Below are positions 1-31,045 of a stretch of 31,045 nt of DNA, one piece after another. Numbering within the stretch: position 1 is the first letter of the stretch; the number at the start of each line of letters is the position of its first letter. The notes under the pieces were generated by a model that worked only from the letters and a program-made list of their open reading frames with translations, did not search any database and had not been told where the DNA came from. The translations under genes were made by a program, and so were the position numbers. Source of the stretch: a virus; the IMG/VR virus record IMGVR_UViG_3300037141_000242, positions 1 to 31,045 of that record; one strand, given 5' to 3'.

Positions 1-3000
1 GTGTCTAACCTTGATCCATAATTACCTACAGTAGATCCAGAAAGATTTACTATTGGGTTTCCAAATATATAGATTGGTGCAGGAGTAACATTATTATCAG
101 AGAAGCTTGATTGTAATGTTGCAGTTGTTAAAGGTAAAGAAGTCCCAGTTTGATTTACTTGGAACGTATAAGTATTGTTATATCTTTCAATAAAGAAATT
201 ACCTTGTGAAATAGCTCTTGTCTCAAGTAATATTTTTGCGCTACCTCTTGTTGTTCCATTTGTATGTCTCAATTCAATTTCAGAACTACCCACAGCACCT
301 CCTGCTAAGTTACCAAGAATAAACATATGTTGGTTCACAGCATCAAATTGGAAAAGAGCTGTACTTGCCAATTGATTAGGATCAGCATAATAAGGAATAT
401 TTTGGGCAATTCCCAAAGCATTTTGCCCCACCAATGTTGTAGCTACAGGAGGAAGTGTTGTCACCACAGATGCTTGCGCAGCTAGTGTTGTATTAAAAGC
501 ACCTGTTGTAGTTAAATTACCTGCAAGAGTAATTGTAAATATACCATTATTAATTCCAGTACCTCCGTAAGTTGGAGAAATGATAGTGGCTTGCCAAATA
601 CCTGTTCCGATTGTTCCTAATGTGGTAATAGACGCTTGGCCTACATATGTTGCAGCAATATCAACAATAACAGCTCCTGTCGCAGGACTTGTGGTAATTC
701 TATTTGTAGTTCCACTTACAGAACTAACACCTGTAACTAAAGCACTAATTTGCGCTTGGAGTTTTTCTGTACCTTGTAATATTGAATCGGTTGCTAATAC
801 AACCGAATTAGGGCCAGCAACAAAGCCTATTAAGATTGCACCAATAGCTCTTGTATTTGTGAAATACAAATTACTTCCTTCAGAAAGATTAGTTGTAGAA
901 ACACTTGCAGTAAGTGCGCCTGTTGCTGTTGCTCCAATAACTCGTGTTGATCCGTCAGACAAATTAGAAATGGTTATAACACCACTGTTACTAATAGCAA
1001 TGCGATCAAAATTATTTGTACGAATAGAAAATGCAAAATTATCTGTAAGCCCTATAAATTCATCACCACCAAAAGCATTTCCATCAATTTTAATAAAAGA
1101 CGAAACGGGAATACCATTAATATTAACAATATTACTAATACTATTTGTACCCATATTAAGAGTACCAGTCATGGTTTTAGAACCGTCTAACATTAAGAAC
1201 TGGTGGTGTCCAGCATCCCCTGCGTTCAAGTTTAATAAACTCAAGTGATCCGCAGAAGCATTTACACCAGAAGATTTGAACCCTACTACAGGTCGTTCAT
1301 CAATCACCTGTACAATGTTAGCAAATCCTTGTTGTACAATAATTCCAGCTATAAGAGTTACAGATCCCCTGAAATAAGAAGGTATAGAAGAAATATTACC
1401 TTGTTGTGCTGCTAATAAACTACTATATTGGGTTTGCCCATATACAAAATAATATTTTTCATTTACAGCATCACCGATTACATAAACTGAATGCTTTGTA
1501 TAATAACCAGCTGTTAAAGGAGTTAACGTACCAGAGACATCATACTGTGTATTGTCCACAGCTGTTTGCCCCGCCAAGTAACCTGAGCCTTGCCCATATA
1601 TTGTTGTAAATGTTATTCCTGTACCACCAGATGGGGAAAATATATTTTCTCCATAATAATATTGTCCTCCACCCACATCTAAATGTAGTGGAGTGACATT
1701 TTCAGTAACAGAACTTCCAAAAACATATATTGGGCCAACCGCGTCTTTTAAAACGTTAACAATTAAGTTAGAAGTATGATTCGCAACTTGAGGAGTATTA
1801 GAAATATATTCTATTGTAGTTCCATTTGTAACTACTCTTCCTAAAATAATATTAAAAACGCCATTAGGCCTAGAAGAACTTGTAGATAAGATCGTGCTAT
1901 TATTGAAATAAAGATATACATCTAGATTAGTTCCCAGAGTAATCGAAATATTACCCCAATCAAATCTTTGGATAACATCATTGTCAGGGAATTGTGAAAA
2001 GTATCCAAAACCAGATGCTATATTAACAGTAAATCCCCCACCATTAGTTAATGCTCCACCGTTTTCTACACCCATAGTGGAACCTTCAGTAATCAAAGTT
2101 GAGACATCGGTCGATGTCCCATTTGGATAAAAAATATTGATTCTATTAGTTAAACTAATATCAAAGTTATCAGTATCTAACAGAATTACCCCCACAGTAA
2201 CAGAAAGTAGTTGGAGTTTTGTATCATCCAGAGTACCTTGTATAGAACCAGTTGCGGTTGGATGTTCTATAGAGAGATCATAAGTAGTATTTGCATTTGT
2301 TATTATACTATCAATATTAATATTTGAAGGTGCTCCAACATTTGCAACACGTATACCATAATTCCAATCACTAATTCCAATACCGTTTGTAGAAAAATCG
2401 GCTCCATTTTCTAAGTAAATGGCAGTACCCGCACCCGTTTCACCGACATAATCGTTTACATAGGTTACAGCATTAGCTTTCGGACCAAAAATATATAAAC
2501 CATAAGTAGGTGATGCGGTAGGGAACAAATAGAAATTTTCTAATTCTACATAGTTTTGGAACGCTGATGCCCCATCAATTAAAACACCTGTAGTAAATAT
2601 ACCATCCACTTCACCATATTCAACATAAAATTGTGAATCTTGTGTATCGGCAGTTATCCACATACCAATATCACAATTCACAATGGCTGTTTTGTGCGTA
2701 ACTGCATAATTCCCCACATCTAACACACGAATACCTGCAAAGCCTGTGCCTGCATTTTGTATTGTTAGAAATTCAATACCTGTCAAATTACCCATCACAA
2801 AAACGTGGTGATTGGCGGCATCTGGTTGTACGAATGTCTGTTCAATTTCAGAACCATGTATTGTTGTTCCGACAGGAAGTGTCAATTGTGGTTCTGTATA
2901 AGTTCCGGGGCCAACTTCAATTAGCCAAGTATTTGTTGGACTTGGGGAAATAATGGCAGCAATAGCTGACGCAATACTAGAATATTCTCCTAGCCCAGGG

Positions 3001-3878
3001 GATTTCTTAACATATAAAACATTATGTGTTTTATATTGTACGTTTGTTTCTACTACACCAAGATCATGATCTACTTCATCAATGGCATCTTGTACATTTG
3101 TCGCAAGTAATCCTGATACAATATTATTGTAAGTAACATTTATCGCGGCATCATTATGTGTAATTTCAGTTTGTAATTGTTGTAAAGCACTTTGTACATC
3201 AGGTCCAGTGATACTTGCAAACGGTGTTATTGTTACATTTGCAGCAACTACTGTTTGATACTCAATATTTCCTGATCCAGAATTATAAGTTAATACTTTA
3301 AAATTAGCAATACCTGTGTTATCCACAAGTACTCCTTGAATTTTGGCAACGGTGGGATTAGGATAGGTACCAGATAAATCTCCTCCTGCTGTTCCTGTCG
3401 GAGTAGAAGATACTGAAACATATTCTAAATGCCCAGATACTGAATTGAATACTAAAGCTTTATTATTACCAATGGCGGAGGCATCAACAGGAGTACCTTG
3501 TATTAAATCGGCATTCCAGATTGCAGTACTATTATTAATGGTAATCTCTAATACTTCGTTTCCTCCCGGATTTAATTTAACTAAAGCTCCAGTAGAATCA
3601 ATGGATAATTTATCCATAAGAAAACCTGATGTAGTATCAGTTGCGCTTACTTTAACTTTAATATCTGTGGTAACGCCTGCGAACACTTCTTTTATCCACA
3701 TGGAACCATCCCAGTAGTAAAAAGCAGATTCAGAAGTGATGAATACTTCTATGCCAGGTGTTTTAAACACAATTTCGGCATCCGCATCAGCTAGGGTAGC
3801 AAATTCGTTAAACGGACCTTGAGGAAGAATGAAAGGAACTTTTTGGCTTTCTTCGTTTGTAGGCGTCGGTGCAGGCAT
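1..3878 (-). CDS. Long tail fibre / receptor-binding protein with beta-helix segment (C-terminus beyond window)
   Basis: The frame is open from an ATG at 3878 to the left window edge (about 1292 codons) without a stop, so the C-terminus is missing. The protein begins MPAPTPTNEE. Residues about 160-180 contain SGTYPNPTVAKIQGV, a linker type common in phage tail fibres. Residues about 289-350 (EYSSIASAIAAI, then EVGPGTY and GTTIHGSEIEQT) look like the start of a pectate-lyase-type right-handed beta-helix. The rest is rich in Gly, Ser, Thr and Asn, with later fibre-like repeats such as LYFTNTRAIGAI. The inferred role is host binding at the distal tail, possibly with polysaccharide contact or cleavage; no catalytic site is visible. 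It is the last gene of the leftmost minus-strand run. No Shine-Dalgarno sequence precedes it; instead a long hairpin lies three bases upstream of the start codon. Confidence 0.8.
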   Translation of the reverse strand, partial: MPAPTPTNEESQKVPFILPQGPFNEFATLADADAEIVFKTPGIEVFITSESAFYYWDGSMWIKEVFAGVTTDIKVKVSATDTTSGFLMDKLSIDSTGALVKLNPGGNEVLEITINNSTAIWNADLIQGTPVDASAIGNNKALVFNSVSGHLEYVSVSSTPTGTAGGDLSGTYPNPTVAKIQGVLVDNTGIANFKVLTYNSGSGNIEYQTVVAANVTITPFASITGPDVQSALQQLQTEITHNDAAINVTYNNIVSGLLATNVQDAIDEVDHDLGVVETNVQYKTHNVLYVKKSPGLGEYSSIASAIAAIISPSPTNTWLIEVGPGTYTEPQLTLPVGTTIHGSEIEQTFVQPDAANHHVFVMGNLTGIEFLTIQNAGTGFAGIRVLDVGNYAVTHKTAIVNCDIGMWITADTQDSQFYVEYGEVDGIFTTGVLIDGASAFQNYVELENFYLFPTASPTYGLYIFGPKANAVTYVNDYVGETGAGTAIYLENGADFSTNGIGISDWNYGIRVANVGAPSNINIDSIITNANTTYDLSIEHPTATGSIQGTLDDTKLQLLSVTVGVILLDTDNFDISLTNRINIFYPNGTSTDVSTLITEGSTMGVENGGALTNGGGFTVNIASGFGYFSQFPDNDVIQRFDWGNISITLGTNLDVYLYFNNSTILSTSSSRPNGVFNIILGRVVTNGTTIEYISNTPQVANHTSNLIVNVLKDAVGPIYVFGSSVTENVTPLHLDVGGGQYYYGENIFSPSGGTGITFTTIYGQGSGYLAGQTAVDNTQYDVSGTLTPLTAGYYTKHSVYVIGDAVNEKYYFVYGQTQYSSLLAAQQGNISSIPSYFRGSVTLIAGIIVQQGFANIVQVIDERPVVGFKSSGVNASADHLSLLNLNAGDAGHHQFLMLDGSKTMTGTLNMGTNSISNIVNINGIPVSSFIKIDGNAFGGDEFIGLTDNFAFSIRTNNFDRIAISNSGVITISNLSDGSTRVIGATATGALTASVSTTNLSEGSNLYFTNTRAIGAILIGFVAGPNSVVLATDSILQGTEKLQAQISALVTGVSSVSGTTNRITTSPATGAVIVDIAATYVGQASITTLGTIGTGIWQATIISPTYGGTGINNGIFTITLAGNLTTTGAFNTTLAAQASVVTTLPPVATTLVGQNALGIAQNIPYYADPNQLASTALFQFDAVNQHMFILGNLAGGAVGSSEIELRHTNGTTRGSAKILLETRAISQGNFFIERYNNTYTFQVNQTGTSLPLTTATLQSSFSDNNVTPAPIYIFGNPIVNLSGSTVGNYGSRLD

Positions 3879-3880
3879 TT

Positions 3881-3917
3881 AAACTCTTTGTTAATAAATA
3901 TCCTTATTAAAGAGTTT
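3881..3917 (-). promoter_or_regulatory. Hairpin directly upstream of the tail fibre start codon
   Basis: On the minus strand AAACTCTTT (3917-3909) can pair with AAAGAGTTT (3889-3881), and an inner AATAA can pair with TTATT. The loop contains AAGGAT. It fills the gap between the stop of the 186-residue gene and the fibre ATG. No T-tract follows, so it is not a classical terminator; control of fibre translation or mRNA processing is an inference. Confidence 0.4.
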
Positions 3918-3918
3918 C

Positions 3919-4479
3919 TTAAAGTGCTTTAAAAACTAATTTCTGAACGCCGGATATTCTAGGATATAGGTAATTACGCAGTAATTCCTTCGGTTGGTTA
4001 ATTAATGTGTAGTGCTCTAATAACTGTGGAGGGTAAATAATTTTCTTCTTTGGACCTTCAACGGGAGTGGGTGTCGGTTGTCCTTTTGCCAATGCAGCTT
4101 TCGTTTCTGCTAAGCTTGGAACATATTTTTGATTTAACTGTTCTGGTCTTGGCGTAGGATCTCCCAAAGCTGGTTTTACTTCGGGTTTTTCGGTTTCTTC
4201 ACTAGGTTGCGTCTTTGCCAGTTCCCCTCTTTTATCCTGTATTACTTCGCCTAATAACGCAAATTTATAATGTAGGTTTAATCCCCATATACGATCTTGT
4301 GTAGCTTCTAAAACATAAATGAGAGGGGAAACGTCATGCACACCTTCGGGAGAACGATATTTGAATTGTAATATCATACCGGGAATAATCTGATTAGCAT
4401 TTACAGGCTTGAAATCAAAAAAACTTCTTAAGTTGTAAATGTTTACTTTAGCGGGATAGCTCCTTTGCGGCTGCATCAT
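3919..4479 (-). CDS. Conserved phage protein of unknown function (186 aa)
   Basis: I cannot name this protein. The N-terminal half is compact and carries IIPGMILQFKYRSPE, then PLIYVLEATQDRIWGLNLHY. As far as I recall, this pattern (PGM.xFxY ... PLIxVL ... GLNLHY) recurs in uncharacterised proteins of large T4-like phages. The middle (about residues 88-145) is low-complexity, rich in Pro, Glu, Lys and Thr, and probably disordered. The C-terminus is basic and hydrophobic. Its start overlaps the end of the PrsW-like gene by 32 bases, so the two are probably translated together. It lies between that protease and the long tail fibre. A virion role is possible but not shown by the sequence. Confidence 0.75.
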   Translation of the reverse strand: MMQPQRSYPAKVNIYNLRSFFDFKPVNANQIIPGMILQFKYRSPEGVHDVSPLIYVLEATQDRIWGLNLHYKFALLGEVIQDKRGELAKTQPSEETEKPEVKPALGDPTPRPEQLNQKYVPSLAETKAALAKGQPTPTPVEGPKKKIIYPPQLLEHYTLINQPKELLRNYLYPRISGVQKLVFKAL

Positions 4480-5209
4480 GCGTAGCTTTAATCTCTTTAC
4501 TTTCTCTAATCAATTCTTTTATCATAAAGAATGATATGATCAATCCTCCAACAATAAACATATACATCATGAATTCTGCATAGAAATTAAGGTCTAGAGA
4601 AAGATTATAATCATAAATGCCATGTAAGATTGCTGCAACAAAAATACCAAATCCAACAAAAAGAGATTTGGCAACTCTAATATAATCTTTAGAATGTCCT
4701 TCAAAGAATGAAAGTTTTAAACTCTTTGATTTAGCAATGTAATAACCCATAATGATGCCACAAATTAAATGTAATACAATGGCTGTTATAGCTCTTGCAA
4801 ATACAACGTTTGATCCATAGAAGATTAAATAATGTACATTTTCAATGATGGCAAAGCCCGCAGAGCACAACATAACATAATACATTGTTGCTATTGGTAA
4901 ATCTTCATGGGCAGATTTTCTTTGCGATGTTGTCCACTTATAAGTAACAAATTTCGTTAACTCTTCGGGAATACCCACTTGGAATATACAGAAGAATAAT
5001 ATGCCACTATTCATTTCTCTCATATTAGGAAAGACGTAATGAAGTATTGTTATCAGTGTAGTTGACATCAATCCAATAACAAAGTATCGTTTCGCTCTTC
5101 GCGGAACAATATAATCTTTTGGTACAAATGAATGAACCAAATACATATAAATGAAGACAGGCAGGATGGCCAATAAAAATGGCAAAATATTATTGTTAAA
5201 CATTGGCAA
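4448..5209 (-). CDS. PrsW-like intramembrane metalloprotease
   Basis: This is a 253-residue protein with about seven hydrophobic segments. All four sequence signatures of the PrsW family are present: EELTK (E82, E83, K86), GFAIIENVHYL (E123, N124), a segment with R139 and H147 followed by GIIMGYYIA, and HGIYDY (H196, D200). In the family these Glu and His residues form the membrane-embedded metal site; bacterial PrsW cleaves anti-sigma factors, and the wider superfamily includes CAAX proteases and Abi proteins. In a phage it could process a viral or host membrane protein, or act in superinfection exclusion or anti-defence. These are inferences. It lies between a small virion-type gene and the unknown 186-residue gene, with which it overlaps. 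Family membership is well supported; the target is unknown. Confidence 0.85.
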   Translation of the reverse strand: MPMFNNNILPFLLAILPVFIYMYLVHSFVPKDYIVPRRAKRYFVIGLMSTTLITILHYVFPNMREMNSGILFFCIFQVGIPEELTKFVTYKWTTSQRKSAHEDLPIATMYYVMLCSAGFAIIENVHYLIFYGSNVVFARAITAIVLHLICGIIMGYYIAKSKSLKLSFFEGHSKDYIRVAKSLFVGFGIFVAAILHGIYDYNLSLDLNFYAEFMMYMFIVGGLIISFFMIKELIRESKEIKATHDAAAKELSR

Positions 5210-5215
5210 GGAGTA

Positions 5216-5455
5216 TTAAGAATAGATTAAAATGGCACGATTAGCTGCAATATTTATAGCTTTAGAATTTCCATTAGCCCAAGTAACTGTAGTTAAACCT
5301 CCAACTACAACCGTTTTAGAAATACTCCAAACAGCGTCTGTTGATAAAGACCCTGGAGCTGCATAGCATGTATATGTGGTTCCAGCCGCGGAATCTATAA
5401 TTGATGCATTGAATGCAAAATCATGTTGTGAAGGTAATCCTGAAGGTGTGTTCAT
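5216..5455 (-). CDS. Small virion-type protein (79 aa)
   Basis: A compact beta-rich protein with the pattern TTYTCYAAPGS...AVWSISKTVVVGGLTTVTWANGN and a C-terminal NRAILIYS. Short proteins of this shape (YxGxAxPGT ... WxIxK ... TxxWAxG ... xxNRAxLxYS) are frequent next to tail and head genes in phages and are usually annotated as structural or hypothetical. I assign no precise role. It is the first gene after the terminator that closes the ribonucleotide reductase unit, and it lies six bases upstream of the PrsW-like gene, so it probably opens the leftmost transcription unit. No Shine-Dalgarno sequence is visible. Confidence 0.7.
   Translation of the reverse strand: MNTPSGLPSQHDFAFNASIIDSAAGTTYTCYAAPGSLSTDAVWSISKTVVVGGLTTVTWANGNSKAINIAANRAILIYS
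5251..5258 (-). promoter_or_regulatory. Candidate T4-type late promoter element
   Basis: The minus strand reads TATAAATA here, an exact match to the T4 late -10 element, about 41 bases upstream of the PrsW-like start. It lies inside the 79-residue gene, and the genome is AT-rich, so chance is a real alternative. It is not known whether this phage uses T4-type late promoters. Confidence 0.2.
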
Positions 5456-5478
5456 TGCTGATCTTTTTATTAAATATC

Positions 5479-5503
5479 AAAAAAGCCTGGCAAAACGCCA
5501 AGC
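5479..5503 (-). terminator. Rho-independent terminator after nrdJ
   Basis: On the minus strand GCTTGGC and GCCAGGC form a seven-pair stem (one G-U) with loop GTTTT, followed at once by TTTTTT. It lies 22 bases past the nrdJ stop codon and before the next gene. It marks the end of the DNA metabolism unit. Confidence 0.85.
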
Positions 5504-5525
5504 TCCATTGATTTTATTGTGTTTC

Positions 5526-7430
5526 TTAAACTGTTGTGATTTCACAAGCTCCTCCAGAACAGGCAGCTTCAGCTGATAAATCGGTTGAATCGTCTGTTTC
5601 TATAACTTTGCTAAAGTCAATATGTTTTAGTTTAGCATATAGTTTCTCAAATTTTTCTTCTGTGATTGATTCGAACGGTGCTTGTACATAAGTGTGATCA
5701 GCGTGTGGTAAAAACGATAATGCTGTATAATCATTCTTATGTTCCCAACACCAATTACCTACTTCTTCCCATTCATTACTCTTTATTGTGATGGTAGCAG
5801 ATACGTTATTTTTATTTCTGCCACCCCTGTGTCCTGGTTTAATCCAATCTTTATGGAACCTTTGTACTCTTTGCAATAGCTCCATAGCTGTTTCTGTACG
5901 AAGAATTGATCCTGGTACTGATCTCTGAGGAATTGATATAACCGCTTGAATATGTGGTTTGAAATAATCGTCTTCTAACAATTCTGGTGCATGAATAGAG
6001 AGATAAGTATATAGGGCTTCATTCTTTCCTACACGCATTCTTCTGATGTAAAACTCATCGTGCCATGCGTGGATACCTGAAGATGTGCCCAATACGCATG
6101 AAGCTGTTCCTTCCGGTTTAATAACCGTTGTTCTTGCAGCTTTGTTAATTCCAATAATCTTAGCTACTCTTTCATTTTCTGCCTTTACAATATCAGCAGC
6201 TTCTTTCAAATTCAGCCCTAATACAGCTTTAGAAGCAATACCTGTCATGGATACACCAATTAAAGCCTCTTTTTCAGTTGTGCGTTTCCAAGATTCTCTC
6301 AAGTAATGAAAATCTGTATAACTTGCTTGTAATGTCCCAATAAACGCTGCAGCTTTAACTCTTTCATTCAAATCATCTTGTGATTCAACATCAGAAGCAT
6401 TAATTGTAGTTAGGTTACAGAATTGGTTTGATCGTAAACTTACCTCTGCACAAGGGTTTAAACCCCAATTTTCATCATTAGTAAAATAGAATCCCGGTTC
6501 TCCCGATCCTGATAATTCAATCTTCTTCCATAAAGCTTTAAATTCTTCTTCAGAAACTCTATCTCTTAATATTGTAGCAGAGTTGTTTGATCTTCCTCTC
6601 TGTTCGTTTAATTCCCACCAGTTTCCAAATTTGCAAGATAACATATCTTCATCATCGAAACTGAATAAAGCAATCATAGCTGCTCTACGAATTCCCCCGG
6701 CCAATACCGCATTTGCTTCATAGCAAAGAATATCATGGCATTCTAAAGGAGTTAACCTTTCACCATTATTCTTATTCTCTAGGATTTGCTCAATTTTAAA
6801 TAAACATTCCTTTAATGGGCCGGCTCCAGGTGCTTTCCCTCCAGAAGTGATTAATTTTGCGCCTTTAGGTCTAATATCAGAAAAATCAAATATAGGTTTA
6901 GAACTAAGACCAAAGTAAGATTTCATCAAAGCTTTAACAGCATCTGCCCAACCTTCAATTGAATCGTTTACTAAGAATCTACGTGTTTTATATGACTTGC
7001 AAATAACAGGAAGTTTTTCTACATGATCAAATTGAACACTATAACCTACTCCTGTGCCAGATAGCAGAAGAAACATTACTTCTGAGAACGCTCTGTAATC
7101 ATCAATATGTAAAAAAGAACAATTGAATAATCTAACTGGATTAATTTCTACTGGTTTCCCTGCGAATTGCATAGAGCGCATGGAAGGTAATACTTGTTTA
7201 TTGTAAACGAATTTGTAAGCGTCTCTGATTTCTCCTTCTAATTTTGGAAATTTCTTAATGTGCATAGTCATATTGCGAGTAACAATCTCATCCCATACTT
7301 CTCTTCTCTCCAGGTGAGGAAGGTATTTCGCATATTTTGAAAATACTGTAATTGAAGATAAAATTTCTTTACTGGAATCTAATATTTTGGGGGAAGAAAT
7401 AGTCCCGACGCTATGTTTGGCATCACTCAT
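5526..7430 (-). CDS. nrdJ: Adenosylcobalamin-dependent (class II) ribonucleoside-triphosphate reductase
   Basis: This enzyme reduces ribonucleoside triphosphates to deoxy forms using a B12-derived radical, supplying dNTPs for phage DNA synthesis without oxygen or a separate radical subunit. It resembles the monomeric RTPR of Lactobacillus leichmannii. Key residues can be read: the redox pair C104 (FNCSF) and C338 (QFCNL), the thiyl-radical C327 within NPCAE with N325 and E329, and a C-terminal re-reducing pair in CSGGAC near the end. The C327-C338 spacing of eleven equals that of C408-C419 in the Lactobacillus enzyme. PEGTASCVLGTSSGIH near residue 440 is also typical. At 634 residues it is about 100 shorter than that enzyme, so some insert or regulatory part is reduced. 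It follows the helicase after a 168-base gap with two hairpins and ends at a terminator. Confidence 0.95.
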   Translation of the reverse strand: MSDAKHSVGTISSPKILDSSKEILSSITVFSKYAKYLPHLERREVWDEIVTRNMTMHIKKFPKLEGEIRDAYKFVYNKQVLPSMRSMQFAGKPVEINPVRLFNCSFLHIDDYRAFSEVMFLLLSGTGVGYSVQFDHVEKLPVICKSYKTRRFLVNDSIEGWADAVKALMKSYFGLSSKPIFDFSDIRPKGAKLITSGGKAPGAGPLKECLFKIEQILENKNNGERLTPLECHDILCYEANAVLAGGIRRAAMIALFSFDDEDMLSCKFGNWWELNEQRGRSNNSATILRDRVSEEEFKALWKKIELSGSGEPGFYFTNDENWGLNPCAEVSLRSNQFCNLTTINASDVESQDDLNERVKAAAFIGTLQASYTDFHYLRESWKRTTEKEALIGVSMTGIASKAVLGLNLKEAADIVKAENERVAKIIGINKAARTTVIKPEGTASCVLGTSSGIHAWHDEFYIRRMRVGKNEALYTYLSIHAPELLEDDYFKPHIQAVISIPQRSVPGSILRTETAMELLQRVQRFHKDWIKPGHRGGRNKNNVSATITIKSNEWEEVGNWCWEHKNDYTALSFLPHADHTYVQAPFESITEEKFEKLYAKLKHIDFSKVIETDDSTDLSAEAACSGGACEITTV

Positions 7431-7462
7431 TGTTCATTCTTATATTAATTGTTATAGATGTA

Positions 7463-7484
7463 GAAACCCCTTGATTGGGGTTTC
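7463..7484 (-). promoter_or_regulatory. Perfect GC-rich hairpin in the nrdJ leader
   Basis: GAAACCCC and GGGGTTTC form an eight-pair perfect stem around a six-base loop, about 33 bases upstream of the nrdJ ATG. No T-tract follows in the direction of transcription. It could stabilise a processed nrdJ mRNA or be a weak terminator. It does not resemble a cobalamin riboswitch, which would be far larger. Confidence 0.45.
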
Positions 7485-7571
7485 AGCGTAGCTTACTTGC
7501 TTCGTAAAATTAAATAATAGATTTACAAGAAAAACTCTTGATGTTCTGAAACTTTTTAGAAACTTTCTTTG

Positions 7572-7592
7572 TCAGAAAATTTATTTTTCTGA
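7572..7592 (-). terminator. AT-rich hairpin just past the helicase stop codon
   Basis: TCAGAAAA and TTTTCTGA form an eight-pair perfect stem with a five-base loop, six bases past the helicase TAA. Only ACAAAG follows, so it lacks a strong T-tract. It may be a weak terminator or an mRNA 3'-end protecting structure. Confidence 0.4.
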
Positions 7593-7598
7593 TACAAT

Positions 7599-10040
7599 TT
7601 AAGTTCCGGATTTTTTTCTGTACGCATCTAATCTGGCCTTCATGGTATCTAGACCTTTTGCTACTCCTTCGCGTTTGCTTTCATCTAATAAAAGAGAACG
7701 ATTCACTGATTCCAATTCCTCAAATGTAACTCGACCTGGATTATAACGCAATTTAAGCATCAATCCTTTCGGACCAAGTCTATTCTTTAATAATTGCACA
7801 TAACATTCTCCAGCATCTTGCATTGGAAGTGTTTGTGTAAATAATAACATCCAATCGCATACTTGATAAACTTCAATTGCTTTACCAATGTTTTGTTCGT
7901 CTGCCATTGCTACGTTAAAACCTCCTCTATTTGATTGGAAAGCTGCGTAGACAGGTAAACGTAACTCTTTGGCCATATCCCTCAGTTCTTCCGCAAGATA
8001 TTCGAATTTATCATTAGCATTTGCGAAGCGCTCATGCCTAGGTGGTTTAACTTGATTCAACCCGTCAACAATAATCATATCCGGAAAGAATCCTTCTGAT
8101 TTCTTTTCTTCTACAATTGCTTTGATTGCATCTACTCTTGCATGAATTGATTTCATTTCAATGAATTTCAATTCGCCTGCAAAAGCTTTTATTTTAGATT
8201 CAATCAAAGTAGGGTGATCGCTTAAGGATTCTTGGTTTACATTTACAATACCCGCAAGGATACGCTGCATCAATTGTATATTGTCCGTTTCTAAACTGAA
8301 GAATAAAACCTTCTTGCCTAGTTGTGCTGCATGTTTAGCAGTTGCAACAAGATAGTTAGTATTATGTACAACAGTAAAATCTTTCAACAAAAACATTTTA
8401 TCTGGATCATTATCACTTATTGTAAAACCATAATAATTACCAAGACCTTTAGATACAACGCTTATAGTTAGACAATCATGTCTTTTATTAGTTTTACGCT
8501 TTATAGCTTGTTTTCTTGCTATCTTAGTTGGGATTAAATGTGTATCACCAGAAATTAATAGCTTAATTGCTTTACCTTTATAATCATAAGATTTTAAAGA
8601 GGTTGTAACTTCTCGTTCACGAACTTTAAATCCTAAACTTCTTGCAAGAAAAGCTATGTCAGCGGCTAAAGTATAGTTTATTTGCGAAATCTCAAAATTA
8701 GTTTTTGTTTGTTTATTCAAATAACCATCTGAATCTAGTAACCCTGCCAATAATTCTAATCTTGCTTGTCTATCATTATTCAAATAAGCAAAAGGAATAT
8801 GTTTATTATTTAATAATCCATAAATTCTTAAATTATCTAATAAGACATTTGATAATCCTTGTTTTGATACTATTGAATGATAGTCTTCATAGTTCTTCTT
8901 TACATCATAGTTTTTTGACGATAAAGTTAAAAGTAATTCCTCAGCATATTCCTTCAAATAACTAACTACTTCCTCATCTTTATTAGTGATCGATTGATTA
9001 GCTGAAGATCCATCACCCAGCCATAGGCCTAGGTAATATGGATCAATTAAAACAGTTTGGCTGCTGAGGTTATCCACTCCAACTTTTATTCCTTTATGGT
9101 TTTTTCTCCAAGTAGCTGATTTCTTTATATAATCTTTCACCTCTATTTTTACAAGAGACTCAGACATTTTAGAATAATTTTTTAAATAATGTTTTGTCGG
9201 TTTTAAAACTAATATGTGCGATTCATTAACTGTGTATGATGTTCCATCATCTTGTTTAATTTCATACATTTCCTCTTGCCCTTGCGCTAAAGAAGTAATT
9301 GTACGAGGTTTTCCATCCCATCCCATGACCTTATCGTTAGTTTTAATATCTTCGACCTTTCGTATAGAAAGATCCTGCATTAAAACTTCAGTTCCTTTAG
9401 CAAAGCATTTACCAAAATTTGATTGTGCCACAATAATACACAAGTCTCCTGCTCCGGGTCCTCCTTTAGAAACCATATTCATAGATGGCAAAGGAGTTGG
9501 TACAGGTGATCTAGAAGCAGAAGACAATGCTTTTGTATAGTCTTTCTTTAAATCGACTTCACTTGATGCATTATTAAGTGGCTTGTATTTTTGAAACGCC
9601 ACTTCTCTTGCTTTATCGAATTTGCCATTCATGATTGCTGCTCTTTCTTCTTCTAATGAAGATAAAGCATGCCGCGTGAAACAAAACTTTGCACATTCTG
9701 CTTCAACGAATTCTTTTCTTGTCAAATCAACATCCTTAATACTATTCAAAGCCAACAAATAAAGCTTTGTTCCAGTTCCCACTTGTGTTTCAATGATTGT
9801 TTTTAACGTTTCAAAGTCGGGCTGACAATGATAGTTATCAATGAAAGTAAGGATTGTCTCACAAATAAATTGATTGTACTTGTTATCAAAGTATTCGGAC
9901 TTGATGATTAGTTTTATTTTATTTGCAAATGCCTTATCTTGGATAAGGAGAGATAAAGTAGCAAGTTGGAACTTTTGTCCAAACTTGCCGAAGTCTTTAT
10001 CCATTTGTGTATCTGTAGTTTCTGCGAACATTACGTCCAT
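7599..10040 (-). CDS. Replicative DNA helicase (DnaB / T4 gp41 type) interrupted by an intein
   Basis: The host protein is a hexameric 5'-3' replicative helicase of the RecA-fold DnaB/gp41 family. Residues 1-211 hold the N-terminal domain and the start of the ATPase core, ending SNFGK. Residues 212-560 are an intein. Residues 561-813 resume with TNYLVATAKHAA, so splicing restores GKT of the Walker A motif. Walker B is seen at MIIVDGLNQV (about 655-664), followed by FQSNRGG, a DnaB-type sensor region. The spliced helicase would have 464 residues, close to the size of T4 gp41. Without splicing the ATP site is destroyed, so activity depends on the intein. Its ATG shares one base with the stop codon of the exonuclease gene (TAATG), implying coupled translation. 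Confidence 0.93.
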   Translation of the reverse strand: MDVMFAETTDTQMDKDFGKFGQKFQLATLSLLIQDKAFANKIKLIIKSEYFDNKYNQFICETILTFIDNYHCQPDFETLKTIIETQVGTGTKLYLLALNSIKDVDLTRKEFVEAECAKFCFTRHALSSLEEERAAIMNGKFDKAREVAFQKYKPLNNASSEVDLKKDYTKALSSASRSPVPTPLPSMNMVSKGGPGAGDLCIIVAQSNFGKCFAKGTEVLMQDLSIRKVEDIKTNDKVMGWDGKPRTITSLAQGQEEMYEIKQDDGTSYTVNESHILVLKPTKHYLKNYSKMSESLVKIEVKDYIKKSATWRKNHKGIKVGVDNLSSQTVLIDPYYLGLWLGDGSSANQSITNKDEEVVSYLKEYAEELLLTLSSKNYDVKKNYEDYHSIVSKQGLSNVLLDNLRIYGLLNNKHIPFAYLNNDRQARLELLAGLLDSDGYLNKQTKTNFEISQINYTLAADIAFLARSLGFKVREREVTTSLKSYDYKGKAIKLLISGDTHLIPTKIARKQAIKRKTNKRHDCLTISVVSKGLGNYYGFTISDNDPDKMFLLKDFTVVHNTNYLVATAKHAAQLGKKVLFFSLETDNIQLMQRILAGIVNVNQESLSDHPTLIESKIKAFAGELKFIEMKSIHARVDAIKAIVEEKKSEGFFPDMIIVDGLNQVKPPRHERFANANDKFEYLAEELRDMAKELRLPVYAAFQSNRGGFNVAMADEQNIGKAIEVYQVCDWMLLFTQTLPMQDAGECYVQLLKNRLGPKGLMLKLRYNPGRVTFEELESVNRSLLLDESKREGVAKGLDTMKARLDAYRKKSGT
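8361..9407 (-). mobile_element. Intein with LAGLIDADG homing endonuclease, in helicase Walker A
   Basis: The 349-residue intein starts at C212 (CFAKGTEVLM, block A) and ends at VVHN560, followed by Thr. The TxxH-like block B is NESHILVL. Two endonuclease motifs are visible: YLGLWLGDGS (about 336-345) and LLAGLLDSDGYL (about 430-441). A terminal His-Asn and a +1 Thr fit a standard Cys1/Asn splicing mechanism. Both the splicing and endonuclease parts look intact, so it is probably a mobile full-length intein. Inteins at the P-loop of phage and DnaB helicases are known; this site between Lys and Thr is one of the most conserved positions available. Confidence 0.93.
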
Positions 10041-11023
10041 TATGAATTTAATTTAATGTCTTGTTTCATAAAATTAAATGGTCTTATCCACAAATCAAAG
10101 TTTTTTATGTGAGATTCTATGTGTTGTTTGATACAATACATTTTTAATCCCACTTTTGAGAAGCCTTTTGCACTTGAATCTTCTAATTGAGAATTCAATA
10201 TTTCAATTCCTCTTTGATTCATGCATGTATAATCGAGTTTCATCAACCCATACATCAAGAAGGCTTGCGCTTTATTTTCCTTTAATTTCTTTCCTAGTTT
10301 AGAATCATCTTCCAGCTTATCAATCTCCGCCCAAAATTCCTCAAATGAAGCGAATGGTTGCGTTTTAAGCTGGGGAATCTTCTCTAACAGAGTATCCTGC
10401 CCTATTCCCTTAATCCCTATTAATTTGTCAGAAGAATCTCCGACGATACAGCGCATATAAACAAAGTTGCTAGGAATAACTTCATGCTTGGCTAATACTA
10501 ACGCTTCATTGTAAAGCGTTTTCTTTTGAGGAGCCCAAACGAATGTATCTTTATTGATTAATTGATAGTAGTCTTTATCATTTGTATTTATGATGCTCAT
10601 GTATTCTGGATTCTTATTTACCAAATATGCAATCACATCATCTGCTTCGTAATAAGGGACAACAACTAGATCAACTGGTAAGAACTTTAAGAAATCAATT
10701 AACATCCTCAATTGTTCTTGCTCATTATCTACTTGTACTTTATCACCGTCTCCAAAATCCATCACAGAGAAACGTTTTTTCTTTCCACGTTTTCCTTTAT
10801 AGTCTTTGAAAATACTTCTTCTTCGTTGCCCTGCATTCGGTCCATCGAATACAACAACAACTTTTTGTGGATTAAACTTCGCCACTAGTCTTTGTAACTG
10901 AGTCACAAACCCTATAAAGCCACCAATAGGTTCTCCATTCGAATCACTCGCTTTAAATATGGCCAACATTTGGTACCAAAGGTTGAATCCGTCCACGTAT
11001 AATATTTTAGATTTTGTTTCCAT
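10040..11023 (-). CDS. 5'-3' exonuclease / flap endonuclease (T4 RNase H-like)
   Basis: The enzyme should remove RNA primers and 5' flaps during lagging-strand synthesis. It has the PIN/FEN metal-site acids in order: D11 (YVDGFNL), D60 (VVFDGPN, followed by GQRRR), E126-D128-D129 (YEADD), D149 and D151 (TNDKD), and D196/D199 (GDSSD). The helix-three-turn-helix DNA-binding motif is GIKGIGQDTLLEK (203-215). Its length of 327 is close to the 305 of T4 RNase H. The start region is unusual: METKSKILYVDGFNL is a re-coded version of a second, orphaned N-terminus found at 11230-11292, and the two are separated by a homing endonuclease remnant that overlaps this gene's first 17 bases. The stop codon overlaps the helicase start (TAATG). 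Confidence 0.92.
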   Translation of the reverse strand: METKSKILYVDGFNLWYQMLAIFKASDSNGEPIGGFIGFVTQLQRLVAKFNPQKVVVVFDGPNAGQRRRSIFKDYKGKRGKKKRFSVMDFGDGDKVQVDNEQEQLRMLIDFLKFLPVDLVVVPYYEADDVIAYLVNKNPEYMSIINTNDKDYYQLINKDTFVWAPQKKTLYNEALVLAKHEVIPSNFVYMRCIVGDSSDKLIGIKGIGQDTLLEKIPQLKTQPFASFEEFWAEIDKLEDDSKLGKKLKENKAQAFLMYGLMKLDYTCMNQRGIEILNSQLEDSSAKGFSKVGLKMYCIKQHIESHIKNFDLWIRPFNFMKQDIKLNS

Positions 11024-11252
11024 ATAAATGTTGTGTTAAAATCTCTTTAATGTTTTTTAATTCTGTATATGGAATTCTTATTAAAGTAATATTTTTATTT
11101 TTATTATTACATTGTGTGCAGCCATACTTCCAATAAATATGGGCTTGGTAAGATTGATAAAAAGACCCATGCTTTTTACAAACAATCTCGACCTTCGCCC
11201 ATACATTGGTGTACTTCACTTTTGCATAATCATAGATTAAAGCCATCGACAT
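11007..11252 (-). CDS. Internally deleted homing endonuclease remnant (81 aa)
   Basis: Residues 7-49 (YDYAKVKYTNVWAKVEIVCKK, then HGSF and GCTQC) match the zinc-binding DNA-recognition module seen in phage endonucleases of the EDxHD/Vsr-like group. The next part, ITLIRIPYTELKNIKEIL, resembles the final strand and helix of such enzymes. The catalytic core that should lie between them is absent, so the protein is probably inactive as a nuclease. Its first six residues (MSMALI) are out-of-frame exonuclease sequence and its last ones overlap the exonuclease start. It therefore lies exactly between an orphaned old 5' end of the exonuclease gene and the new one. The two-part reading is from pattern memory, without a search. 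Confidence 0.7.
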   Translation of the reverse strand: MSMALIYDYAKVKYTNVWAKVEIVCKKHGSFYQSYQAHIYWKYGCTQCNNKNKNITLIRIPYTELKNIKEILTQHLYGNKI

Positions 11253-11292
11253 AGAGAACCTTTGATTTAGCTGTTACGCTTTCTGGTGTCAT
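11230..11292 (-). pseudogene. Orphaned original 5' end of the exonuclease gene
   Basis: The frame reads MTPESVTAKSKVLYVDGFNL and then TGA. Residues 8-20 align with residues 3-15 of the working exonuclease (TKSKILYVDGFNL) with eleven of thirteen identical. Of the eleven codons for identical residues, ten differ in sequence (for example TAT/TAC, GTC/GTG, GAT/GAC, GGC/GGA, TTT/TTC, AAT/AAC). Its ATG lies one base after the stop of the UvsX C half, the position expected for the native downstream gene. I infer that it is the native start, cut off by insertion of an endonuclease element that brought its own re-coded 5' end. Confidence 0.85.
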
Positions 11293-11293
11293 G

Positions 11294-12616
11294 TTAGTCT
11301 TTCATTTCTTCAGGAACTTCTTCAACTTCCTCCTCTTCGAAAGGTTCAACAGGAACTGCTGCATCGGTTGGAATAGGTGATCTAACCAACTTTTCACAAA
11401 TTGTCGAACGGACTTCTTCATGCAATGCAACATCGGAAAGCATTTCTTTCCATCCATCTCTTTTGAATTTACCCAATTCAGGATGGTTTAAAAATTGGTA
11501 TTCGAAACTAGACACAGCTTTTACAATGTTGTACTTTATACTGTAATCAAGCCAAGCATCTTCTTCAATAATACCTTGGGAGAAAACAATTCTGAATTCG
11601 GCTTCTCTTCTTGGAGGTCCGACCTTGTTTTTATCAGTACGAGCGGTAACATCGTATCCAATTATGATTTCATCTCCTTTTTGTTTCTTTGGTTTTTCTG
11701 GCTTATCTCCAACCTTACCTTGATTCTTCCAACCTTCGACTTTTAGATTCCAAGCATTCAATTGATTTCTGTGCTCGGCTTCTGCGAATGGATCAAGTTC
11801 AACCACTGGAGTTTTACCTTGTAACTTAATACGTACTGTCGCTGCAAACTTTACTGAGTTACCACCTGGAGTCGTATTATGATTTATTTGTCCATTTGCA
11901 ATATAACACTCAGTTCCTCCTACACTAATATCAACGACTTGCATAGGTGAATCTATTTTTACAATATTATCTCCTTTGGCAAAGCGATCTGCAGAAGTTT
12001 CCCATTGTTCATCTTCTTTGCTCCAAGTTCTATGAACAGAAGTTGTTTTTAAAATTTCTGAGCTTGAAGTTATTTCATAGTGTTCACTTACACTTTCTTT
12101 TACAACGAAAGCATTTAAAGGTTTATAAACAACTTCTTTTTTAACTACATCGTATGATTTTATTAACAACCCTAAGTCAGTCAAATCTTTAACTTGGATT
12201 GTATCTAAATCAATATTAAGCTTTTTTGCTAAATCCGCAAAAGAGATTTTCATGTCTACCATCTCGGATTTCTCATCTTTTTTTGAGACATAAGAATCTT
12301 TGCTTATTCTCACAAAAGGTTCTTTAAAGCCCTCGCTTTCATAGTACATACCTTTACCTATTGCAGAAATTGCAACTTCTTCCTTGAATGTAGATATCTT
12401 GCTCAGCGCAACTACTTGTGTCTCAAAAGGTTCTACTATTTTTATTTTTTTTCCTTTGAATAAATCTATTTCTTGTATTGCTTCCACTCCAATTTTTTTT
12501 AAATCTTCACTCGAGAATACTACATCGGCAAGTTCGCCTTCAGATGTATTAAAAGTTATTCCTTTTCTTGAACTTAAAGCCTTATGCTGGTCGCAAAATT
12601 CTAATAATGTTTTCAT
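11294..12616 (-). CDS. uvsX: Split UvsX, C-terminal half, preceded by intein C fragment
   Basis: Residues 1-247 are the intein C fragment and 248-440 the recombinase C half. The extein starts TTPGGNSVKFAATVRIKL, matching the RecA loop L2 and following strand (E. coli TTTGGNALKFYASVR). It ends in a very acidic tail (PFEEEEVEEVPEEMKD), as in UvsX and RecA. The N half, encoded at 13524-14276, ends GDPT before its own intein piece, so trans-splicing would yield GDPT-TTPGG with no residue lost. The joined recombinase would have about 419 residues; T4 UvsX has 391. UvsX forms filaments on single-stranded DNA for strand exchange and replication restart. Neither half alone has both the ATP site and the C domain. 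The start ATG lies one base past the endonuclease gene stop. Confidence 0.92.
   Translation of the reverse strand: MKTLLEFCDQHKALSSRKGITFNTSEGELADVVFSSEDLKKIGVEAIQEIDLFKGKKIKIVEPFETQVVALSKISTFKEEVAISAIGKGMYYESEGFKEPFVRISKDSYVSKKDEKSEMVDMKISFADLAKKLNIDLDTIQVKDLTDLGLLIKSYDVVKKEVVYKPLNAFVVKESVSEHYEITSSSEILKTTSVHRTWSKEDEQWETSADRFAKGDNIVKIDSPMQVVDISVGGTECYIANGQINHNTTPGGNSVKFAATVRIKLQGKTPVVELDPFAEAEHRNQLNAWNLKVEGWKNQGKVGDKPEKPKKQKGDEIIIGYDVTARTDKNKVGPPRREAEFRIVFSQGIIEEDAWLDYSIKYNIVKAVSSFEYQFLNHPELGKFKRDGWKEMLSDVALHEEVRSTICEKLVRSPIPTDAAVPVEPFEEEEVEEVPEEMKD
11876..12616 (-). mobile_element. Intein C fragment (247 aa) with an N-terminal extension
   Basis: Splicing motifs: block B TSVH (T192, H195), block F/G CYIANGQINHN ending at H246-N247, and +1 Thr. 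Residues about 145-190 (GLLIKSYDVVKKEVVYKPL through HYEITSSSEIL) match the strands before block B. No endonuclease domain is present, as expected if the nuclease is the separate gene upstream. About 120 residues at the N-terminus are extra compared with what is needed to complement a 24-residue N fragment. They include VEPFETQV, which resembles VDPFTTEV of the N fragment but lacks the leading Cys. An internal Met at 122 could be another start. Confidence 0.85.
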
Positions 12617-12617
12617 T

Positions 12618-13499
12618 TTATTTTTCTTTTAAATTTGTTAAAAATTTTATTATGTTGTGTGTGTTTAATCTAACGTAAGACTCCCAATAAACTATATACT
12701 TCATCCCTTGCTCAGTTATCTGTTTGTTTCTTAGAGAGTCAACTTCCCAAATTTCTTTTGCTTTTATTCCCCTTCTATCATCTTCTGATTTGAAAAACTT
12801 AGGATTACAGTGCCAATAGTCACCAAACAATTCAATTGCTAGGTTGAATTTCGGAAGGTAGAAATCAATAAAATAAGTTTTGCCATTTGTTTCTACGACC
12901 TTATCAATTTCAAATTCTATGTTTAGTAAAGTTAGGATTCCAGCAAAAGTAAACTCTAAATCATTTACTTTCTTTCCCTTCAGCAAAAATAATTCTTTTG
13001 TATTTTTTACGCTATGTTCCTTTTGCCACTCTACCAAATTAAACCTATTAGGTCCAGAAGATAGCTTCTCTCGGTGTGCCTTACTTCTATCAGTATTCCA
13101 ATAGTTATTTAACCAATTTTCCCTTCTTCGAATTTTCAACGCTGGATCGCTCCATGCTTTTTTTCTACTTTCTGACACTTTAGCTATATAATCAGGATTA
13201 CTCCAAGTTTTGCCTTTAACGCTAGTTTTCAGCTTTTCGTTATACAAAACTAAAGATGCTTTAATTTGTTCTTCATCTTCTTCTTTAATTTTGTTTTTTA
13301 AGAGAAAATTCAAAGCATTTGTATAGCCCCAAGATTCTTTTCTAACCTTATAAATTAACTTACCAATTTCGCCAAAGTGTTTTTCATAATCTTCTTGTGT
13401 TTTTAGATTAACACTCTTAGGTTTTTTTACTCTGATTTTAACCTTGCTATAAGTAGAGTCAGTAGTTAATTCAAAATATGTTTCAAAAATTGTTTTCAT
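12618..13499 (-). CDS. Vsr-like (EDxHD) homing endonuclease between the split intein genes
   Basis: A free-standing 293-residue nuclease gene. The C-terminal domain (about 180-293) has DFYLPKFNLAIELFGDYWH (D212, E223, D227, H230), then W251-x-x-D254-x-x-R257 and GMKYIVYWES, the layout of very-short-patch-repair-type nucleases and of the homing endonuclease family found between split-intein genes in environmental phages (Dassa and co-workers, from memory). The middle (NPDYIAKVSESRKKAWSDP) resembles nuclease-associated DNA-binding modules, and the region around residues 120-160 is basic. It lies 24 bases after the UvsX N half and 1 base before the C half. It probably cuts intein-free uvsX alleles, spreading the whole fractured arrangement. 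Confidence 0.88.
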   Translation of the reverse strand: MKTIFETYFELTTDSTYSKVKIRVKKPKSVNLKTQEDYEKHFGEIGKLIYKVRKESWGYTNALNFLLKNKIKEEDEEQIKASLVLYNEKLKTSVKGKTWSNPDYIAKVSESRKKAWSDPALKIRRRENWLNNYWNTDRSKAHREKLSSGPNRFNLVEWQKEHSVKNTKELFLLKGKKVNDLEFTFAGILTLLNIEFEIDKVVETNGKTYFIDFYLPKFNLAIELFGDYWHCNPKFFKSEDDRRGIKAKEIWEVDSLRNKQITEQGMKYIVYWESYVRLNTHNIIKFLTNLKEK

Positions 13500-13523
13500 T
13501 CACCAGGAGTTTACTTTAAAATA

Positions 13524-14276
13524 TTACTCTTGGAAGAATTTTTGATAAATATCCTTAGGAATCTTTAATTCTACTTCTGTTGTGAAAGGATCAACGCATG
13601 TAGGATCCCCAAACATTACACCTGGTTTGTCTCTCAATTGATTTACAATATAAAGTACTGCGTTTGCTTTTCTTAAAAACGGAGAAATCTTTCTTAATCC
13701 TTTTCCGATTTGTTTTGCTTTCGCCAAAGCAATATTCATGTTCGCTTCAAAGCCTGCTTCAACTTCAGCGTCTGTTGACATTTGTGCTAAAGAATCAAGG
13801 CAAATAAAGATTGGCTTGTTCTTGTAAGTCTTACTGTTTATAATGGTTGTAAGATTTTGTTCCATCGCTGCAAAGATTTCTTCTACTGAAGTTAATCCCG
13901 AAATTATAGTGCGGCTTAAATCTACACCACATGCTTGCATCATATCTCTTGATCCAGCTTGCTCCACATCAAAATAAATTGGGATTCCTCCCATCTTTTG
14001 ACAATTTGCCATCGCTTGAAATGCAAGAGTTGATTTTCCAATTGCTTCTTGCCCATATACTTCAACAACTCTTCCACAAGGCCAACCTCCAGTAGGCTGA
14101 TTAGAAATGATTGTATCAAGAATGCAAGAGCCTGTTGGAATCCAGATTTTAACATCAGAGAACATATCGTCTCCTGTCACAGCTGCTCCAGGAAATAAAG
14201 CATTCTGTTCGCCAATTAACTGTCCAAAGATTTCATCTACTTTTTGGACAGTCTTTTTGCCTGGTTTTTCTTTCAT
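13524..14276 (-). CDS. uvsX: Split UvsX, N-terminal half, ending in a 24-residue intein N fragment
   Basis: Residues 1-226 are the N part of a RecA/UvsX recombinase: Walker A GQEAIGKST (75-83), a RecA-type GRVVEVYG lead-in, FDVEQAG (E105 near the catalytic Glu position), Walker B PIFICLDSLAQ (D161), and NQLRDKPGVMFGDP (212-225), which is loop L2 entry. The sequence then leaves RecA homology at C227 and ends after CVDPFTTEVELKIPKD and eight more residues. The missing C half starts at residue 248 of the protein encoded at 11294-12616. The gene follows the gp32-like gene after a hairpin-containing spacer and has no Shine-Dalgarno sequence. It is inferred to be active only after trans-splicing. 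Confidence 0.93.
   Translation of the reverse strand: MKEKPGKKTVQKVDEIFGQLIGEQNALFPGAAVTGDDMFSDVKIWIPTGSCILDTIISNQPTGGWPCGRVVEVYGQEAIGKSTLAFQAMANCQKMGGIPIYFDVEQAGSRDMMQACGVDLSRTIISGLTSVEEIFAAMEQNLTTIINSKTYKNKPIFICLDSLAQMSTDAEVEAGFEANMNIALAKAKQIGKGLRKISPFLRKANAVLYIVNQLRDKPGVMFGDPTCVDPFTTEVELKIPKDIYQKFFQE
13527..13598 (-). mobile_element. Very short intein N fragment (24 aa)
   Basis: It starts at C227 of the UvsX N half and runs CVDPFTTEVELKIPK to the stop codon. It supplies the nucleophilic Cys1 and little more than block A. Most natural split inteins break near the endonuclease site and have N fragments near 100 residues. Atypically split inteins with N pieces of about this size are known from environmental phage genes, as I recall including terminase and uvsX. 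Confidence 0.85.
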
Positions 14277-14305
14277 TGTAATAAATTTTTAAGGGTTTGA
14301 AGTTA

Positions 14306-14326
14306 GGAGTGAGCCGATCTCACTCC
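14306..14326 (-). promoter_or_regulatory. Hairpin between gp32-like gene and uvsX
   Basis: GGAGTGAG and CTCACTCC form a perfect eight-pair stem with loop ATCGG. It begins 15 bases past the stop of the SSB gene and lies about 30 bases before the uvsX ATG. No T-tract follows. It may protect the 3' end of the abundant SSB message or limit read-through into uvsX. Confidence 0.45.
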
Positions 14327-14341
14327 CGTACCTTCGTTAGA

Positions 14342-15106
14342 TTACTTCTTCTTTAAAGCGTCAAGCTTATTTACCTTAGCTGGCTTTTCGTCTTCGTCCT
14401 CTGTAGGAACTGTAGCAGAAGCGACTGTAGCTTTTACTTTGTCCATGTATTCTTCGAGAGCTTTAACAACTTTCTCTTGTGGCATTTCGTAAGTCATCAC
14501 TTCGTTCAAAGGCTTTACTGTTTCTGCCCAAGCTTCGTTTTGTTCTTTGCCAAGAGTTTTAGTTGATTTCTTGTCCAACTTGTACATTTCTGTTGGAGCA
14601 CCGTCTGGATTATAATTTACGATAATCTTTTCTGGATTTTCTGTGTCGTAGAAAGGTTTTTCATCTTCTTCAAGATTCAAAAGCCAGTTCTCAAATTGTC
14701 CAAGAACGCTTTTTCCATAACCCCACCATTTTACTCCTGCTTCCAAATCATCAAGGTCGATGACAGGTGAGAAATAACGGATTTTTAGTTCAAGAGGCTT
14801 CCAAACATCGAAGTTCCCTTTCCAATCTTGTTTCTTCAAGTCGTCTACTACTTGACAGATAAGACATTCTTCTCCTTTATTGTGTTTGTTACACGCGATG
14901 TCTTTGTAAGATACATCTAAAAGATTTTTGTGTGTGCCCCATTCAAGGAACGGATCTCCTGTTTGAGGAGTTGGCAGAACGATGATATTGTTCTTACCAG
15001 GCTTTGCTTTGTAAAACTTAACACTACCAGTTGTAGTTTTTGTGTTAGTAGAATTCATTTTGGCTAAGCGCGCCAAAGTGGCTTGCAAATTGTTTGCATT
15101 TCCCAT
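14342..15106 (-). CDS. Single-stranded DNA-binding protein, T4 gp32-like
   Basis: It should coat single-stranded DNA at the replication fork and during recombination with UvsX. The N-terminus is short and basic, leading to the core start TGSVKFYKAKPGKNNIIVLP. A zinc-type cluster is visible: CNKHNKGEECLIC (C72, H74, C81, C84), comparable to His-Cys3 zinc binding in gp32, where the ligands also lie in the core. Aromatic and basic residues follow (WKPLELKIRYFSP, KWWGYGKS), fitting an OB fold. The C-terminal tail has a DEDE run but ends with KLDALKKK, more basic than the T4 acidic tail. Length 254 compares with 301 in T4. Placement next to uvsX, exonuclease and helicase supports the call. Confidence 0.85.
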   Translation of the reverse strand: MGNANNLQATLARLAKMNSTNTKTTTGSVKFYKAKPGKNNIIVLPTPQTGDPFLEWGTHKNLLDVSYKDIACNKHNKGEECLICQVVDDLKKQDWKGNFDVWKPLELKIRYFSPVIDLDDLEAGVKWWGYGKSVLGQFENWLLNLEEDEKPFYDTENPEKIIVNYNPDGAPTEMYKLDKKSTKTLGKEQNEAWAETVKPLNEVMTYEMPQEKVVKALEEYMDKVKATVASATVPTEDEDEKPAKVNKLDALKKK

Positions 15107-15135
15107 TTTGTAAAGAAATTAAAGTTAATAAAGAT

Positions 15136-15399
15136 TTAATTATTATATAGTGGAGACTTGGAAAGATATTTGCTTAACAAATCTGGTTCACTCAGTAGAG
15201 TGTTTTTCATACGTTCTTCTTCTAAATGATTAAGAGCGTTGATCCAATTACTTAAACGCTTCCTAAAGCCCATCATTGTAGCCTCAGTTGGCTTCTTTGG
15301 GAGTCTTGGTGGTTTATTAAGGTAATTGATTTTTTTGGCGCGAAGTGACAACTCGGAAAGTTGTGTTGCGTACTTGTGGAGTTCTTTTGACAAATCCAT
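15136..15399 (-). CDS. Small basic helical protein, unknown (87 aa)
   Basis: I do not recognise a family. It is Lys/Leu-rich and predicted mainly helical (MDLSKELHKYATQLSELSLRA, then MMGFRKRLSNWINALNHLEEE), with a proline-rich break (KPPRLPKKP). It lies 29 bases upstream of the gp32-like gene in the same direction. That is where T4-like phages may place small replication accessories such as the helicase loader gp59, but 87 residues is far too short for gp59. The 115-base leader in front of it holds competing hairpins. Confidence 0.65.
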   Translation of the reverse strand: MDLSKELHKYATQLSELSLRAKKINYLNKPPRLPKKPTEATMMGFRKRLSNWINALNHLEEERMKNTLLSEPDLLSKYLSKSPLYNN

Positions 15400-15463
15400 A
15401 TTCTTGAAAGATTTAAAGTTTAAAAAAGATAAAAAGATTCAAAGGTTATTATGAAGTAAAGAT

Positions 15464-15502
15464 GGGAACTTATATTCTCATTCCCAATTATAAATAGGGA
15501 AT
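15464..15502 (-). promoter_or_regulatory. Leader with mutually exclusive hairpins upstream of the SSB operon
   Basis: On the minus strand three short segments occur in order: ATTCCC (15502-15497), GGGAAT (15485-15480) and TTCCC (15468-15464). The middle can pair with the first or the third, not both. This lies in the 115-base spacer before the 87-residue gene and gp32-like gene. T4 gp32 represses its own translation through a leader structure, so an analogous control is possible, but the stems are only five to six pairs and AT-rich. Confidence 0.25.
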
Positions 15503-15514
15503 TTCATATAAAAA

Positions 15515-15991
15515 CTACTGTTTCTGAACAAAGATGTCTTCAATAAAAGCACTAATAATATGATTTGTAAATGGGCCAGACCACACAATTGGAAATATAT
15601 TTATGTCCGCCATTTCAGCAATTTCTTTTGTTATTGCAAAGCCCATCGTTAATCCTTTTAGGGAAGCAGATAATAAGTATACTTCATTATCCCTGACAGT
15701 TAATAAATAACTATAACAAGTATATGCGGCTCCCAAATCAATGATTCTATCTTCTAATAAACTAATCTGTTTTTTGATTTTGGGTTTCATTTCTAAATCC
15801 AAAGCTTTGTCTGCACTTAGAATTGGTTTAAAAGGTACATCTGGGTCACCTTCTACAAACTTTAAATCTAAAAATGCTTGTTTTGGCGCAATGATATGAA
15901 TAGCGCATAATTCCCCCTCTGGTAAATCAGGAGTAATGTAAACATTCGGTTTCTTGATTATCATTTCGGCCATTGTATTCATAATTTCCAA
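15515..15991 (-). CDS. Unknown phage protein (158 aa)
   Basis: No family is recognised. The sequence looks like a soluble alpha/beta protein: KPNVYITPDLPEGELCAIHII, a helical middle (MKPKIKKQISLLEDRIIDLG), then strands YTCYSYLLTV and VYLLSASLKGL, and a final FIEDIFVQKQ. There is no signal peptide and no zinc motif. The start overlaps the previous gene's end by 13 bases; Met4 or Met7 would reduce or remove the overlap and are realistic alternatives. It is followed by the 115-base leader of the SSB region, so it probably belongs to the unit above it. Confidence 0.65.
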   Translation of the reverse strand: MEIMNTMAEMIIKKPNVYITPDLPEGELCAIHIIAPKQAFLDLKFVEGDPDVPFKPILSADKALDLEMKPKIKKQISLLEDRIIDLGAAYTCYSYLLTVRDNEVYLLSASLKGLTMGFAITKEIAEMADINIFPIVWSGPFTNHIISAFIEDIFVQKQ

Positions 15992-16341
15992 ATGTTTCGT
16001 TTAACGTCTTGTTGTTGTTTAGCTTTATATGCTTCTATGTCTAACTTATATTTCTTTGACCTATAATAATGATAACATGCTTTAGAACAAAAGTGTTGCT
16101 TTCTTTTCTTAAGTAGGAAAGGCGTTAAGTATTTTCCTCTATTACAAAAAACAGATGTACATTTTATAAAAGTTCTTCTTTGTATTGGTAGCTTATTATG
16201 TGGTATTATCGATTTTTTGTGTTCCCACTTACACTCGTTAGAGCAGAACTTGAACTTTCTTGCACGTCTTGGCTTTACCCACACTTCTTTGCAACATTGT
16301 CCACATACTTTTCTAACTTTAGCTTTCTTTGGGAAAGGCAT
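15979..16341 (-). CDS. Tandem zinc-finger protein, HNH-associated type (120 aa)
   Basis: Two treble-clef-like zinc modules are visible: C13-x2-C16 with C33-x3-C37 (KFCSNECKWEH), and C61/C66 with C85-x3-C89 (HFCSKACYHYY). Each resembles the CxxC ... FCSxxC modules that precede HNH nuclease domains in phage homing endonucleases. Here no HNH His-Asn-His core follows; the protein ends soon after with a basic helix (IEAYKAKQQQDVKRNIWKL). It may be a DNA-binding regulator or a truncated homing endonuclease. It is highly basic. It is the first gene of the minus-strand unit, divergent from the single plus-strand gene with about 55 bases between their starts. Confidence 0.7.
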   Translation of the reverse strand: MPFPKKAKVRKVCGQCCKEVWVKPRRARKFKFCSNECKWEHKKSIIPHNKLPIQRRTFIKCTSVFCNRGKYLTPFLLKKRKQHFCSKACYHYYRSKKYKLDIEAYKAKQQQDVKRNIWKL

Positions 16342-16396
16342 TATCTTACTTTATATTCTTAAATATTGGATGTAAATTTAATAAAAACACTTTTCT

Positions 16397-16729
16397 ATGA
16401 ATCCAGCTGAAAAATTCTTACTGAGAGATGCTCTCAAAATCAAAATGCCTGCATTAACTGATGATATAATATACGATATCATTACAAACCTTGATAAATT
16501 AGGCGCATTAGCTAAAGAATGGAATGCTAATACAGAATCTACTAAAGACGAAAAGCCCAAATCAGGGCTTCCTCAATCATTTAATATGGTTTCACCCATG
16601 TGGCAAGGTTATGTTACACTAGTAACAAGAGAAGGTTTCTTTGGCTATCAAGATAGTGAAGGAAATGTTCGCCTATTTGATAAGACTGAGAAAGGTATAT
16701 CTAGAAAAATCCTCAAATATAGAAAGTAA
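16397..16729 (+). CDS. Unknown protein, the only plus-strand gene (110 aa)
   Basis: A 110-residue protein starting MNPAEKFLLRDALKIKMPAL. It has an acidic helical N half (DDIIYDIITNLDKLGALAKEW), a charged linker, and a C half with strand-like WQGYVTLVTREGFFGYQD and GNVRLFDKTEKG, ending in a basic tail. I know no family. The residue composition is protein-like, and the opposite strand holds only a 60-residue frame, so the plus strand is the better reading. It starts divergently from the zinc-finger gene. Its stop codon (16727-16729) directly abuts the reversed stop of the next gene with no spacer, so the two transcripts must overlap unless termination is inside a gene. Confidence 0.7.
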   Translation: MNPAEKFLLRDALKIKMPALTDDIIYDIITNLDKLGALAKEWNANTESTKDEKPKSGLPQSFNMVSPMWQGYVTLVTREGFFGYQDSEGNVRLFDKTEKGISRKILKYRK

Positions 16730-17092
16730 TTATTCTGCTGGAGTTACAGGAGGGGTTTCTTCTTCTGGATACTCTGGCTCAATAAACCCTTTATCCTTCA
16801 TAGCGAGCTGCTTTGCGCGGTTAATCGCCATTCTTTTCATCATCTCGCCCTTCCTCTTCATATCAAGTTCAGTTGTAAGACCAAAATTTACTGGTTGGAA
16901 TTGAGCTGCTGTGATAGTTTTGATTTCATTAAGGGTAATCTGTCCCCATTTTATCTTACCTACAACAATGTTCTTTTCATTTACATAGAAGTAAGTGCAT
17001 AAGCTCTTTTTAGCAATATGCCAGAATTTGAATACAGGATGAATTGAGTATCCATTCTGTTGTAATAAAGTAATAATCTGTTTATTGTCCAT
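16730..17092 (-). CDS. Unknown protein (120 aa)
   Basis: The N-terminal part (NKQIITLLQQNGYSIHPVFKFWHIAKKSL) looks like a small helix plus strands, followed by NIVVGKIKWGQITLNEIKTI. The C-terminal part is basic and helical (DMKRKGEMMKRMAINRAKQLA) and ends in an acidic Pro-rich tail (EYPEEETPPVTPAE). No motif is recognised. It starts one base before the stop of the 884-residue structural gene, so it is likely the last cistron of the structural operon rather than part of the replication block. Confidence 0.65.
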   Translation of the reverse strand: MDNKQIITLLQQNGYSIHPVFKFWHIAKKSLCTYFYVNEKNIVVGKIKWGQITLNEIKTITAAQFQPVNFGLTTELDMKRKGEMMKRMAINRAKQLAMKDKGFIEPEYPEEETPPVTPAE

Positions 17093-17093
17093 A

Positions 17094-19748
17094 TTAAAAG
17101 TCTAATTCGACTTGGATGATTAGATCGTTTGTATTATTCTTCTTTAACGGTGGCGATATCTTAGCATAGATATAAGGACTATCAATTACATTCCCTAAAG
17201 TATCTTGTATTAAGAATTCAATCTCAGAGATTAGCTTATCTCCTTGTAAAGGATCACTTGGATCAAAAGAAGGGTTTTGTGTACCATTCCAATTAGCTGC
17301 AGGAACTGTCACTGTAAATGTTAATCTATATTGATTTTGTATAGCTTGATATTTTAACAATCCTATTGTCCATACTCCATCCGATGTGAATAAATCGGAA
17401 GGTAATGGAGCTGATAGAAGATTATAGATCTTTTGTACATCCACATTTAATAAATCATACTTTGGATTATTAGGATCGCTTGTAAGCATTGTATTCGCTT
17501 GCCCTACAACGATTGCATAAGTAGCGTTTGTAAACACTGCTACGTGTTGTAAATTCTGCGCATCTAATATGTTTGGAGCTTGTAATGGGTTTTTCAATGA
17601 TAAGAAAGGCATTACAACAACGTCTTGTACACCTGCAATCACATAAGGATTTACTAAGTCTTGTGTATACTTCCCAATTATAATTTCGTAATTGTTCGCC
17701 AAGAAGCCTTCCCTTATTCCTGAAGGATTATTGATTGCATCAAAATCTACCAAATGTGTCAAGAAGTCAAACTTTGTATTTAGAGTTCCATTAGGGGTAT
17801 CGACTAAAACACCACCCAGCTGCCAATTAAAAGGAACTGGTTCTGCATAAGGCAATGTATTATATGTAGCGCCGAATTCTCCAGGAGTCGCCTTTTCCTT
17901 CATTCTATAAGTGTAGAAATATTCAAATGGCAATCTCTTACCATAAAGTATTCCCCCTCCTGTATATGCAGCATTGCCATTAACTGGTAATGTAAATAAG
18001 CTATCGTAGAAGATAGAGAAATTTAAGGCATCAATTACTTGTACAAAGAAAAATGGATTTGTTACTGTTCCATTAGCATTTGTATTTCCTTGCACACCTG
18101 ATATTACAACTTCATCCCCTGTTACAAATGTGTGATTCACAACTGATGTGATAACAATGGGTGTAGCATTTGATGCAGCAGTGATTGCAATTGGATTTGA
18201 TATTGTAGGTCTCCCAACTGTATTCCCGGTTACTGGTAATACAGGCGCAGGTAATGTATAGTTTCTATTTGTGTTATAACCCATAGCTGAAGCTAATTCA
18301 AGATCATCAATTACAACGATTCTTAAGTCATACATAACAAATCCGTATCTTACTGCTGGGGTAATACCAGGATACTTCAAATATAAAGCACCATAATCCC
18401 CTGCTCCGTTCACATCTGTCAATACTGGATTAGCCAATGAATAAGGATTTGAGTTAGTTAAGATCACAGGCGTTCTTTCTCCTTGTATCATAACTGTAGG
18501 AAGATGTATTTCGAATGTCCCAACCGCATTGTAAATACGATCTTTCACTTCATCAGCAAAGTCTAATACTATAAAAGGAGTATCTGCATCTGGCATAATA
18601 CCTGAAAGCAAATTTTTAATTCCTAATAGTTCAGCTCCTTTGTAATTTAAGTAGTTTTTTCTTCCTAATGGTTGTGATGAGCCAATGAAATTATAAGGAT
18701 CTCCAAGTAACTGATTCCTGTGTACTTCTGTTAGATTCCAAGTGTCTGTAAGTAATTCTCTATCAGGAGTTGTTCCCGCTCTATTCAAAAGAACAAACAT
18801 ATACTTCTCAAAAGGAGCCGTAGTTACAATTGGAGCAAAACTTTTATCTAATGTTAATGTATATTCTATATAAGGATTAGTTAAAGCTAGTGGATTCACA
18901 AGAGAAGAAACGGCTACGATTTTAAATTCATACGTTTCAGCTTCTGAAAAGTTTAATACATCGTTCAAGCCATCAGTCGTTGGTTGATTAGTAAAGCTAT
19001 TCTCGTTTTGGAAGAATCTTTGTATGGTCACAAAATCATTCACTTTAGGAATGATATTAGGATCATTCACATAGATAACCAATTCATCAGAATTATTATT
19101 TGTAACCCTGAATTCAAAGAAGCCTGGATTAGCTACCGTGGTATCACGAGTATTATATAATCCCAACGGTGTTGTATAAATCTCATCCCAATAGTAATTA
19201 TGTAACGTTACTAATGCAGATGTTAAAGTGTTGGGCGTTAATGTAGAATCAAAATCAATCGTGAAGTTTGTTAAGTTTACAATCGAGGCTACTTTATAAA
19301 TACCTGGAGGTACAATACCCAAGATACCTGTAATTTCTACTTTATCACCAACATTAAAATTGTGATTGGCCGAAGTAGTTATCTGAGCATTTGTAGCTTG
19401 GGAAATATTAGTAATAATATTTGGAGTTGTTTGTCTTAATTCAAATATACCTTTTTGAAATTCAGGAGATACAACTGTGGGGTTTGAATTGGAAGCTACG
19501 ATATTTGTTGTACTATGTACTTGTATTGTAGATGCTGAGATAATCGGATTACCACCATAATACCAGAATGGAGGAGATACTTGATCTCCTACGATATTGG
19601 GGAAAATTACCCCCGGCACATTGGCTAATGTAAGTCCTGATCCACCTGGCGTCCATATTAGATCCGTAGGTGCTGCAGGAACTGCGTTTACAGTAACTGA
19701 AGTGAAATTACTTTGAGTGGTATTACTTAAATTTAATACGTATGCCAT
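17094..19748 (-). CDS. Large tail/baseplate-associated structural protein with FCCH-like domains (884 aa)
   Basis: This is a Thr/Asn/Pro/Val-rich, beta-structured protein, typical of phage virion parts. Two segments (about residues 113-168 and 521-600) share the pattern ITTSANHNFNVGDKVEITGI ... ANGT ... FTIxxD and INGVQGNTNANGT-like, ending AYTGGG. This is the small beta-barrel known in databases as ubiquitin-activating-enzyme FCCH-like, common in tail proteins; the same module is found twice in the 1518-residue protein. No enzymatic motif is seen. The start shares one base with the stop of the 404-residue gene (TAATG). A baseplate, tail-fibre base or decoration role is inferred from composition and neighbours. 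Confidence 0.75.
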   Translation of the reverse strand: MAYVLNLSNTTQSNFTSVTVNAVPAAPTDLIWTPGGSGLTLANVPGVIFPNIVGDQVSPPFWYYGGNPIISASTIQVHSTTNIVASNSNPTVVSPEFQKGIFELRQTTPNIITNISQATNAQITTSANHNFNVGDKVEITGILGIVPPGIYKVASIVNLTNFTIDFDSTLTPNTLTSALVTLHNYYWDEIYTTPLGLYNTRDTTVANPGFFEFRVTNNNSDELVIYVNDPNIIPKVNDFVTIQRFFQNENSFTNQPTTDGLNDVLNFSEAETYEFKIVAVSSLVNPLALTNPYIEYTLTLDKSFAPIVTTAPFEKYMFVLLNRAGTTPDRELLTDTWNLTEVHRNQLLGDPYNFIGSSQPLGRKNYLNYKGAELLGIKNLLSGIMPDADTPFIVLDFADEVKDRIYNAVGTFEIHLPTVMIQGERTPVILTNSNPYSLANPVLTDVNGAGDYGALYLKYPGITPAVRYGFVMYDLRIVVIDDLELASAMGYNTNRNYTLPAPVLPVTGNTVGRPTISNPIAITAASNATPIVITSVVNHTFVTGDEVVISGVQGNTNANGTVTNPFFFVQVIDALNFSIFYDSLFTLPVNGNAAYTGGGILYGKRLPFEYFYTYRMKEKATPGEFGATYNTLPYAEPVPFNWQLGGVLVDTPNGTLNTKFDFLTHLVDFDAINNPSGIREGFLANNYEIIIGKYTQDLVNPYVIAGVQDVVVMPFLSLKNPLQAPNILDAQNLQHVAVFTNATYAIVVGQANTMLTSDPNNPKYDLLNVDVQKIYNLLSAPLPSDLFTSDGVWTIGLLKYQAIQNQYRLTFTVTVPAANWNGTQNPSFDPSDPLQGDKLISEIEFLIQDTLGNVIDSPYIYAKISPPLKKNNTNDLIIQVELDF

Positions 19749-20962
19749 TATCGTGATGATTCATTTATTAAAGCGTTTCCTGTTTTAGGAGTTACAACAT
19801 ATCCCACTTGGAAAGATCCTGTTGGTATGGTAAATGTGAAAGGACCAAAACCTATTCCTTGCTGTAATACTGCTGTACCTTGTTTAACTTGACAAGTAAT
19901 ATTACAACGTGATAGTATTTCTGTCTGCCATGCTGCAATAGACATTGGCAATACAACAGGAGCACTCACCCCAATTGCTTGCGTCCAGCTGGCTGAAGTC
20001 ACATCTATTGTAGCACTTACTGTTACTTGGAATGGCGTGATACCTACCAAAGGATTTGTTGATATGATTGTATTATTGTAAGCCACAACGGGTGTTATTG
20101 TTGAAACCACATTTGGTAATATGATTGTATCTGTAACTCCTTGGCCTACAGTGAAGTTTACAACGGATGATCCTAAATTAGGACCTGATGTTCCACTAGA
20201 AGCTCCTGTAGTGTTATTAAATAACTTAAAGTTTCCAATTGATTGCCAAGTGATGGCAATTTGATCTGTTGTTAATGTTTGGCCAACACCCAAAGTATAA
20301 TCTACACCAACTGTAGCTACACTATATATACCTGTTACAGGATTTTGTTTTTGAATTGACCATACAGATGAAATTGTATCGCCTCTATTATTAGATTTAT
20401 CAACAATAATTGTTTTATTGCTGGTATTATCCATGTCAGTAATAGTTGTTCCATCTACTAATGAAGGTCCAGTACTGCTACTTTTTAAAGTAATAGAAAC
20501 AGCTTGTTGAAATAACTGTATTGTGAATTCCTTTGGGGATTCGAAAGCGTGTAAAGAATAAGGAGCGCCTGGATTGATTGTTCCGAAAGGACTTCCTGCT
20601 TTTGTAGCATATGGAATAAATGTCGGCGTATAAATACCACTTGTGACGTATGTAAGAAAATATTGAGGACCCGCTAAATATCCGGCTCCTATATTCGTTC
20701 TTGTAACTACTGGTGCAATACCAAAACTTGGACTATATTCAATACTCCAATGGTTTGCATTCGTTAACCCAGTATCACTTATAGCATAAGTTACACTTGT
20801 GTCTAATGTAGAGTTCGGAGTATGTGTAAACACCGTGAAGCTATCATCAGCTCCTGAAAGGTCTAATGCCAATGGGCCCAAAGTTAAAGATCCAGAACCA
20901 AAGTCCCAGATATAATCTCTAGAAAGAGCATTACCGACAATTGCAAGGTTATTCCAGGCCAT
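19748..20962 (-). CDS. Structural protein with Ig-like beta domains (404 aa)
   Basis: Beta-rich and low in charge, with repeated Ser/Thr/Gly/Asn-rich strands. The start MAWNNLAIVGNALSRDYIWDFGSGSLTLG is followed by segments such as GIAPVVTRTNIGAGYLAGPQYFLTYVT and TSASWTQAIGVSAPVVLPMS that look like Ig-type or adhesin domains. It contains few Lys or Cys residues. No named family is recognised. It is coupled by a TAATG overlap to the 884-residue gene and sits just downstream of a homing endonuclease remnant that separates it from the 220-residue gene. A tail or baseplate component is the likely role. Confidence 0.7.
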   Translation of the reverse strand: MAWNNLAIVGNALSRDYIWDFGSGSLTLGPLALDLSGADDSFTVFTHTPNSTLDTSVTYAISDTGLTNANHWSIEYSPSFGIAPVVTRTNIGAGYLAGPQYFLTYVTSGIYTPTFIPYATKAGSPFGTINPGAPYSLHAFESPKEFTIQLFQQAVSITLKSSSTGPSLVDGTTITDMDNTSNKTIIVDKSNNRGDTISSVWSIQKQNPVTGIYSVATVGVDYTLGVGQTLTTDQIAITWQSIGNFKLFNNTTGASSGTSGPNLGSSVVNFTVGQGVTDTIILPNVVSTITPVVAYNNTIISTNPLVGITPFQVTVSATIDVTSASWTQAIGVSAPVVLPMSIAAWQTEILSRCNITCQVKQGTAVLQQGIGFGPFTFTIPTGSFQVGYVVTPKTGNALINESSR

Positions 20963-20968
20963 TAGTAA

Positions 20969-21163
20969 TTAATTAAAATATTCCCATTTGTAACCAAAAG
21001 CAGTTTTATGTTCTTTGCGAGCGCAAGCGGATATATCCGCTACACGACCATTTAAAAACTCTGCTGCTTGTGTACAACTGTTCCAAACTTTTAATGTTTG
21101 ATTTGTTAACGTATCTATTTGTTTTACCTTTTTAGAACGACCATAACTTGCCAGGACTACATA
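20969..21163 (-). pseudogene. C-terminal remnant of a homing endonuclease (NUMOD1 module)
   Basis: An open frame of 64 codons without a usable start codon ends at TAA 20971-20969. From about residue 13 it reads VKQIDTLTNQTLKVWNSCTQ, then AAEFLNG, ISACARKEHKTAFGYKWEYF. That is the NUMOD1 DNA-binding helix-turn module (VxQxDxxTxxxIxxWxSxxEAAxxLx...ISxCxxGxxKxAxGYxWxY) found at the C-terminal end of GIY-YIG and HNH homing endonucleases. The catalytic part is missing, and the frame runs into the stop region of the 220-residue gene. It holds a 14-base perfect palindrome at 21027-21040. I interpret it as a decayed mobile endonuclease gene between two structural genes. Confidence 0.8.
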
Positions 21164-21819
21164 TTAAATAATATTGTTTTGCTTATTGCAGAGGTTTGTC
21201 CTCTCAATACAATGCTTCCTTGTTGTGAAGTAAATACATATCCTGCTGGTTTGGCAATTAATAAAGATCCATTAGCGGTGTCAGGAATAATTTCCCACGA
21301 TGGTGGTACGTTATTATAGACATATGTATATTGCTCTACCATTCTCTCTTGGACATTATTAATATCAAAGAAATTATCTGGCAATGTTTGAAAGAATACA
21401 ATATATCCTTCTTTTACAACACTCAAAATATCGAAACTAATTGTATTAAAATCAAGTCCGTTTGCTAATGTCGGAGGAACTACTCCTGCTGTGAAGGCAG
21501 TATTCGGAGGATAATTATATAAACTCTCAATTTGATCTGATGAATTGATATGTCTTGCAAATGCTGTAATGGTTCCTGTAATATTGGCAACAACACCTGA
21601 ATAATACAAATGTGTCTTAATTCTTGGAGTTTGATAAGGCGCTTGTACAATTCTAATTCTTGTAGCTTGCGTTGACATTTCATAATCAATGTCACTATCT
21701 CCTAATCCCACTGCTGAAATTTGTACAACGTCAGGCATACCTCTTTTAGAGAACCATTCTCTTAACCTGTCTTGAGCTTTTACGTCTACACTTAGTTGAG
21801 AACTATTAAATATGGCCAT
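21157..21819 (-). CDS. Baseplate/tail structural protein (220 aa)
   Basis: The N-terminus (MAIFNSSQLSVDVKAQDRLREWFSKRGM, then GLGDSDIDYEMS) and the rest (HLYYSGVVANITGTITAFA, SLYNYPPNTAF) look like a virion protein; the DYEMSTQATRI and RIKTHLYYSG parts suggest a beta-sandwich. No enzyme motif is present. I cannot assign it to a T4 gene. It is followed by the endonuclease remnant and preceded by a 72-base spacer after the collar fibre. The spacer contains AATAAATA, a one-mismatch match to the T4 late promoter element, so this gene may have its own late start. Confidence 0.7.
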   Translation of the reverse strand: MAIFNSSQLSVDVKAQDRLREWFSKRGMPDVVQISAVGLGDSDIDYEMSTQATRIRIVQAPYQTPRIKTHLYYSGVVANITGTITAFARHINSSDQIESLYNYPPNTAFTAGVVPPTLANGLDFNTISFDILSVVKEGYIVFFQTLPDNFFDINNVQERMVEQYTYVYNNVPPSWEIIPDTANGSLLIAKPAGYVFTSQQGSIVLRGQTSAISKTILFNM

Positions 21820-21891
21820 GGTTGTTTGCTTTTAATTTGTGATTAATATGAAAGTAAACGCAATATTTATTTGCTGAATTAAAAATAGCCA

Positions 21892-22821
21892 TTATATAAG
21901 TTTTATAATATAAGCAAGTGTATAGTAAGGAGGACGTATAGTAACTGGAGCTGATACCAAACCATCAACACTTCCATCTTCTGAAGGGTGATTACTTGGA
22001 GCATTTGCTAAACCATAGTTTCCAGGAATAACAGTAACAGCAGCATCGTTATTAATTGATAATACTTCTCTTGGTGTTCCTCCACCATCTGTTGTAAGCG
22101 TAGCTTTAATATCAATTGATAATAAATGTGTGTGTGGAGGTAGTTGTGCATTTGTTAATACAACAGTTTTACTTCCACCTGTATTTCCAATTGCGTTGTA
22201 ATCAGGATCTAAAGGATCATAACCAACAATAAATTGTCCTTTTAAATTAGGCGAAACCAATGTAGAAAACCCTCCTGGAATTGCAAATGTATTACCATTA
22301 CATAATGCCCAGCCATCTAATTGTGTTCCTGCTTTACCCAATCCTTGTGTTGTAAAATTTGTCAATGACCCAGAATACATAATAACACCTCTTTGTGGTG
22401 TTAAACCTAAAATTTGATTTAATCTTGGAACAACTGATATTAACACAGAGTTAGCTGGGGCAACGAATGCGCCTTGTAAAATAAGTCTTCTTCTAACGTG
22501 TACATTTTGTACAGAAAGGTTTTGGTAAGTTACAGGTGAAGGGGCAATTACCACTTCTTGTACAACCCAATACATGCTTTGACCTATGGTTAAGAAAGGA
22601 AATGCTTGTGAATCTACAGGGAATACTTCACCTTGGAAGAAGATGTATCCTGCAGACATAACTAAGCCTGTATGTACACATCCTGTTAAAATATATGCAG
22701 AGAAGGGATTTCCAAGTCCAGCACAAATACCATTTAAGGCATCTATCGTTCCGGCTTGCATCGTAACTAGATCATCAACCTGAAAAGGGTGTCCACCAGT
22801 GAAAATATTAAGTTTTTCCAT
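21892..22821 (-). CDS. Tail-collar-domain fibre protein (309 aa)
   Basis: The C half contains a phage tail collar domain: GWALCNGNTFAIPGG (about 171-185), PNLKGQFIVGYDPLD, and IGNTGGSKTVVLTNAQLPPHTH, with the C-terminus IRPPYYTLAYIIKLI. This arrangement is as in T4 gp12 short tail fibres and related microcystin-dependent-type proteins, where the His residues of PPHTH help form the fibre tip. The N half (GHPFQVDDLVTMQAGTIDALN) is the part that would bind the baseplate or trimerise. It follows the 1518-residue gene by two bases. A short tail fibre role is likely; receptor specificity cannot be read. Confidence 0.85.
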   Translation of the reverse strand: MEKLNIFTGGHPFQVDDLVTMQAGTIDALNGICAGLGNPFSAYILTGCVHTGLVMSAGYIFFQGEVFPVDSQAFPFLTIGQSMYWVVQEVVIAPSPVTYQNLSVQNVHVRRRLILQGAFVAPANSVLISVVPRLNQILGLTPQRGVIMYSGSLTNFTTQGLGKAGTQLDGWALCNGNTFAIPGGFSTLVSPNLKGQFIVGYDPLDPDYNAIGNTGGSKTVVLTNAQLPPHTHLLSIDIKATLTTDGGGTPREVLSINNDAAVTVIPGNYGLANAPSNHPSEDGSVDGLVSAPVTIRPPYYTLAYIIKLI

Positions 22822-22823
22822 TA

Positions 22824-25800
22824 TTAATTTTCAGAATTGTAATAAATAAACACTGGGGCAAGTGCCTCACTGTTAAAATAAATATAAGTATTTAAACCAT
22901 GTTCGGCAGCATAATAGACATATTCCCATAAGAATCCTGGAGGAACTGCTAAACTATTAACTGCTGTCACTATAAAACATCCTGGTCCTGCAATGGAAGG
23001 ATAAGCCCCTGACATTCCAGAAATATCATCTACCTGCACATTACCATTAGTTATTACTGCCAATTGACAATCATTGATATCTTGATTATAGTTAGCTAAA
23101 AACCAAGCTGGATCAATACTAAGTTCAATTGAATTAACCGTTGCTGTAGCAATTACATTGGGTGTGAAAGCTGTTGTTATTGCATTTGCTGTAGTTTGTG
23201 CAGTTAAAGCATTATCATTTACCCAATTAAACAATCCAAAATCTAATAAATCTTCAGAAGCTAAGCCACCACCTGTATAAGCACCTGATCCCACTGATCC
23301 TGCCAAAGTGAAGGTTGTAGATGTTGGTACAGCTATTGTAAATGTTCCATTAGCTCCTGTATTACCATTAACTCCAACGATTGTAACAGTAGTTCCAACT
23401 AAAAACCCATGCGGAGCAGAAGTTGTAATTACTATTGGCGTAGCAAATGTAGCATTGCTGATAAATCTGGTAATTCCGATGGCCACATCCAAATTGTTAT
23501 TTAGATTAGCAAATTCATTATTTGATCCATGTACAATTCTAAAAGCTCCCAATGCATTACAACCTATAACTTGTCCATTACAAATCTTATGAATATTTGG
23601 ATAATGTACTTTGAGTTTTTCTAAAGGCCTTACAAGTCTTCCGAATCGAGATATATTAATAACGATCGGAATAAACTGACTGACAAGTACTTTGAACCTA
23701 TTTTCAATCAATTCCATGAAAGGTAATAGAGATAGATAAGTTAATACTTGTTGTGAGAAAATTTCATAGTTTTGAAATACTCTATTAAAATTATCATAAG
23801 AATAATCCTTATGTAAAGTATAAGACCAACCATTAAATTGGAATAGACTATCAATTGTTATCACTTGTCCTGTAGGAAGTGTAAAGAAGTTTTGTACATC
23901 CTGTACAAAGTCTACTGGCGCATCTCTCATATAAGATTGGCTTACCAATGTTAAGTCTGTTACAAGGTTATTTGGATATGCACTAAGAATAATATCAATC
24001 TCTGTAGGTCCCACCGGAGGATCTGTTACTAAGAATGGAGCAGGGAATGGACTCATAATACGGAAATCGCAAGGTACTGCTATTTGATTTTGTAAATAAG
24101 TTCCACTAATGTCTTTAGCTTGGTTAACAAAGTTAAAGGAAAATTTCTCCACATCAAATCCTGAAGGAGATATTCCAAAATCTAATGAATCAGGATGATT
24201 AATGGAAGGAATTTCTTGTACAGCTACTCTCTTAAAGAAAATATCTATGTTTACAGGAAGTCCAACCATAATATCCCACCATCTTGGGGCATCGGGTCCA
24301 CCGACTTGTTTATTTGGATAAGCAAAGATATCTGGAAGTTTCGCTTCTAAACAGGTTAAAATTTGGTCATAAGGAATAGTTAAAGCTTCATATGCCATCG
24401 CTGTAGCTGTCATGGGGTCTAACCATCTGGCTAATCCTAAGTATTTAAAGTCTTGATATACTTCAATACCCTCCGGTCTGTAAAGTAATCTCAATTCATG
24501 GTTTAACCCATCTGCATTAAATATATTTTGCATGATTGCTACTCTATCAGAAGGCGCCACAACATTGTTTTCATCTTTTAGTTTTATACGTACAACTAAA
24601 GATTGCCCTTCCATACGAGCAATAATAAATTGCTGCTTATTTTCAATGGTACTAATTCCTGCGCCATCTGACATGGTTTGGCTGTTTGGTGTAACGTTAC
24701 CTGTTACATCAATTCCCGTGTCTAAGAACACTTCTAATAGCGAACTAGACGGTACAGACAATGTATCCTTGGGAGCTGACTCTATTGTGATTGTAAAAGA
24801 TAATCCTCCTGCGTTTTCTTTATAATAAGCTACGAAGTCAGGACTTGAATCTGTAAAGTTAATTGCATTCACAATTGCTAAAGCAGTTGCTTTCTTTGTA
24901 GATTGCCAAAATGCAGTTCCAATTGGAGATCCATTTACAAATACAGTAATTGTATCAAATAATGGAGTTATGCCTGAAGTTCCTGAAATAGTAAATGATC
25001 CTGAAAAAGGAATTGGTGTTATATTTCTATTACTTACAATACCTTCTAAAAATGGTTGGGGAGTAGGAAACGCAAACTTATCTGTTAATGCCAAAGGATT
25101 TGGAACACCTGCTGTATATTGTATTCCTGGTGCTTGGTATAAACTGGCCAAATGAACTGTTACTTCATCAAATCCCTGACCTACTCCTTTTATATAAGCA
25201 TTTCTAGGTAGCATGTATTCAACAGTAATACCACAATATTTCTCAGGAAAATTCAAAGGTAATAAGTAATATCCGTTCAAAGCAGATGTACTTGCATTGT
25301 TTTGTAATGATGCAAAGCTTCTTTCACTAAAATGCCCATAAGGAAACACTGTTGTTCCAAAAGCTATTACTTGGGATTCTACAGCACCCTGAGGGTCTGT
25401 GTAGCCATCAAGTTCTCTTAGATTGATAACATTTGAGTTATCTAATTTCAATCTATAAACGTAAGGCAAATTAACTGGGTCTGCCACATTGGCAGGATTA
25501 ACTAAAAAGTCTGGATCTATTTCATAAGCAATGGTTGGGACTTTTACTTTTTCATTATCAACTACCTTTTGTCCAATGTTCATATCATAAGACATTTCTT
25601 GGAATACAACCAGACCTTCGGGTGATCCCAATAGTTTGGCCAATGTTTCAACACATTTAAGAGTTCCTTTGGTAGAATATAAAAAGAACAAGTTAATTAA
25701 TAAACGTTTTTGTTTTTCGTTTTGTAATTCTTGTACTGTCTTTGCACTGTTGGGATCATTATAGATGGCATTGTTTTGACTATCATAGTTTAATCCTGGT

Positions 25801-27380
25801 TCCGTTCTGATAATAGCTTTGGCTAAATCGACATTCTCATCATCAAATAAATCAAAACCATAGTGTTCAGCATATGTCCTGTAGAACTCAGGGGACAATT
25901 GATTGAATGGAGTATAATTTAATTCCTTTGTATATTGTAAGAAGTCTATGTATACTTTAATAGAGTCAAAGAATTTACCTGCAAGTAATACGAAACGAGA
26001 AAAGAATTTATCATCTGTATCTCTTAATTCATCTATAAGTCTGTGAGGAATGGCTCTTCTTAATAATTGATTCGTAGCATTATCATCTAATGTATTTGCC
26101 CCCGTCAAGTTCAAGCCAAATAAGCCTGAAGTGATAGGTTGTGTTCCTGGATCAAAAATTGTATTCTCAGAATTACTGAAATCATCTGTTGCGGAAGATA
26201 CAACCATGTTATCAGGATTTCCAATCCAATTGTCAAAAGCTGTCCCAGATGTAGCTAAGTTATTAGTTACAGGTAGTCTTGGCCATGGAGTGGGGTTATT
26301 TGGATCAATCAATTCTTTCTGAACTGGATCTAAATTAATTGTAAAGTCGTTTGTATTAATAAGTGTTGGCGCGATCAATAAGCCTTTGAATAAAGATCCT
26401 GAAGAAGGACTAAACTCAACGAAGTTATTAATATTGATATTACCTGTCACAGTTATTTGTGCTCGATTCAAATTAATGAACCCTGTACTTGGAATATATG
26501 CTCCATTACCTGCTACTCCCACCAAATCAAATGAAGTTTGTGTTGGTAGTAAAACCGGAAAATTAATGACATTATTAATTATAAATGTTCCGTTCGCAGC
26601 AGTATTTCCACCAACACCTTGAATTGTTACAACATCACCTGGTTGTAATCCATTAGGTGCTAGAGAAGGTGTTCCACCATTTATAGATGTTAAAACATTA
26701 TATGGTATTGTTACATTAATTGTTGGCGTATTTGTGGCAGCTAATATAGGACACCCAGTTATTCCCAGAACTGTTTTAAATGTAGCATTTGTAATTGGAT
26801 AATGAGTTCCGTTCTTATCTTCAATATCAAAGTTTGTCCAAATGGTCTTACCACTTAAATCAAATGTATAATTAGCAGCTTGTTGTACATCATCAAATTC
26901 AAAATGTACAACTGTTGTATTTCCTCCTGGATAAGTAAGACCGATAATATTAGAGGGGTTAACTGCCCCAGTTCCTTCATCTTTCGCAAAGTAAGCAAAG
27001 AAAGGATAGTTCTGTGTTAAGAAATTAATGTGATATGTAAGTTCCGTGAATGCAGATCCAAAGAATACAAAGTTTCTTAAATCACTATAATCAATAAGCA
27101 ATTGTACGAACGTTTGTAATACTGTATTTGCTGCTGCCGGAGATAATACATTTGATGTAGTCGTCCCGTTTTGTAAAGCTGCCGCTGCTTGTAAGTCTTC
27201 TTTAACTTGTTGAAGTGTAAGAATAACTTTAGCTGTCTGAGCTGTCGTCGGAGGATTGACAGCAGACATATTTGGAACATTAGAGAATACTCCACCCGGG
27301 GTAAGATTACTACCAAAGAAGATTCCTCCTTTGATTGAGTCTTGACCTAATGGATTACTTGGAACTGTTTGATCAGCCAT
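22824..27380 (-). CDS. Large baseplate/tail structural protein (1518 aa)
   Basis: This is the largest complete gene. The middle (about residues 440-600: PHRLIDELRDTDDKFFSRFV, YIDFLQYTKELNYTPFNQLS, then LLINLFFLYSTKGTLKCVE) resembles baseplate wedge proteins of contractile tails, in which a helical domain with FFLYSTKGT recurs. FCCH-like beta modules are at about 208-297 and 1305-1370 (ITTSAPHGFLVGTTVTIVGV ... NGNTGANGTF ... AYTGGG). The C-terminus repeats YIYFNSEALAPVFIYYNSEN, an aromatic Asn-Ser-Glu motif often seen at the end of baseplate proteins. It probably forms part of the wedge or its attachment site for fibres. A TATAAATT, near a T4 late element, lies in the 41-base spacer upstream of the start. 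Confidence 0.8.
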   Translation of the reverse strand: MADQTVPSNPLGQDSIKGGIFFGSNLTPGGVFSNVPNMSAVNPPTTAQTAKVILTLQQVKEDLQAAAALQNGTTTSNVLSPAAANTVLQTFVQLLIDYSDLRNFVFFGSAFTELTYHINFLTQNYPFFAYFAKDEGTGAVNPSNIIGLTYPGGNTTVVHFEFDDVQQAANYTFDLSGKTIWTNFDIEDKNGTHYPITNATFKTVLGITGCPILAATNTPTINVTIPYNVLTSINGGTPSLAPNGLQPGDVVTIQGVGGNTAANGTFIINNVINFPVLLPTQTSFDLVGVAGNGAYIPSTGFINLNRAQITVTGNININNFVEFSPSSGSLFKGLLIAPTLINTNDFTINLDPVQKELIDPNNPTPWPRLPVTNNLATSGTAFDNWIGNPDNMVVSSATDDFSNSENTIFDPGTQPITSGLFGLNLTGANTLDDNATNQLLRRAIPHRLIDELRDTDDKFFSRFVLLAGKFFDSIKVYIDFLQYTKELNYTPFNQLSPEFYRTYAEHYGFDLFDDENVDLAKAIIRTEPGLNYDSQNNAIYNDPNSAKTVQELQNEKQKRLLINLFFLYSTKGTLKCVETLAKLLGSPEGLVVFQEMSYDMNIGQKVVDNEKVKVPTIAYEIDPDFLVNPANVADPVNLPYVYRLKLDNSNVINLRELDGYTDPQGAVESQVIAFGTTVFPYGHFSERSFASLQNNASTSALNGYYLLPLNFPEKYCGITVEYMLPRNAYIKGVGQGFDEVTVHLASLYQAPGIQYTAGVPNPLALTDKFAFPTPQPFLEGIVSNRNITPIPFSGSFTISGTSGITPLFDTITVFVNGSPIGTAFWQSTKKATALAIVNAINFTDSSPDFVAYYKENAGGLSFTITIESAPKDTLSVPSSSLLEVFLDTGIDVTGNVTPNSQTMSDGAGISTIENKQQFIIARMEGQSLVVRIKLKDENNVVAPSDRVAIMQNIFNADGLNHELRLLYRPEGIEVYQDFKYLGLARWLDPMTATAMAYEALTIPYDQILTCLEAKLPDIFAYPNKQVGGPDAPRWWDIMVGLPVNIDIFFKRVAVQEIPSINHPDSLDFGISPSGFDVEKFSFNFVNQAKDISGTYLQNQIAVPCDFRIMSPFPAPFLVTDPPVGPTEIDIILSAYPNNLVTDLTLVSQSYMRDAPVDFVQDVQNFFTLPTGQVITIDSLFQFNGWSYTLHKDYSYDNFNRVFQNYEIFSQQVLTYLSLLPFMELIENRFKVLVSQFIPIVINISRFGRLVRPLEKLKVHYPNIHKICNGQVIGCNALGAFRIVHGSNNEFANLNNNLDVAIGITRFISNATFATPIVITTSAPHGFLVGTTVTIVGVNGNTGANGTFTIAVPTSTTFTLAGSVGSGAYTGGGLASEDLLDFGLFNWVNDNALTAQTTANAITTAFTPNVIATATVNSIELSIDPAWFLANYNQDINDCQLAVITNGNVQVDDISGMSGAYPSIAGPGCFIVTAVNSLAVPPGFLWEYVYYAAEHGLNTYIYFNSEALAPVFIYYNSEN

Positions 27381-27421
27381 TATAATAAAGGTATGATATC
27401 TGTAATGTTATAATTTATATT

Positions 27422-28132
27422 TTATGATTCGATTAATTTTGTTAGTTCACCATTTTGATTATATTCACATTCCCAATTATAATTATCATCACCATCACCT
27501 ATATCAATCGCGCCTGTGCTATGTATTATTACAGTACGAGCATTAATTTCTTTTGTTTTTCTAGCTGATTTTAAAGTCACAGGAGTTTTCAATTTATATA
27601 TTAGATCAACACTACCCATAGCTTGTTGTGGGTTATTATCTGGAATATAACGTGTAAAAACATAATCAGGTAATATCTTATCAATTTGGATTTTTATTTT
27701 TTTATATAAATTTGGATCAAGTGTAAATCTTGGATGATCCTTCATAAAATCAGGTTTTTTCCATTTATAATCTTCTGGTCCATCATAAGGCTTTATCTCC
27801 ACCCAACCTTTTTTTATCGCATATTCTATTTTATTGTAAACTTTTACAGGATCCCCACCTTCATTTTTACTAATAGCAACAGAAAAATTTTGATCGTTTA
27901 TAAATCGGTTTGCAGCATACATTTCTTCTACATACGTCACCATATCCATTAATATTTGGTTATCTTTTGATAAAGCATCATAATCTTCATCTGATATTTT
28001 ATCAGATAAAATTTCCCCAAGAGGTGTTAAATTTAATTGATTTTCTCTCTCGGCTTCCTGAAAAATTACCTTTTTACCAGTAAGTTCTTCAAGTTTTTCT
28101 TTTAATAAAGTTATTTTTTTAATTTTATCCAT
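27422..28132 (-). CDS. Unknown hydrophilic protein inside the structural block (236 aa)
   Basis: It is charged and Lys/Asp-rich, unlike its Thr/Asn-rich neighbours, and no virion motif is seen. It starts with a coiled-coil-like helix (MDKIKKITLLKEKLEELTGKK), continues with ISDEDYDALSKDNQILMDMVTYVEEMY, then NKIEYAIKKGWVEIKPYDGPEDYKW, and ends in strands with IHSTGAIDIGDGDDNYNW. I do not recognise a family. The DNA is more AT-rich than around it. Its ATG overlaps the stop codon of the 377-residue gene (TAATG). Options are a tail-assembly chaperone or internal virion protein, or a later insertion. The sequence does not decide. Confidence 0.65.
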   Translation of the reverse strand: MDKIKKITLLKEKLEELTGKKVIFQEAERENQLNLTPLGEILSDKISDEDYDALSKDNQILMDMVTYVEEMYAANRFINDQNFSVAISKNEGGDPVKVYNKIEYAIKKGWVEIKPYDGPEDYKWKKPDFMKDHPRFTLDPNLYKKIKIQIDKILPDYVFTRYIPDNNPQQAMGSVDLIYKLKTPVTLKSARKTKEINARTVIIHSTGAIDIGDGDDNYNWECEYNQNGELTKLIES

Positions 28133-29265
28133 TATATGTTAATCTTTCTTCTCACTTCAATGTTGTTTTGTAATGAGATTTGGTAAGCTTGTATTACTGT
28201 CCCGTTTATATTTCCTTGACTATCAATTGTGATACCGTTATCATCATAAATTGAAATTGTACTTTGTACTGTATCTCTTGCTGCATCATTCTTTAAGAAT
28301 TGTACTGCTGCAACTAAGTCTTGATCTTTATTAGTGTAATCTACTTCAACGTAAATTGGATCAAAGTAGGTTTCTCTTGGAAATACTCTTATGATATCGC
28401 CTGGAGCAATTGCTTGAGTTGCAGGATCATATCCTACATTATCTGGAGTCAATACAAACAATGCTTGTCCGCTATTCCCATCTAATCCCAAAGAGTTCTC
28501 AACTGATATCTTTGTTTGTTTCTTAACTGTCAATGACGCATTCCAAATTTCAACAACTGAGCCGTGTAATCTACCGGCTTGCTTTGGGTTATTTTCAAAT
28601 AACCAAGGGGTTCCCAAGAATGAAGGATTACCTACAACAACTGCTGAGCGTCTTCCCTCAGCATCACTGGGATTGACGAATTGCCAAGCAACTTGTTTCC
28701 TTCTCAATACGTTTACTACTGTAGCTTGTATAAACTTTGGAGAAATCTTTACATAGTAAGTTCCATACTTTTTTAATACAGGGGTTTGTGTTGTATCATT
28801 GAATACATTTGCAGGTATTCTTACTACTTGTAAACCATTGAATATACTTACTACTCTTGGATTGGTATCCGCGACGGGATATAAAGGAACTGCTAAACTT
28901 TCTATGCCGGCAGATTGTAAAGTGGTGATTGTATTTGTTTGGATATCCATCATTTCAAAATCGGCAAAAGCATCTTGAACAATGTAAGGCACGTTATAGG
29001 CAACAGTACCAATATAGTCTGTAGCAGAGTTTGCAGCATTCACAGGAATATCTTTCACATCAGAAGCTAAAGCTTGACGATGAAGAATTTCTCCAAACGT
29101 ATCAGCTGTTGATGTTTCTGGAATATTATTCACTCCGTCATAGTTATAGTCTGTAGAAGCCAACTGCTGGCTTTCTTCTTTAGCAATATATCCTGCTTGT
29201 GGCTTTGTTGGAGTCACTGGAATGTATTGATCTACCGTATTATCTTTTAAAGTATACTGTATCAT
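28132..29265 (-). CDS. Baseplate/tail structural protein (377 aa)
   Basis: The N-terminus (MIQYTLKDNTVDQYIPVTPTKPQ) is extended, followed by a mixed region (DTFGEILHRQALASDVKDIP, DYIGTVAYNVPYIVQDAFAD) and a beta-rich C part (YGTYYVKISPKFIQATVVNV, SPGDIIRVFPRETYFDPIYVEV). The low Cys content and many hydrophobic beta strands fit a virion protein. I cannot name a T4 counterpart. Its ATG shares one base with the stop of the GIY-YIG endonuclease gene, so that insertion has left the structural operon's translation coupling intact. Confidence 0.7.
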   Translation of the reverse strand: MIQYTLKDNTVDQYIPVTPTKPQAGYIAKEESQQLASTDYNYDGVNNIPETSTADTFGEILHRQALASDVKDIPVNAANSATDYIGTVAYNVPYIVQDAFADFEMMDIQTNTITTLQSAGIESLAVPLYPVADTNPRVVSIFNGLQVVRIPANVFNDTTQTPVLKKYGTYYVKISPKFIQATVVNVLRRKQVAWQFVNPSDAEGRRSAVVVGNPSFLGTPWLFENNPKQAGRLHGSVVEIWNASLTVKKQTKISVENSLGLDGNSGQALFVLTPDNVGYDPATQAIAPGDIIRVFPRETYFDPIYVEVDYTNKDQDLVAAVQFLKNDAARDTVQSTISIYDDNGITIDSQGNINGTVIQAYQISLQNNIEVRRKINI

Positions 29266-29858
29266 TATAAGCTATTGTTTAATTTCTTTAAACCTTTATT
29301 CCAAGGTGTTTTCCCTTTTCTTTTTTCACTCATCTTTTTTCTTACTGCAGGATCTTTAGTTGGATTATTAGTTATGTTTCTTAAAGTCACGTCTGGCCTC
29401 TTTTTACCTAACCAGTATCTACTTGGTCCTTTCTTTGTCTTTTTTATTTTAAGTTTTCTTGTTTTATCAGCTATTTTCTTTACTCTAACATCCGTTTCTT
29501 GTGTTAACCCTTTATTCCATGGAATATTGCCTTTTAATGTATTAGATATTTTCTTTTTTGTTTCTTCTGTAATATTCGCATTTAAACGTGGAAATCCCAT
29601 ACCACCTTTATCTAAATTATAACCTATTTTGGGGTTTCTAGCATCTAATTGTGCTATCCAATAAATTTCTCTAACGTCTAGCTCTTCTAGCGAAGTGCAA
29701 ATTTCTAAAGTTTCTCTTTTAAAATTATGCCTTCCATACTTTTTTAATGCTCGTTTAAGCCACTTACCTGAACCTAAATAATACTTGTTATTATCCTTAG
29801 TATGTTTTCCAACATAAATTTTACCAGTAATTAAATTTACAGTTTTATATATTATCAT
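29265..29858 (-). CDS. GIY-YIG homing endonuclease with NUMOD3 repeats (197 aa)
   Basis: A free-standing endonuclease of the I-TevI/Seg type. The N-terminal nuclease domain starts MIIYKTVNLITGKIYVGKHT (the GIY and YIG strands appear as IYK and YVG), followed by YYLGSGKWLKRALKKYG with the catalytic Arg region, and EIYWIAQL with the catalytic Glu. It continues to IGYNLDKGGMG. Its C part carries NUMOD3 DNA-binding motifs: TEETKKKISNTLKGNIPWNKG and VRKKMSEKRKGKTPWNKG. The protein is very basic. It is inserted between two structural genes, five bases after one and overlapping the next by one base, and presumably cuts related phages lacking it nearby. Confidence 0.93.
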   Translation of the reverse strand: MIIYKTVNLITGKIYVGKHTKDNNKYYLGSGKWLKRALKKYGRHNFKRETLEICTSLEELDVREIYWIAQLDARNPKIGYNLDKGGMGFPRLNANITEETKKKISNTLKGNIPWNKGLTQETDVRVKKIADKTRKLKIKKTKKGPSRYWLGKKRPDVTLRNITNNPTKDPAVRKKMSEKRKGKTPWNKGLKKLNNSL

Positions 29859-29863
29859 TACAC

Positions 29864-31045
29864 TTAATTTCCAGGTTTTAGACCAGCATCTCTATCTGAG
29901 TAAGGGTTTGCAGCTAGACTTTGCATATGTGTTGCTTCGTCTCTTGTTAATCGAAATTTGTAGGTCATAGCACTTGTTTTAATACTTGCCCCTTCTTTAA
30001 GTCTTACAAATACTTCATATTCTAATTCAGGAAAGTAATAACTCGTATCCACTGTGAAATATAGTTTGTTCCCATATAAGCTTACTGGCGTCCAAGGCTG
30101 CATCTCAAAATTATTCGTTGATACGATACGATATTCATATCCTGGGAGTAATACTGATCCTTTTCCTCTTACTTCTGATGTCACATTAAACGTAACAACA
30201 TCATTCTGTCTAATTGTAGGATGTAAGTAGCTTGTTGTCGGGTAAAAGAATAGGTTTGCTGTATTTGCTTTGTTAGTACTAACCACATTTGGTGATTGTA
30301 CTGGGATTATATTCTTTGTAAGCGTTGCTGCTCCAATTGACCATATATCAAACAATGTTGTTCCTGCTTGTGTAATATCTGGTGTAAAAGTAACTGAATA
30401 AACGCCTGGGGAAGGGTTTAAAACAGTTGGAGTAAACACTGTAGCTCCTGTGCTATCATTAATAACCATTGATAATGTCCCAACGAAGTTTGATCCTGAA
30501 TCACTAAGCAAATAAAGTGTTACTGGATTCGTAGCCATAGCAGATGTGCGACCATCTACAATATTATCAGCTATATAGAATTCTAAAAACGGTTTAAAGA
30601 TCGTTCTTGTGCTTCTTGTATAAAGGAATTTAGTGAAATCTTGACTATCAGGTGTATTTGTAGATATTCTAACTCCAAAATTAGGGTTTACACTATGAGA
30701 AATGGCAGTATTAATAAATGATTCAACACCTGGAATGAATATATCCTGACTTGCATCGTTTAATTGAAGTGCTGGGAATAAGCCTTGAGAGAATGTAGTA
30801 GGTTGTGCAGGACTCCAAGGGGTACCAGTAACTCTATCAAGCCAATTGCTCGCTTCTGGAAGGGCTAAATCACCTAAAAAAGTAAATCCATCACCTTCAA
30901 TGAATTCTTCTTCAAAGTAAAGTAAGTCCATAGTCTTTAAAGTAATGATGGGCTCAAATATTACTCCGGCATCCCATAATTTAAGATTACAAGTGAAAGG
31001 AGTTGTTTGTAGAAGTGTTTTAATACCAGAAATATCAAAGTTCAT
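29864..31045 (-). CDS. Structural protein at the window edge (393 aa, start possibly incomplete)
   Basis: The frame begins with an ATG formed by the last three bases of the window (MNFDISGIKTLLQTTPFTCN), so the true start may be there or further right. The protein is beta-rich, with Ig-like segments (NPVTLYLLSDSGSNFVGTLS, ATVFTPTVLNPSPGVYSVTF) and a C part with DVVTFNVTSEVRGKGS and YEVFVRLKEGASIKT. It has no enzymatic motif. It leads into the homing endonuclease gene after five bases. A tail or baseplate protein is likely from composition and position; it is not assigned to a T4 gene. Confidence 0.65.
   Translation of the reverse strand: MNFDISGIKTLLQTTPFTCNLKLWDAGVIFEPIITLKTMDLLYFEEEFIEGDGFTFLGDLALPEASNWLDRVTGTPWSPAQPTTFSQGLFPALQLNDASQDIFIPGVESFINTAISHSVNPNFGVRISTNTPDSQDFTKFLYTRSTRTIFKPFLEFYIADNIVDGRTSAMATNPVTLYLLSDSGSNFVGTLSMVINDSTGATVFTPTVLNPSPGVYSVTFTPDITQAGTTLFDIWSIGAATLTKNIIPVQSPNVVSTNKANTANLFFYPTTSYLHPTIRQNDVVTFNVTSEVRGKGSVLLPGYEYRIVSTNNFEMQPWTPVSLYGNKLYFTVDTSYYFPELEYEVFVRLKEGASIKTSAMTYKFRLTRDEATHMQSLAANPYSDRDAGLKPGN

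Follow-up and report, generated by a model that had tools for sequence, protein, structure and literature searches.

A predicted PrsW-family intramembrane protease gene from a conserved phage branch carried chiefly by very large uncultured phages

Intramembrane proteases act as signal switches in cells, and a gene for such an enzyme in a virus genome raises the questions of whether the enzyme is intact, whether phages conserve it and whose membrane protein it would cut. A sequence-only reading of IMG/VR record IMGVR_UViG_3300037141_000242 had proposed a catalytically able PrsW-like protease at positions 4448-5209 that might redirect host transcription, disable a membrane-anchored defense protein or block superinfection. 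The window analyzed here is that whole virus record of 31,045 bases, which is probably a fragment. Its genes for a UvsX-like recombinase, a DnaB-like helicase, an exonuclease, a single-strand binding protein, a tail collar protein and a gp2-like protein mark the source as a putative T4-like tailed phage. The gene and its four motifs, with residues numbered from the ATG, are as follows.

4448-5203, minus strand: prsW-like gene, 251 amino acids from the ATG, predicted seven-helix membrane protein
4952-4966, minus strand: motif 1 (EExxK), EELTK, residues 80-84, helix 3 of the model
4829-4858, minus strand: motif 2 (GFAxxENxxY), GFAIIENVHY, residues 116-125, helix 4
4742-4771, minus strand: motif 3 (HxxxGxxMGY), HLICGIIMGY, residues 145-154, helix 5
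4610-4624, minus strand: motif 4 (HGxYD), HGIYD, residues 194-198, helix 6

The open reading frame at 4448-5209 exists, but it lies on the minus strand, and the plus-strand reading of the same letters is full of stops. The earlier start, an in-frame TTG at 5209, gives a protein of 253 residues; the ATG at 5203, two codons further in, is the likelier start. All four PrsW signatures are present as had been claimed, and E82, H147 and H196 are found at those positions in the TTG numbering. The motifs were held by all 18 phage copies (the window and 17 others), with HGIYN replacing HGIYD in motif 4 of L096. EExxK, the EN of motif 2 and the histidines of motifs 3 and 4 were invariant among the 18, and E80, E81, K84, E121, N122, H145 and H194 were kept in all 16 rows of alignment A8, two of which are cellular. 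Loss of metal-site residues in close relatives did not occur. A chance open reading frame or a pseudogene was ruled out by the Pfam match described below and by the motifs in 18 of 18 copies.

PF13367 (PrsW-protease) was the sole significant Pfam family of the window protein, matching residues 43-219 at 61.1 bits (E 1.4e-16; cut-off 23.5), and the nine phage copies tested besides the window's also passed it at 63.7-84.7 bits. With a score over the curated cut-off and no profile placing the protein outside the PrsW/CAAX superfamily, the proposed family placement is borne out. The NCBIfam PrsW equivalog model NF033739 scored 61.9 bits; because this is far under the cut-off of 225, the profiles identify the protein as a PrsW-family member and not as an equivalog of Bacillus PrsW. 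No profile match to Abi or CAAX proteins was found, as the CPBP/type II CAAX/Abi Pfam model had no match to the window protein at E<=1 and the PADLOC models matched 0 families for four proteins at E<=1. No PHROG was matched by the window PrsW protein, three PHROGs each matched one of the 16 aligned PrsW members (best E 0.0012), and a sequence search of the PDB with the window protein gave no match.

An AlphaFold2 model built on 16 aligned sequences (the window and related loci) had a pLDDT of 88.8, a pTM of 0.88 and seven long helices (residues 6-26, 34-57, 69-93, 103-129, 131-161, 172-202, and 207-250), and six hydrophobic segments were found by Kyte-Doolittle analysis. The structure prediction that the sequence-only reading had called for thus depicts a multi-pass, APH-1-like membrane protein with motifs 1-4 within helices 3, 4, 5 and 6, and the loop charges, judged by eye under the positive-inside rule, fit an N-out/C-in topology in this model. 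The best solved structure found by a second-look aligner in the PDB was gamma-secretase APH-1 (5a63_C; Z 15.2 over 191 residues, rmsd 3.6), followed by chains 8oqy_C (14.5), 7tm3_6 (12.9) and 9c7u_C (12.6). The further APH-1 matches had Z values of 14.5 and 14.1, and the BOS/multipass-translocon subunits 12.9, 12.6 and 10.6. The best unrelated row was a CcmABCD chain at Z 9.3, and it is against this background that the seven-helix APH-1-like fold stands out at 15.2. Foldseek against the PDB and a BFVD viral fold search returned no match to the model at E<=0.001.

Translated searches (tblastn) of 50,697 phage records with the window protein detected two true relatives, the uncultured huge phages LR745206 (634,780 nt) and LR756502 (642,428 nt), whose alignments covered 90-92% of the protein with 32.5-32.8% of residues identical (E 5e-27 and 4e-29); the L094 copy as query recovered the same two phages and no more. 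A hit in Staphylococcus phage OR849863 was set aside as probable host DNA because its match is like that of a Staphylococcus aureus record with genes for a CoA transferase and a nickel transporter next to PrsW; the flanks of the OR849863 copy itself (L004) are unannotated. Alignment scans of IMG/VR gave 15 loci with A6, the 353-kb and 362-kb contigs among them, and two with A3 (two A6 contigs were already in the A3 result), and scans with other strict PrsW peptide patterns gave no relative or only their own query contig. The 17 further phage copies were all in uncultured contigs, four of them of 353-642 kb, and the other PrsW-bearing records were fragments under 40 kb. A T4-type major capsid protein (Gp23) was detected in four of 17 records searched, exactly the four large ones. 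Four loci (L098, L100, L101, and L102) are near-identical, and the 18 copies therefore represent about 15 independent ones. Sequence comparison places the window gene in a conserved phage branch of the PrsW family whose carriers are mostly very large uncultured phages. We found no report of this branch in the literature, most subscription papers and bioRxiv being outside reach, and the accessible part of a comparison of 224 jumbo phages contains no occurrence of PrsW, CAAX, CPBP or intramembrane (PMC7824862); a conserved, phage-borne branch was seemingly undescribed before.

The phage gene is maintained for its protein product, with purifying selection (dN/dS 0.12, 0.11, 0.16, 0.10, and 0.12) in five chosen phage pairs, none of which includes the window copy. 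In a phylogenetic tree, 16 phage rows fell on one side of a branch with support of 100/99 and 14 cellular rows on the other; L101 and L102, nearly identical to L100, were omitted, as was L129, for which the open reading frame picked was the same as that of L127. The cellular rows were L005 and L006 (marine Pseudomonadota), L116 and L117 (Bacillota, plasmid records) and ten more, from the 10 genomes with PrsW at E<=1e-10 among 249 drawn across phyla. Because this sample is without Bacteroidota among its cellular rows, the "phage-specific" branch may shrink with their inclusion. Among the phage rows, the window sits on the longest terminal branch (length 1.67; nearest sequence 33% identical), and with this and the branches of over 3 in L117, L127, L128 and L130, inner placements are unsure.

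In other phages the gene has a possible anti-defense neighbor. An Acb1-like 2H phosphodiesterase gene was present near PrsW in eight of the 17 other loci, at offset -1 in L095, L097, L099 and L104, -2 in L107, -3 in L094, -4 in L096 and +10 in L093. The L095 protein matched solved Acb1 chains (9q2g, E 1.4e-4; another, E 0.0034), and the L094 protein passed PF23474 (Acb1, 29.3 bits), but the cut-off of PF13563 (2_5_RNA_ligase2) was also exceeded by the Acb1-like neighbor, at 28.3 bits; PHROG 755, to which the neighbor belongs, is named RNA ligase. Acb1 has an anti-CBASS role and a catalytic tetrad of the form HxT/HxT, according to the portion of the source available (PMC9117128), and both HxT motifs were invariant in four aligned Acb1-like proteins. 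By these matches the neighbor is surely of the 2H superfamily and not surely an anti-CBASS enzyme, and the pairing is suggestive of an anti-defense site. The pairing is limited to part of the family, where the other neighbors are metabolic or mixed: a small acidic protein of no known family was shared by 12 loci, a thioesterase by seven and DHFR, named by eye, by nine, and an HNH-like gene was also among the neighbors.

Several other observations were made at these loci. Six PrsW loci carry, near their Acb1-like gene, a member of the phrog_2072 family that is macrodomain-like by eye (GSNPEGRHGAG; L094:6533-6985 and five relatives). In LR756502, PrsW is directly followed by a gene (L003:11977-13601) for a glycoside hydrolase of family 16 (PF00722, E 5.8e-14). 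The 353-kb and 362-kb phages (L134 and L135) have, next to a sigma factor gene, one that is SmpB-like by eye. On the contig of L093, which is the same as that of L087, 11 of 34 genes carry a common leader like MKYIKTFEDFINE, the remainder of each differing. This leader resembles the capsid-targeting leaders of T4-type head proteins, and it may mark proteins packed into the head. In two marine Pseudomonadota genomes, cellular PrsW overlaps a gene that by eye resembles a pentameric ligand-gated channel (L005:4675-6799 and L006:7815-9921), a possible functional pair.

The explanation that we tentatively favor is that an intact PrsW/APH-1 intramembrane protease acts in infected cells by cutting a membrane protein of the host, with counter-defense as a plausible purpose. 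The protein would insert in the host inner membrane with its C-terminus inside, helices 3-6 would gather two glutamates and two histidines into a metal/acid site, and this site would cut a transmembrane or membrane-proximal segment. The likeliest substrate would be a host membrane protein with one or a few passes, the removal of which would benefit the phage, candidates being a membrane-anchored defense effector or sensor, or an envelope-stress regulator. Among the substrate readings, we place counter-defense first because the Acb1-like gene is within four genes of PrsW in seven relatives. The earlier suggestion that PrsW might disable a membrane-anchored defense protein accordingly receives some support: the Acb1-like gene stands beside PrsW in other phages and is absent from the window. 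A narrower version, in which PrsW is a phage-specific enzyme that destroys membrane immune effectors or sensors such as transmembrane CBASS effectors while the Acb1-like enzyme beside it would remove the cyclic-nucleotide signal, is possible but doubtful. If it is true, no earlier case is known to us, from the literature searched, of a phage turning an intramembrane protease against immunity. Were PrsW to act on host membrane immune or stress proteins, phages would have a novel form of control over their hosts, and CBASS with membrane effectors, to which the paired Acb1-like gene points, offers a concrete test system.

For ALTERNATIVES, the sigma control, lysis and scaffold readings were weighed against the sigma-70, lysozyme N-domain and EExxK data. 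Redirection of host transcription, also put forward in the sequence-only reading, would have PrsW cut a host membrane anti-sigma factor and free a stress sigma factor or a phage sigma factor, and we judge it unlikely. Bacillus PrsW cuts RsiW, as the accessible text of PMC4602095 has it, and all four large phage records with PrsW encode proteins with sigma-70 region 2, which in LR745206 and LR756502 are ECF-like and only about 200 amino acids long. The idea is weakened by zf-HC2 anti-sigma domains in none of the same four records, by the want of a one-helix anti-sigma-like partner beside the seven sigma genes inspected by eye and by the window protein's failure to reach the PrsW equivalog cut-off. 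Large phages, moreover, commonly carry sigma factors anyway (PMC13282480, in the part available).

A further explanation turns on the immediate surroundings of the gene in the window.

3-3878, minus strand: open reading frame of 1292 amino acids running off the contig edge, fiber-like by eye
3919-4479, minus strand: gp2/DNA-end-protector-like (T4 gp2 type) gene, a weak match to phrog_429 (E 7.9e-7)
5216-5455, minus strand: gene of 79 amino acids with no known family match, its stop 12 nt before the prsW ATG
5482-5506, minus strand: terminator-like hairpin of 11 pairs and a T tail, between the ribonucleotide reductase gene and the 79-amino-acid gene

The gp2-like gene, which had no Pfam match and no tblastn match in phages, overlaps the 3' end of prsW by 32 nt. 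Ten terminator-like sites were found in positions 1-12000 vs. 6.1 expected in shuffles, and that at 5506-5482 has the most pairs; because this hairpin intervenes, prsW would appear to lie outside the reductase transcription unit. The placement "between virion-type genes" therefore holds downstream, with the gp2-like gene and the fiber-like frame, and not upstream, where the reductase lies beyond the 79-amino-acid gene and the hairpin. That PrsW processes a phage membrane or virion protein in maturation or assembly, rather than a host protein, would suit its close spacing with these two downstream genes and its separation from the reductase by the hairpin. We consider this quite unlikely, since no one-helix partner gene is common to the PrsW loci and the neighbors of the window prsW do not recur in other PrsW phages: none of the gene families near it was found near PrsW in the 17 other loci, where neighbors differ, and a tail-fiber neighbor is thus not a general feature. 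The late expression inferred earlier from the gene's position was likewise not supported. An exact TATAAATA occurs just once on the coding strand, at 5258, against about four expected by chance by our estimate at the base composition of the window, and a late promoter upstream of prsW was rejected as not above chance. An association of PrsW with ribonucleotide reductase was also rejected. PF13367 was detected in 0 of 80 whole records, most of them fragments and many short, holding the best 80 of 505 reductase relatives, and in 4 of 14 control genomes searched as a control; prsW is an accessory gene because it is absent from all 80 records with the nearest reductases.

Putative mobile elements were noted elsewhere in the window. 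The UvsX gene is fractured (11294-14276, minus strand), with an N-half gene at 13524-14276 matching phrog_97 positions 17-233, and a C-half gene at 11294-12616 matching positions 234-467. The ends look intein-like by eye, and the halves are separated by a free-standing gene for an endonuclease (12618-13499); UvsX is likely encoded by a split-intein fractured gene with a homing endonuclease. The DnaB-like helicase gene (7599-10040, minus strand) has a long in-frame insert at about residues 203-609 that matches terminase and primase PHROGs and is likely an intein common to these families. A GIY-YIG-type homing endonuclease gene, by eye, lies at 29265-29858 (minus strand) between baseplate-type-looking genes.

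A non-catalytic role as a membrane scaffold or chaperone, like that of APH-1 and TMEM147, is improbable. APH-1 and BOS/multipass-translocon subunits, the closest solved structures, are partners not known to be proteases themselves, which favors such a role. The EExxK, motif-2 EN and histidines of motifs 3 and 4 that are invariant in 18 of 18 copies are at odds with it, and APH-1, to our knowledge, lacks EExxK. An Abi/CPBP-like superinfection exclusion or immunity factor seems no more probable than a scaffold; PrsW belongs to a broad superfamily of type II CAAX and bacteriocin-related membrane enzymes (PMC4602095, accessible part), but the CPBP/Abi Pfam and PADLOC models were unmatched, as described above.

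Release of a membrane-tethered lysozyme by PrsW, timing lysis, is the least probable explanation: lysozymes with a conserved N-domain, one hydrophobic helix and exchangeable GH24/GH108 domains do lie no further than about 7 kb from PrsW in L002, L098/L100/L101/L102 and L105, but the N-domain profile matched 6 of 17 PrsW-bearing records in three lineages, missed the 353-kb and 362-kb contigs and LR756502, and no tethered lysozyme was seen among the window frames read by eye. The L105 N-domain had no tblastn match at E<=0.01 in the 50,697 phage records. The lysozymes with the common N-domain and helix are these.

L002:5389-6363: GH108
L105:766-1680: GH24-type
L098:4526-5365: lysozyme with the same N-domain and helix

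A hint to the hosts came from the translation starts. None of the 23 genes counted in the window was preceded by Shine-Dalgarno-like letters, and in the 17 other loci 16 of 327 genes were. For comparison, such letters stood before 9 of 20 genes of Microcystis phage Mel-JY01 and before 398 of 5000 positions drawn at random from the window. The window count omits the TTG gene at 15515-15991 and the edge frame at 29864, and a mechanical rule chose the genes at the other loci. Absence of Shine-Dalgarno sequences is usual in Bacteroidota and their phages. Because such sites are scarce in the window and the other loci, we lean toward Bacteroidota as the putative hosts, and in that case the RsiW biology of Bacillus would not be directly transferable.

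Among known systems, PrsW of Bacillus subtilis (PF13367) shares with the phage protein the profile match, the four motifs and the multi-helix membrane fold. The phage copy differs in its score under the NF033739 cut-off, its separate tree branch and its phage genome context, and Bacillus PrsW has the anti-sigma partner RsiW, none being known for the phage copy. APH-1 and the BOS/translocon subunits have the seven-helix arrangement in common with the window model (Z 15.2 and 12.9) at sequence identities of 11-14 and 8-11%, respectively, and the phage protein keeps EExxK, unlike these partner subunits. A distant superfamily tie of PrsW to the type II CAAX protease Rce1 and CPBP-Abi has been reported (PMC4602095, accessible part), and Rce1 (4cad_C) aligned with the window model at Z 5.6 over 153 residues, among unrelated helical rows. 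A virus-encoded PrsW-like domain also occurs in aquatic RNA virus genomes, where it is linked to the viral polymerase, as the available text of PMC7508674 describes, whereas in DNA phages PrsW has a gene to itself. A conflict setting has also been proposed for PrsW in polymorphic toxin systems, where it forms the N-terminal domain of toxin proteins (PMC3482391, available text), whereas the phage PrsW stands alone.

Follow-up and report, generated by a model that had tools for sequence, protein, structure and literature searches.

The window analyzed here (the whole stretch of DNA, a single metagenomic contig from the IMG/VR virus collection, 31,045 bases) carries a replication block on its minus strand, composed of an ssDNA-binding-like gene, uvsX in two pieces, a 5'-3' exonuclease, dnaB, and ribonucleotide reductase (Table 1). 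Distant phages have the same order (ssb-uvsX-exo-dnaB) without interruptions, and most of them start the exonuclease gene at the uvsX stop or close to it. The corresponding position in the window is occupied by an orphan, an exonuclease 5' end with its start codon at 11290–11292 and its frame closed by a TGA at 11230–11232. The working exonuclease starts downstream with METKSKILYVDGFNLWYQ, and a remnant of a homing endonuclease (HE) lies between the two. A previous sequence-only reading of this DNA had described the locus as an orphan 5' end, an HE remnant, and a working exonuclease with a new start, a description borne out by the coordinates, the reading frames, and the Pfam and phrog matches.

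Table 1. Features of the exonuclease locus in the window and of the TGA-containing exonuclease starts in related contigs (window positions unless a contig is named)
Feature	Position	Strand	Remark
uvsX, two pieces	13524–14276 and 11294–12616	minus	
HE gene between the uvsX pieces	12618–13499	minus	
uvsX 3' half with C-intein	11294–12616	minus	upstream of orphan
uvsX stop	11294–11296	minus	
Orphaned exonuclease 5' end, MTPESVTAKSKVLYVDGFNL then TGA	11230–11292	minus	one base past uvsX stop
HE remnant ORF, 81 aa	11007–11252	minus	catalytic core deleted, N-terminus truncated
DUF723-type repeat (remnant aa 7–48)	11109–11234	minus	Pfam and tblastn
C-terminal tail of Vsr-like/EDxHD-type HE (remnant aa 51–78)	11019–11102	minus	
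17-nt overlap	11007–11023	minus	remnant stop TAA inside new exonuclease start
Replacement exonuclease 5' end (METKSKILYVDGFNL)	10979–11023	minus	10/11 shared-residue codons unlike those of orphan
5'-3' exonuclease (flap endonuclease family), begins METKSKILYVDGFNLWYQM...	10040–11023	minus	intact
dnaB with intein	7599–10040	minus	
Ribonucleotide reductase	5526–7430	minus	
CTT TGA CTT/CTC AAT ATG starts	L235/L072 (3929–4060 of L072), L234/L044 (1–60), L236 (5228–5340), L238, L240 (2949–3060), L241		

The exonuclease matches Pfam 5_3_exonuc_N (E = 1e-27) and keeps the conserved acidic columns, including D11, E126, D128, and D129, with the Asp of the VDG.N motif. The orphan and the new start align over 14 codons, and 10 of the 11 codons for identical residues differ, a recount that agrees with the number reported before. 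Under independence, the codon usage of the phage predicts 5.8 differences, and the observed number exceeds this saturation expectation (P(≥10) = 0.007, from one post hoc test).

The frame of the remnant opens within the old 5' end and closes 17 nt into the new one, running from 11252 to 11007 as originally described. Residues 12–48 match Pfam DUF723 (E = 2e-4, just above gathering), residues 7–59 match the endonuclease family phrog_681 (5e-7), and the DUF723-type repeat aligns with phage endonucleases by tblastn (best 46%, E = 1e-7). The C-terminal 31 aa, with the tail ITLIRIPYTELKNIKEIL, match 29 phage records at 47–70% identity, the annotated ones mostly named as 'HNH endonuclease' or hypothetical; the E-values are weak (best 0.03) because the tail is short. 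With the repeat and a LIRIPY-type tail both present, the remnant fits a DUF723 plus Vsr-like (EDxHD/PD-(D/E)XK-type) phage HE. Alignment with full-length members places the catalytic core (DFYL...IEFDGIQHF) outside of what is retained, and with the core and the N-terminus gone the remnant is an HE relic and not an enzyme. The left joint of the remnant has a TATG common to both sides and may be the endpoint of a later deletion, so it need not mark the original nuclease cut.

Inteins and a further endonuclease occur elsewhere in the window. Across 11294–14276, the N-part of uvsX ends with ~24 intein-like residues (CVDPF...FFQE) and the C-part opens with ~250 (...INHNT), an atypically split intein with an HE gene interposed. 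An intein-like sequence in the uvsX of another contig, L240 (1125–1946, ending NHNT/TSGG), apparently sits at the same insertion point, and the relatives L043 and L236 do not have this sequence. The dnaB intein contains a LAGLIDADG homing domain (Hom_end_hint, 3e-27), and a free-standing GIY-YIG/NUMOD3 endonuclease is found amid structural genes at 29265–29858 (NUMOD3 3e-11, GIY-YIG weak).

No close or uninterrupted relative of the window phage was found when IMG/VR was scanned, by protein and by pattern, for the exonuclease, uvsX, and ribonucleotide reductase, nor did GTDB genomes or cultured phages provide a close one; the nearest exonuclease in these searches was at about 37%. A peptide search identified no donor for the new start. 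The case for the window is built on its anatomy (the orphan, the HE remnant, the intact gene with a new start, and the codon differences, all directly observed) and on analogy with relatives, where alone the uninterrupted native allele, replacement of the start by itself, and an HE-plus-start unit moving between phages are seen.

A search for duplicate VDGxN motifs among about 145 exonuclease loci identified contig L027, in which an orphan (MKERVVIIDGLNFF, then stop) is followed by a complete HE of 252 aa (GIY-YIG, Pfam 8e-13; NUMOD3, 1e-21) and an exonuclease whose new start reads MKRDTERIMIIDGLNMFLRNLIVNP. The same cassette occurs in L183 and L184, from other metagenomes, and the lineage has uninterrupted relatives of ~93% identity (L031, L180, L181, L182, and L216). 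The DNA of L027 and L031 is 92.5% identical up to the DGLN motif of the orphan and 93.5% identical from just past the new start, which is itself diverged over about 57 nt (41/57 nt identical), with amino acid changes in addition to differences in 7 of the 14 shared codons. The uninterrupted gene of L031 agrees with the orphan side rather than with the new start, as had been predicted for a native gene. Between L185 (the L027 contig) and L184, the cassettes are 99.9% identical and the exonuclease bodies 94.6%, as would be expected under recent homing. At the motif, all five codons of the L027 orphan (ATC GAC GGA CTT AAC, 3127–3144) differ from those of L031 (ATT GAT GGG CTC AAT, 4016–4033), while the preceding codons are identical. 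Three alleles are thereby present at the presumed target, and the uninterrupted survivors may be cleavage-resistant. Separately, L027 has a second, HNH-like ORF (1306–2202, within 1192–2230) beside a tRNA-Leu, for which there was no convincing Pfam hit; behind it, the leader and the beginning of the next gene occur a second time (CACACAAGG(A/G)AAAGAC...ATGAGA), possibly another duplicated gene start.

The second lineage became apparent from L072 and L043, which are 96.4% identical on either side of an exonuclease start that has itself been replaced in L072 (7/10 codons differ). A scan for the motif block of the new start in L072 returned six contigs. L236, L240, and L241 carry a Vsr-like HE of the 300-aa class with the new start (phrog_3339 homing endonuclease for L240, 7e-11), the L238 contig ends inside the HE, and in L235/L072 the new start persists but the HE is reduced to its final codons (GKIKFIKNKINEYKI), which is also the state of decay in the window. 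The HE stop in L236, L240, and L241 lies 17 nt into the new exonuclease start, which is also the offset in the window; the right ends of the window and L240 cassettes share 15 of 21 positions (permutation P 0.02–0.06), an overlap similarity that is not significant and for which no homology is claimed. The stranded resident starts read MIKNYKDML/SL-stop (L236), MIKNYKEML/SL-stop (L240), and MIRTKSN/SLLVFLV-stop (L241), and the orphan start of L240, L236, and L072 matches L043 and L033. The HE and start of L240 and L236 are 97.4% identical over 1,078 bp, compared to 86.5% for the uvsX flank and 83.5% for the exonuclease body, which identifies the HE gene plus the exonuclease start as the moving unit. 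With direct comparators in two independent lineages, there is strong support for the core of the earlier proposal, in which an incoming HE element supplied a new 5' end for the gene and the original was left stranded.

The new start in this second lineage ends ...GTC GAC GGC CTT TGA CTT AAT ATG, with CTC as the second CTT in L241. The in-frame TGA is kept in six contigs among recipients that are 20–30% different, the exonuclease body past it is intact (315–317 codons, dN clearly below dS), and directly before the CTT lies the end of an inverted repeat specific to the cassette (GCCGTCGAC/GTCGACGGC). The hairpin has fold z-scores of −4.4 and −4.0, a weak indicator by itself, since −3.4 is obtained for the native start of L043 as well. 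The conserved CTT-TGA-CTT/CTC is a candidate for a natural stop-hop: a ribosome that took off at CTT, skipped the TGA, and landed on the Leu codon behind it would produce exactly the native protein. No natural in-frame stop-hop was known to a 2016 review (PMC5009743). The main alternative is reinitiation at the next ATG, which would produce the body without the catalytic Asp. No suppressor tRNA that would account for the TGA was found on the contigs of this lineage, and an RF2-like +1 shift at the TGA was rejected, as it would take the ribosome out of the exonuclease frame.

Based on the anatomy of the window and the parallels in relatives, it is very likely that the exonuclease gene of the window phage was invaded by an HE cassette that replaced the 5' end of the gene, left the original one stranded, and subsequently decayed. 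Such a cassette would comprise an HE gene and, behind it, a substitute exonuclease 5' end, with the exonuclease gene as its integration site. Cleavage by the HE presumably took place in the codons of the catalytic-Asp motif (YVDGFN), and donor-templated repair would have transferred the HE gene together with the exonuclease start belonging to the donor, fusing that start in frame to the resident body to restore the protein and leaving the resident start as an orphan behind uvsX. As the donor start encodes the same motif in different codons, the new gene should escape recutting. The HE would then have lost its N-terminus and catalytic core, presumably at a later time, while the substitute start would be retained because the gene now depends on it.

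The codon differences can also be read in another way. The same insertion may have occurred with the differences reflecting neutral divergence of a foreign donor allele, immunity coming from the interruption itself, an alternative to which we assign somewhat less than an even chance. The new starts of the relatives resemble diverged alleles of foreign origin, for which deliberate recoding is not needed: between L027 and L031 the amino acids changed along with half of the shared codons, the L043 and L072 starts differ to the extent given above, and the new start of the second lineage has an exact 19-nt motif block in common with the native phages L237 and L239. Neutral divergence is less readily reconciled with the excess of codon differences in the window, nor with the five consecutive motif codons that separate the L027 orphan from the uninterrupted allele and hint at selection on the target. 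From its codon differences, the new start of the window would be predicted to escape cutting.

Other explanations would alter the insertion itself. The new start could be the resident one, with a foreign orphan and HE fragment pasted into the gap between uvsX and the exonuclease by illegitimate recombination. The codons of the orphan are indeed less typical for the phage (log-likelihood −18.4) than those of the new start (−14.4; exonuclease body −13.2 ± 2.9), and on account of this slightly worse fit both starts could be foreign, but 14 codons hold little information, and in both testable relatives it is the orphan side, and not the new start, that matches the native allele, making this arrangement improbable. 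Two similar starts on one strand would also result if the exonuclease start had been partially duplicated and the copies had then diverged, with the HE remnant between them by coincidence. Such a duplication would not account for a remnant that overlaps both copies, for saturated codons with conserved residues, or for the order orphan, HE, and new start recurring in two further lineages whose HEs belong to different families, and is rejected as very improbable. An assembly or chimera artefact would be a concern for one metagenomic contig alone, yet the exonuclease body is open and conserved and analogous structures occur in three plus six contigs from different metagenomes; this explanation is likewise rejected, with hardly any probability left to it. 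Entry of a cassette carrying its own exonuclease start continues to be the preferred reading for the window.

A broader and more speculative possibility, for which the balance is presently unfavorable, is that these loci represent an unrecognised class of phage homing cassette (HE plus substitute start) that repeatedly, and each time independently, colonises the catalytic-Asp codons of the replication exonuclease. Under this proposal, the window and L027 would restore the protein by direct in-frame fusion, and L236, L238, L240, and L241, along with two others, would hop CUU-UGA-CUU/CUC just past the cassette-specific hairpin. The preferred cassette reading would by itself extend gene-end-replacing homing to phages and to 5' gene ends; a single active-site motif is affected in three independent lineages. 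It would also explain why the starts of phage replication genes are patchy and mosaic. Further, the relatives offer naturally paired alleles (native, orphan, and replacement) with which target-site immunity through codon change is directly testable.

Searches of the open-license literature found no case of HE-driven gene-end replacement in a phage. Yeast WHO elements home into FBA1, swap its 3' end for an enzyme-resistant allele, and leave FBA1 fragments (PMC7282813). The window displays the same gene-end-replacing trait, an HE gene adjoining a duplicated and diverged end of its host gene. As in the WHO elements of Torulaspora and Lachancea (PMC7282813), an HE gene is combined with a gene-end fragment unlike the target allele, one end of the host gene is replaced by homing, fragments of the old end lie beside the HE gene, and old HEs and fragments decay. 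The phage cases differ in replacing the 5' end of an exonuclease rather than the 3' end of FBA1 and in their nucleases, as WHO proteins are related to HO/VDE, the window remnant is DUF723/Vsr-like, and relatives also use GIY-YIG. Resistance of the replaced end was demonstrated experimentally for WHO (PMC7282813), whereas for the phage cassettes it is predicted from codon differences. Membership in the WHO family by descent was ruled out, with a remnant that is DUF723/phrog_681/559-like and a 5'-3' exonuclease as the host gene.

The suggested likeness to fungal mitochondrial atp6 also holds. The mORFs of fungal mitochondria bring in a foreign C-terminus, and the native one remains downstream (PMC3630166); those of Allomyces atp6 and Glomus atp6, atp9, cox2, and nad3 resemble the phage cassettes in the HE-borne foreign end, the native end left in place, and DNA that diverged while the protein was conserved (e.g., 64% DNA and 91% protein for atp6; PMC3630166). 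The mORFs replace C-terminal ends in mitochondria, while the window type is N-terminal and in a phage. Among phages, T4 mobA/gene 60 is similar in having an HE in a replication-associated gene and a proposed protective change of that gene (PMC5009743, PMC2988022); a protective role against the neighbouring HE has been proposed for the 50-nt bypassed insert of gene 60 (PMC5009743). In T4 the gene is split and contains a non-coding bypassed insert, whereas the phage cassettes replace a gene end and keep one ORF, though those of the L236 lineage, with CTT-TGA-CTT, are closer to the gene 60 bypass. SegF, SegG, and MobE are likewise phage HEs, of the free-standing kind, beside a reportedly targeted replication gene, with co-inheritance of flanking gene sequence, but are intergenic and, as described, have no stranded duplicate gene end (PMC2988022). 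By analogy, the window and its relatives may be regarded as a phage counterpart of WHO elements and mORFs, a mirror image at the 5' end that involves unrelated HE families.
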